Assembly: GCA_951799425.1 (NCBI GenBank)
Contig: OX637409.1
Span: forward strand, 18,959,960-19,023,959
DNA length: 64,000 nucleotides
Direction: 5' to 3'
Origin: Ilex aquifolium
Lineage: Eukaryota > Streptophyta > Magnoliopsida > Aquifoliales > Aquifoliaceae
Part shown: positions 1 to 64,000 of the stretch, one piece after another
How the letters are laid out: each line of letters opens with the position of its first letter
How positions within the stretch are numbered: the first letter of the stretch is position 1
The notes under the pieces: generated by a model
Told to the model about the DNA's origin: nothing
Seen by the model: the letters and a program-made list of their open reading frames with translations, nothing else
Databases searched by the model: none
Translations under genes and position numbers: made by a program

Positions 1-522
1 ATACATATATTAAATTAATATAAAGAAAGAGAGTTAAAGACAAAGATTGCATAAAATAAATTATTTTGATCATACCAGTTGGAGTGCAAGGTGAAGATAA
101 CATTTGACATCTTCATTGGAGATGCTCTTAGCCAATTGGTTTTTTTTGAGTGTGAGTTGATTTTTTTTATGAAAAATACAATTTGGACATAATTTGAAAA
201 CTTTATCAATTGTAGTTGTTGGATTGAATTAGGGGTTCATACATGCATTGATCCAGTTGAAGAACCTGTTCCAAAGCAACTACTCCACCAAACGTATTTT
301 CTTGTCCGTCCGGGGTTCTTTCTACTCAATTTCACAATCAATCCCAAATCCATCTATTTGACGGAGGTCAAATTATGTGCTCTTCTAATTGCTTAGAAGT
401 GTTCAACAACCCTTTTACATCTAGGGCTCATCGAAGCCCTATTATGTATATTCAGGAACATGACAATCAAATGGCTGACTGTAAAACTCATTAGGGTTAT
501 AAATTCCTATACTTTAACGATG
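1..522. other. Left flank, no gene seen
   Basis: AT-rich sequence with short open frames only. I see no conserved protein motif, RNA gene or repeat end. Its last bases (523-527, CTTTC) are the left target-site duplication of the retrotransposon that follows. Confidence 0.6.
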
Positions 523-527
523 CTTTC

Positions 528-1199
528 TGATGATGCCTCGGAATTAATCTCCCAGGCCCAAGCCGGTATGGCTCTATTGAGTTTTATGGAATGGGTTTTA
601 AGAGAATTGGAATTATACGAAGACAGACAACAAATGTAAGTGGTTCACCCCAGCCGAAGGACTTGGGCTACGTCCACTATAATGGAGGCTCTTGCTCCTT
701 AATGGTGTGTATTGATCTCAACTGATTACAAGGAAATTCTAGGCGCAGGGGCGCAATAACCCTTCTCTTCTACGAATGTTCTAGGGTTCAGGGCAAAAAT
801 GCTAGGTAGAAGGCCAGGAAGAAGACCCTGTTTCTTGCTTCCACTGTTCTATTTACATCATATCTCTCCTTAGGGTTTTTTGCTCTTGTTCTTCCTTTTT
901 TTGATCTTGTGGGGACCGTTCGTCCTTTGCCTGCAAGCCACTCTGACCGCCGGTGATACTGTGCCCACGACCACCTATCTCTGTTTTTGCAGGGAGTAAC
1001 TCTGAGAAATCAGAGCCGGTTTTCCTTGTCCTTGGAGCACGTGGCGCCACAGGCTTTAACTCGGGTCATGGGCTGAGAATCGAATGTGGGCCGGTTGGGA
1101 CCATTCCCTTTTGGGCTTCGGAGTCCTCAGTCAGTGTTTTCTGGAGGTCTTTGGGCTTGGTCGTAATGGCAGCCCAGGTCCAAAAACATATCCTCATCA
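528..1199 (-). repeat. 3' LTR (left copy)
   Basis: 672 bp, nearly identical to 14396-15087. Relative to the other LTR it lacks about 20 bp near 978-990, and the minus-strand TATA box is altered here (TATAAATA in the right copy reads as TGTAAATA at the matching site). Ends are TG and CA. Confidence 0.93.
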
Positions 1200-1215
1200 G
1201 TGCCCCCCAGCCCCT
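1200..1215 (-). promoter_or_regulatory. Polypurine tract
   Basis: The minus strand directly upstream of the 3' LTR is purine-rich (AGGGGCTGGGGGGCAC), in the position where second-strand synthesis is primed. Its location next to the LTR edge at 1199 supports the element's orientation. Confidence 0.75.
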
Positions 1216-1368
1216 GGTCACGAGAATGACGTCTTCTCTAACCTGGGGATAGGAAGTGTCTTTTCTGAGTTTTTCATAGTCTCCATACGTGGCGGACTGC
1301 GTGGTCAGTCGGCTTTACGCTGGTTTGGGCTGCTTTGGTATTTGCCGGCTGTGATGGGATGGTTTTTA

Positions 1369-1460
1369 CACGTGTCACCATCGGGTGAACCCAACGGTAC
1401 GGTTCCTGAGGCGCGTCCTGTCGTCTCACCTTTCAGGGCATTGAATGCTTTGTATAAAAG
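1369..1460 (+). promoter_or_regulatory. Promoter of antisense gene A (G-box and TATA)
   Basis: A CACGTG G-box core (1369-1374, followed by TC) lies 84 bp before a TATA box (TATAAAAG, 1453-1460). The same arrangement is found before gene B. The region lies inside the retrotransposon but faces opposite to gag-pol. A good splice donor (GTACGT) at 1620 suggests a possible leader intron before the start at 1886; its acceptor is not clear. Confidence 0.5.
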
Positions 1461-1885
1461 TGGGGAAAATCCCTTCACCTGTGTCGCTTTTGCGTTTTTT
1501 GAATCTCCTTACGTTTTCCTCTCCTCCATTGGCTCTCGAGGTGCTTTGTTTCAGACTCTCAGGCGATTCTTAGGGTTTCTGCGTTCCCGGTTATTTTCTG
1601 CATCTAGCACCTTAACTAGGTACGTCTTTCCTCCTTTCTTTATTCTTGCTCGATCTGGATCCCTTCAACCTTCCTTGGTGGGGTTTTGGGTTTCGCTTCT
1701 TGATATGGAGGTTTAGCTACTTTAGGAATCATTCCAACGACCTTTCCCCTCTTACGTGTTTCGTGGACCGTCCTACTTTGCTTAGAGTGTCCTTCCTTCG
1801 GGGTTGGTGTCTGAGACCTCCATTTTTGACGGACTGTGCTTTACATTTGCCTTCCCTCCACTCCGGCTTACGGCCTGGACCTTTG

Positions 1886-4074
1886 ATGGGGAAGCGGGTC
1901 GTTTCTTCCTCTGAATCGGATTCCGAGGACCAGGTAGGCGAGGAGGTCGAGGTAAGTACCTCAGGTTCCCAGAGTGGTAGTTCCGTTGATAGGGCCGTGT
2001 CTGGGTCCGCTCTTATAGAAGAAGCTCGTCCTCTTTCATCCCTTCCTCCTGTTTCTTTTGTTGCGTCAAAGACTAAGAAATCCAAACCGGCTCCTCCCCC
2101 AACTCCTAGGAAAAGAGTTTGTCGGGATCAAGCCGACCTGGCTTGTTGTGCAGCATCGACCCCCAGTTGTCTCAGCGATGAGGATTTAGATGAACTGAGG
2201 CGAGAGTATCGCTTTCCTGACTCCGTTCTCTTACACTCTCCTGACAAACACGAGAGGTGTAATTCTTCTATCCCGGGCCTGGTCTGTTTTTACGAATCCA
2301 CTTTCCGTGCTGGTTTGCGGTTCCCCGTTCATCCTTTAATCCGGATCGTCCTCGCTTTTTATAACATATATCCTGCCCGGCTCTCTCCAAACGGTTGGGG
2401 TCTCCTGATCGGGTTTCTCGTTCATTGGTTGAAGAGTGGAAACGACTCTCAGCCCTCCATTAATGAATTTGCCTCTCTTTTTTAACTTAAGTCTTCCCCT
2501 TCCGCGGGTTTCCTTTACTTTTCGAAAAGGGTCAAAGCGAGGAATTTGATCACCGGGCTTCCTTCTTCCAACAAAGGGTGGAAACCCAAGTTTTTCTTTG
2601 TTAGAGGTGACTCCTGGGAGCTTTCCGGGAAACCAGGGGACATCCCTCTCATTCCCAGGTTTTGGGGAGCTCTAAGGAACATAAGTAAGGCTCTTCAATT
2701 CGACTGCATCTTTTTCTTTCGCTGTTCTTCTTTTACTGACTTAACTTCTGATTTGCAGATTACCGTCCTATCCTTGGGGTCGAGGAAGCGGCAAGATTTG
2801 CTAGAGCCGAGGATTTGGGGTTGCAGTCCTTTTTCGACCTGGTGACCGACGAAAACCTAGCCCTCTACGAACTCGGGCCTCCAGTTGAGCAATCTTCAGT
2901 GCCCGCATCGCCCCTTGCTTCCCCATCTGACCCCATGAAACAAGATTTGATAATGACGATATTCTCGGATACCGAGAAGTCGAGGAAGAAAAGGAAGGTG
3001 GTGAAGGGTTCGCAGCTGTTACCCGAAGGTGCGTCGGTATCCGACCCCCCACCTGTCCCCTCTGAGCAGAAAGAAGAGGTCCTCCTTCCCCATGAGGATG
3101 TGGCTCCTCCCTCGCTCTCTGTTGAGGCTTCCAGGGGCAAATCTTCGATTGAGGGAGTTCCGGGAAGACGACACGAGGCTCCGACAATTCCTCCTCTCTC
3201 TGTCCCTCAGGGAGGCGGGAAGATGGATCCCGCTCACTCTTGGTCCAAGGAGCAAGGGGACGGCTTCCTGCGTGATCCTGAGGTCGCCGTTGTCGCCTTG
3301 TCCGAGCTTGTTTCTACTTCAGATCCCAGGGCAGCCATGCGGGTTCCTTTTGATAGGAAGGTGGATCGCGCTATCCGGGGCATAGCAGAGGTACTTCCTA
3401 TCCTTGCCGTTCTCCTTCTCCGATATTTCGCTATGTCGAGGTCTTCACGGATCTCTCCTTTTCGTCTGACCCCTTTTTCCTCTCAGTCGCTCGCTTGCGT
3501 GAAGATGCTAGGCTTTCACTACAATGAGGAGCTTTCGAGGACAAAGGAGTCCATGGCCGCCCTGTCAGTGAGCAAGGAGGTTGCCGAGGAGAAGGTGAAG
3601 ATTCTGTCCTCGGAGGCTATTGAACTGAAGAGGATTAACGATGAGATGGATGCCCGCCTTCAGGACTTTGCCAAGCTCATGGATTCAAAGGATGACAAGC
3701 TCAAGACCACGGAGGCCGACCTGATAGCCAAGGATTCGGAGCTCAGGGCCAGAGATTCCGAGCTGTCATCTTTGCGGTCTCGTGTTTCGGAGCTCGAGAG
3801 AGAATGCACCTCTGGCTTTGTAAAGGGTTTTCTAAATCTCCAGGATCAGCTTGAGGAGGCCTATCCTGACCTTGACTTGGATCCCTTCGTGCCAATGCCT
3901 GATTTCAAGAAGGCGTCGGTGGTGGACGAGGAGGCCGAGACCCCTGATCCCAATGAGGGTGTGGCTCCTGATGCCGAGAAGGCGCCTGGTCCTGTGGTGG
4001 CAGCGGCGGAGGGGCCATGTATGCCGGCAAGGTCTTCTGGTGAGGGAGCAGGTGAAGAAGAGATCGCTCCTTAA
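1886..4074 (+). pseudogene. Antisense accessory gene A of the retrotransposon, with one in-frame stop
   Basis: Predicted exons are 1886-2684, 2759-3390 and 3487-4074, with GT-AG introns in phase 1 and phase 0; the second intron is 96 bp and open. The start at 1886 begins an acidic Ser/Glu-rich N-terminus (MGKRVVSSSESDSED). Next comes the domain typical of plant 'putative gypsy-type transposon' proteins (Transposase_28-like), with GLRFPVHPLIR, LSPNGW and, after the stop, KGWKPKFFFVRGDSWE. The C-terminal third is a charged coiled coil ending with a GFVKGFLNLQDQ block. A TAA at 2483-2485 breaks exon 1, yet the same frame continues to encode the conserved part of the domain; a C-to-T change is the simplest cause. 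The biochemical function is not known. Gene B (4688-6626) is the intact paralogue and gene C (7091-8142) is a second one. Confidence 0.75.
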
Positions 4075-4485
4075 GGTCGATGTGAGGCCTTCCTGCTGTT
4101 TCCAACTTCCTTGTGACTCTTTCAAGTTGTTCCTTTGTGTAATGCTCCATTGTAACTTCTTTAAATGCTGAAATGAGAACTCTCGTGGTTTTTCCCTTTT
4201 TATGATTGTCGCGTGATGCCTTGCTATAGACTTCTTTGATTTGTGGTTGCATTGTACCTTTCTTAGGCGCTGACCCTTGCTTCTTCACTTGTAGCCGAGC
4301 TTATTTGATTCGAGCTAACCTTCACGCTTCCCCCTTGGGTCGCTTGAACTTCTTAGGGCTATTTTTGTCCTTTCCGGTTGCTTTACTTGTAGTGGAGGTC
4401 CGACGGTTTCGTTCGTTCGAGAACGTGCGCCGTCAGAGGGTTCAGTGATCCCTCGATCGTGGCGTCCAAGAAGCCCCCGCGACGC

Positions 4486-4570
4486 CACGTGTCCCCTTCA
4501 TTAATGGCGAGGGACGTGCATTAACTGCCTTCGGCGACAGTGACAAGGCCTGTCCTGTAGCGCCTATAAA
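4486..4570 (+). promoter_or_regulatory. Promoter of antisense gene B (G-box and TATA)
   Basis: CACGTG at 4486-4491 (followed by TC, as in gene A) lies 79 bp before a TATA box at 4565-4570. Gene B starts at 4688, which gives a leader of about 90 nt. Matching spacing in genes A and B suggests that the promoter was duplicated with the gene. Confidence 0.5.
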
Positions 4571-4687
4571 TGGGCCTCCGAGGAATGATTGTTCTTTACT
4601 GAGCGTAAAAGAAGTCCTTAGTTTTCTGCTGCGACATACATTTCTTTCCCTGTTGCTTCTAAGAAATCTTCTTCGATTCTTGCATTC

Positions 4688-6626
4688 ATGGCTACTCCTT
4701 CCTCTCCATTTGACGTTATGGAGCGAGTTTTTGGCAATGTTGAAGCTAGTGAAATCGATGGGGACGAGGCTCAGCTCCTTGCTAGGCGCTTCGACTTTCC
4801 CCCTGGTGTTATCGTGCGCCCTGCAGACTTGCGCAGGTTCCACAGCCCGGTTACCGATGAAGCTGGCTTCTTCGAGGCCCCCTTTTTGCTAGGGCTTCGA
4901 TTCCCCCTACCTGGCTTGATACGAGACGTCCTTCATTTTTTCAGCTTCTATCCCGCCATGCTCTTCCCATCCGGCTGGGCGGTGCTACTGACCTTTTATG
5001 CGGCGTGGGGAAGGATGTTCCCTCAGGCCAGGGCTAATGTAAGGGAGTTTCTTCACTTTTTCCGCCCTGAGGAGGTATCCGAGTTCTACCACTTCGTCCC
5101 TAAGCGAGGGGGAGAGATTACCATCCGGGATCTCCCGCCGAGCCCTAACGGGTGGATAAGGAGATATTTCTTCGTCTCCGGAGATGGCTGGGAGTTTGGT
5201 TCCCAATTTCCGGGGTCTATCAGAGTTCCTACTGCCTGGGGGCGCCGCAGAAACTTAGGTAAGCTCCTGCCTTCGCATTTGTTGATGCTTGTGTTCATGT
5301 ACTAATGGCGTCACCGGTTCTTATTGCAGGAGAGCTCCCGCCCCTTGGTGCTTCGGAGCTGGCTCGGGTCGACCAAGCGCGTGCTCGCCTCCCCTTTTCC
5401 TATATTGAGCTGATGCATCCCGGGGTTCCCTTGGCGTCAGGTGATCGTGCGCAATCAATATCTCTTATTCTTCTGTTCCCTTACTCGAATCCTTGCTAAG
5501 TTTTTGATCTTGTTTGCGTAGTTCCTTCCTACCTGGTGACCCAGCGCCATATGATCATGGAGTGCATGGGTGAAAGAAGACGGGATAGGGTTGTAGGACC
5601 CCTAGCGAAGAGGACGAGGTTGGGAGAGGGTAGTTCTTCTGGCGAGGTCCCCGTTCCTACCGTCGAGGCTCCAGTTGTTGTGGCCGAGGTTATCACTTAT
5701 GTATCAGATGTTCCCGTTTCTGCACCTGAGGCCCCGAGGTCGACATCAGAGTTGGTCACAAGTGAGGCCACTGCGGGTACTGTGGTGCTCGACCCTGTGG
5801 GAGGGCCTGTTCGGCGAGGCCCTTCTCTAATTGCTGACCCTGAGGCCGATCTGCTTCGGGACGTGAGCTTGAGCAGTCGTGCTCTGATGGAGTTGATTCC
5901 TCGAGCTGACCTGCGCTGCTCTGTAGATCTTCCTTTCCAAGTCCGAAGCCGTGATGCACTTCATGCCCTGCTTGAGGTATATCTTGGTGTTTTTTCCTCT
6001 ACTTCAAACTTCTTGGTATCTTGTAACGTTCTTTATGTTTCCAGTCAGCGACACATGTCTACGCTCTTGGGAGGGAGATTTTTATGCTGAGGAGCGATGT
6101 CCAGATGAGGGGTGCCGAGGTACTTGACGCTCGTCGGCACGGAACCGAGCTGTTGAGCTGGGGCCTGGCCACTGAGAGGGAGTTGGAGCAGGTCCTCGAA
6201 CAGCGGGCTCAGACTTTTAGGCAACTGATTGCTAGTACCTCAGCTGAGGTCTCTCTGAGGGACGAGTTGGCTCGTTTGAAGGAAGAGCAGGAGGCCGAGA
6301 AGGAGGATTTGCTAGAAGCTGTTGTTACCCGTACTCTTCTGGAAGATGAGCTGAAAGAGTCCCGGGCTGCTCTTTCCGAGCTGAATAGGTCTTTAGCTGC
6401 TGAACGTCAGCTCGTAGAGGATCAACGGAAAGATCTCGAGAAGGCGAGGCTGGAGGCGGCTAGGGCTTTTGTTGACGGGTTCTTTAATTTTGCTGACCAA
6501 GCGATGGAGAGATTCCCCTACTTGGACCTTGAGCAATTTCAGCCAAGGTTTGATGCTTCTTCAAGCGGTGGTGCTCCCGACGTTACTCCTACTCCCGACG
6601 CTACTCCTCCTGCAGATCAGGCTTGA
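4688..6626 (+). CDS. Antisense accessory gene B of the retrotransposon (Transposase_28-like)
   Basis: Four predicted exons, 4688-5258, 5330-5440, 5522-5976 and 6045-6626, join in one open frame of 572 codons with GT-AG introns in phases 1, 1 and 0. The N-terminal half (about residues 45-190) is the plant gypsy-type transposon domain: FFEAPFLLGLRFPLPGLIR, then LFPSGW, NVREFLHFF, and NGWIRRYFFVSGDGWEF. The middle is Ser/Pro/Val-rich with a basic patch (GERRRDR, AKRTR). The C-terminal part (from about residue 390) is a long Glu/Leu-rich coiled coil closed by AFVDGFFNFADQAMERFPYLDLEQF, which matches the end of gene A. Of the three copies this is the only one without stops or frameshifts. It is transcribed against gag-pol from its own promoter. 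No catalytic motif is visible, so the function is unknown; DNA or protein binding through the coiled coil is a guess. Confidence 0.75.
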
Positions 6627-7010
6627 GTGCCCAGATTTTCATAGCTGGTTTTCCTTTCTTACTGCTCTTTTCTTGTGTAAACACACGTTTCTTGTAATGG
6701 AACTTTCCCTTCTTTCTCTCAGTGGTGATGTATTTGTTGGTTGCTTGTTATGCTATATATTCCCTTGCCCCCTTACTCGGAGGAGGCCTTGGCCTGTTTG
6801 GAGTAGTATCATTGCTCGAGGTCTGGGCTTCCTTACTTGGAGTTGCTGCGTGTATCTGCCATAGGACATATATATATATGTTTTTTTTTTTGAACAATAT
6901 ACGATGCAGATTTAAGCCAGCCCCCCAGGCGGCTTACCAACTTCTTCGTAAGTTGAGCCAGTATTCAATGCTATTTTGATTGCGAGACTTCAACAGTCAC
7001 CCTTGGGTAC
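6627..7010 (+). other. Spacer between antisense genes B and C
   Basis: Likely the 3' UTR of gene B followed by the upstream region of gene C. No G-box of the type seen before A and B is present. A weak TATA-like run (TATTTATAT) lies at 7011-7019, 72 bp before the gene C start. Confidence 0.4.
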
Positions 7011-7090
7011 TATTTATATCTGTTTGCCTTATTGCTTTTCAAAAAACCTTTCTTCTTTAACTCTTCGTTTCCCACTTGAACCTTGTGGCG

Positions 7091-8142
7091 ATGGATTCTT
7101 CTCCACTCTTCAAGCATCGAGCCCGCGAATCGCTCAAGGGCGATTGGTGTTCTATCTTTCTCCTTCCCTCCCGGATGACGGCTGCGGATGCTGCTGGAAT
7201 GAAGAGTCGATACAACCTTCCGGCGGATCTAAGGGTGAGGGCTCCCACTCCTGACGAACCTTGCAGTATGTCCATTCCAGGCGAGGTCTCCTTTTTCGAG
7301 GGCGCATTTGAGTATGGCTTTCGACTCCCCCTTTATCCAGATTTCGCCCGGATTCTTTCTCATCATGGCCTATGTCCCTCTCGTCTTTCCCCCGAGTGGT
7401 GGGCTACCATGGTTGGCTTCTTCATTTTCTGGCGTATGCAAGGCTTTGAGACCTTTCCTTCTGTTTCAGAATTTTTCTATTTCCTTGATCTCTCTTTCGA
7501 CTTTCCACCGTTCTTTAGTTCTCTCTCTTTTAAATGGTACTTCCACCCTCCATTGATTGCTGATATTCCCTCTTCCCCTGAGGGGTGGGCCCAACGCTTC
7601 TTTTTCGTATCTGGGGACTCCTGGGAGTCCGCTGTGGGGGAAGATCGGCATGTTTGGGTTCCTTGTTCCTGGACGAGTTTTCGGGAGAGAGGTAACCATT
7701 TCGTCATTCCAAGGCTATCTGACCCTTTGTTGGCAGCGAACTAACTGAACTTGTTTGTGCTGATGTTGTGTTGTGCAGGTATTCCCGCTCTGACTCCATT
7801 GGAGGCGTTCCATGTTAGGATGGTCGAGAGGGCTTCCCCTCGTCCTTATTCTGCTCTCGTTACCCCTTAGAACCTTGTCCGTTATGGGATAGGGGGAAGT
7901 TCGACCAGGATCCAGCGCACGCCCTCTTTTGCTGATGAGCCAGAGGGAGTTGACTTGGAAGATCCCGAGGTGGAGGTCCTGAAGAGGAAGTTAGCAGAAG
8001 TGGAGAGAGAGATGTTCTGAAGGAGGAGAATGCCAAGCTCAAGGCGGGTGCTGCTCGGCTGGAGAAAGTGGAGGAAAAGAAGGATGCTCCGATGGAGGAG
8101 AAAGTGGAGGAGGTCCTAGTAGGGGAGGGAGGGCAGAACTAG
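7091..8142 (+). pseudogene. Antisense accessory gene C of the retrotransposon, truncated and broken
   Basis: Exon 1 is 7091-7691 and ends at a GTAACC donor in phase 1. Exon 2 starts at 7779 after TTGTGCAG. Exon 1 codes the same domain as genes A and B: SFFEGAFEYGFRLPLYP, LSPEWWATMVGFF, SVSEFFYFL and PEGWAQRFFFVSGDSWES. Exon 2 meets a TAG at 7868-7870, and about 150 bp further a small frameshift occurs in a GAGAGAGA run near 8008-8016. Beyond both, charged Glu/Lys coiled-coil coding continues to a stop at 8140-8142. The C-terminal region is much shorter than in A and B. I read it as a decaying third paralogue. It could still make a short protein of about 230 residues that carries the conserved domain. 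Confidence 0.65.
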
Positions 8143-8365
8143 AGGCCCCCTTTTTTTTTTTGTAACTTCTATGTACTTGTTGGTGGTTGCTCCTTTTGAA
8201 TTGTTGACTTCTACCCATAGTGCAATGAAATTTCAGGCTTTTGTCTTCCAGTTATTTTCTTTTTACTAAGAATGTGGTTATCTGCTGAACTAGGAAGCCT
8301 GTCTGTTTTGAGTTGTCGAGCTGCCGAGTTCGTTGTCTTTCAAGCGGCAAAGTCTTAGGCTGGTT

Positions 8366-8746
8366 CTGAGCTTACGAGCTCTTAAGCTGAGAAGTCTTTG
8401 CTAATGCTGAGCTGACAAGCTCTTAGACTGAAAAGTCTGTAAATGCTGAGCTTACGAGCTCTTAGACTGAAAAGTCTGTAGATCCTGAGCTTACGAGCTC
8501 TTAGACTGAAAAGTCTGTAGATCCTGAGCTTACGAGCCCTTAGACTGAAAAGTCTATAGATCCTGAGCTTACGAGCTCTTGAGCTTACGAGCCCTTAGAC
8601 TGAAAAGTCTGTAGATCCTGAGCTTACGAGCTCTTGGGCTTACGAGCTCTTGGGCTTACGAGCCCTTAGACTGAAAAGTCTGTAGATCCTGAGCTTACGA
8701 GCTCTTGGGTTTACGAGCCCTTAGACTGAAAAGTCTCGTAAATCCT
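8366..8746. repeat. Tandem array of about 39-bp units with two hairpins each
   Basis: About seven head-to-tail units. Each holds GAGCTTACGAGCTC and AGACTGAAAAGTCT, usually joined to the next unit by GTAGATCCT. Both blocks are perfect 5-bp inverted repeats around four bases (TACG and GAAA). Later units carry one or two extra copies of the first block (GGGCTTACGAGCTCTT), so the array grew at two scales. It lies between the end of gene C and the end of pol, where plus- and minus-strand transcription converge. Confidence 0.9.
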
Positions 8747-8836
8747 GTGTAGAGCGAACTTTTTGGGAAACTTTTGTATCTCTCATTGATAAAATCCGGT
8801 CTTTTTACAATAACCCTCCACTCCTCACGAGAAACT

Positions 8837-11800
8837 CTATTGGTAATACCGCTTCAAGTGGTCTGCGTTCCATGAGTGTTGTAGGTCCCTGCCCTCCTCC
8901 GTTTGCAGCTCGTAGTTTCCAGGTCGGATAATCCTTTTTACCACGTAAGGTCCTTCCCAGTTTGGTCCCAACTTGCCATGGGCAGGGTCCTTTCTGGCTG
9001 GGAGCAATTTCTTCAACACTAGATCTCCTGGCTTAAAGCCTCTCCTTCTTACTCGCTTGTTATAGTATCTTGTTGTACTCCTTTGGTAGGAAGAGATTCG
9101 TTGTAGGGCCTCGTCTCTCTTCTCGTCCAGGAGGTCGAGGTTGACCAGCAGGGACCTTTCGTTCTGTGTTGGATTGAACAGTTCGGTTCTTGCGGTGGAC
9201 ACTCCTATCTCAACGGGAGCCATGGCCTCCGTCCCGTATGCTAGGCTGAAAGGGGTTTCTCCAGTCGCAGTTCGAGTAGTGGTTCGGTATGCCCACAACA
9301 CTGCGGGGAGGTAGTCTACCCATTGGGACTTAGATGCCTCCAGCCTGGTCTTGAGCGCCAGTTTGATAGTTCGGATGGTCACCTCGGCTTGCCCATTAGA
9401 CTGCGGGTGGGCTGGTGCCGAGAAGAAGTTTTTGATTCCCAACCCGCTACAGAAATTTGTGAACATCGGATTGTCAAATTGTTTCCCGTTGTCGGAGACC
9501 ACTGCTCTGGAGACGCCGAAGCGGCAAATTATAGACTTCCAAACGAAATTCTTGACCTTCTGTGCTGTGATCTTTGCCAGGGGTTCGGCTTCTGCCCACT
9601 TGGTGAAGTAGTCTACTGCGACCACAACGAATTTGCATTGTCCAACTCCTATTGGTAGGGGTCCTAAGATGTCCAACCCCCACTGTTGAAAGGGCCAAGG
9701 GCTGACTACTGGGGTGAGGAGTTCAGGTGGGCAGTGCGGCAAGTTCCCGTGAACCTGACACGCTTGGCATCTCTTCACTATCTCTTTGGCGTCTTTGGAC
9801 ATTGTTGGCCAGAAGTAACCTTGCCGCAAGGCCTTGCTAGCTAATGTCTTCGCGCCGATGTGATTGCCGCACATGCCTTCGTGGATTTCTCTCAGGATGT
9901 AATTTGCTTCCGTTCCTGTCACGCATTTCATTAAGGGAAAAGAAAAACCTCTTTTGTATAGGTTACCTTGGATTAGTGTGAACCTTGCCGCTCTGGCTCT
10001 TAGCTTGGAGGCGTTCTTCGGGTCATCTGGCAGCACTCCATCATGTAAGAAGGATATGATGGGATCCATCCATGAGGCATCCTCTTCAACCGGCATAGCC
10101 CGAGCTTCTTCGGCAGGTTCGTTGTTAGGCTGTATGCTGGGTCGTGCTAGGACTTCGACAGGTGTTCGCCCTGGTAAGTCTTGACTGCCAGTAGTGGCCA
10201 ACTTGGCAAGGGCATCGGCCCGATGATTGGCTTCTCGGGGAATTTGGACTAGTTCGGTCGATACGAATTTCCTCAGTAGTCTTTGCACTTCTGCCAGGTA
10301 TAGCGCCATCTTTTCGTCCCTGGCGGCATATTCCTCTTCGACTTGCCTGACCACTAGTTGCGAGTCGCTGTACACCACGATCTGCTGAGCCTCCATTGAG
10401 AGGGTCAGGTTCAGACCGGCTATAAGGGCTTCGTATTCGGCTTCATTGTTAGAGGCTTGAAAGTCAAATCTCAAGGCATACTCCAAGTCATACCCTTCTG
10501 GCGACGTCAGGATGAGCCCGGCTCCGCTTCCCTGAACATTTGAAGCCCCATCCACGAATAATTTCCAGGTCGGAACGTCGGGGACACAGTCTTGGCTTTC
10601 TTCGTTTTCCTCGGGTGGAGAGGTAAACTCGGCAAGAAAATCTGCCAGGACTTGTCCCTTGTTGGCAGTCCTGGGCTTGAACTTGATATCGAACTCGCTA
10701 AGCTCCATCGCCCACTTTATCAACCTTCCTGAGGCTTCAGGTTTATGCAAGACCTGCCTCATCGGTTGGTCCGTCGGGACTTCGATGGTGTGGGCTTGAA
10801 AATATGGTCTCAACCTCCGAGCGGCGACTAGCAAGGCCAGCACTAGTTTTTCCATCTTTGGGTACCTCTCCTCGGCGCCTCGGAGTGCTTTACTGCAAAA
10901 ATAGACAGGCAGCTGGATCCGGTCCTTGTCTCTAACCAGTGCGGCGCTGACCGAGAAATCTAATACCGCAAGGTAAAGTGTCAGCACTTCTCCCTCTTGT
11001 GGGCTTACCAATACGGGCGTGGATGCCAGGTAGACCTTCAGGGCTTGGAACGCCTCTTCGCATTTTTCATCCCACTGGAATGCCGCCTTAAGGACCTTGA
11101 AGAACGACTGGCATTTATCGCTGGAGCGCGATACAAACCTGTTGAGCGCCGCTATTCTTCCGGTTAGGCGCTGGATTTCTCTTGTGGTGGTGGGGGGCTT
11201 CATCTCAAGGACTGCTCTGACCTTCACTGGGTTCGCCTCAATGCCCCGGCTATTAACTATGAAGCCCAAGAATTTTCCAGCCGACACCCCGAAGGCGCAT
11301 TTTGCGGGGTTCAGCTTCATTCGGTACTTTCTCATGATCTCGAACGACTCCCTAAGGTGTTGGATGTGGGCCTCGGTTTTGAGTGATTTTACAAGCATAT
11401 CATCTATATACACCTCCATGGTCGAGCCCAGCTTTTCCCTAAACATCCGGTTGACCAGCCTCTGATAGGTTGCTCCCGCGTTCTTCAGTCCGAATGGCAT
11501 TACCTGGTAGCAAAAGATCCCCTGCTCTGTGACGAACGAGGTCTTCTCTTGGTCGTTTGGGTCCATCCGGATTTGGTTATACCCTGAGAAAGCATCCATG
11601 AAGCTCAGGAGCTCATGGCCGGCCGTCGCGTCGACTATGAGGTCGATCCGAGGCAGCGGGAAACTGTCCTTCGGGCATGCTCGATTGAGGTCGGTAAAAT
11701 TGATACAAAGTCGCCACTTGCCGTTTACTTTCTTTACTAGAACGACGTTGGCTAACCAAGTTGGGTAATCGACTTCTCTGATGGCCTTGGCGCGCGATAG

Positions 11801-13405
11801 CTTGGCTACCTCTTCGTTGATCGCCTTCTGTCTGTCTGGAGCGAAGCTTCTCCTTTTTTGCCTTACCGGCTTGCAGTTAGGATCTACACTGAGGTGGTGT
11901 ACGATCACGGCGGGGTCTATCCCTTCCATGTCTTCCTGCTTCCAGGCGAAGACGTCAGCGTTTGCCTTCAGAAAAGAGATGAGTTTTTCCTTGATGTCTA
12001 GTAACAGCATGGAGCCCACAAAAACTACTTGCTCCGGGTCCTCACCCAGCTGCACTGGCTCCAACTGTTCCGAGGGGGCAGGTCGGGCTTCCACCTCGTC
12101 CCTCATATCCAAGTCCTCCAGCTGGACTGACTCCACCTCTTTTTGCCGCATGGATGCCACGTAACACTCCCTGGCGAGGCGTTGGTCTCCCCTCACCACT
12201 CCGACTCCACTCTCGGTCGGGAATTTCATTACCAAGTGATATGCAGAAGGTACTGCCTTAATGGAGTTGAGGGATGACCTTCCCAACAAGACGTTGTAGG
12301 CAGATGGGGCGTCCACCACTAAGAAGCGGGTGGTGGTGGTGACTTGGCAGGGCGGATCTCCTATGGTGAGGACAAGCGGTATAGATCCGACTGGCAAAAC
12401 TCTTTCTCCCGAGAATCCCAAGAGGTGGGTTTTCACGGGTTCCAGTCTCGACTTCTCTATTCCGAGCTTCTCGAAGGCCGCTAAGACGATGATATCTGCC
12501 GAGCTACCGTTATCGACGAGCACCCGATGTATGGTCTTGTTTGCTATGATCGCTTTTATGACCAAAGGGTCGTCATGGGGGTGCTGGCATTCTTCTAGGT
12601 CCGCATCAGAAAAGGTGATCTCCATGTCTCGGCGGGCCTTTTTGTTGATGGTTTGGACCGCGAGGAAGTCTTCGGATCGAGCTCTTCTGGCATGAGCCCT
12701 CCGAGCCGAGCTTGATTCGCCACCTCCAGCGAAACCCCCAAAGATGACTCGGATCTCTCCGATGGCTTGTTGATGTTGCGGTGGTGCGGCGGCAGCTCGG
12801 GCTTCTCGCCCTTGATTGTTCTGTGCTCTCTGTTCTCCTGCTATGTAGTGGCGCAGATGGCCTCTCTGAATTAGGTATTCGATCTCCTTCTTCAACTGAA
12901 TACAGTCGTTTGTTTCGTGGCCCGTGTCCTTATGGTAGTCGCAGTACTTGCTGGCATCTCGCCTGCTGGGGTCGAACTTCATCCGAGGAGGCCATCGGAC
13001 GAATCTTTCGTTTTGTACTTCATGCAGGACTTGGGATATCGAGGTGACGAGGGGTGGGAGCCGCGCTGGGACGAACCGCTGCTGCAGCTCTTGGGGAGGG
13101 GGTCCCAGGCGATCCCGGACGTTCCCTTTCCTTGGGGAGCAGTCTTTCCTCGGGGATCGATCACGTCTTCTCTCCTTCCTGGGACTGTGATCTCTTTTCT
13201 TCTTATCTCCGTCCGTCGTCGCCGTACTCCCCTTCAGGCGGAGGGCCTCTTCGCCATTTATGTACTTCTCGGCTTTCGCCAGTACTTCGGCCATGGTAGC
13301 TTGGGGATTCTTGGCGATCGAGAAGAGGAGATCCTTGGATTGGATCCCGAGTCCCGACATGAAGGTGGTTAGCGCGAACTTGTCGTCTACACTCTCTACC
13401 TTCAA
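8837..13405 (-). CDS. Retrotransposon gag C-terminus plus Pol polyprotein
   Basis: An uninterrupted frame of 1522 codons. Residues 1-60 complete the Gag domain. A Lys/Arg-rich stretch follows, then a CX2HX4HX4C finger (from Cys155). The aspartic protease active site is VDNGSSAD (Asp298). Reverse transcriptase spans about 540-715 with YIDD at 666-669. An RNase H follows, then a second one with LFVDGAS, EYEAL, YSDSQLV and HRADALA (about 950-1090), as in Tat elements. Integrase has the zinc-binding HHCC region and catalytic Asp1245, Asp1305 and Glu1341, the last two separated by 35 residues. A KLGPNWEGPYVV block and the terminal WNADHLKRYY lie after integrase; there is no chromodomain. The Met at 13405 is only the first one after two stops in the same frame (13424-13426 and 13457-13459), so this is the downstream part of one gag-pol frame rather than a separate gene. 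Confidence 0.93.
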   Translation of the reverse strand: MKVESVDDKFALTTFMSGLGIQSKDLLFSIAKNPQATMAEVLAKAEKYINGEEALRLKGSTATTDGDKKKRDHSPRKERRRDRSPRKDCSPRKGNVRDRLGPPPQELQQRFVPARLPPLVTSISQVLHEVQNERFVRWPPRMKFDPSRRDASKYCDYHKDTGHETNDCIQLKKEIEYLIQRGHLRHYIAGEQRAQNNQGREARAAAAPPQHQQAIGEIRVIFGGFAGGGESSSARRAHARRARSEDFLAVQTINKKARRDMEITFSDADLEECQHPHDDPLVIKAIIANKTIHRVLVDNGSSADIIVLAAFEKLGIEKSRLEPVKTHLLGFSGERVLPVGSIPLVLTIGDPPCQVTTTTRFLVVDAPSAYNVLLGRSSLNSIKAVPSAYHLVMKFPTESGVGVVRGDQRLARECYVASMRQKEVESVQLEDLDMRDEVEARPAPSEQLEPVQLGEDPEQVVFVGSMLLLDIKEKLISFLKANADVFAWKQEDMEGIDPAVIVHHLSVDPNCKPVRQKRRSFAPDRQKAINEEVAKLSRAKAIREVDYPTWLANVVLVKKVNGKWRLCINFTDLNRACPKDSFPLPRIDLIVDATAGHELLSFMDAFSGYNQIRMDPNDQEKTSFVTEQGIFCYQVMPFGLKNAGATYQRLVNRMFREKLGSTMEVYIDDMLVKSLKTEAHIQHLRESFEIMRKYRMKLNPAKCAFGVSAGKFLGFIVNSRGIEANPVKVRAVLEMKPPTTTREIQRLTGRIAALNRFVSRSSDKCQSFFKVLKAAFQWDEKCEEAFQALKVYLASTPVLVSPQEGEVLTLYLAVLDFSVSAALVRDKDRIQLPVYFCSKALRGAEERYPKMEKLVLALLVAARRLRPYFQAHTIEVPTDQPMRQVLHKPEASGRLIKWAMELSEFDIKFKPRTANKGQVLADFLAEFTSPPEENEESQDCVPDVPTWKLFVDGASNVQGSGAGLILTSPEGYDLEYALRFDFQASNNEAEYEALIAGLNLTLSMEAQQIVVYSDSQLVVRQVEEEYAARDEKMALYLAEVQRLLRKFVSTELVQIPREANHRADALAKLATTGSQDLPGRTPVEVLARPSIQPNNEPAEEARAMPVEEDASWMDPIISFLHDGVLPDDPKNASKLRARAARFTLIQGNLYKRGFSFPLMKCVTGTEANYILREIHEGMCGNHIGAKTLASKALRQGYFWPTMSKDAKEIVKRCQACQVHGNLPHCPPELLTPVVSPWPFQQWGLDILGPLPIGVGQCKFVVVAVDYFTKWAEAEPLAKITAQKVKNFVWKSIICRFGVSRAVVSDNGKQFDNPMFTNFCSGLGIKNFFSAPAHPQSNGQAEVTIRTIKLALKTRLEASKSQWVDYLPAVLWAYRTTTRTATGETPFSLAYGTEAMAPVEIGVSTARTELFNPTQNERSLLVNLDLLDEKRDEALQRISSYQRSTTRYYNKRVRRRGFKPGDLVLKKLLPARKDPAHGKLGPNWEGPYVVKRIIRPGNYELQTEEGRDLQHSWNADHLKRYYQ

Positions 13406-13456
13406 ACATTCCTGGTTGAAACGTTATACGTAGCTTCGGAGGGACTCGTTGAGTCC

Positions 13457-14356
13457 CTACTTAACGCTCAGTAGGTGGTAGGACTGCTTTCTGTACGTCC
13501 TTGCTCCAATGAAATGGGATACGAACTGTATGGATAGTTCTCTGAAAGACGAGATTGACGCTGGTCGTATTCGGTTAAACCAGGCCATGGCCGACCCTTT
13601 AAGGGTGATGACGAAAGCCCGACAGCGGATAGGGTTCGGGTATCCTTGCAACTCCATCTGATTTTTGTACAAGTTTAGATGATCAACCGGATCCTTGGTC
13701 CCATCAAATGCCTCTATCGAGGAAGTCCGAAATTTTTGGGGAAGAGGGAAATGGAGGACCTCCGGAGTGAACGGTGACTCCGTTTGCTGAACCAAGGCGT
13801 CCATGGTGTCGGGGGTTCGCCCCTTAACCACTTCTTTCATATTGCCTAGCTCTCGTTGGAGCTCACAGATTTCTTGCCCCCAGGCATGGTCATTTACGTT
13901 CTGGGGGTAGGGCCTATCTTCTTGGTAGGCTGCCCTAGCCCTACTGTGAGCTTCATCGTCATGCTCCTCGGGATGTCTTCTTCGGTGGTTTTCGCCAGAA
14001 TAGCTGCACTCATGGAGCTCGGTCACCCCGTTGGGCGGAGCTTGGCGCTCTTGGAGTGGGGGAACGATGTCGTGCTCTTCTTGGAGGGGAAGAGGCTCTT
14101 GCCGAGCCGGGGGGAACCGAGGGAGCTGATGAGTTTGTATCCAATCCATCAGCTCCTGGTTCTGTTTCATCAGCTGTATTGTAGTTCTATGGTAAGTTTC
14201 CAGTTCGTTGACCGGAGGTAGGTTCGTCGCTGGGGGGTGACCCTCAGCGTCCTCCATGTGCGTCGGAAAGTTCTCCGGTAAGTTTTGGTGACCTTGGGGA
14301 TTGGCAGGAGCTTTACTCATATTCTGAGTAGAGACCATCAAGTATATAAGATTCAT
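13457..14356 (-). pseudogene. Retrotransposon gag, cut off by stop codons
   Basis: A 299-residue frame on the minus strand, just inside the primer-binding site. The N-terminal part is polar and Gln/Glu-rich. From about residue 195 it has the retrotransposon Gag domain (FDGTKDPVDHLNLYKNQM, then AMAWFNRIRPASISSF and FVSHFIGARTYRKQSYHLL). It stops at TAG (13457-13459). The same frame continues, meets a TAA at 13424-13426, and then runs open into pol. Both stops could come from C-to-T changes. Without readthrough, Pol would not be made from this copy. Confidence 0.85.
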
Positions 14357-14375
14357 GAGAGAACGATGAAAACCG

Positions 14376-14393
14376 TTCCCACAGACGGCGCCA
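14376..14393 (-). promoter_or_regulatory. Primer-binding site
   Basis: On the minus strand, two bases inside the 5' LTR, the sequence starts TGGCGCCGTCTGTGGGAA. TGG followed by GCGCC fits pairing with a tRNA 3' end; the first nine bases match the tRNA-Asp type used by many plant gypsy elements, the rest less so. Confidence 0.75.
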
Positions 14394-14395
14394 AC

Positions 14396-15087
14396 TGACG
14401 ATGCCTCGGAATTAATCTCACAGGCCCAAGCCGGTATGGCTCTATTGGGTTTTATGGAATGGGTTTTAAGAGAATTGGAATTATACGAAGACAGACAACA
14501 AATGTAAGTGGTTCACCCCAGCCGAAGGACTTGGGCTACGTCCACTATAATGGAGGCTCTTGCTCCTTAATGGTGTGTATTGATCTCAACTGATTACAAG
14601 GAAATTCTAGGCGCAGGGGCGCAATAACCCTTCTCTTCTACGAATGTTCTAGGGTTCAGGGCAAAAATGCCAGGTAGAAGGCCAGGAAGAAGACCCTGTT
14701 TCTTGCTTCCACTGTTCTATTTATATCCTATCTCTCCTTAGGGTTTTTTGCTCTTGTTCTTCCTTTTTTTGATCTTGTGGGGACCGTTCGTCATTTGCCT
14801 GCAAGCCACTCTGACCGTCGGTGATACTGTGCCCACGACCGCCTGGGTTCGTTCGGCACCACCTCTCTCTGTTTTTGCAGGGAGTAACTCTGAGAAATCA
14901 GAGCCGGATTTCCTTGTCCTTGGAGCACGTGGCGCCACAGGCTTTAACTCGGGTCATGGGCTGAGAATCGAATGTGGGCCGGTTGGGACCATTCCCTTTT
15001 GGGCTTCGGAGTCCTCAGTTAGTGTTTTCTGGAGGTCTTTGGGCTTGGTCGTAATGGCAGCCCAGGTCCAAAAACCTATCCTCATCA
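14396..15087 (-). repeat. 5' LTR (right copy)
   Basis: 692 bp with TG and CA ends, followed by the target duplication CTTTC at 15088-15092. This is the upstream LTR for the minus-strand gag-pol and so the promoter copy. Confidence 0.93.
14718..14725 (-). promoter_or_regulatory. LTR TATA box
   Basis: The minus strand reads TATAAATAG inside the 5' LTR, about 360 bp upstream of the gag start. The matching site in the 3' LTR has lost the box. Confidence 0.5.
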
Positions 15088-15092
15088 CTTTC

Positions 15093-16450
15093 TATTGTCG
15101 ATCGTTCAACGGATTACTTTTGTGATACCTGTTACATGAAGAAGCTCAGCAAAAAGTACATGATTTCCTAATAATAGGATCATAGTTATAACAGTTTGCT
15201 AGGTTGGTTTTGCTCTCTACCTTCTTACGGGGGATAGAAATACGAGAGGTCAACTGGAGTGGAAGCCAAACGACAGAGCCAAGAATTTGTGATCGATCCA
15301 AAGAACCACTGCTAGATACAAATCTGTAAGGTCTACCAAACTTTAGAACTTATAATTAATCTAATAATTGTAACAAAATAAGTTCTTGATTAAGTCTCCA
15401 AATAAAATTCCTATAGCATTGCTATTTTTTTTCTTAACTAGCTGGACCTTGATGTTTAAAAGCCGTTTAAAATGGTAAGACTTCCCCCCTCCCCCCTTTC
15501 TCTATTTCTACTTTTTTCTCTCTTATTTTCTTTCTGAATCTAAGTATTTTGCATTTATTTATGTCCATGTTGAAAAAATATATTTTTATTCCAAAATACT
15601 TCTTATTGATCAGCCAAAAATTTATTGAGAGAAAATATAAAGTAGTCAAAAAATGGATATATTTTTTTTATATATATTTCATTGTCCAATTAAACCGTTT
15701 TACATCATTGAAAAATGTCGGTGGAATAACAATTTCACCATTCAATTTCGCTGTCAATAAATAGGAACAATGAAAATTCACTGATAAAAAATTAGATAAA
15801 GATAGAAAATGGTAATACAAGTGATATTTTAAAACATTGAAATTCTTATTTCACTTTCTAGTTCCTTAAAATTTAAACAGTAAAATTGGTCCGCAAAGAG
15901 AAAAGAGATAAGTTGGGAGACTGTCTAGTTCCTTGGAATTTGGACAGTAAAATTGGTCTGCAAAGAGAAAATAGATGGGTTGAGAGTCCTGGGATAGTAA
16001 AATAGGAATTTCACTTACGAGTCCGTTGTCATTTCGATTTAAAATATGAATTTTATTGTTCAATTTCACTATCATTTCGTTATAGAGCAAGATAGAGTAA
16101 TGAATTAGTCAACAAACTAAATAAATTGAAAAATAAAGTGAATGAATCTGTCAAAAAATCAACCTAGAGTTTTGGAATTACATTCAAACTCAAAAAAAGA
16201 AGAATAATTTGAAGTCAATCAGTTAGTACTATTATCTACACAGTGGGATGACAATTTCACTATCATTTCGTTATAGAGCGGGATGACAATTTCTTACTGC
16301 TTATCATGATATAATATACATTAACATATGTACCTTCCAATCCTCTCTAATCCAACATTTTCTTTCTCATGCTCATGATTTTCCATGATCTTAAGGATTT
16401 TGCGATTCTTTGTGATCCAAATATAAAGATTTAAAAAAAGGAAATTTGGA
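15093..16450. other. AT-rich intergenic DNA with short direct repeats
   Basis: No gene is seen. A direct duplication of about 70 bp lies at 15857-15990 (two copies starting CTAGTTCCTT and containing CAGTAAAATTGGTC). A short block with TCATTTCGTTATAGAGC occurs twice, near 16073 and 16264. Confidence 0.6.
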
Positions 16451-17428
16451 GGCCGGTCCCCTTAGATGTACTTGTTTGGAGATAAGTCCTGCAAAGAATC
16501 TTATTTAGTTATAAGTCTACTTTTTGTCAAATTTACTATTGTACCTTTATTTTTTGGCAAACCACAAATGGCGTCTAAATTGCCGTTTCTATGTCAGATG
16601 GAGAAACCCTCCATTCTCGCCACTCTACACAGAAACTTCCCCCTTCATTCTATCCTACAAATCCGGCAAAAATTCCTCAAATCTATTTGGGTTTCCTTCT
16701 CCGAAAACCCTTAACCGTCAATACCCAAACAACTTCAATTCAAAATTCAAAAAGGTTACGGACCATAAGAGCAAAAAACAATTTTACTCTTCAAGTTTCA
16801 TTGGCGAAGTTATAGTTATTTTTTCGGCATTCAAAACATCATCACCAACATTGGGATTCTTAAGAATTTGAAAGGTATGTGATTTTACATGTTATTTGAT
16901 ATTTATTTTAGGGTTTTAAAGCAACATTTATATACTATATCGTTCAACCTGTCAAACAAAATTTTTTTTTCCCAAAATAAAATTGTGATTACTCGTTACT
17001 ATATTAAATAGTTATGTATTATGATTTTATTTTATTTTTTCGTTTTGTAATACATTCGAAATTCCTTGGTGTTGTTTCTGTGAAATATCTCATATTACTG
17101 TGAGAGCACTTTTCAAAATGTATCTCATAATGTCGATATCTTGATGTTCTTGATTGGTGTTAAGTGTCCTAATTCAACCATTGACAGTGTGTTAGTATTA
17201 GAAATTTTTTAAAATTTCAATTTTTGAATTGTATTTTTACTATAATATTTCGAATTTTGATGTTATTGTGAACACAATATAGTCTTGGGGGTGGAACTGT
17301 TCATGTTGGTGTTACTAAATTAATGTGTTATATAATTACATGTGAACATTTTTTTGTTAATTACTTTCTTCGTTGAACAAGACATTCGAAATCCATTGGT
17401 TCAAAGTAACATGAAATAGATCATGTTA

Positions 17429-18580
17429 GGGTGCGTTTGGTAACGTTTTTGTTTTTATGTTTTTTTTATAAAAAAAAATAAAACAAAAATTTTGTTTTTT
17501 TGTGATAAAAATTAAAAATATAAAACATGTTTGGTAGTCATTTATATTTAAAAATTTATACAAACAAAAATAAAAAATATGTTTGGTATTATTCCAAAAA
17601 TTTACCACCCAACACCTCCGCCAACCACCAGCCACCCACCACCACCGAAAACCAGCCACCACCGAAAACCAGCCACCCACTGAAATCCACCCCAATCGGC
17701 TGAAACCCACAGCCACCCAACCCACCCCCACCCCCACCCCCATCCCCGAAACCCACAACCACCCAACCCACCCCCACCCCCAACCCCGAAACCCACAAAC
17801 CCCCAACCCACCCCCACCCCCACCCCCACCCCCATCCCCGAAACCCACAACCACCCAACCCACCCCCAACCTCGAAACCCACAGCCACCCACCACCACCC
17901 CATCCCCGAAAACCAGCCAACCACCACCCCCGAAACCCACAGCCACCCACCACCACCCTATCCCCGAAAACCAGCCACCCACCACCACCGAAAACCAACC
18001 ACCCCCTAAACCCACAACCACCCAACCCCACCGCATCCCCGAAATCCACAGCCATCCAACCCATCCCCATCCCCGAAAATCCACCACCACCAACCAACCC
18101 ACCACTACCCAAACCCACCACCACCACCAACCAACCCCACCACCACTAGCGAAAGAAGGTTGAGAGAGAGAGTGAGAGCGACAGAAGGAGAAGGGGGGGG
18201 GGAGATGGCGTCTGGAGCAACCAGCGATGGCTTCGGCTTCTTGTCGTCTTTGATCTTCCTTAGCACAGAGAGAGAGAGAGCAACAGAGATCTGAGAGGTG
18301 AAAGAGATATGCCTCTTTATATACTCAAGAAAAAAATTTATATTTTGTTGCTAAGGAAAATCGAAGCCCAGACCTCATTAAGTGGACTCGCGCGTGTTTA
18401 TTTTTTTGATGTTTTCAAAAGCATCATTTTGGATGTTTCTATATTTGAGCCTTGTTTTTGAAACAGAGCAATTAAAAAAAAAATAAAAACGTTCACCAAA
18501 CATGCTTTTATTTTTTTTTGGGCCATAAAATGAAAACAAAAATAAAAAAAAACGAAAACTTCAGGTTACCAAACGGGGCC
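17429..18580 (-). mobile_element. Harbinger/Tourist-like non-autonomous element, nested
   Basis: Terminal inverted repeats GGGTGCGTTTGGTAACG and, reversed, GGCCCCGTTTGGTAACC, flanked by TTA on both sides (17426-17428 and 18581-18583), the usual PIF/Harbinger duplication. Read on the minus strand it has a leader module with a TATA box (TATATAAAG, 18315-18323), a CT/GA-rich stretch, then a G/T-rich minisatellite. The element at 57758-59685 has the same order. No transposase is present. The long Gly/Trp/Val-rich frame across it comes from the minisatellite and is not a convincing gene. Confidence 0.75.
17600..18140. repeat. CCACC-rich minisatellite
   Basis: Degenerate units of about 25-35 bp built from CCCCGAAACCCACA and CCACCCACCACC. 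It codes repetitive low-complexity peptides on both strands and lies inside the nested TIR element. Confidence 0.85.
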
Positions 18581-19586
18581 TTACTTTGTGATAACTGGAA
18601 AATTGATTTCATAATTTCAATGTATTTATGTGCTTAAATACTGTGGATGTTATTGTGAAATTGATGTTACTATAGATATGTTACTGATCACAACCTTCAA
18701 TTTTACTTTTAATGCACCATATGTTGTTTACGAAGAGTTCAGGGATTGTTGTTTGATTTTAAATGTAAATTGGGAGTAAATCATTTTTATTCAAGTTATG
18801 AAAAATGATGTTACTTAATAACAAATATCAAAATATCACAAGTTTCATCCAAAAAATGTTCCAGTTACTTTTGAACACTGTTATGTATAATGTAATGTTC
18901 ATTCTACAAAATTGTAATATGGGGACTCAATTGATTTCCGATGGAATCAATTGTATAATGAAAAATGATGTTACTAAATTGTGTTTGATTGATGTTACTA
19001 AAAAAATGTTATTGGGATTCAGTTTATTAATTAATGTTACTATGATCATGTTACTAAGATCATGTTACTATGTTTCGAACCAGTAAGACAACGAATTTTC
19101 TGTGATTCAAATTTTGAATTTGAATTTAAATTGTTAATGAGAACTTTTGATCTGAATTTGAATTAATAGCCAATAATTTTGTCGTAATTCAAGTATCATA
19201 ATATGATATATTTCGGTTTCCATAAAAACACTGAACAATCTGTTACCATATATATCTCAAACATCTAACCTATGACTTTCCATAATTGATCAAAATTAAC
19301 ACCGTTAGGGGTGTTTTTGAGATAAAAAAAAGTGGACTTAAGTCATTACATATATTTTTAAACATGAACTTAGCTCTCCATAAGTTTCCTTGTCGGACTT
19401 ATCTCCAAACAAGTACATCTAGGGGAACTCACCCCTAATTTTCACTTTAAAAAATATAAACTACACTAGCTTTCAAATTTCACATTTAAGATTGACCCAA
19501 AGCCCTAACCAAGTCTAACCTCATAAAGGCCCAGTCCACGCTAGTTGAACCAATTTCAGCCCAATCCTAGTCGCGCCCTGGGCCCA

Positions 19587-19594
19587 ATATATAC
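19587..19594 (+). promoter_or_regulatory. Core promoter of the Nudix gene
   Basis: ATATATAC is preceded closely by TGGGCCC (19579-19585), with further GGCCCA/GCCCA motifs near 19528 and 19558. TGGGCC (site II) motifs are common in promoters of plant housekeeping genes. The start codon is about 90 bp downstream. Confidence 0.45.
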
Positions 19595-19681
19595 AACTTA
19601 GGCAACAAGCAACACAACTATTGAACTACTTTTTACCGAACGGTCAGAAGCACAATAAGCTTCACACCAGTGAAACTCCTG

Positions 19682-22600
19682 ATGGAGAAGACAGAGATCG
19701 ACGGTCAAGATCGTCTGGCATTCAAGCTTCTCCTTTCGTGTCCCTCTGGTCTCTCTCCATCACAGGTTTGTTCGAGTACTAACACAATGATCGACCAAAA
19801 TTTGAATTCTTTTTTTCGTTTTTCTTTTAATTTGTTTGTTCTTTTTTATATTCTAATTACCAAAATTTTGAATGTATGATGAATGAAGGTGTCAGTAGTA
19901 TTCGATGAATCATATGACAGGATTCCCCATTCGGACCTAGACTTGGAAAACTCGATTTCTGAGGTTAGATTTTTTGCGCTGCGATTGCTTCAATTTTCTC
20001 GGAATATCAAACAAAGCTTTTGTTATGTGACTGATTTTTTTTTTAATTGCTATATTATTTTTTGTTTCAGACATGGGAACGGAGAGTTCAACAAAGCAAA
20101 TCATTGTTCAATGGGAAAAAGTTCAGGGTAATTATGGTTATGTTCTTCTGCGTTGAATCATTTGATTTTAGTGGCGTCTCATGACCATTTGTTTGTTCAA
20201 TACTAGCGGAGCCCCATTGAATTTTTAATATCTCCCACTACAATCTTACCAACCCTACCCACCGAAAAAGTATTCATTGCAACAACGGTGATACCACGAT
20301 AGCGATACCAACCACTAATGTGTAAACAAATAGGAAAATAGACCCCACACAAGTCAATAACTATCCGTCTATGTAAGCTGATAACCTACTCACTTTTGTT
20401 TCATGTAAGCTAATAACTATTCAAGGGGGATTCACTTTGTCCATTTAGAATTTTATTATGGTTGGTGATACTATATCATCAATAATGATATGTATCAACG
20501 TTGCATTGAATATTTTCTCCTACCCACACCAAGGTTTTTAAAATCGGGATCCTATCTTGGATCGATGGGAGAGGTTATAGGATCAGAATCGTAGGATTAG
20601 ATTGAGAATCGTAAGATCCTATTAACTGAGAAAATGAGATGAAAAATATATGTAACAATAAAAAATTCTCAAAAACAAGACTTGAACAAGCATAATATCT
20701 ATGAAAATAAGAATATTACGATAAAGATCAAAGTTAAGGTATGATTAAAATTTGATAAACTACAATTTGAATATTAAAGAAAGTTTAAGATCAAAGATGG
20801 ACTGTTAATCTTGTGAGGTCGTGTAAAGCTGAATAAAAGAATTCAAGTATTTTTATCTTTAACTTTCAGAGAAACGATAAAGAGTAGAGACTAGAAAGTT
20901 GAAAGACTGTTGAATAATAACTTTTGGCTATTCGACACTCAAACCAAAAAAACATAAAGAAATAAAAATAAAAGACCATATGGCTATGATTACTCACCAT
21001 GATAGAAGGTTAAATCTAACCATTACTTTCAACTTTTCAGTACGAGAGACGAACGAAAAAAGAGACATTTTTCAAAAATAAGTTTTTCTTATCCTTTGAA
21101 ATTTCCCAATAGACTCACTAGTATATAAGATACACATTTGTATTGAGTACTTAACTACAAAAATCGAAAGTATGGATTGAATTGCTCGGTAACTAGATAC
21201 GCCTATCAAACAAACTCAACAACTTGGATTGGTAAAGTCTTAGTTCGGATCGAGATCCTAAGATCCTATAAGATCCGGATCGTGATTCATTAAGATCCGG
21301 CGAATTTGGGATCCTACATAAGACTCGGATCAATTTGCTTATATTGAATCGTAGGATCGTAAGATCCTAGGTGGATCGGGATTTTGATAACCATGACCCA
21401 CACCTTATTGCCACCCCTCATCCCATTCCCAACCCCTAATATTATTGGGCAATTACTCATTATTGTGCTAAATTAAGGAGGATAAAAATTAAAATTTAAA
21501 ATAGTTTTGTGAGAGTAGTTACATAAGACACATGGAATAATTTAATTTGTTGAGATTAATGTATTATTATTAAAATGTTTAAAATTAAAAAAATTTAGTT
21601 TTTGATGAGGGAAGGTCTCATAAGTGCTCTCTCTCCTAAATTGATTGCTATAATATGTAGAGAGAATGTGTGTGAGAAACACAGGAAATGGGGGGATGGT
21701 GGAAGAAAAACTTGGGGCAATTGAGAAATTTTAGAAGTTATCCTATTAATGAGGGATTGAGTTATTAAAAAACTAAGGGCCAATAAAATGTGAGAAGTTT
21801 GAATCTGATTAGACTATTTTAAATTTCAAATTGAATAGAGTTGGTTATCTTAAACTTAGTTTTCCAGATTTTTTTAACAATAAGAACCAATTGTAAAAAG
21901 TCACATCATTTTCAACAGTAAAATATTCAAAAATTTAAGAAAATAGGAATGGGGTTTTGGAGGACATCCATGCCCTATACATTAAAATAGTATATAGAGA
22001 TATTATTGAAAATCACTAGTGTTTGGACACCATTAGGCTTGCCATAACAGGGACCATGATGAGTAGGCTTATATGATATATGGTTGTGTTAGTGCTGGGT
22101 ATAGATCAACATTGTGATTCCTTTTAATGTCACCACAATAGGATGAAGCTTGAAAAAATATTCAATGATACCACATTATCATTCACCCATGGTATCCCAA
22201 ATCAATTATAAAATATCATGTGGATTTAGTGGACCCCATGATTTTAATTAATACCAATAATATTCAGTGTAATGGTGAATGACTACCCTATATAAAAAAG
22301 TAGGGTTCACTTGTTTGCATGTTGATTTATATTATTGGATGGTGATATCACATGACAATGGTGACGTGGTGTCACTGTCACATTCAATATTTTTTCCAAT
22401 AACCATCACCTTCAACAATTATCACATTGGAATAGTGGGATTTATTGGTTGGTGTTATCATGTATTAATGATGACGTAGTATCATTATTAGACTATATAT
22501 TTAATCATGACTTTGGGCTGATTAAAAAGGGGATTTTGATTTCGGGGTAACTTATATGCCATTCTCTTACTTGTTAAGTTGTCATTTATCTGGTAGATTT

Positions 22601-25600
22601 GTGGATTGTTCATTGTACGAAGACTTTAAGTTTGAAAAATGTCTTTTTTTTTTGAAAATGAGAATGTAACACTTACAGTTCAGATTATTCGCACCTTGCA
22701 TCATGTATAACAGTACATATTGAAGTTCAACTTTATTAAGTGAAGTGCAACATCTAAATTCATTTATTACTAAATGGCTCCAAATGTTGAAATATTTTGA
22801 CCTTTTCTATCTACTGCCTGAAAAAAGAAAAAGTACACCTTGCATTTTATTTTATCAATTTCTCAGTAATATTATTCTCTCTGGTAATTTATCCTATTGA
22901 TTATTTTACAGTACGGAGGATACAACTTGTCTGGTGGGGACTATTCCAACCAAGAGTCTCATGTATGCCTCCATCTTGGCCTTACAGACTATAGGTTCTC
23001 TCTCTCCTTCTCATCCAAGGCAAAATAAAACATAGTTTTTTTAAGCTTACCTAAAATTTGTAGCCTGACAGTCTTCATACGATGTAATTACAATCAATTT
23101 AGTATTAGTCTAGGAAACTATATTGGCTGAAGAGGAAACGAGTTTTCCCCCCTTCGTAGTACATCATATTTCTTAAATATTGGAATCCAACCATTGTTTG
23201 ATAATGTAACCAAAAAGGATCTATACTCAATTTCTTGAAGAAATATTGTCTAAAAGTATTTTGTTCCCTATAGATGTTGGTTTCTTAGACAATTATTACC
23301 TCTATTATTGCAGAATATGCAAGTGTGCCCTAGTAAAGGTAGAATTCGGTATTGAACTGTTTAAAACTACATTTGATGGAAAGGTCGCTTTGCTGGTGAT
23401 TGGAGTTTATTTTGGAGTTGTGTCAAGGTGATGAGTGGGTTGGATGCCTCTTTGGCCTTGTGTTCTAACCTAGAAAAGGAACGAATAGTAAAAAATAACA
23501 CCTAGTTTTGTTTGCGTTAATGGGGTTTAGGAGGGGTAGATAGGGTACTTACCTAATCTTTTGCATTATTTACACAAAGTGGTTTTGATCAGGTTTGAAA
23601 TTTGAACCCACACAACTTCAAGATTATTGGAATGAATTTTAACCACTGAATCAGTGGCTCCCTAGAAAATGAACGAAAAATGTATATGATTTATGGTGGA
23701 TCAAATTGCAAGCTTGGGTTCACCGATAACTTCTTTCACAAGCACTTGACAGTTCATAGGATCATGCTTCACCTCTAGTTTCCAAGTTATAGTCTAGATG
23801 TAAATAAGAAAAGCATGTGGTCTTTAAAAAATTCTATGGTGCAGTTATGTTAATGTGGTTATTGAATGCCTTTTGAATTTATTTTTGTCCCTTGATCGAC
23901 CCAAATTATTATATGATTTATTTATTTGTAATTGTGTGCTTTATTTTGTTTTTCATCAATTCTTTTTGTCAAGATGCAATTTTCTTTGTCATCTTATTTC
24001 TTCTGCAGGACTTTTGTGGGAACAAACTTAAATCCTTTGTGGCAAAGTTTTCTTGTTCCATCAGAAGGTAAAGTTTCGTGAAATAATTAAAGTCCGTGCA
24101 GCGGCCATTTGGTTTTCATGTTCAATTGATTGTAGAATGACTACACAAAGTAATCACTCTTACCTCTGCTCGCTGAAGTTGCCTTAAACCCAGGTGACCT
24201 TTCTCAAATATCCTATTGTACCTCTGGGGGAATGGATCGATTTTTGCCACAAAATGATTGCCTTACAAATCGCTGTGATGAACTAGTGGAAGCTTCCTTA
24301 AACCCAGATGACGTTTTTCAAGTGTCCTATGTTTGATTTCGTGGAATGAACCCACTTTGCCAATTGGTCAGTGGGGTGCTTTAACATGGTATCAAAGTTT
24401 GGATTGGATTCAGGAGACTTTGGACCAAACTGTTTATTTTAAATTTCATGGATGTGGCATTGATTCCCCTATGTGACAAAAGTGTACCTTGTTATGTATA
24501 TGATCTGTCTTTTGATTCTTCTATGTTCTTCTACGTCGCAATGTGCTAGTAGGGGTTTGCGGATTTCCCACATTGGTAGAGTAACATCTCTAAATTGGTA
24601 CAAGAGCATTGTAATTGGTTTTGAGTTGCATCTTTAAAAACACTGTTTGAAAATAAAGTGAGAGATAACCGAATTAAAATGGTTTGGACATGTACAACGA
24701 AGACCAATATGTGCACATGCAAGAAAAAGTGACAAGACCAGGGGGTATGGGAAGACCAAGAGAGAAGGTGGAATAAGTTAGTAAAGAAAGATATGATAAT
24801 TGTTGATTAACAAAATATATAGTCCTTGATAAAGTAGAAGAGGAAAAAAAAAAATTCATGTAGCAACCCAAAATAATTGAGAATGCGGTTTTGTTTAATT
24901 TGGTTTGGTTTGGTTTGGTTTATAATACGAAATTTGGGGGTTTCATGAAAAGAAACTAGTGTTGATGATTATGCTTTGATCTTTAAGTTCTGCTGCTTTG
25001 ATTTATGCTATATCTATGCCTTAATAATTTAACTTTGCTTTGTTTTAGATGATTGTCTACAGTGTCAGCATACCTCAAGTCCATTGGGTAATGGTGCGGT
25101 TGTGGAGACATATGATAAGAAGATACTTGTGCTGCTGAGAAGTAATAATGTCGGGGAGTTTCCTGGACACTTTGTTTTCCCTGGAGGCCATCCAGAGGTA
25201 GCTGATCTAGAAATTGATAATTGTTTTTAGAGGCTATATGCATTCATTCATGAGGATGATTAAGGCATGCTTGAAGCTTTCAAACTTCCACTGCTTTATG
25301 ACAATCTATTCTTATTTCATACCCGGACCCGGACACGTGATATTGATACGATACAATACTAGGGCCGGCCCTTAGGCTAGGAAATCGAAGCCGTCGCCTA
25401 GGGTCTCATATTTTTGGGGGCCTCAAATATTTTTTTTTAAGATTTAAATTTACTTAATTTTAAATTATTTTTAAGAATTTTAGATTCAAGTTTAATTAAG
25501 TCTAAATTTATTTTCAAGGTCAAATATAACTTTTAGATCAATGTTCATTCAAATTAAATTTTGTTTTTTGGGCTCCTAAATTTATTTTATAGACGCTGGT

Positions 25601-28600
25601 TCAATGAAGTCAATTTTACTTTTACGAGCTTTATATTAATATGAGATTCATTATATTAATCATAACATTATTCATGTCTTGGAACCTACCATGTATAACA
25701 AAACTATGTAATTATTTCTTTCGTATATTATTTTCAACTATTTTGATCAACTTGAAAAGTATGAATTTTGGTTTTTCTTTTTATAATTTAATCTTTTAAT
25801 AAATTAAATTTATTTAAATTTAAATTGAGTTTATTAATAGTTTCTTACTGTTGCCATGACAGTGGAAACATCGCTAGAATGTCTAATATAATATTAAATT
25901 CAAATCTATTCTCTTACTATTCTATTGACTATTAGTCTTTGAATGAATTTTATAAATTTAAATGGTATGCTAAAGAATTTAAATACAAAAATTTAAATAG
26001 TAAGTTGGCATCTCAAATAATAAGAAATCTATTTTTAAATAAATAAATTTTAGTATTTAAATAAAAATAAAAAATATATTATATATTATCATAATAATCA
26101 TAATTAATGGGAGCTCATCCAAAAATATTGCCTAGGGCCTCCACTTGGCTCGGGCCGACCGTGGATACGATAAAACTTAGAAAAAGGCTAAGATACGTCT
26201 ATATTTTATATTTTATTATTATTTAAAGATTTAAAAATTATAATTTTCAATAATTCTTTAACAGTGTCAACAAAATTAGAAATTTTTACCTTGAAAAAGA
26301 TGTAATATCATCTCATTATGATATACCTATAAAATGAATGTGACCAATTAAAGGAATTAGAACCACATTTAATTAGTTGATTTGTTTACAAGTATTTATT
26401 TTTAAGATTATAGTGTTACTAACTCATTTTTTATACTTTTTTGACATATAATAATATATAATACTTAAAAAACACTCGTAGCTTCAAAATCATATGAAAT
26501 TTTATTGAAATTTTGTATTGTATGTGAACTTGAAAGGAAAGGGTATAGATTAAAATTAGAAATTGTACATCTTGTTCCATTTTTAGAAGTTTTTCGCAAA
26601 GTATCCACATATTTTATTAATTATCGAATATGTATTACGTATCTTCGAGTATCGAATGAGTATCATATCCGATACGGTATACAATACGGGTACGTCGATC
26701 TTGAGAAGTATCCATACTTCATAGCTTTTCCCTTTTGTAATGCATGCCGAATGGTTTTCCTCCTTGAGACAGTGTATCCGGATTTTGGGCATTGTTGCTT
26801 TTAGAGTCCATTTGGTTAGGAAGAAAAGAGTGATGGAAAATAAAAATGATAGAAAGTGAGGTAAAAGAAAAAAAAATGAAAAAAAAAATATTTTTATACA
26901 TGTATTTGGTTAGCATGAAAAACTTGAGAGGAAGTTTTAAAAAAATTTCATTCTGTTGTTTGAAAGAAATGAAAGTTATAAGAATTTTTTTCTAATTGTC
27001 TAAATTACCTTGAATTATATTAAATCGATCTAAAGAAGAAACGAATATGTATTATAATTAAAAGCTAAAAAAATTGACTCTTAACTTAATTCTGGGATAT
27101 GCATTAACACGAAGGTCTCTGAGCAAATTATATGATTAACTAAATCCATATCCATATTTTTTAAATAAATAATTAATAAAATATTTTTAAAAAATAAGGG
27201 TAAAAAGAGAAGTTCGTTATAGATTACAACTTTTTTGCATTTTATGTGTTTTTTACAAGAAAAAAAAGTTAGTTTATTGTGAAAAAATCTAATCATGGAA
27301 GAGATTTATTTTTTCCATCATTTTCTATTTCACGCTAAACCAAACATACGAAAATTTTAAAAATTTTCTTTTTCTTTGCATTTTCTATCATTATCCTGCT
27401 AAACAAACTGACCTTTATGCTTTTGAATTGGTACATCTATGTTTCTTTTAGTTAGTTGTAGCACGTATAATTTCCCCATCCCCCTGCCCCACGCCACCGC
27501 CACCCTAAGAAAAAAAAACAAAAAGAACAAAAAACCCAATCTCAGGATCTAGTATTTTTTTTCTTTCTTTCGCACCCCTTCATGTTTGAATAGGGTCTTA
27601 CACCCAACAGCTCTATTAAGGTGTAATAGTAGAGAGCACTCAGGCTGCCAGCTTGTTGTAATATCAGGACCAAGTATTTTTTTTTTTCTTACACATCCCT
27701 TTATGTTCCAACTGGGGCTTATGCCCGATATCTCTCTTAAGGTGTAATAAGGATAGCACTCACACTGACAGCTGCTGGTTCTTTGTATCAGCTATTTATA
27801 ACAATTATTTTCCTCTGCATTTGTCTCATTCTGGCAAGTATAATGGTACTGTCAGGACGTAGTGGTTCAATTATACTTCTCTGGTGCTTGACAGCCTGAA
27901 GAAGTTGGGATAAGTTCCCATCAATGTGACAAAGACTTGGAAAATGCAGAACTAAGGAACAGAAAGGTTTCTCAGGAGATGTTTGACAGCATTGTGCGGG
28001 AAGTAGTAGAAGAAATTGGAGTACCTGCGTCAACACTTGTGAGTGATAATCACTTAAAATTCATTTTTTTTTTGCCTCAGATCTGTTTACCTTATTGCCT
28101 GACAGAAAGTAGTGTTATAATTGTGTAATGCAGTTTGTTCACTCTTTCAGATAATCTTGGTTGTTCTAAGATAACTTGTAGGGGTTTTGACAGATGTTTA
28201 GATGGTCTAGAGTTGTTTACACTAACTTTTCAGATGACAGTCAGGTTGTAATGCACTGCAGAATGTTTAGTGCAAGGTTTGTATGAATTAGGATGATTGA
28301 CAAGACTAAGATAGAAACTAGAAAAGCCTGTACTTAAAATCACCATAACTAATAATTTTCATGTTTACATCATTTTTTTCTGTTTGCTTTCCTGACAGTT
28401 TCTGAGTATGCTTTACCTGCATGTGACTTGCTAATTGGTTCTTCAGAGCTCTTACATCTTCTCAAGTTTTCCTTAAAATTTTTTGAGTTGTAGTTAAAAC
28501 TTTGTTCTTTTAAACCTCTGATATAAAGCCAGTGCATTAAACTATTCTTCACTTCGTTGCAATAACATAGACGAAAGCAAATCTCTTTTAAAAGAAAAAT

Positions 28601-30179
28601 TAGATCATTCTTCATCTAACTGTATCTGATCCACTACATAATTGCCGAATTTCTTGAAACAAGATTAGTTATGGGCTTCCTTTTCTTTTGGTTTTCAAGG
28701 TGGTTTAATTCTTCTTTGGAATGTAATTTGGTTAATTACTGTATAGCATTATGCCTATGGTTATGTCCTTTGATTTAGCACATTTCTCTAAATTTCCATC
28801 TAATAATATCTTCCTGGATTAGACCACTGCTGCAGTCGGTTCAATGATAATACTCTTGTTTGTAACATCTGTTTACTGTGGGATGCTGTCATTTGCATTG
28901 ATCAAAGACGATGTTGATGCTTATCCAAATAAAATTTAATTTAATTTTTTGTGAAATTAGCTCGAGACAATTGAATCTTTAGTCTGCAATTAACAAAGTA
29001 ACTTCTTGTTAATCCTCTCTATTCAGTTCTATCACTTCTCTGGAGTCAGAGACTCAGAGGGGTTATAGTGGCCTTCATTACTTTCATATATTATAACAGG
29101 AGAAAGGCTTGAGTAGTTTTGTCTTTGTAACCTGGATTAACATGTCTTAGAAGGTGTCTAATACTTGATTGTTTTATTCTGATGCAGTGCACACCCACCT
29201 TTATTGGTATATCACGCAGGATGTTGAATGTCAGACCTACTGCTTTCTTCTTCATCAAATGCAGCCTTCAGACAGAGGAAATTCAGCAACTATATTCTAG
29301 AGCTCAAGATGGCTACGAGTCAACAAAACTTTATACTGTCTCAGTGGTTAGTATATACACAAACCACGTGGCATCTTCATAGATCATACAATTTGTTTTG
29401 ATGAGCTCTAAAATGCTTTTTTATTTTTTCAAAGGGTGATTAGGAGATGTTGCTTAGTGCTATCGTAACAGCTAAGGTTTAAGCATGAGAACACGGGTGA
29501 CAAAGTTCAAATATGAGGGCAGCTACTTAGTTGAACAATGTTTGAGATTAGGCTTGTACCAAATTTACACCTCTCAGGACCGGGGACCCCACATTGGCCT
29601 GAGAAATATTGGAAAATGGCCCTTCTGCTAGCAGACTAGCATGAAGTTAATTGTAGTAACTCAGTTTGACGACTGGTTATATGCATTGGTAACTTAATGT
29701 GCGTGGAATGTGAAAGCGGTGGTCCGAGTTTGTTGTATGGGGCTTAGTAGTGATTGAGTGGTGTCAATGTTAGGATTGTAACAAAGGTTTATTGTGGCAT
29801 GGTCACGGTGGTGGTTACGGATTTAGATTTATTATCTATGTTTTCCTTCCTTTCTTCTTAGGCGGTGCCAGTTGCAGCACCTTCTTTTGACACTACTACT
29901 AGAAGGCTTTTGGCTATATTGAAGTCACTGTGATGCTTATGAATTCTAAGTCTAGGTCAAGTATCTAAAGAGAAACCATTGGAGCAGTAGAAACCATTTG
30001 AAGCAGATGATGCCTTTGTACAAAAATAGTAGTAATGTTTGCCTTTGTACTTTACCACTGACCCGTTCTTTTCTGCCTATCAGAATGATTTGGAGAGCAT
30101 GACAACTAAAATGCCTGGCTGCCACCAAGGAGGATTTGCACTATATAAGCTAATGGTAGAAGCTTTGAAGGAGACCTGA
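19682..30179 (+). CDS. NUDX9: Nudix hydrolase, NUDX9 type
   Basis: Nine predicted exons: 19682-19765, 19889-19963, 20071-20127, 22912-22994, 24009-24067, 25049-25197, 27895-28038, 29188-29346 and 30084-30179. They join in one frame of 301 residues with GT-AG introns. The protein starts MEKTEIDGQDRLAFKLLLSC and ends LYKLMVEALKET. Residues 163-169 (FPGGHPE) and 204-212 (REVVEEIGV) are the two halves of the Nudix box, which binds Mg2+ and cleaves nucleoside diphosphate-X compounds. About 24 extra residues separate them compared with the usual GX5EX7REUXEEXGU spacing. The sequence matches my memory of Arabidopsis NUDX9 (about 311 residues), reported as a GDP-D-mannose pyrophosphohydrolase linked to ammonium response in roots. 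No signal peptide or membrane segment is seen, so it is probably cytosolic. Introns 3, 4, 6 and 8 contain transposable elements. Confidence 0.9.
20531..21395. mobile_element. TIR element with 9-bp duplication in Nudix intron 3
   Basis: A perfect 9-bp duplication ACCCACACC lies at 20522-20530 and 21396-21404. The ends are imperfect inverted repeats (AAGGTTTTTAAAATCGGGAT and, reversed, CATGGTTATCAAAATCCCGA), and subterminal GATCGTAAGATCCTA blocks occur in both orientations. No transposase is present. A 9-bp duplication suggests a Mutator-like element. Confidence 0.75.
21405..22911. other. Rest of Nudix intron 3
   Basis: AT-rich intronic sequence. Short TATCATTATT/ATGATACC motifs recur near 20470, 22150 and 22460 in both orientations, which hints at remnants of a further element, but no ends could be placed. 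Confidence 0.4.
23486..23660 (-). mobile_element. tRNA-derived SINE in Nudix intron 4
   Basis: A 17-bp duplication with one mismatch (CCTAGAAAAGGAACGAA at 23469-23485, CCTAGAAAATGAACGAA at 23661-23677) frames 175 bp. On the minus strand it has an A-box-like TGATTCAGTGGTTAAAA near its start and a B-box-like GGGTTCAAATTTC about 45 bp further, the internal RNA polymerase III promoter of tRNA-type SINEs. Confidence 0.75.
24665..24790 (+). pseudogene. Fragment of a LINE (RTE-type) reverse transcriptase tail
   Basis: An open stretch ending at a TAG encodes LKWFGHVQRRPICAHARKSD, which resembles the C-terminal WFGHVxRRP block of RTE-type LINE proteins. Only about 40 codons remain, inside Nudix intron 5. 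No other LINE domain is seen nearby. Confidence 0.6.
25358..26163. mobile_element. hAT-like TIR element nested in intron 6
   Basis: The left end contains GGGCCGGCCC then GCCTAGGGTCTC, and the right end carries the reverse complement pattern (GCCTAGGGCCTCCACTTGG, then GGGCCGACCGTG). Candidate 8-bp duplications are GATACAAT (25350-25357) and GATACGAT (26164-26171), one mismatch. The interior is AT-rich without coding. It interrupts an older GATACG-rich repeat: CCGGACACGTGATATTGATA lies on the left, and TATCCGATACGGTATACAAT continues on the right near 26670. Confidence 0.6.
26804..27413. mobile_element. Tourist-like MITE in Nudix intron 6
   Basis: Imperfect terminal inverted repeats GAGTCCATTTGGTTAG and, reversed, AAGGTCAGTTTGTTTAG, with TTA on both sides (26801-26803 and about 27415-27417). 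No coding region. About 0.6 kb. Confidence 0.55.
27545..27785. repeat. Imperfect tandem duplication of about 120 bp
   Basis: Two copies, near 27549-27670 and 27672-27785, share the order T-run, CATCCCTTTATGTT-like, CTCTATTAAGGTGTAATA and a GCACTCA..CTG block. They lie directly upstream of exon 7. Confidence 0.65.
29430..29640 (+). mobile_element. Degenerate Au-like SINE in Nudix intron 8
   Basis: A GTTCAAATATGAGGGCAGC block and, about 55 bp later, TTAGGCTTGTACCAAATTTA and CTCAGGACCGGGGACCCCAC. This order resembles the plant Au SINE (B-box, then GTAAGGCTGCGTAC, then GACCCC..). No target duplication could be fixed. Confidence 0.4.
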
Positions 30180-31687
30180 GGGAAAGTTCAAGGTTGTTGC
30201 TGAATCAAGGTTATCAAGCCTTTTGTCTCAGCTGCTTTGCATGACATTTAGCTGGCTTCAAGATTTCTGCTCTCAGTATGACTCCTTTTCAGCGGACAAA
30301 ATACCAGAACTATTTTTGTGCACTGCTTATACAGGAATGATTATGGGGGTTTTGTATCCCCCACCCCCAAAGATATTTTCATGCCAAAACTTAACTTCAA
30401 TGCATCCCTTTGCCATCTCACCCAGAATGTTTCGAATATATGCAAGTTCATTATAGAATATTACAATAATGATAGAGACTCTTTTTGTGTGTCCATGTGC
30501 CCCTTGCTTACTATTTCACTGTGTTCAATATCATATTTTATCTTTAGGTATGTGAATTTATTTATGCATTTTTTGTTGGTTTGGGGCTTTGTATGCAATA
30601 GTAAATGGAACAATATTTGTATGTAATAGTGATTTAGATCAAAGTAGCTCTGATACCCAATTTGATGTTGAATGGGAAGGGAATGGGAGAACGAGAAGAG
30701 GAGGGAAGGGAGAAGGAGATTAGGGAAAGAATAAAGTCTTAACAAATCGATAATCAATGGCTTCCCAAAACCATTACTTTATGCCCTGATATTAGGGAAT
30801 ACCAAAACCCTAAAGCAAAGAGTCCTAAAATAAATAATCAAAATGACAAATAAGTCCCTAAAAGTAAAAGTAGTCCAAATTTCTATGTCAACCACAATTT
30901 CTACGTCTACCATAATAAAATATAGTTCAATTCCAATCAAATAGTGCATGCAATAGTATCCATAATTTGTATATGGAGCTGCATTCAAGCCTGGGAAACT
31001 CTATACTCTCCTGTCATCTTAGACATTGTATACATTTTGGTGGCATACATCAGGAGTACCTGTTCATCTGTTCTTTGTTTCGGCCCACTTAGGAGGTCTA
31101 TTGGGCCAAAAAAATCTCAGTCAGATGACCACCTTCTATTGATAGACATAACCTATTGGAAGGGGTGCATATGAATTTGTAGATCCATTGATTATCAGTT
31201 ACAATATATTCAGTGTAATTTGGTTAATGCATGAAATCAACCTGTTGGAAATTATGTTAACTGAAGACTGCTTTTTAGAACATCCCCCCCTCCCCCCCCC
31301 CCCCCACCCCAAAAAAAATAGAAAACAAAAAATAAAAAGCAAAAAAACACACCCAAACCCAAATAAGCTATGCCACTTTAGACCGTGGGTAGTCTTCACT
31401 TCAAGTATGACTCATTGTAAACATGTTCAGCTACTTACCATATGTTCAACTCTTTTGAATTACTATGTGGTAATTATTTTCTTTTCTTTGAAATGAACTG
31501 GGAATCCTAATTATCATGGGAAGCCAATCAATGACTATTAACACCTAGATTGTCAGGTTCCCAGCCAAATACTGAAAAACCTAGTGGAAATGTGGATTGA
31601 TATTCAAGTTGGATTGTTGTTACATTCTTTTTTCTTCTTGGTCATGTTGATTATGTTCATGAACTGACCTTTAGCTGATTAGTATTA
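30180..31687. other. Nudix 3' flank with a possible LTR remnant
   Basis: The Nudix 3' UTR probably occupies the first few hundred bases. At about 30646-30662 AGCTCTGATACCCAATTTGA resembles the reverse complement of a tRNA-Met primer-binding site, directly followed by TGTTGAATGGG, a possible LTR edge on the minus strand. The other LTR end and coding domains are not seen. A C-rich tract followed by A-runs lies at 31284-31330. Confidence 0.35.
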
Positions 31688-31843
31688 GTTATTTAGTCCC
31701 CATAAAAAAGAAGAGTAAGAATAAGGGGAATGAAAGAAGTGCGAAAAGTAGGAAGGGTAGTCGGGAATTAAGGAACTTACAGTCAGAAATAAATTATGAT
31801 TTGGGGAACTCTAGACCGGGTGATAAGGGTGTTTTGGTTCAGT

Positions 31844-32480
31844 ATGAAGATAGTTAGTTGGAATGTGTGGGGTTTGGGTCCTTTGGGATCTATAAACAAG
31901 AGAAGATCTATAAAAGAGATTCTCTTGAGAGTAGATCCAGATATTGTTATTTTGCAGGAAATAAAAAAGGAGGTCATTGATAAAAGAATTGTTAAAACTT
32001 AAAAGTGTTTTGGGGTGTAGGTAGTAGGTATAGAAATTAGGTTTTTTTACCATCCGTGGGAATATCGGGAGATATTGTTATAATGTGGGATGAAATATTA
32101 GTATTAGTGGAGGAAATAATTGAGAGTGAATTTACTTTGTCATTGAAGTTTAAACATAGGGATGGTCTTGAGTGGTGGTTAACTGGGGTTTATGGGTCTA
32201 ATAAGCATAGATTAAGGATGTTTTTGTGGGAGGAATTAGCAGGGTTGTCTGGTATCTGTAATCCAAACTAGTGTATGTATTGGAGGAGACTTTAATGTTA
32301 TTAGATATTCTACGGAAAGGTTAAATGGGGGAAGAGTCACTAAGAGTATGAGACATTTTGATGCCTTTATTATGGAAATTGAACTTATTGATCCGCCTTT
32401 TGGCTAATGGTGTTTTTAATTGGTTTAATCTTGGGGAGGCTTTGGTGGGCAGAAGGCTTGATTAGTTTTTGTTTATAGTG
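31844..32480 (+). pseudogene. LINE endonuclease region, broken
   Basis: It opens MKIVSWNVWGLGPLGSINKR followed by DPDIVILQEIKK, the APE-type endonuclease start. It continues in other frames with WWLTGVYGSNKHR and IGGDFNVI. Several stops and frame changes intervene, so no working enzyme is expected. Confidence 0.75.
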
Positions 32481-32859
32481 GGATAGGAGGAGTGTTTTCT
32501 AAGATGTAAACAAGAGGCTTTGCCTAGAGTTTTTTTTTATCATGGTGTCCTATTGTTCTTCATAATTATACCACTAAAGGAAGACCGATTCCTTTTAGGT
32601 TTGAAAATATATGGTTTGAGCATTATTCCTTTAGCGATAAGTTTAAATAGTGGTGGGAGAATGAATGTCTTGATGGTTGGGAAGAATATAATTTCATGAA
32701 AATATTGGAGTTTGTAAAGAAGAATATCAAGGAGTGGAATAAGGAAGTTTTTGGCGATATTTGCGTTACTAAGAGTTTTATTTTAGAAAGAATTGTGGAC
32801 ATTGACAAGATTGAGGAGGGAGGGGGGTTGGATGATGGACTGAGAAAAGAGAGATGAGA

Positions 32860-35270
32860 CGTAGAAATAAGTTTGAGGAGATTCTTTTTAGGGAAGAAAT
32901 TAGTTGGAGACAAAAATCTAGGTTGAAATGGGTGAAGGAAGGAGATAATAATACTAAGTTTTTACATAGGGTGGCAAATGAAAATAGGAAGAAGAAAATT
33001 ATCAATAAATTGGAAGTTGAAAATGGTGACTTGATGAAAGTGTTTTCAGAATTTTTTCAAAGTGGAGTGGTTAATGATATAACTAATGCTACTTTCATTT
33101 GTCTCATTCCGAAAAAGGAAAATTCATTGAAAATTATGGATTTTAAGCCGATTAGTCTTATTACAAGCTTTTATAAGATTATTGCAAAAGTTTTATCTTT
33201 AAGGTTTAAGGAAAGTTTAAATGATACTATTTCAAGATTTCAATGGGCTTTTGTTAAGGGAAGACAAATTATTGATGTAGCTTTGGTGGCTAACGAGGTG
33301 GTTGAAGAATATAGAGTTAGAGGAAAGGAGGGAATTGTTTTGAAGATTGACTTTGAGAAGACTTATGATCATGTGGATTGGAATTTTTTGGAGTTTGTAT
33401 TGGAGAAAAAATTGTATGGGTTAAGATGAAAGAAGTGGATTAGTGGATGCCTACATTCTATGAATGGTAAGCCTAGAGGTAAGTTTCAGTTATCTTTAAT
33501 GGTAAGCCTAGTGGTAAGTTTAAGGCATCTAGGAGATTGAGACAAGGGGATCCATTATCACATTTCTTGTTCACTATAATGGTGGATGGTTTGAGCAGAT
33601 TAATGATGAGGGCGGAAAGATGCAATGTGGTAGAGGGTTTTGTTGTGGGTAGAGATAGGGAGGCAGTGTCTCACTTATAATTTGCAGATGATACAATCTT
33701 TTTTTCCTCAGGGGATGAAAAATTTTTAAATCTTAAAAAATTGTGGATGTCCGGACTTGAGGTGAGCATATATAAAAGTTTGATGGTGGGAATTAATGCT
33801 AGTCAAGATAAGATTGTTAAGTTGGCTGGAGTTTTGGGATGTTCTGTAGGTGGGTAGCCTTTGAAATTTTTGGGGCTTCCCTTAGGTGGTAACCCTTTTT
33901 CTTTGGGGTTTTGGGATCCGGTTGTAGAGAAAATTGGTAAAATATTGGATGGTTGGAAAAAAGCCAGTATATCTTAGAGGGGGGAGACTTACTTTAGTTC
34001 ATTGTTGTTTTGTCTAACATTTCTTTTTATTTCTTGTCTCTTTTCAAAATACCTGGTGTTGTGGAGAGGAAGATTGAAGGGATGATGATGGATTTCTTGT
34101 TGGGAAGATAGTGGTGAAAGAAGAAATATCACTTGATTGGATGGGATATTGTGTCGAGAGCTAGAGTTAAGGGTGGGCTTACTTTTGATAATTTGAAAGT
34201 TAGAAATAAAGCTCTTGTTAAAAAATGGCTTTGGAGGGGTTTCCACTTGAACAAAACTCATTGTGGTATTTGGTTATTAGAAGCAATTATGATTTGCTGG
34301 TTAATGAATGAGAGGTTAATGGGATTGAAAGAGGTAGTTTTTGAAACCCATGAAAATTCACTTCCGAAGGATTACCTTCCTTTTCTCAAAGGGTTAGATT
34401 TGTTGTGGGTAATAGGGACAAAGTGCGGTTTTGGGAGGATTTGTGGATTGGGTTATCCTTATCTTGTTTATTTCCTCGGCTTTATAGCCTTTCAAGGTAT
34501 CATCACATCTGTATTGCATCAATAGTTAGGTCTTTTTCAAATCTGATGTCGTGGGACTTTGGTTTTCGTAGGAGTCTTAATGATCAGGAAATGTTGGAAT
34601 TGGTCTCACTTCTTTCTTTGCTTAGTAATATAAATTTACATCAATAATTAATTGACAAAAGAAGTTGGATCATTTATTCAACTGGCTTGTTCTCTTGGAA
34701 ATCCTACTTTGAATCCTTGGTTGATGATATCACTCTCCTAATTTTTTATCCATCTTTGAAGATATGAAAGGCTAAGGTGCCTTTGAAAGTTCAAGTTTGT
34801 GCATGAGTTATATTACTCATGGGAAGATCAACACTAATTATTTGCTTCAAAAAAAAAAAAAAGACCTTGAACCTTCCTCTACCCTCAATGGTGTGTTGTG
34901 CAAGAAGGATTGCGAGAATGTGAACCATTTGTTTTTGCATTGTTCAATTTCGTTGGCCTTATGGAATAAGTTGTTTGAAGTGGCGGGGCTTTCTTGGGTG
35001 ATTCCAAATTCAATTTCTACAATGTTGTGTGTGGATTATAAAGGATTTGGAAGGGAATGTAAAGGAAGTACTGTTTGGGAATATGCTTTCTTTGCAATTA
35101 TTTGGGTGATTTGGTTGAAGAGAAATTCAAGAATTTTTGACAATAAGTATAAAGAGCTTGATATGTTTTGGAACCGAATTCACTTTTTAGCAACTTTTGT
35201 GGGTGTTGGTTTCAAAGGAATTTGCAAGTACACTTCTTTTTGGAATCATGGCGAATTGGAAGTGGGCTTG
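32860..35270 (+). pseudogene. LINE reverse transcriptase and C-terminal zinc region, broken
   Basis: The frame 32854-33429 holds SRLKWVKEGDNNTKFLHRVA, then ATFICLIPKKENS, ISLITSFYKIIAKVLS, WAFVKGRQIID and VLKIDFEKTYDHVDW. After a stop the active-site block FADDTIFFS follows at about 33681, and PLKFLGLPLGGNPF near 33859. The final part (34790-35270) has CENVNHLFLHCSISLALWNK, the zf-RVT type region. Multiple stops separate these blocks. Confidence 0.8.
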
Positions 35271-37122
35271 TGATTGATTAGTTTGTTATCTTTGGTTTTC
35301 TTTTTTTATGTACTGTTTTTTTTATGGTTTGTATTTTGGCTGGACAACTTGTCCATCCTTGTACAACATCATTTTACTTTTAATAAAATGGTGTCTTCTA
35401 TAAAAAAAAAAGTTTTTTTTTTGTTATTTAGTTCTCAAAACTTTTGGTAGGGACGGAGATTTTTTTATTTACTGTTTTACTTTGTGGCAGCATTTTTTTT
35501 TCTTCTTGTTATAGTTTCTAGCATATATCATGCAAGTTGAACCATTTATTTAATGGATTTAACCACGTAAACATCCTCATTCTATTGGAGCATATATCTG
35601 CTTTTGAGAAATGTCACAACTGACTATGGTAAAACACACTAAATGCATTATCTTAATTCTAAGCAAGAACTTGGACCTCTTGGCTTTTGTAGTGTCTAGT
35701 GGAAAATTTAATGAAGTCGTTGGAAAGATTGGCGGAAGTCTTAAATGTGACCTTATTTTGACCAAACATGAAAATAGAAAGAAATGTTGATTAGTCAGTT
35801 GATGAATTGCAGCCCTATCTTTGTTTTCATATTTTACAAATTCTTCAGTGAAGATTAGTATGGAAAAAGAATCTTGTGGGAAAGAGGTTATTTGGTTGGG
35901 AACCCTCTTGCTTCTATAAGTGAATTTTAATGTCTAGTGACAATTCAGACTAATCCTGTCTAGGAGCTTGCATGGTGGTGAAACCATTTCTTGTGCAGGA
36001 GGAACTGGACAATGCTGCAGTATATGATATGGGCTGATATTTAAAATAGTTGTATTACTGAATGTTGTATAAGTTTTGCGGGAACATCATCAGCAAGAAT
36101 GTATAATTAATGCCATGTGGTCGGAAATGAAGATTTGTAAAATTGAATGTTCACATGGTGAGTCCCCTGTAGAACTACAGAATTGCTCTGTATCACACAG
36201 TATGGAATTGGTATTATTAGAAGCTAACCCTACTATTAAAATATATCAAATTATGTGTCCTTTCAAAATATTTTTGGTTGAAAGATGCAGATATGGCAAT
36301 TAGAACAGAGAGGTTAGAGTTTTATTATCATCGATGTGCGAAAATGAAAGACCAAAATTGTGAAAAATATGATTCGTATATTTATTTCAATTTCAATTGT
36401 TTTTTTGTAAATAGATGATGTTAATGTTGATTAAACTCGGTGCACATAGCTCTTGCCTATGTTGGTGTCTAAGAGGGGCAAGCAGTAGACAATTTCTTCC
36501 CCATTTTAGAGAGAACAGGTAACGTATCGCCTGCTATTATGACCAAGGATGCCAATATTGACCAGGCAAGATCAATAACTGGCAATGATTATCAAAAAGA
36601 CTGTTTTGGCTATGCATCTGCTTGATTATTATCAACATATGGAAGCCACCTGGGAGCTGAAATTGTTTACTTCTTGTTGGAACCGGTTCTTTTTCAATAT
36701 TAACATTGTACTCTTTTCTCCCCTACTAAATGTCAAACAAGTAATTTTTTATCTTGACTTGCTTGTGGGAATCCACCAAACTGTTGCTTACATGTAGAAA
36801 AAAGGAGAGAGATTTGCAATTGTTCATGGATGGGAATGACGATTCCAAATGGTTGATCCAGCTCAAAAGTCTCCAATTCAGCAGTTGGAGTGGAATGAAA
36901 CGTAGGAGAAAGGCTAAGCAAAGAGGTAAACTTGCTTTAACGTCAACTTATCCATACCATTTTAGTAGCTTCCACTTTATATGCTTTGTCATGCCCTATA
37001 ATCTATAGCTTCATATTTTGTCATCTCTTAGTACGTAGTAGGGATGTTCTAGAAGGCAGTATTGCAGTTATTATTGACTTAGCTCCGGCGAGACATCCAG
37101 TCAAAACTATAGTAATTGCGTG

Positions 37123-37465
37123 TAGGGTGCAAATGACCGAATTTATCCACAAATAGCTATAGATCTATACAGTAGAAATTTGTTTATTTATCAAACAAAC
37201 TCACCTCAAAGTCGATTTAGAAGTTCGTTTGACAACCACCTGAGCCCAAACAAGGGATTTCTGCTCTATAATGAGCGTCAACTCTGAGTTTAAGCTCAAA
37301 TATAAGTGCGAGCTTGGTTCTTTAATTAGGTGAGTCGAGCCAAGCCGAGTTTAAGCTTGGAAGATAAATTCACTGAGTTAGAGTCGAGTCCAAACACTCG
37401 TCGCAAATGAACCAACCAAGCCTGAAGAGTCTTGTGCTCGGTTTGGTTCGATTTGTTTGTCCCTA
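37123..37465. mobile_element. hAT-like MITE in segmental copy 1
   Basis: Ends TAGGGTGCAAATGACCGAA and, reversed, TAGGGACAAACAAATCGAAC. The interior has repeated GAGTTTAAGC/GAGTCGAG motifs. The 8-mers outside are ATTGCGTG (left) and ACTGCTGC (right); the second segmental copy has ATTGCTTC on the right, so a decayed 8-bp duplication is likely. Its presence in both copies places the insertion before the duplication. Confidence 0.55.
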
Positions 37466-39234
37466 ACTGCTGCTTATCTTCCCAGTTTGGTGTCTTTTTC
37501 ATTTTTCTTTTTCCAATTAGAACATTACTGAAGATGTTGAAAGTTTGCTCTCATGTTTGAAGAAGATAGGTACCTAATAAAGATGGAGCTATCCGGGTGT
37601 ATTGGACTATATGAATTGCACCTTGTGGCTGATTGTTTTTGGTCATGAGTAGAGTATGCAGTGGGTAGGGCTGCTAAACACTACACAGGCCCCACCATAT
37701 AGGCAACACTGATTAAAGGCCCTAGTAATTGAGACACCTTAACAAATGAGTAATCTCTTAGCAGTTGAAGATGCTTCTACTTTAAATTCATACATTTCTT
37801 CGACCTGAAAAATATCCTTTTGTGCATCACATTGTGATAGAACATCATGCAGACTATAGAGGCAATCTTCTTCTCTGGTTAGAGTCAATGGTCAACACAA
37901 GCCCAGACACTGTTCAAAAAAAAAAAAAAACACACACACACAGCTCAGACAATGCAGATTTCACTGTCAGAGCAAATTTAAAATGTGATGCTTTATGGGT
38001 TTGTTACAGTACTGGATTTTTTTATTTTTTATTTTATATTTTGATACTGTGCTATTTATTATTTGTTCGAACATTTATACCATTTTTTAGGTGGAGTTTG
38101 CCAACTTTTAGGATATATTCACCTTTTTGGTCACTTACTATCTTTTTAGGTGAAACTTAAAGTTGATTGTTTTCACTTTCAATATGATATGGAAAAGTGA
38201 AAACAATATCGTAGTCTTTCCTGCCTTTCAATGTGATGTCTGAAAGTGACCATTTAAAGATGGAAGGATCCTTTCAATTCTTATATAAATGGAGCGAACT
38301 CAGGACTCATAATGTTGACCTGAGGAAAAGGTTCGGGGTTTGGCTTCTTGGTGTTGTTTTGCTGAATTTTGTACTTTTGATCGTTCAATTTTTTTTTTTT
38401 TTAAAAAAATATCAAGAAAATGAAATAAAATTCATCAAAAAATTATTGAAATTGCTTATGTACTTCTCTATTGAATACCCTAATCTTCTCGCAAATGGAT
38501 TGAACTATTTTGAAAATTTTAGTTGCTCAAAATTATTTAGTTTGTTTCTTAGTAATCTCTTGGAACAGGTCATAAGAGATTTATATTTCATGAATACCTT
38601 ATAATCTGTCTTTGACTGGACTGGGGAAGAGATTAATTAAGGTGCACGTAAGCTGATCTAGACACCTTTGATTGTTGAACTCAAAAAAAAAAAATATTAT
38701 AACACGAGGAGAATTGTGCTTTTTCGTTTTTCTCATTTTTGGATAAAAAAAATGCTATTTGGATCTAATTTTATGACCTAATTAATTACAACTGTTTGAT
38801 TAAAAGTGATTTTCATTTAGCATTGCAATTCACAGTTAATTAGGTTTTTGATTAGATTTTCAAATTAAATCTCTATAACCCTACTTTTTTTTTTTATATC
38901 TAGGTTCACAAACGTTTAAATCTAAAATTAATATAATAATAAATTAATAATTATTTAATTTTTTTAGTTAGAATAATATATGCAGTTTAATAGTTAGATC
39001 AGTTAAAAAAATTTAATAATTAATTTTTTTTATAATATTAAAAAAATTATTAAATAGGTTAAACGAGTTGTGTTGGACAATAAATTTAAAAAAAGAATTG
39101 TGTTCGATTTATAAATTTTCACTCATTTAAATTAAATAAATCATGTACAAATTAAATAATTTTCGCATAAATTCGAATAAATTCAATACGAATCCACCTC
39201 ATCTAATACGGTGGACAGTCTTAGATATGTCCCT

Positions 39235-39425
39235 GTATGAACACGTACACGTACGTACTGCACAAAAAATCAGAATAAAAATAAGCGCGTGGGCCAAATG
39301 TAGTAGTCGACGTGTACGTGGCAACGTGGGCGTTCTCAAATCCCGTCCAAAATCCCAGTCGCCCAAAATATAGCCGACGCTGGGCCCCATCTTTGCCTCC
39401 GGTCAGCTGTTCGTGTTTTCATCAC
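39235..39425. promoter_or_regulatory. GC-rich island with ACGT and GCCGAC motifs (copy 1)
   Basis: In otherwise AT-rich DNA this block has CACGTACACGTACGTAC, GACGTGTACGTGGC (an ABRE-like ACGTGGC) and TATAGCCGACG (DRE/CRT core GCCGAC). The GCCGAC block and its surroundings are kept in copy 2. It looks like a former promoter, but no gene follows in either copy. Confidence 0.35.
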
Positions 39426-39470
39426 TTCATTGCATGGATGGATCATTCTTTTCTTCTGTTCGGTAGGTGG

Positions 39471-40522
39471 GACCGTGGGTGTTGGTTTGAATGTGAGTCC
39501 ATTATGTTATTGAAAAACTTTTTTCAATATATTTTTTATTTCTTAATTAATAAAAATACTTTATTTGTGTACTTTTTTAATTTTTAAATAATATTATAAA
39601 TTATTTAATTTAAAATAAATGACTGAAATTGATATTAAGTATGGTATTAAAATCGTACACTAGCATTACCCTTCCGTCAATTTTAAAATGGAAAAAAATA
39701 TTATATAATAATGTACTCCAATGGAAATGATCGCACATGCTTGAATAGGAAGGAACTGTTTGATCCCAAACCATGAAAGCAAAATGATTGAGCCCTATAT
39801 CCCTATGTAACAGTGATAAGTTACACATTGGCTAGGAGGGTAATCCCTAACTCACGTAGATATTAAACATGGTTCGATTAACAGAAATATCGTAATAACA
39901 TAATAGTGACAGATTGTATTTTAGAGTTAATAGTTATGACTCAAATCAAATATTTTACAATGAAAAATCCTTTTAGTCATGTTTAGGGGTTATTACCTGA
40001 TGATCATCTCTCCCTTTTTTTTTTTCTCTTTTTTAGATTTAAAAAAAAGATGAGGAGTTCGAGTGTATTCACATGGTCAAGTGTTTACTATATTTTTTAT
40101 GTTGTGGTTAAATACAAGTGTATGGTTTTAATGTGATTAAAATATAACTATCGTTAAAAGATTTTTTTATGTAAGTATGATTAAATAATTTATTATAATT
40201 AAAATAATTATTGTCATTAAATCGTAAATTGTAAGATAAGCAATTAGATCTGAATATTGTGAATCATTATTATTATGATAAAAATCTATATAATAAAGTA
40301 CAATACAATTCAAATCTCAAAAGATAAATAAAATGACTTTAACTTTTTGCAGTTGAGATTTCTTCAAATTTTACTTTAAAATTAATCAGACGGCTAATAT
40401 TAACGACCCAAATTTAATAGGAAAATAGGTCCCTAAATGTGTGTTTGTGTGACTTTTTAAAAGTGTTTTTAGAATTTATAATTTCTCATAAATACTTAAA
40501 AAAAAAAATAGTGTTTGGAATC
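39471..40522. other. AT-rich spacer, no gene seen
   Basis: Highly AT-rich. Its right end (40430-40515) has GTGTTTGTGTGACTTTTTAAA and later AGTGTTTGGAATC, resembling Tourist-type ends, but a matching right terminus was not found. Confidence 0.5.
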
Positions 40523-41668
40523 ATCCTACCATCACCACTACTACCACAGCCACCGTCGTCGTCATCCTACCACCACCTTTGCCACAACAACTGTCGCCGC
40601 CACGATTACCGACACTCCATCACCACCATCACCATTACCATCACCCCCATCCCCACCACCATCACCACCGCTGCCGCCACCTAACCAACATCACCACTAC
40701 TATCGTCGTCGCCACCACCATCACCCCAGCTGCCCCACCACCGTTGTCGCCACCCTACCACCATCACTACCGCTGCCGCCATCACTTTTGCCACAACCAC
40801 CACCAATGTCGCCGCCGCAACCACCCCCATCGACCCACCACCATCATCACCCCCACCACCATAACCACCGTTGTCGCCACCCTACCACCATAACCACTGT
40901 TGCCGCCACCCTACCACCACCGCCACTATCCCACCATTACCCCTACCACCACCACTCCCACCCCCACAACCATCACCACTACCACCGTTGCCGCCGTCAC
41001 CCCACCCCCACCCCATCCCTACTGCCACCACCGTCACCCCACCCCTACTGTCCCACCACCACCATCATCGCCACCCACCACAGATTGAAACCACCGTCGT
41101 CCACGTCACCACCCATCATCATCATCATTTTATTCTTATATTTATTATTACTACCACCGTCGGCATACACCCCTATCCACTACCATAACCCACAACCACT
41201 CATCGTTTTCCACCATCGCCGCCAGCCACTATCACCCACCACTACTACACCAACCATCACCACCCGTCATCGCCCACCATTGTCACCACCCACTGTCACC
41301 CACCTCCACCACACCTACCATCATCACTACACCATCATTCGTTACCACTCATCACACTGTCACCCAGAAGCACCCATCGTCGCCCACCACCACCATCGTC
41401 ACTGCCCACCACCACAACCCACCACTGCCACCACAATTGTCGTCGTCCCACCACCACCACTACCAATTACCATCACCGTCACCCACCACCACACACCCAC
41501 CATCACCGTCGTCACCCATGACTACCATTACTTCCATCGTCATCCAAAATCAACCACCACCATCACCGTTGCTATCCACGGCTGCCATCATCACCATGAT
41601 CGTCCCCACCCACCACCACCAATATTGCTCATCACCACTACCACCGTTCACTCCTACTACAACCGATG
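40523..41668. repeat. CCACCA/ATCACC trinucleotide-based minisatellite
   Basis: About 1.1 kb made almost only of degenerate CAC/ACC/ATC triplets with interspersed TGTCGCC and CCGTCGTC blocks. It leaves a long open frame rich in His, Pro, Thr and Ser, as any C/A-rich triplet array would. I do not call it a gene. Confidence 0.85.
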
Positions 41669-42289
41669 TTTAAATTTTTTTTGTCTATTCTTTATGTTTT
41701 TGATTTGATTTTGGGTATAAATACAAATATATTTATTGTTGACCATTTTTTTTTATTATTTTGTGTCTTTAGGCACATGTAATAACTAATCATTCTATAT
41801 CGTATATGGTGAGTTTTGATATAACAATATAAGCCTCTTATATTTGAGAGGTTTGTGAGTACAAATATCTCTTTTTGAGTTAATATACTTTCCAACTTAT
41901 TCAAATAGTGGTAGAATCTAGTGCGATGGGTGGGTTTGGGCATTGTGAGGTATGAAGAGCATCAAATATACATAATCTTATTTCCATATATTTTGGGTTA
42001 TTTCTATAATTGGAATATTCAACACCTCTGTCATAGTTAAGCAACCTTATTATTGCGTTAAGCCTTGCTTTTAATTTGTTAAAACATCCAACTGAATGAG
42101 TTGATGCTGAATGAATAGATTTACAAGATTTATATTCTATTGCTAAATATTAAATTCAAAGCTTTTTTCAAAGACTTATATACTAATTTAGAAGATACTG
42201 CTATTTAATGAGAACAAACTCTTCTCCAATTTAACAAAATTTCCATAATTTAGTAACTATCTGCTTTATGGCAGCAATTTTTTTTTTTT
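41669..42289. other. AT-rich spacer, no gene seen
   Basis: No conserved motif, repeat end or RNA gene was recognised. A long T-run lies at about 42278-42293, near the start of segmental copy 2. Confidence 0.5.
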
Positions 42290-44399
42290 TTTTGTCAAAA
42301 AATTCTAGCATGTATTACGCAAGTGTAACCATTTATTTAACGGATTTAACGAGGTAAACATCCTCATTCTATAGAGGCATATATCTGCTTTTGGAGTTGA
42401 GTTCTTTCAAGAAATGTGATAGCTAGCTATGGTATGACACACTTGATGATACCAGAAGAAAACGTCAACAGGTCAAGTCAACAGTTTAAATAGTGAATAA
42501 GTTAGGCGAATTATCATGTATAAAGCGGACCTAGAAAGTGTCCAGACTAGCAATGAGACTCTAAAAGTTAACCATCAATGAGGAAACTACCAAAAGGGGT
42601 AAAAGATAACTTTCACTTACAAACTTTACCTTGGGTCGGAGGTCATCATGTGTAGAAGGTCACGTCATACTTTGAGAAAAAAAAATTTAACGTTCAAATA
42701 TTCTTTGATATTTCTATTATAAAGACAATGATTATCTGTGTATAAAAGGTAAACATATTGTAGCAGACCCTCTTGCTCCTATGAGTGAGTTTTGTCATTG
42801 ATAATTCAGACCAATCCTGCCTACGAGTTTGCATGTTGGTGAAACCATTTTTTTCATACTATCCTGAATTTATCATACGATGTGCACCGAACCTTATTTT
42901 ATAGAAATAAAGAAGTTTACTTGGGGTCAAAGAGAAAAACAAAAAGAAGCAGCCTTAATTTCCTCCAGTAGAAGCAATGGATTCTTCTGTAGCATAGTAT
43001 GATCTAATAATAATTGGTAATGGAAACTAACCCTAATATTAAAATATATCAAACACGAGCAATGTTGTTGAGATTTAATTTACTGACATAATTTATAATA
43101 GCCTTTAGATTGATTGTGGGTCCTATCAAATATTAAAACTTGGTGTTGATGATTCAATGATTTCAATGAAACTACATCATTATGTTAGCAAATTAAGTAA
43201 AAGTTTTAAGTTTAAATAACATTACTAATCAAACACTGCATTTAGAACACCGATTCAAGTTAGAGGTTACATAAATGAAAGATCAAAACTGTGACAAATA
43301 TGATCCTTGTTTTAACTTCAATTGTGTTTTGTAAGTAGATGACGATGATGATTTAAAGATATTGTGCTTGGTGTACATAGTTCCCGCCTACGATGGGTTT
43401 CGAGAAAGATAAGTGGTCGGCAATTTTTTTTTTTTTAAATTTTAGAGAGAACGCGTAACATAGCACCTGATATTATGAGCAAGGACGCCAATACTGACCA
43501 TGTAAGATCAATAATTGACAGTGAGCATCAAAGAGACTATGTTTGGTTCTGCATGTTCTTTATTATCATCATGGTATTGTATGAAAACCTTCGCTTGAGG
43601 GCTGAACTTGTTTGCTTCAAGGTGTTCGATATATTTTACGTGCATCTCGATTAATCTTTTTTTTAGTTTGGTCAAAAACAGACTATTCATGTCGGAACTA
43701 CGATATTCATAAGAGATAAATATCTAATGATCTGATTTTAAAAAATAAACTCAAAACGTCCGAGTCTATAACTTTATTTCTGTAATAACTTCCAACATAA
43801 ATATTGTACTCTTTCCTATCCAAGTAAATGTCAGACAAGTCATTTTTTATCTTTACTTGCTTGTGGGGTCCACCAAATTGTTGCTCGTATGTAGAAAAAA
43901 AAAGAAGAGAGATATTTGCAATTGCTAATGAAAGGGAATAAAGATTCCAAATGGTTGATCTACCTCAAAAAGTCTCCAATCAGCAGTGGGTGGGGTGGAG
44001 TGAAATGAAAGAGAAGGCTAGGCAAAAAGGAAAAAATATTCGATGTTCACCAGACATCACATGACAGTTTTGGACACTAGTTTAACCGAATATAATTTTT
44101 TAACTTTGACTAATCTTAATTTTGTATCCGCATGTCGCATTCACAAATGCGATATATGATTTCAATTATACATTTCTGATCAATTGATGTCACTTATGAA
44201 ATTGTCAGAATTTATTTTTGAAAAAATCAACTTGTAGACCCGATAAACAAGAGTTATGATAATTTTTTATTGGGTATAGACACTAAATAATACTCTCACT
44301 TGATACATAGTAAGAATGTCCTAGAAGGTAGTATTGCAGTTGATATTCACTTCGCTATAGTGATTATAAATCGATTTATTCATCAGCATCGATACGTAC

Positions 44400-44701
44400 A
44401 TTAGAAGCTCCTTTGATTTATTTATCAAACTAACTAATCTCGAACTCAATTTTTAAGTGTGTTTAATGAACAAGATGAAGTCAAACAAAGGATTGTTCGG
44501 TTCTATAACGAGCTTCAACTTTGAGTTTAAGCTTGAATACAAGTGCGAGTTCGGTTCATTTAATTAGGTGAGTCAAGTCAAGCCAAGCTTAAACTTTGAT
44601 GATAAATTTACGAGTTTGAGTCAAGTCCGAGTGCTCTTTGTGAATGTACTAACTGTACAATCTAGTGCTCGGCTCGGTTCGGTTCGATTTGTTTGCCCCT
44701 A
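44400..44701. mobile_element. hAT-like MITE in segmental copy 2
   Basis: The counterpart of 37123-37465. The right end (GGTTCGATTTGTTTGCCCCTA) is intact and the left end is degraded. Confidence 0.5.
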
Positions 44702-45008
44702 ATTGCTTCTTATCTTCCCAGTTTGGTGTCTTTTTCCTTTCCTTTCTCCAGTTAGACCATTACTGGATAAGACTTTGAAAGTTTGCTCTTGTGTTTGAAG
44801 AAAATAGGGACCTTATAAAGTTGGAGCAGTAGCTATCTGGGTGTATTGGACTATATGAAATGCACCTTGTGGCTTTTCTTTTTGGTCATGAGTAGACTTT
44901 GCTATGAATAGTGCTAATCACTTCACAAGCCCCACCATCTAGTACTACACTAGGTCACTGAAAAAATTCAAGCTCCTTGCCTGGATATTTATGTTTGCTG
45001 CAGGGTTT

Positions 45009-45018
45009 TTTTTTCTTT

Positions 45019-45049
<31 letters not shown>

Positions 45050-45066
45050 GGGGGAGAGAGAGAGAG
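45009..45066. repeat. Poly-T, poly-G, (AG)n composite tract
   Basis: A T-rich run, then 26 consecutive G (45029-45054), then AGAGAG. It could form a G-quadruplex. Its length may be unreliable in assembly. Confidence 0.85.
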
Positions 45067-45254
45067 CAATGATATTGCCCTATAAGAATCGAAAATAATG
45101 ATTTTTTCTTTTTTGAATTGGCAATTAACAATAACTACTTAGTTATTAAAAAAGAGGAATGACAATCAGAAAAAAATTCAGTAGAAATTTTTTTGTGTGT
45201 CAATTCTAATCTCTACCAGTGTTGTTATGTTGTAGAAGTATTTGAATCTCATCT

Positions 45255-45386
45255 GCAATATGAGGTTAGCAGTTGGTCTAATGGTCACCGTTCTTCCTAT
45301 TGAACCTTAGGGTTGTGTCTGTTGTTGAACTTTAAGGTCGTGGATTCAAACCTCATCGTCTCTGTTACGGTGTCTGACCAACAAAA
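45255..45386 (+). mobile_element. tRNA-derived SINE
   Basis: A 10-bp duplication AATCTCATCT at 45245-45254 and 45387-45396. It contains TTAGCAGTTGGTCTAATGG (A-box-like), GGATTCAAACCTC (B-box-like) and an end TGTCTGACCAACAAAA. The same 3' end type appears at 48343-48448 and 50319-50410. Confidence 0.75.
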
Positions 45387-45869
45387 AATCTCATCTACCA
45401 GGAAAAATTGCACACGAACTGTGACCAGACTCCAGGAATGGGCTTTCCGATCATTAAAACAAACAACCCATAATTTTTGATATGTTATGGAAAAATTATT
45501 GTCAAAATCCAGAAATATACAATCTATATCAAAAGAAATGTCCAACTGTTGGAATAGAAGTATCCATTGCTATGTAAATCCACTATGGTTAATAATAAGA
45601 TGGTTGAAGGTAAAAGGTGTAGAAAGAGAGAGTGGTTCTTTTTGATGTTTCAGAAATTGCCTTCCTTTTTATGATGTTTTTGCTTGGGAAACGTTGTTCC
45701 AACTTGCAAAAAAAAAAGTTACAAACTGTATAAGATAATTTATGATCGATCACAATATTTCATGATTGATCATGCAAACTTGTGTGATTGATCAAGAATA
45801 ATTGTAATTTCTTCTTTGTAATGTAATAGTTGATTTTTAAAAATTATATATTTTTTAATAATCGATTAC

Positions 45870-46325
45870 AATGAGCCTGTTTGGACCAACTTTTTTAGGT
45901 GAAAAGTTGTATTTTGAAAAGTTTCGCAAAAAAGACAGAGTTAAAAAAATTCTCCAAGATTGTTTAGGGTGCTCTTTTAAAAAATTGAAAAAGTTGAAAA
46001 AGTCTGTTTAGAATAACTTTCTAGTTTTTTTTTTATTTTTTTGTCAAAAATAAAAAAATAATTACATGTATATATATTATGAATAACAATTTCCAAAATA
46101 TGAATTTTAAATTTTTTTACGTCATTGATAATATTTTATGAATATAATAAACTAACAAGTTATGTAGAGCTCGCAACAAAACTCTAAAAAATTGGGAAAA
46201 AAAAAAAACTCATAAAATTAGTTACTTGAATTAGCCTAAATAAATTTTTTTTGGTTCAAAAAACTGTTACATAAGTTAGTAAAAAAATTGAGATCCAAAC
46301 AATCCTCGTTTATTTTATTCCAAAA
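45870..46325. mobile_element. Possible Tourist-like MITE
   Basis: GAGCCTGTTTGGACCAAC on the left and, reversed from the right, GAGGATTGTTTGGATCTCAA. A clear 3-bp duplication could not be found, so this is tentative. Confidence 0.35.
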
Positions 46326-47544
46326 TCTTTAAAAATTACCTATTTAAATTAAGTTTGCAAGGCCCAATATTTATGGCCTGTTTGATTTGATAGAAAATGG
46401 AGTGTATGGAAAATGGAATGAAAAGTCAAAATGGCCCATTGAAGATGATGCTTCCATTTTGCATCCATGAATTTGCTTTTTGACTAGAAAAATGGCCCTT
46501 TTTTTTTTTTTTGTGATGGAGGAACATTGAATGCAATCTTCCACTGGTTAGAAGAGTCAATGGTCAACACAAACCCAGTCAATGCAGATTTCACTGTCAG
46601 AGCAAATTTAAATTGTGATGCTTTTATATGTCTAGGGTTCAATTATGGTTACCACCAAATAAATAAATACCATTTTTTTTTCCAATGAAAGTTTGACACG
46701 TGTAAAAAAATTGGTTTAGTTTATTATTTTACTCTAATTTATTATTTTTACTATGAATAATTAATAATAAATCAAAGAAAAGTCAAAAGTTCAAAATTAA
46801 TTGAAGATATAATACTAGGAAATTGGGTACCATAAGTGCTATCCAGCACCCATTGATGATGATTTGGCCTGTGTGTATGTACAGTCCTGTGTTCTTGGGG
46901 GCCCTACAATGTCTGGAGCCTCACGTGCAATGTTTGATAAACTTGAGAGAATATCATGCTTTACTTTAATGTGGCCGAGATAAAATATTCAGATTAATCG
47001 AAATCGACTAAACCAAAATTAGTCTGATATCTTTATTTTTTGTATAAATTAATTGTTTTGTCTTGTAAATGAATGACAAAAAGATGAGAACCCCCCAAGT
47101 ATTGAATTTATTCAATTTTGTTAATACTTATGGTATATAGTATAGAATTGTAAGCTACTTTATTATATAGATTTTTCATCAAATAATTTTATTTGTATCC
47201 ACTATATACAAGTGGTTCTTTCCTTAACACATGGTGGATGATCTATTAAAAAAGTTGAGTGAACATGCTGTCTAAGATGAAATTTACTTAAATTGATGAC
47301 AAGTGATCTAGTAATTAGGATTGAGATCTCCTTTATTACATTTTCATTCAATTGTAGATTACCCATTATGCATGAGTGAAGAATTCACTTATAAATAATG
47401 ACTTTCAATTGAATTAAAATTGAATTAATTTAAATATTCAAGGAAGAGGTACTTTTGCAAATTTGGTGGACTAAATTTTGGTTTATAAAACTTAGATGGA
47501 AGGAGTTGTCTATTGTACATAAAAAAATTTTGTTATCGTATAGA

Positions 47545-47765
47545 TATTTATCACTTTTATAGGGTATTTTTATCATTGTTCTAAGTGTTTTTATCACTAT
47601 TGTGATATCTAAGAAACATGGAAAAAATAGTTACTACAACAATGATAAAAACATTCACAACAATGGTAAATCATCTCAAAAAATATTTAAAAAAAAAATT
47701 CCCAAAAAAAGTAGTAAAAATAATTATCACAACAATGATAAAAATACCCACAAAAGTGATAAATA
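47545..47765. repeat. Inverted repeat with arms of about 35 bp
   Basis: The left arm is 47545-47580 and the right arm 47731-47765; they are reverse complements with about one mismatch and one gap. The loop is about 150 bp and contains a further partial copy of the ACAACAATGATAAAAA motif. An RNA across it would fold into a long hairpin. Confidence 0.8.
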
Positions 47766-48211
47766 TTTTTGTTATAAAAAGACTCATAAAAATTATAAAA
47801 ATATTCATTAAAATAGTAACTTTGAAGGTATAGTACAATTTTTTTTTTTCCCAATACCTTAATCAAGTCTTGGATGGAATATCCCCAGCTGAAATTAAGG
47901 CATATTTATTGTTAGGCTGTCCATTTGTTAGATATAATAATTAAGGACTAGATCTCTTTAAACATACTAAGAGTAACTCGTGTCTAAAGACACGGTACAA
48001 TGTGAATAGTTTTGAGAAAGATATTGGTGGCCGTTAGATGAATCTATTTGAGACTGTCAGATGAGCTTATTAAAGTCTGACATGTTTTCTATTATATATA
48101 TATTTTTTAATTCTTTTTCTTGATAAATCGCATACCATGCATTCGAATGGAGCTTATTATATATATACAAGTAAGTTTCTTATTTATTAATAGTGAATGA
48201 TCAATCAAGAA

Positions 48212-48236
48212 TAAATATATATATATATATATATAT
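48212..48236. repeat. (AT)n microsatellite
   Basis: About 11-12 AT dinucleotides within segmental copy 2. Confidence 0.85.
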
Positions 48237-48342
48237 TAGAGAGAATCTGAATCTGCATAATTATATATGTAACTTAGTAGCTCGGTATTTTTTGGGTGAT
48301 GTATGTTTTAAAATTTTGAAGTGCTTAATAGTTCTTATACAT

Positions 48343-48448
48343 TATGTTAGCGGTTGATCTAATGATGATCGTTACTATTATTCAACCTTAAAATCGCGAG
48401 TTCAAAGCTAATCATCACTCCCTATGTAATAGTAGCTGACCAAAAAAA
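48343..48448 (+). mobile_element. SINE of the 45255 family
   Basis: TTAGCGGTTGATCTAATGATG (A-box region), GCGAGTTCAAAGCT (B-box region) and TAGCTGACCAAAAAAAT at the end align with 45255-45386. The target duplication is unclear. Confidence 0.6.
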
Positions 48449-48479
48449 TATTCCATATGCTCATAACGTACGGGCCCGT

Positions 48480-48690
48480 CCCCACCATATTTGCGAAGAA
48501 AAATGAGCGCGTGGGTCATTGCACCTGGTCAGGAAATGCCCAGTGTGGGTGGTTTGTGAATCCTATTGATCAAAAAAACGCGGGCGTTCTCGAGTCCGTC
48601 CAAAATCCCAGTCGCGAACTGGTCGCGTGGAACACTTTGATATAGCCGACGTTGGGCCCCACCCCTTGCCTTCCGTCAGCTGTTCGTGTT
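48480..48690. promoter_or_regulatory. GC-rich island with GCCGAC motif (copy 2)
   Basis: The counterpart of 39235-39425: GAGCGCGTGGGTC, GGGCGTTCTCGAGTCCGTCC, TATAGCCGACGTTGGGCCC and TCAGCTGTTCGTGTTTTCAT. The ACGTGGC motif of copy 1 is not kept. No gene follows. Confidence 0.3.
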
Positions 48691-48811
48691 TTCATCACTT
48701 CATGCATGAAATCATTAATTACTTGAATGATTCTTTTCTTCTCCCTGGTGGAAATTGCTTTGAATGAATTTTAAAATGTTCACTCATAAATGAGAAAATA
48801 ATAATAATAAT

Positions 48812-49411
48812 GGATTAATTACAAACTGCTTCCTTTAACCTTGAATAGTTTGTAACTCACTCCTTCAAGTTTTAATTTTAACAAATCCCCCTTTTAAGTT
48901 TAAATATTTTGTAATTAACTCTAATAATTATTTTTAGACAATAAAAATTGACAAAAGTTAGGCATGTCAAATTCAAGTTCCCCATATTTTGTTGAAAATA
49001 AATAATTACCCTTATACCTATTTTCTCCCTTGTACCAAATATTTATACTTCCCTTTTTACCCTTACACTCTTTCATCCTCCCTTACTTCGGATGGTCAAC
49101 TCTCATTCCCTTCTCTCTTCCGGTAGAAACCCTTCATTCCCTATGATAAGGCGGAGACGAAGATTTCCTTATTTTTTAGTCTTAACTTTTCTGTTTCCTT
49201 ATTTTTAAGGGACAAAATTGGTATTTTTTTAAAAAAAATGAGAAATAATGTACAAGACGAATGGTATAATGGTTTTTTCAGGTGTTCAGCTATTGTTATT
49301 AGTCAATTTAATTCACTTGAAACTTGGAGGGGACAAATTGTAATATTTAAAACCACAGAGAATTGATTGCACCAAAGGATATAGTTGGAGGGAACATATT
49401 ATAATTAACCC
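48812..49411. mobile_element. MITE-like element flanked by a longer direct repeat
   Basis: The left end GGATTAATTACAAACTGC and the reversed right end GGGTTAATTATAATATGT are inverted repeats, with further inverted similarity inside (CCTTCAAGTTTT and CCCTCCAAGTTTC). A direct repeat of about 65 bp surrounds it (48745-48811 and 49433-49500, both starting GGTGGAAATT and ending in AATAAT repeats). Confidence 0.55.
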
Positions 49412-49500
49412 TAATAATATATGTACTCTAATGGTGGAAATTACTTTGAAAGAATTTTAATATGGTCACTCATAAACGAGAAAATAATAATAATAATAAT

Positions 49501-50318
49501 AAAGTCATATAGCTCCATACATATTTTAGTTTTGATGAATTACATGAAGACTTATTATTACAAGAATAACACCTAAGATGTTTGAACTAAATTTATGTGG
49601 TATAATGATTTTTTTGAGTTGATACCGGTAATATTGAAGTATAAAACTACAAATTTATTAAAATTTTCATTAAATTTGTGAAAATTTTCTTAGTCAAACA
49701 AGGATTTTTTTTTTTTTTGGTTACTTAAACAAGGATAAAAATAGTCAATAGAGGATTTGAAATATTAAGGCTTTGTAGTGCTATTTTCTGAAATATGATG
49801 TTAATGTTGTTTGTCCATAAAATAATCATTATTAGCTATATACCTAAGTCCTACAACATTCATTATTTCTTATTTAATGATGTACTAAGGATTCAAGTTT
49901 CAATTACATGGGATTAGTGATTGGTAAACTTGGTTTTTTGTGAGATTAGTGCTCAAGATTATTGTGACAAAAATAATTTACGTGGACTATTGCTAGATTA
50001 ATACCTTTGTTATTTTTTGTTCGAAATTTGGACAATGTCGAGTCTTAGCAGGCTCGTGTCAAAAAATATTCCACTTATATCTGATTCGTATTTTAATTCG
50101 TGTCGTGTATGAACTATGTATAATCGATATATAAACGAATTATGTCGGATTCACCCATTTATGAAACGGGTGACTTAAGACACAAACTCTCTAATTTCGT
50201 ATCGTATTAACGAATCGTGTCATATTTTGACACACTTATGTAATCCTACACATTGATAAAATATAAGACGGAACCCTTTAGTATGTATACAACTATCTTG
50301 CATTTGAAGTCATGATCA
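49501..50318. other. Intergenic DNA with a GACACGA-type repeat
   Basis: No gene. 50035-50245 is rich in TCGTGTC, GTATCGTATTAACGAA and related motifs, and is an inverted relative of 51070-51415. Confidence 0.55.
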
Positions 50319-50410
50319 TAGGTGCTTCATTGGTATACTTTAAAGTCAGGGGTTTGAATCTCGTTCTCTCTTTATCCCTCTAATAGTGTCTGGCAAAAAA
50401 AAAAAAAAAA
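50319..50410 (+). mobile_element. Short SINE with A-tail
   Basis: The duplication AAGTCATGATCA at 50307-50318 recurs as AGTCATGATCA at 50411-50421. The 92 bp between have GGTGCTTCATTGGTATA (A-box region), GGGGTTTGAATCTCG (B-box region), TAATAGTGTCTGGC and a run of about 17 A. Same family as 45255-45386. Confidence 0.8.
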
Positions 50411-50421
50411 AGTCATGATCA

Positions 50422-51069
50422 CAGTCGTTGAGCCCTATCCTAAAACAAAATGATGGTAGGTAAAGATGATAAAATGAGTTTGGCCACTCTTCTTTTGAAA
50501 AGAAGGGTTTTCTCAATAGGGACAACTCACATACACCCTTTTACAATCATTCATCGGAAGATCACTTTAGGGTTTGATTCTGTGGGCTCTTACCCAAAAT
50601 TTTTATGAATTTGTTAAAACATCAAACTGAAAATTTACTAATAATTAATGAAACGATCTATAAGATTCATGTAATTTGATTTAAAATTTAAATCTAATCA
50701 TATATTAATTTGGACTATATTTTTATTCGAAGCTTGATAGGATCCCGAGCTAAGAGAATAGAACAAACTCGACGTGACAAGATTTGGATTTTTTTCGATC
50801 TCAAATTAAGTAAATTTTGACCGAGTGCAATCATCAAACATAAACTTTATTGTAGACCCTATGACCCACAGATATCTGATGAAAACCCATTAACCCGGTA
50901 ATTAAATGATGCAAAAAATTAACCCGGCTATCCATCGTTGATTCTAGCACTGTGGGCCCATTAACATATCTAGTGCCTCCCGGCATATAAAACCGGTCAA
51001 TTTGGTGCCAGACTACGATGTCAAACGCACTATAGCGCGTTGACTATTCTTCCAAATTAGAGTGAGTTA
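50422..51069. other. Intergenic DNA, nothing recognised
   Basis: AT-rich. No coding region, RNA gene or element ends were found. Confidence 0.5.
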
Positions 51070-51415
51070 AAAATTAGAGGTGTCACACGACTAGTTAACA
51101 CGATAAGAAATTGGAGGGTTTGAGTTTTCTTTAAATCACCTGTTTCGTAAATTAGTGAATTCGACGTGATAAGATTAATAAATGAATCGGGTATAATTGA
51201 AACCAATCAAAAGAAATATACAACACAACTCGTTTATATATCAGTTATACACGATTCATACACGACACGGACTCGATATGACATGAGTCGTTAGATACGA
51301 ATTAATAAATGAATTGAATATGAGTCGAGTGTTTTTCAATACGAACTCGCTAAGACTTGATACGAATTCATTTCACATGACACGATTAAGAGGCCTAAAT
51401 ATAAACCACAAACTT
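51070..51415. repeat. GACACGA-type dispersed repeat
   Basis: GTGTCACACGACTAGTTAACA, CACGACACGGACTCGATATG and CATGACACGATTAAGAGG. A related copy in the opposite orientation lies at 50035-50245 and a third partial one at about 56000-56135. Confidence 0.55.
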
Positions 51416-51784
51416 AACAATTAATGGAGATAATATAGAGCAAGTGATACAACGTGCATGGTTCTGGTATTACCGTTGGTTAATAAACAAATCGAATATA
51501 AGTGGAGGTTTTTTTCAATACGAACTCATCTGACTTGACACGATTTTTTTTATTTTTTTTGGGAGGGGGAGGGGGAGGGGGGGGGGAGAGAGGGAGAAGG
51601 GGAAGGGGACTCGAACCCTTGACCTCAAGAAAGTAAAACATTTACAAGATAAGAAATAACATTTGACCAAAGGCCCATTAGTACTTGACACGATTAAAAT
51701 ACCTAATATAAACCACAAACTTAATAATTAATGGAGGTAATATGGAGCAAGTGAAACAGCGCGCGTGGTTCTGGTATTACCGTT
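51302..51784. repeat. Local tandem duplication, second copy holding a SINE
   Basis: 51302-51478 and 51480-51784 are two copies: both run from TTAATAAA through TTTTTCAATACGAACTC and CAAACTTAA to GGTTCTGGTATTACCGTT. The second copy is longer because of the insertion at 51546-51682. Confidence 0.8.
51546..51682 (-). mobile_element. SINE with G/C-rich tail, minus strand
   Basis: A perfect 13-bp duplication ACTTGACACGATT at 51533-51545 and 51683-51695. On the minus strand it has GGGCCTTTGGTCAAATG near the start, the B-box GGTTCGAGTCC, a C-rich stretch and a terminal A-run. In plus-strand view this is a T-run, a G-rich run and AGAGAG. Confidence 0.8.
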
Positions 51785-52719
51785 AATTCTTTTGCCCCCA
51801 CTATTTCTGGTGCTGCCTTTATTTTTTTCTTTTTTCTTTTTTCTTGTTTTGCAATAATTTGGTGTGCTTGTATTTATTTTGTTCACCTTTCTTTAAATAT
51901 GTAGATTCTCCATTTTCTTTGCAAGCATCATCGTAATCACCAACTTTACAAAAGATCCATCCTTTATTTACTAAATTAGATTTTCTTTTTTGATTTAAGA
52001 GCTCTGGGTGTGATACATGTGCCATTCCTCTCCCTTCTCTCAGCCTCTCAGCGTTTGGTCCTTTTCTCCACCTTTCATGTTCAGATTACATATACAAACC
52101 TGCTAAAACCTGGCTTTCTTCAATCTTTTATACCTATAATCTGTAAATTTTGATCTCAGAATACTATTGAACTTATGGGTTTCTCTGGTTTCTGATGGTA
52201 GAGAGCAAGAGGTTCTCCTTTTTCCTTCATACCCAGGTGAATATTTTGCCTTTTTCTGCATATGTTATTCAATCTGTCTAGTTGTAATCCATTGAGAAAA
52301 GTAAAAGGGAAAACAAAGAAAATATAAAGCAGAAATCCATTGTGGTTTGGTGTTCTGTAAGGTAATTTTTTTTTTTTTTTATAGAAAAGTAGTTATGTTG
52401 TATGATGATCATAAATTGAAGGTGGTGATATTGAAATACCATATTATGATAGATGATTGTTCATGTGAACAGGCCATTGAGTTGTGTTCATCAGTAACCA
52501 AAACCAGGCATAAGAGCTGGGAATCAATTTCTTCTTTTTCATTCCTTAAATTCAGAGGTAATCGAAATGATATGTTTCTGGGTTGTTTTTGACAAATAGT
52601 GATATTTGAGGAGAGAAAAATGCGATTGTTGATCTGGGTTTTTGAGGGGAGGAAGAAGAGACTTTATAAGAGAGATTAGTATATAGCCTAGGAGAGAGAT
52701 TTTCTGCTTTTTGGATACA
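51785..52719 (+). other. Upstream region and leader of the ankyrin gene
   Basis: A T-rich region, then CTCCCTTCTCTCAGCCTCTC near 52028, which looks like a transcribed leader. TTATAAG at 52664-52670 lies about 50 bp before the start codon and could be a TATA box. If transcription starts further upstream instead, a leader intron is possible. No separate gene is supported. Confidence 0.4.
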
Positions 52720-55475
52720 ATGGAGTCACCAGCAGGGCTGCAGGTCTCAACACCCCGTAAAAAGATGACGAAACAATTAACAGGGAAACGAGATGATACA
52801 CCATTGCATTCTGCGGCTAGAGCAGGGAATCTTGCTGCTGTGGGGGAAATTATTAATGGTCTTGAAGAGAGAGAATTAACAGAATTGTTGGGAAAGCAGA
52901 ATTCAGCTGGTGAAACAGGCCTTTATGTTGCCGCAGAATATGGTTATATTGATCTGGTAAGGGAGATGATCAAGTACTATGATCTTGTTTCTGCTGGAAT
53001 CAAAGCAAGGAATGGCTTTGATGCACTTCACATTGCTGCCAAACAAGGGGATTTGGGTATGTCTCTAACACTGTAGTTTTGTATTTGCTATTTGTAATGT
53101 TTCTTCTCCTGAAGGTATTAATCATACATGTTTATTGTAATGATTTTGTACACTACCCGTAAGGGTATTCTTATTGTATCAAGCACCCAATTAAGCTACA
53201 ATGTAATCCATAAATAAGACAGTAAGCCCTTATGTGCATTGTGTCTGTGGAATGTAAACCACGTTATGTCGTTGTGTTCTTCTTGTTCTTTTGTTCTCGC
53301 TTTTCTACCTCATTACTTAAACTTCTCATGTTGCAGAGATGGTGAAGCTGCTAATGGAGGCACATCCAGAACTTTCGATGACAGTAGATGTTGCAAACAC
53401 CACGGCTTTGCACACGGCTGGAACTCAAGGGCATATAGAGGTGGTAAATTTTCTCTTGGAGTCAGAGAGCAGCCTGGCCACTATAGCTAAAAGTAATGGG
53501 AAAACGGTCTTGCATTCCGTGGCAAGAAATGGGCATGTGAAGGTCTTGAGGGCCATTTTAGATAAGGAGCCTGGGGTTGCAACAAGGCATGATAAAAAGG
53601 GGCAGACTGCTCTTCATATGGCTGTGAAAGGACAGAATCTTGAGGTGGTGGAGGAGCTGATCAGAGCAGATCCTTCATTGATAAACATGGTTGATACTAA
53701 GGGCAACACAGCATTGCACACATCAACTCGGAAAGGCAGGGATCAGGTGAATTGGCCATTCCTCCAATCTTAGTAGTCATATAACAATCATCGACGATGA
53801 AAACAATTATTAACACTACAGCCACATTCTAGCCTCCTTATTATCTTGACTATCTTAAGGTTGAATAGATCTGATTACTCCACTCGTCTACGATATAAAT
53901 TTAGCTTGATTCTTGTGGTTGACTCATTATAGGCTTTGCTTCATTGAGTTAAGTTTTCAAATAGGTTTTCATATTGTTGTGTAATGACTATAATTTGTTG
54001 TTAGGTGTTGCATTTGATGTAAGAAAGAATATGTTGGGGGGGGGGGATGAAACTTTTCCAAGCTGCCCTTTTGGGAACACGTCAAGCTTCTACATATTGT
54101 TATGTAGTAGTAAATAAGGATTGGTGCTGAAAAGAAAAGAGGGTGGCCACTCTTCTTCTCATCATATTAAAGGGGTGCGGCTCTGTATTAGGCTTGTACT
54201 GCAGACAAACGAAGAAAACGTAAGAGCGTGCATTAGCTTTCTAGAGTAATTTTTTTAGTAGCCAAATATTGTGAAACGGAAACAAAATCTTCAAATGTCC
54301 TGTAAAATATAAAACCGGTTGAAATTAAAATGTTTAAGATTTGAATGTTCAACAGGAAAAAGTATTGGAAATGGAGGCATCATGCTGCCAGAAGAAGGCA
54401 TAGCCAACAGTAATTTTGATATCATTGAAATAGATGAAGGCATAGCCTAACTACTTTATCAGCGATTCTTTCGTTCTTTTGATGGCATACTAGATCATCC
54501 CTCAATTATCTACAAAATTCTCTTACAAAACTTCTGGAAGAAACATTAGTTAAGTTAGATGATGGATAAGGTCTGACTTCATACTTGTTTGTGCAGATTA
54601 TTAAACTGCTACTAGGGCAGAATGAGACCGACACAAAAGCTGTTAACAGGTCTAACGAAACTGCCCTAGACACCGCCGAGAAAATGGGGCATACTGAAAT
54701 TGCAGCCATCCTACAGGATCATGGTGTTGTGAGCGCAAGGGCCCTCAAGCCCCAAGCAACAAATCCAGCTCGGGAGTTGAAACAAACAGTCAGTGACATA
54801 AAGCATGAAGTCCACAATCAACTCGAACACACTCGCCAAACTAGAAAACGAGTGCAAGGCATTGCCAAACGCCTCAACAAAATGCACAGTGAAGGCCTTA
54901 ACAATGCAATCAACTCTACAACTGTCGTGGCTGTCCTAATTGCTACTGTAGCATTCGCAGCCATTTTCACTGTCCCGGGGCAATATGTTGATGACCCAGA
55001 AAATATTCCACCCGGGCTTTCCCTAGGAGAAGCAAATATTGCTCCAAATGCTGCGTTTCTGATTTTCTTCGTCTTCGATTCTGTTGCATTATTCATCTCT
55101 CTTGCTGTTGTGGTGGTGCAAACATCAGTTGTGGTAATAGAAAGCAAGGCAAAGAAGCAGATGATGGCAATCATAAACAAACTTATGTGGTTGGCATGCG
55201 TGCTTATTTCGGTGGCATTCTTGGCATTGTCATTTGTTGTGGTTGGCAAGCATGAGAGGTGGCTTGCAATTGGCGTGACAATAGTAGGAACAACAATAAT
55301 GGCTACAACTTTGGGTACAATGTGTTATTGGGTGATTATGCATCGAATCGAGGCCTCAAACTTGAGGAGCATTAGGAAGAGCTCTCATAACAGCAGGTCG
55401 CGGTCCTGGTCAGTATCGGTAATGTCAGATACAGAGATTCTGAACAATGAGTATAAGAAGATGTATGCTATTTGA
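52720..55475 (+). CDS. Ankyrin-repeat membrane protein with PGG domain
   Basis: Three exons, 52720-53056, 53337-53746 and 54597-55475, join in one frame of 541 residues (phases 1 and 0, GT-AG introns). About residues 30-290 are ankyrin repeats: DDTPLHSAARAGNLAAV, NTTALHTAGTQGHIEVVNFL, GKTVLHSVARNGHVKVLRA, GQTALHMAVKGQNLEVVEEL and NETALDTAEKMGHTEIAAIL. A Lys/Arg-rich linker follows. The PGG domain has VVAVLIATVAFAAIFTVPGQ and four membrane segments near 357-375, 402-425, 445-465 and 472-496. The C-terminal tail is Ser/Arg-rich. The family includes Arabidopsis ITN1, ACD6 and At5g02620-like proteins, which act at the plasma membrane in salt or defence signalling. The length and layout fit the ITN1/At5g02620 branch. 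All splice sites and the frame are intact, so it is probably functional. Confidence 0.92.
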
Positions 55476-56640
55476 AAGATTCCCGTGTCAAATCTGTTTT
55501 TTCCCTTTCGGCATAACGGGTATAAATCCTTTCTATATATTCTATCTCATGTGAATGCTCTCTGAGTACAAAGTAGTTCTTCTCTCTTCTGAAGTTTTGG
55601 TTACCTATTCATGGTTAGTTAATAATGAATGAGTGTTGGCTTCAGTATCATTATCAACTGGAAACTGTGGCATGTAAACTCAGAGAAAACTCAGGAATTG
55701 AACCTCCTTTACTACAACTTCACTGCCAAACAGAGGGATGGCCCCAATGCTGGTAATTTGACGGCAAGAACATTGACCAATCTAGGCCATCCTTGTCCAA
55801 AACCGGTAATGTTAGAAATGATGAAATTAGCTAGAAAATCGATTGATCGTCCAATACAGCTTTGAATTTGTCTAAAAGACGGGATCTAGAAAGGTGTTTT
55901 AAACCGTTAGTGACATTGAAGTACTTTTTAACTAGGGACCTTCGTCAGTTGTTAAGCAAGTGATGGCGTACGTAAGCCTAGATCTATATTGGGAGAGATC
56001 GGTAAGACATGTTAGCCAGGTCAACTCGACACGACACGATTAGTTAAATAAGTTGAGTTAGGTTTGATTAATGTTCGACACAAATCCGCAATGATTCAAT
56101 ACGAATCTGACACGATACGACTCGATTGTCACCTCTAATCTTAGCAAGCACAAAAAAAAATTAATCATTTTCATTTTCCATCCATCTTACCAAATACAAA
56201 GAAATGAAAGTGTATTATTCCTACTTTTTTTTTCTTGAATGATAGAAAGTGTGTCCTCCTACTCTCCTACTCTCCATCCCTCCGACTTTCCATCATTCCT
56301 ATTAAACGGAACATCATACTCGATCGAGTAAGGTTATGAGAAAGTATAGCCATTCGGGATTTTTATCTTAAACCTGTAAGATTAATTCTCAATATTAGCC
56401 GAGAAATGTCACGGTCACGGCCAATACAGTTTGCAAGTATTGGCCAGAGTAAGAAAAGAGTGTTTATCTCGTTTTATGTGAGAGTGCAATACCCAATCTG
56501 AAGTTGCAATGTTGAATTTTTTTATTTTTTTTTTATTCTGTCGTTTTTTATATCCCATCTTTACGATCCTAATAAAGTATGACAAGACTCTAATAAAGTA
56601 AAATATTCTAAGATTAATCTAAACATTTTAAAATTGATCT
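55476..56640. other. 3' flank of the ankyrin gene
   Basis: The 3' UTR is followed by intergenic DNA. About 56000-56135 has GACACGATTAG and GACACGATACGACTCGAT motifs of the repeat family at 50035 and 51070. The open frame at 55629-55865 shows no recognisable domain. Confidence 0.45.
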
Positions 56641-56649
56641 TTTATCTTT

Positions 56650-57617
56650 GGGAGAATTACAGCCAGGTCCTTTGAGGTTTGTCACTTAATCACTTTGACC
56701 CTTTGATATTTAAAATATTACACACAAACTTTCTGAGGTTTGTACAGACGGAACACTAAGACTCCTATAGTCAATATCCGTTAGTAAATTACATCAAACC
56801 CCTTGAAGTTTGTAGGCGTATAATACTTAAACTCCTCAAGTTTAAAATGTTATATTTAGATCAAAAATATTTCAATCAAAAATAAAATATCAAATAATTT
56901 AAATTTTACAACCAAAATTCATGTTCTATTGTATCATTTATTAAAATAAAATCAAAAATAAAAATTTAATTTTTTCTTAAAAACTCGTCATTTAGTATAC
57001 AATTATTCTATTTATTTGTGTAAACTAAAAAATAAACAAAGAGTCTAAGTAATTTATAATAGAACATGAATTTTACAACTAAAATTCATGTTCTATTATG
57101 TCATTTATTAAAATAAAATCAAAATTAAAAATCTAATTTTTTTCTTAAAAAATTATAATTAGTATACAATTATACTATCTATTAGAAAAAAATTAAAAAA
57201 TAAAACAAGAGGTCAAACTATAATGGACACAATATCTTCTCACTTTAATTGGGAAAGTTTAATTTAGTCATTTAGACGATCAAATTAAATTACAATAGAT
57301 AATATAATTATATACTAATTATAATTTTTTAATAAAAAATTAAAATTTTATTTCAATAAATGTTATGATAGAACATAAATTTTGATTATAAAATTTAAAA
57401 TATTTGACATTCTATCTTTGATTGAAATATTTTTGATTTAAGTATAACATTTTAAATTAGATGGATCTAAATATTACACGTTTACAAATTTCAAAGGGTT
57501 TGTATTAAGTTTTACGCGCGTACAAACCTCAAAGAGATCTGTGTGTAATATTTCAAATGTCAGGGGATCTAAATGATTAAAAAATAAAATTTCAGAGAGT
57601 TTAAGTGTAATTCTTCC
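56650..57617. mobile_element. Long-TIR foldback element with 9-bp duplication
   Basis: The inverted termini of about 95 bp share GAATTACA, TTTGA.GTTTGT and AATATTACACACA blocks. Outside are TTTATCTTT (56641-56649) and TTTATTTTT (57618-57626), eight of nine matching. The interior holds two direct copies (about 56925-57040 and 57065-57185) of a block with AATTCATGTTCTATT and TAGTATACAATTAT, and a third copy inverted near 57290-57400. No coding. Confidence 0.75.
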
Positions 57618-58019
57618 TTTATTTTTTTTATGTCGTAACTCAACATCTGGTTGTAATTAAACCAACTGCCTCATATTAATTGCCCATTTAGTTAAAGCTG
57701 ATTCTGGAACCAGCAGCTGACCTTTTAAAGCCACCCAATAGTAATCACTAAAACTTAGAGTATGTTTGTTTGGTGTTTTTGTTTTGTATTTTTATTTTTA
57801 TTTTTTGTAAAAAATAAAAACAAAAATACTTTTGGGTTAGTGTTTATGTTTTATATAAAATCAGTTGTTTTGAAGACAAGACCCAAAAACAAGAAATAAA
57901 AAAAAGATGTTCCAAGAAACAAAGGAAACAAAAACAAACGCGCAAGGCTTTGGGGGAGATTTAATGAGATCCCGGCTTCGAGTCTTCTTAGCAGCAAAAC
58001 ACATCTTTTTTCTTTGAAG

Positions 58020-58027
58020 TATAAAAG
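58020..58027 (+). promoter_or_regulatory. TATA box of the element's leader module
   Basis: TATAAAAG, preceded by TTTTTTCTTTGAAG. The matching site in the other element is TATATAAAG on the minus strand at 18315-18323. Confidence 0.4.
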
Positions 58028-58289
58028 CCCAGTTCATTTTCTCTCCCCCTCTATAGCTGAAGAATGATGCCCCTGTTCTGAGTTCTCTCTCTCTCTCTCT
58101 CGTTCTGCAACTTCGGCCTCGCCTCTGTCGGAGCAATGAAGGTCGGAGCTCTCTCTCTGCAACAAAGACCGGAGCTCTCTCTCACCTCTTTCTGCAACGA
58201 AGACCTGAAGGTTTGTCCCTGTCACTCTCTCGTTTGTCTCTCTGTTAGATTTGAGTTATATTTGTTCGATCTGAGTTAAATTTTTTGTG

Positions 58290-58470
58290 TATGTGTCTGT
58301 GAGTGTGGGTAGGTGTGTCGATTTGTGGGTGTGGGTGTGTATGGATTTGTGGGGCTGTGTGTTTGTGTGTATCGATTTGTAGAGCTGTGGGTGTGGGTGT
58401 GTGTGTCGATTTGTGGGTGTGGGTGTGGGTATCAATTTGTGGGGGTGGGTGTGTATCGATTAGATGTAAA
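58290..58470. repeat. GTGTGGGT minisatellite
   Basis: Degenerate units built from TCGATTTGTGGGTGTGGGTG and GTGTGTGTC. It occupies the same relative place as the GGTGG-rich array of the 17429 element. Confidence 0.8.
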
Positions 58471-58624
58471 AAAAATAGATATATGTCTATGAATCTGCAA
58501 TTATGGGTGTGAAATTGCATATTTGATTTTCATAAGCTGAAATTTATGTAAAACTTTTTGTAAAACCTTGCAATGGTCAGTTACTACTAATAGGAGCTAA
58601 CTACAAATTCAAAGGGAAACCCCT

Positions 58625-58819
58625 ATGCAGTTGAATCATGTGTTTAGACAGGCCAATGGAGTGGCTAATTTTTTGGTCAATCAAGCAGTCCAGTCGCGAA
58701 GGTCGACTGATTTTACAGAGGTTCTTTTGCCTAGTACAAGGAGGATGTTGTTGTTGCTGTTGCTGGATCAGTATGGCATACCAGCTTTGCGAATTAAGAA
58801 GTCCCTTGTTTTTCACTGA
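58625..58819 (+). pseudogene. RNase H-like fragment inside the TIR element
   Basis: An open frame of 64 codons ending TGA encodes LNHVFRQANGVANFLVNQAV, then VLLPSTRRMLLLLLLDQYGI. HVxREANxxADxLAN is the last conserved block of the RNase H domain found in plant LINEs and RVT_3 proteins, and the second block fits the usual C-terminal tail. The earlier catalytic blocks are not present, so this is a captured or relic fragment. Confidence 0.55.
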
Positions 58820-58859
58820 AAGGAGGATCTCCCTGGTTCAGTGAAGTTGGAGCTGCTGC

Positions 58860-58945
58860 GTATGGGTGGCCAACTTTGCGTTAGAAGTCTTCTTTGTCTT
58901 TTGGTGGCCAACTTTGCATTAGAAGTCTTCTTAGTTCTGGGCAGC
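58860..58945. repeat. Short direct repeat
   Basis: GGTGGCCAACTTTGC followed by TTAGAAGTCTTCTT occurs twice, about 40 bp apart, inside the TIR element. Confidence 0.8.
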
Positions 58946-59890
58946 GGTCAGTGACCCTAAAGGAGAGTTCAGTTTAATTTTGTGTTTTGAAGGATTAAAT
59001 CCTTCAATTTGTGGTGTAAATAGGGTTTGTTTTCCCCTTTTATTCGTGTAATTCTTTTGATTTACTCAATAAATTTGTTTCCCTCCAATTTGGAAACCTG
59101 CTCCTGCTCAGTTGATAAGGTGATATGGCTTCCTAAGGTGATATGGTTACATGCTGCTATGGAGTTGCTGGGTTTTTTTACTGCAATGCTGGTTTCTGTT
59201 GTTGCCGAGTTATTGCTGTGGTGCTACACTGTATTTTTTTCTATAGTGATGTTGGTGTGCTACATACTTGAAGACATCACAGGGATAGATCTGAGAGCTT
59301 ATGTAATTTCGGATGTATTTTGGGTGTCATGGATTTGATTTGCATTGTTGTTTTGAAATGCCAATGGAAGACAATTTGTCTTCAGGTAATATCAATGCAA
59401 ATTCATCACCAGCAGCAACCACTGGTTCTCATCCCAGACAAAGCCACATCCCTCCATTGTTTATCAGCATTTAGCATCTGGGTAGTTACCAAACAGGAAA
59501 CTTAAGTATATAACTTGAAATAGTTATCAAACTCGTTTTTTGTTTTTATTCTCATAATTTGATAGACACAAATAACTCCCAAACATATTTTCTGTTTCAG
59601 TGTTTACCACAAAACAAAGACAACAATTGTCTCTGTTTTTCATTTTTTTGAAGACGCGAAAACAGAAACGTTACTAAACGACCCTCTAGTTTTTGTTTTT
59701 CTGTTTTTATAAAAAAATGAGAAGGCAAAATAGCTGTTTCATAGCTTTTTATAGAACTAAGTTTCATGTAAAAGAGAGAGACAGAGACCAATTGCATACA
59801 ATTTGAAGGAAAAACCAAAGCTGCTAACCAACATACAATTCTAACGAATGACTTGAGCAGAGCTTTACAATTTGAGCAGAGGAACATTTG

Positions 59891-61103
59891 TTAATGTTGA
59901 GATAAAGGTGGTCTTTTTTCCAACATATCATAGTGGAGAACAAAATTTTCCTGCAACAAAAGCATGCAATTTATTCAAGGGGGCTGATTTGAATATAAAG
60001 ATATGGATAAATGAAATAGGAATTTGACAGGTTCAAACCTTGCGGACTGTTTCCCACGTGTTCGGATCAAAACAAATATAAGATCCTCTCTCATACGCGT
60101 TTGTCTTAACAAGAGGCTCCATGTTAGCAGACCGCATAAACCACAACCGGTGCTCTCTGTGATAAAACCAACCTCTGTTGTACCTGCCAACAGTAGGTTC
60201 AACACAGCTTTTAGCAAAACTGCAACCCTCCTCAACCGATTAGCATGATAACAGAATAAGAAATCATCTTAAAGCAGTGTCAATTTTTTTAATGAAATAT
60301 GGTTCGTTATAGATTTCATCGAGGTAGATGAACATGAAGCAGAAAAAAGTACCCAAAAAAAAAAAAAGTACATGCACAAAGCATAAAACATAGTTCATAT
60401 GGCTTAGGTATCATACAATTCATTTGAGGCATATAACTGGGCTTCATCTTTTGGCATGCTGCATAAAACGAAGAATTGCATCAATTTGCAAACATAAAAG
60501 TCACAAGGAAAGATTAGTGGAGACCCGACGAAGAGATGTACCTGTAAAAAATATAAAACAAAGTGTCCAACTGGAACTTGGAGAAATAAGCTTGCTGCAG
60601 CCATCGCAACAGAGACTTGAGCAAAAATGAAAGTAGTTAACAGAAGAATACCAAAAAAAATATTCAGAGCAGCTTACATTAAGAACAGGTGGTTGTTTAG
60701 CATAATAACATTGCGGCACAATGAACTCTGGATCTCCCTTGGCAGGGTCGTCAGACCACGGTGAACCAAATGTCTTATGAAGATTTTCTGTTGAGTTCAA
60801 GTTCAATCCAAGTGTTGTCAGATCAATTCCAAGTGCAAGGGATGTCAAGACAGGATCACTCATCCTTATTACACTTAACAAACCAAGCAAACCAAATGGG
60901 TCCGGAGCAGGTTGTGTAGCCTGCATGGACTTGAGGCCCTGATCCCTAAATGACTGATTCACGGCAGACATTTGCTGAATACGAAACTGGGATTGACTTT
61001 GATGTTGTTGATATTGCTGGATAAGCTGGTCATAGGACCCTATACCAGAAACTGTATTTGGAGAGTTAAGAGGCCGTAATCCTATGCCCGGAGGTCCATT
61101 GTT
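59891..61103 (-). CDS. NOT2: CCR4-NOT subunit NOT2 (VIP2-like), 3' exons only
   Basis: Five exons on the minus strand, 61103-60678, 60594-60542, 60458-60417, 60183-60039 and 59950-59891, join in frame for 241 residues to a TAA at 59891-59893, with GT-AG introns. The first visible exon has GPPGIGLRPLNSPNTVSGIG, a Gln-rich stretch and PDPFGLLGLLSVIRMSDPVL. The remainder is the NOT2/3/5 domain (GIDLTTLGLNLNSTENLHKT, SMPKDEAQLYASNELYNRGW, FYHREHRLWFMRSANMEPLV, ENFVLHYDMLEKRP). NOT2 is a scaffold subunit of the CCR4-NOT deadenylase complex; in Arabidopsis NOT2/VIP2 also promotes miRNA biogenesis. About 600 residues are usual, so roughly 370 N-terminal residues are missing here. Exon 61103 begins after a clear acceptor (TTGGTTCAG), so more exons should lie upstream, beyond 64000 or lost. 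Confidence 0.88.
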
Positions 61104-61659
61104 CTGAACCAATATAAGTCCAGAAGCTCATTATGTTAGATATCATTCAATGAACGAAATATTTGAACGAGACATTCCAATATACAAAAGGTTAAGAGGA
61201 GGAGAAGAAGAAAAAGAAAAAAGATAAATAATGAAAACAACCAAATTATTAAGTGATTTTGTTCCATGTAGCACCACTGATTGGCCAAATCCAACTTCAA
61301 CCGTATTTAAAAGTTGTTCATAACTTCATTCTGTACATTAAAGTGACAATTAAAAAATCATTTTAGGTTTTCATTTTCTTTGGGGGATATGGCTTCCTAG
61401 TGACATAAAATTCATATTCCACAATTATAGAATGAATGTTTCCCAGTTAAAACCGAAATCAAATTATTTTAAGTGAACTGAAACTGAAACATTTTGGAGG
61501 ACGAGAAGCCCCACACACATAGGTTTTTGGGGCCTTTGAGGGTGATATTATATGAACGGAGTTATTAAAGAGTGCTTTGAACATCTATCTAATAAGATAG
61601 ATAGGTTTTTGAACTTACGGGAGATATATTTTCCCACCCACATGCATAGGCCACTGAAT
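61104..61659 (-). other. NOT2 upstream intron, proximal part
   Basis: AT-rich with no coding match to NOT2 upstream exons. It is read as intron because an acceptor ends it at 61104-61105. Confidence 0.5.
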
Positions 61660-62595
61660 CTGCACATGCCCAATGGCACAAACACGCCTGCGCACGCGCA
61701 CACACACGCACACCTGTCAGAACACACACACATACCCCACTCTCTATTAGCCCCCCCCCCCCCCCCCAAAAAAAAAAAAAACCTTACTCTCACCATCTCT
61801 CAAAACACACACACGTAGAGGTTAGGCCGCCTCTCCTCCACCACCACAAAGCTCTCAAGATCTCTCTAAGGTATTACTCTCTCTCCGTCCTCTGCATCAC
61901 ACACACACAATAGCCACACACGCACATACATAGTGAACACACATGCAAAACCCATATACATACAGTGCACTACCCATGCGCACATAGCACACAAAATACA
62001 TCAGGCACACACCCAGGCACACATAGCACACAAAATACATCAGGCACACACCCACGCACACATAGCACACACGCCACAGAGCATCACACACCCCTCTTCG
62101 TCTCTCCCCTCTCTAATTCCCTTTCTTTCTCACTCTCCGTCTTCATCTCTGCACACATACCAAGATGCACTATTTACTAGAAGTCACCCACTCACTCGCA
62201 CACACAAATACGGCCAGATTCACACAGTCACACACTCTCTCCTCTCCTCACCCTCTCTAGCAAGCACGCTTGGTGAATTTGATGTTGATTTATAGTTAAT
62301 CATCATGCATATAAAGTGTTTGTTGAAATGCCTGTGGGAAATACGGTATAGATGGGTTGAATTTATGTTCCTCTTTGATGGGTTTTGTTTGATCCAACTT
62401 CATTTGCTCTTTCCCTATTGCACATTCCTCTCCCCCTCTGCTCTTCTTTTTCTCTTCTTTGCAACACAAAACAAACACACTCACACAGTGCACATGCACA
62501 CACACCCAGCACATGTGCACACACAAGAACAGAACCAACATACCAACATCGCACACGCAACCCCCACAGCACACACACGAACAAAATTTACGGAG
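61660..62595. repeat. CA-rich simple-sequence region
   Basis: Many CACACA and CACGCACA runs, and a C17A14 tract at 61751-61781. A unit of about 35 bp (CACATAGCACACAAAATACA then TCAGGCACACACCC) is repeated between about 61980 and 62070. CT-rich leader-like stretches are interspersed. Open frames here come from the repeats. Confidence 0.8.
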
Positions 62596-62640
62596 TTTTT
62601 TTACTACCCAAATTTGTTGTTGAAATTGTTTTTATGATTA

Positions 62641-62765
62641 GGTGCGATTGGATGAGAATTGTCACCACATGTTCGACAAAATTCGTCATAGACACATGGA
62701 CACAATGTTTTGGCACACCGTCCCCCAGCGACTAATCGACCACAACGCCATCCCTCTACTTTGCA
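62641..62765 (+). other. Coding-like exon of unknown identity
   Basis: Between an acceptor (TTTTTATGATTAG) and a donor (TTTGCAA|GTATGT) lies an open stretch, richer in GC than its surroundings, encoding LDENCHHMFDKIRHRHMDTM and FWHTVPQRLIDHNAIPLLCK. The composition is protein-like. I do not recognise the family. No neighbouring exon was found, so it may be a fragment or part of a transposon. Confidence 0.35.
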
Positions 62766-62830
62766 AGTATGTCGTCTGTCCTCACTACACGCTCACACAC
62801 ACTTTTCCCCTTTTGAGGTTCTTTTTTGAA

Positions 62831-64000
62831 TAGCAGCGAACCTCTCTAGATTTCATTTCATTTTACCCGGCCATTACTTATACTTTTGTCGTTTGCCAGA
62901 AAAATCAGACAATTTTGCGCAATGTCAATATCCACACGTATGACACATTTGGCAATCTATCAATAAGTTTTGTTTTCCAAGAGATTATTATTGGTGTCTA
63001 AACGCCAATGAACCCTTCTTTTTTTTAACTGATTTTCATTACGAGAAAGAGGAGGCAAATGATCGAGGGATTAGCGAAGGTATTATGGTTGGGTTAGTTA
63101 ATGTGTTGTTGAATGGTGGTGCCTTTTGGGGTGTTTGATTGGAGAGTTTGAATTTCATGAAATGTTGTTTGAAAGTGATGAAAGTTGAAATGTACATTAT
63201 ACACTCTAGTTCATATATTGTAGTTTTCATGGAAAATTTTTAGTTTTATGTCTTAGACATTCACTTTTAGGTATGAAGTTATACCTATCCTTAGAATTAT
63301 GCTTATTCATTTCTTTGTAATGAGATTAAATGATATGAAGAAGACATAGCAGAGGGGCACTTTTGTGATGGGAATGGTGGTGAAGAACCCGGTCGATAAC
63401 TAAGTATTCATGTTTCTTGCTTGAACAATTCACTTTGAGTTTCGAAATAGAATTTGACACAAGTCATTTAATTTGATTTCAAGGTTAATGGAGCCAGCAT
63501 TTATGTGTTTTTTTTTACATTAGGTCACTGAGTTTTTGGCAAATTGGGAAAAAATGAGCTTGAAAAGTTGGCCGTGCAGCCTGACACACATACATGTAGC
63601 TGACAGAGCCCATCTTGCCTAGCACACACTTAGTTTTTGAAGAGCCCATGTTTTTTCTAATGATCGATTTTTTTTTGATATGCAGTTCCTTCATTCAGGC
63701 ATGGGTCTATCGCTTGTTTTACTAAAAAACAGAAGTGTTGTCTTTTGGATTTTTTTAAGGAAAATATGGTGATTCAAAAGTTTTTCCCATATTCTAACAT
63801 TTAGAAAGCATAGAAGATATAGATAATGACCTCTAAAGACCATTCCAAACAGGCATTAAGTACCTTGTTTGAGCCAGGAACTCAAACTTTCTCTAGGGCA
63901 TTAGTTACCAAGTGGGTGGATGGGTCTTTGGTTTGAGTAAAAGACAATTAATCCATAACAAGGAAAGAAGAAAACTGTTTTTTTTTTTTTTTTTTTTTTG
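62831..64000. other. Right end of window, no gene seen
   Basis: AT-rich DNA. GGGTGTTTGATTGGAGAGTTTG near 63129 resembles a Tourist-type terminus, but no partner end is visible. The window ends in a long T-run. No NOT2 exon was recognised on the minus strand. Confidence 0.5.

What the first reader, a model, noticed from the sequence alone, without database searches (positions are those of the whole stretch)
528..15087. Retrotransposon carrying three antisense genes in tandem
Between pol and the 3' LTR lie three separate genes transcribed against gag-pol (1886-4074, 4688-6626, 7091-8142). Extra antisense ORFs are established for Tat-lineage elements, but a tandem triplet with introns and at least two recognisable promoters is unusual; I do not recall a description. 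The element has made a small gene family inside one transposon. Seen directly: LTRs, target duplication and opposite coding strands. Inference: the three genes serve the element or its silencing balance.
Basis: partly seen in the sequence, partly recalled or inferred. Interest (0 to 1): 0.75.

Follow-up and report, generated by a model that had tools for sequence, protein, structure and literature searches.

The report
Retrotransposon with three antisense sister genes
A plant jumping gene carries, backwards relative to its own machinery, three sister genes of one known but unexplained family, of which one is intact, one is interrupted once and one is short and broken.

Summary
Window 528-15087 is a full-length plant Ty3/gypsy element on the minus strand: LTRs 528-1199 and 14396-15087, 5-bp target duplication, gag-pol 14356-8837. 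The 7.6 kb between pol and the 3' LTR holds three plus-strand genes. They are not unrelated inserts: all carry a Transposase_28 (PF04195, "TRP28") region, are 32-33% identical there, and share a predicted first intron at the same place and phase. A and B also share a tail and a further intron position. B is an intact predicted four-exon gene of 572 codons. A has one premature stop. C is short and broken.

Antisense TRP28 ORFs are already described as characteristic of Retand elements (Vicient 2025). What looks new is a divergent tandem family of three with shared introns. The text I could search does not describe it, but surveys by uninterrupted ORFs and Pfam cut-offs could miss member B. Copies elsewhere in the genome, expression and lineage phylogeny could not be tested. 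The role, nuclear accessory regulators acting on the element's DNA or silencing, is inferred. New variant of a known kind; moderate interest.

The parts
523..527 (.). target-site duplication CTTTC, left copy
528..1199 (-). 3' LTR
1200..1217 (-). G-rich polypurine-tract-like stretch next to the 3' LTR
   Evidence: read from sequence printed; inference
1453..1458 (+). TATA box (TATAAA), 433 nt ahead of the ATG of gene A
1886..4074 (+). gene A: predicted exons 1886-2684, 2759-3390, 3487-4074; TRP28 domain then tail; in-frame stop at 2483-2485
4565..4570 (+). TATA box (TATAAA), 123 nt ahead of the ATG of gene B
4688..6626 (+). gene B: predicted exons 4688-5258, 5330-5440, 5522-5976, 6045-6626; 572 open codons; diverged TRP28 domain plus tail
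7091..8142 (+). gene C: predicted exon 7091-7691, second exon from 7779; TRP28 domain; stops and a frame change in the second exon; lacks the long tail of A and B
8366..8747 (.). tandem array (39/16/55/71-bp periods) of short hairpins between the 3' ends of gene C and pol
8837..14356 (-). gag-pol; in-frame stops at 13457-13459 and 13424-13426, in the gag part
14372..14393 (-). primer-binding-site-like stretch beginning TGG, 2 nt inside the 5' LTR (priming tRNA not identified)
   Evidence: read from sequence
14396..15087 (-). 5' LTR
15088..15092 (.). target-site duplication CTTTC, right copy

Best explanation
This is a Retand-like Tat element whose antisense accessory gene was duplicated twice inside the element, long before this insertion, so that it now carries three diverged TRP28 paralogues in tandem. 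Shown: homology, shared place and phase of the predicted first intron, opposite strand, one intact member. Inferred: each gene is transcribed from its own internal promoter (TATA boxes for A and B). Their introns face against the genomic RNA, so they are not spliced out of it and survive reverse transcription. The proteins enter the nucleus, may pair through their coiled-coil-like tails, and bind DNA through TRP28 to regulate the element's transcription or counter its silencing. Divergence of the three fits specialisation of members rather than dosage.
For: PF04195 hits: A 3.6e-8 and C 1.6e-6, above the curated cut-off; B 0.0099, below it. Pairwise BLASTP E 2e-18 to 2e-23. At E up to 0.01, tblastn with each first exon finds, besides itself, only the other two genes in the 64-kb window. 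Intron 1 is phase 1 at the same alignment end in 3 of 3 genes; A and B share a phase-0 intron site. The A and B tails are homologous, E 2e-11. In the shared domain identity at codon positions 1 and 2 is 42-55% against 33-39% at position 3, as expected for constrained proteins. In-frame stops agree with neutral decay since insertion: A 1 seen, 0.53 expected; B 0 seen, 0.46; C 1 seen, 0.26; gag-pol 2 seen, 2.03. A and B hold NLS-like basic clusters. Published: the Grande antisense protein is nuclear and its gene has its own promoter; TRP28 is predicted to bind DNA.
Against: No expression, splicing, binding or localisation data. A single copy was examined, so conservation of the triplet is unknown. 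C is short and broken; its count was cut at 8015, just before a further in-frame stop (codon 281), and leaves out the frame change, so C may have been broken before insertion. Basic clusters are weak evidence: as many arise in 43 of 2000 shuffles for A and 162 of 2000 for B, and C exon 1 has none. No coiled-coil predictor was run; the tail is called so from its composition and weak sub-threshold Pfam matches to long helical proteins. Structure models were too poor to use (mean pLDDT 48.0 and 48.5); no solved relative at E up to 1.
Confidence: 0.55

Rival explanations
1. Only A and B (or B alone) matter. C is a truncated relic, and the triplet is a passing stage of duplication and decay with no function of its own.
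For: C lacks the long tail shared by A and B and has stops and a frame change. Only A and B have TATAAA boxes ahead of them. C exon 1 has no NLS-like cluster.
Against: C exon 1 is open for 200 codons, scores above the PF04195 cut-off and keeps its intron. One stop in C up to 8015 is not unusual for decay since insertion (0.26 expected, P 0.23).
Confidence: 0.25
2. The three genes did not duplicate inside this lineage. They were brought together from different Retand families by template switching or nested insertion, so the element is a chimera.
For: Divergence is high (32-33% protein identity), and the stretches upstream of A, B and C and after C share no detectable DNA similarity (6 of 6 pairs without a match), as for old, separately evolved members.
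Against: Strand and intron layout are uniform. Very old tandem duplication predicts the same divergence.
Confidence: 0.25
3. The antisense transcripts act as RNA: they pair with genomic RNA and feed small-RNA silencing or self-limitation, and the proteins are incidental.
For: Roles through protein or through dsRNA, or both, are discussed for antisense ORFs (PMC7264820).
Against: Shared intron sites, a spliced frame of 572 open codons, and identity that is lower at third codon positions point to selected proteins.
Confidence: 0.1

Closest known systems
Retand-lineage (Tat) elements with antisense TRP28 ORFs (Vicient 2025, PMC11963269)
   Same: Long pol-3'LTR region, antisense PF04195 ORF, tandem-repeat array next to pol, 5-bp target duplication
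   Different: Three TRP28 paralogues here. pol-3'LTR region 7637 bp against 2,933-6,566 bp there; internal region 13,196 bp against cluster averages of at most 12,869 bp. [quoted passage not shown] The main text read does not mention several TRP28 genes in one element; its figures and supplements were not seen
Maize Grande gene23, rice RIRE2, Silene Retand antisense ORFs (as reviewed in PMC7264820)
   Same: Antisense gene between pol and 3' LTR; Grande's has its own promoter and a nuclear product; Retand ORF4 has PF04195
   Different: No tandem set of three homologous genes is described in the parts read; their sequences were not compared
HTLV-1 antisense gene HBZ (PMC10186651, passages)
   Same: Spliced antisense gene of a retroelement encoding a nuclear regulator
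   Different: Analogy only: promoter in the 3' LTR, bZIP domain; no homology claimed or tested
VANC anti-silencing proteins of VANDAL DNA transposons (PMC6446971, passages)
   Same: Plant transposon-encoded accessory protein; model for an anti-silencing role
   Different: Different element class; protein not compared here

Membership tests
Tat/Retand lineage | second RNase H (aRH) between RH and integrase (Ogre and Retand, PMC6317226) | tested here: met
   RT_RNaseH 815-911, RVT_3 958-1076, Integrase_H2C2 1172-1225 in the pol ORF; taking RVT_3 as aRH is inference
Tat/Retand lineage | reverse transcriptase groups with Retand in a tree | not testable with these tools
   no reference RT set at hand; the one relative found (L001, 61% identity) is unclassified
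Tat/Retand lineage | antisense ORF with PF04195 between pol and 3' LTR | tested here: met
   A and C above the curated cut-off, B below it
Tat/Retand lineage | 5-bp target duplication (usual for plant LTR elements, not specific) | tested here: met
Tat/Retand lineage | primer-binding-site type | tested here: inconclusive
   TGG starts 2 nt inside the LTR; tRNA not identified; no tRNA gene found in the window with a bacterial-code scan
Ogre | plant mobile domain PF10536 in the extra ORF (57% of Ogre elements, PMC6317226, so not strictly defining) | tested here: not met
   no PF10536 hit at E up to 1 in the gene pieces scanned; exon 2 of B and the second exon of C were not scanned
Ogre | extra ORF ahead of gag (recalled as an Ogre trait) | tested here: not met
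   first in-frame gag ATG used at 14356, 39 nt inside the LTR edge
PF04195 Transposase_28 proteins | score above the curated cut-off | tested here: met
   A 34.0 and C 28.7 bits against 26.2; B 16.5, below, but homologous to A and C

The most novel reading that the evidence does not exclude
The element kept a working family of three specialised TRP28 regulators, each its own intron-bearing antisense gene, which may act as mixed complexes. Such arrays are widespread but overlooked, because diverged members such as B fall below Pfam cut-offs and introns break their ORFs. Some of the 32 antisense ORFs without a known domain in the Retand survey would then be hidden TRP28 paralogues.
Probability: 0.3. 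Interest if true: 0.65.

Novelty: new variant of a known kind. Interest (0 to 1): 0.45.

Why it matters
The function of antisense TRP28 genes is an open question. Three paralogues in one element, aligned with each other, show which parts are kept: the domain core, the intron-1 site, and in A and B the tail. They also give a natural test of whether members specialise. If multi-gene arrays are common, current surveys undercount these genes, and a retrotransposon would be carrying a small intron-bearing gene family through an RNA stage because the genes lie on the other strand.

Tried and rejected
Own-genome search for other copies (genome search): the same request 8 times, none answered. Relatives in viral contigs: TRP28 alignment, 22 pattern matches, 0 confirmed; pol ORF, no match; RT segment, 2 matches, 0 confirmed. 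RT segment in bacterial and archaeal genome contigs: 56 pattern matches, 1 relative, L001, a 4661-base contig filed under Streptomyces clavifer, probably plant contamination, not used further. Two structure predictions gave mean pLDDT 48.0 and 48.5, so no fold search was made. Solved structures: 0 matches at E up to 1. Considered and rejected: three unrelated nested insertions (homology and shared intron site); chance ORFs; a programmed gag-pol read-through, because the two stops lie in the gag part (the PF03732 match, itself below its cut-off at 21.4 against 24.1 bits, ends at profile position 54 of 97 just before the first stop) and their number fits decay. An expected-stop count for gag-pol used a wrong frame (64 stops) and is discarded in favour.

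Full report
What is there. The element spans 528-15087 and is read on the minus strand. Its LTRs (528-1199; 14396-15087) differ at 13 of 672 aligned sites plus one 20-nt indel (K2P 0.0196; alignments). That is about 0.75 or 1.4 million years at 1.3e-8 or 7e-9 changes per site and year, both rates recalled from general knowledge. A perfect 5-bp duplication, CTTTC, flanks it. The gag-pol frame from 14356 has two in-frame stops in its gag part, 2.03 being expected from the LTR divergence, so this copy is probably no longer autonomous. No DNA similar to the element was found in 15093-64000 (blastn, E up to 1e-3).

The three genes. Between the pol stop (8837) and the 3' LTR lie 7637 bp with three plus-strand genes. 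Introns of GT...AG form were read from the sequence; no transcript supports them. Intron 1 is 2685-2758 in A, 5259-5329 in B and 7692-7778 in C, all phase 1 and all just after the same block of the domain alignment. B has two more introns, 5441-5521 (phase 1) and 5977-6044 (phase 0). A has one more, 3391-3486 (phase 0), which is 96 nt long and also open if not spliced, so it is the least certain; its site matches B's last intron in the alignment of the tails. Splicing gives B one open frame of 572 codons, A 672 codons with a stop at codon 200, and C stops at codons 231 and 281 with an apparent frame change near the second.

Relationship. PF04195 (Transposase_28, 'Putative gypsy type transposon') is hit by A (3.6e-8), C (1.6e-6) and, below the curated cut-off, B (0.0099). 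By tblastn C exon 1 finds A at 3e-28, B exon 1 finds A at 4e-26 and C at 5e-16; the weakest of the six searches, the first part of A against B, is 9e-16. The matches of B and C to A run on past A's stop in the same frame. Protein identity over the domain is 32-33% in 3 of 3 pairs; codon positions 1 and 2 agree more (42-55%) than position 3 (33-39%). This suggests protein constraint during divergence, although three old sequences do not allow a dN/dS estimate. A and B share the tail (E 2e-11, A read without removing its second intron), including a motif near the C-terminus, FVxGFxNxxDQ...PxLDLxxFxP; I see no such motif in C's frames. Upstream and downstream stretches show no DNA similarity (6 of 6 pairs without a match), so any duplication is old.

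State of decay. Under neutral change since insertion, expected in-frame stops are 0.53 for A (1 seen), 0.46 for B (0 seen) and 0.26 for C up to 8015 (1 seen). The data are thus compatible with all three being open at insertion. For C this is generous: the count ends just before a second in-frame stop and leaves out the frame change. With one copy this cannot be told from a C that was already broken in its parent.

The array. At 8366-8747, between the 3' ends of gene C and pol, a tandem array is built of two short hairpins with four-base loops. GAGCT-TACG-AGCTC and variants have all five pairs in 9 of 11 cases found, G-T counted as a pair; AGACT-GAAA-AGTCT is found 7 times, identical each time, which says nothing about selection on the pairs. 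The search patterns allowed limited variation, and more degenerate units, for example at about 8383 and 8409, fall outside them. As RNA the plus strand folds better than its 100 shuffles (z -8.45), and so, less strongly, does the minus strand (z -5.93). Arrays next to pol are common in Retand elements. The hairpin content and the place between two converging units suggest a role at transcript ends, which is speculation.

Comparison with print. Vicient 2025 (PMC11963269; parts 1-3 of 5 read, and passages) reports TRP28 antisense ORFs in all but two of 63 clusters, a pol-3'LTR region of 2,933-6,566 bp and frequent arrays next to pol. The terms 'intron', 'two TRP28' and 'two antisense' do not occur in its main text; figures and supplements were not seen. 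Vicient and Casacuberta 2020 (PMC7264820; parts 1-2 of 3 read) review antisense ORFs. Neumann 2019 (PMC6317226; passages) finds Transposase_28 in 23% of Retand elements. Passages only were seen of PMC11728184 (it names ORF3/4 of Silene Retand-2), PMC12786077, PMC10186651, PMC6446971 and PMC3091746. The listings of searches showed no title or abstract describing a tandem TRP28 triplet; three of these listings were capped (40 of 1,034; 25 of 256; 20 of 2,233). Steinbauerova 2011, Kejnovsky 2006 and Gomez-Orte 2013 were not read, so absence from print is not established.

Judgement. The finding is real and better than stated in one respect, a true gene family with shared intron sites, and weaker in another, since only B is intact here. 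The lineage trait is known; the divergent tandem triplet is a variant. Function rests on inference from published nuclear localisation and predicted DNA binding of relatives, not on anything tested here.

Noticed in passing
8366-8747: Tandem array made of two hairpins with four-base loops (TACG and GAAA), lying between the converging 3' ends of gene C and pol; 9 of 11 of the first kind fully paired with some variation in the stem, 7 of 7 of the second kind identical.
   Followed up: partly
13424-13459: Two in-frame stops in the gag part, so this copy is probably non-autonomous; the number fits neutral decay.
   Followed up: yes
17604-18146: C-rich tandem repeat region with strong GC skew.
   Followed up: no
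32836-35270: Remains of a probably non-LTR type reverse transcriptase: RVT_1 hit above its cut-off, zf-RVT hit just below (27.2 against 27.5 bits).
   Followed up: no
40512-41708: 398-codon open frame in CCA/ACC-rich repeats, low complexity, strong GC skew.
   Followed up: no
52687-55475: Gene with ankyrin repeats and a PGG domain (two pieces scanned); the combination is recalled as typical of plants.
   Followed up: no
L001 2894-3139: A contig filed under Streptomyces clavifer encodes a reverse transcriptase 61% identical to this one over 82 residues, probably plant contamination.
   Followed up: no
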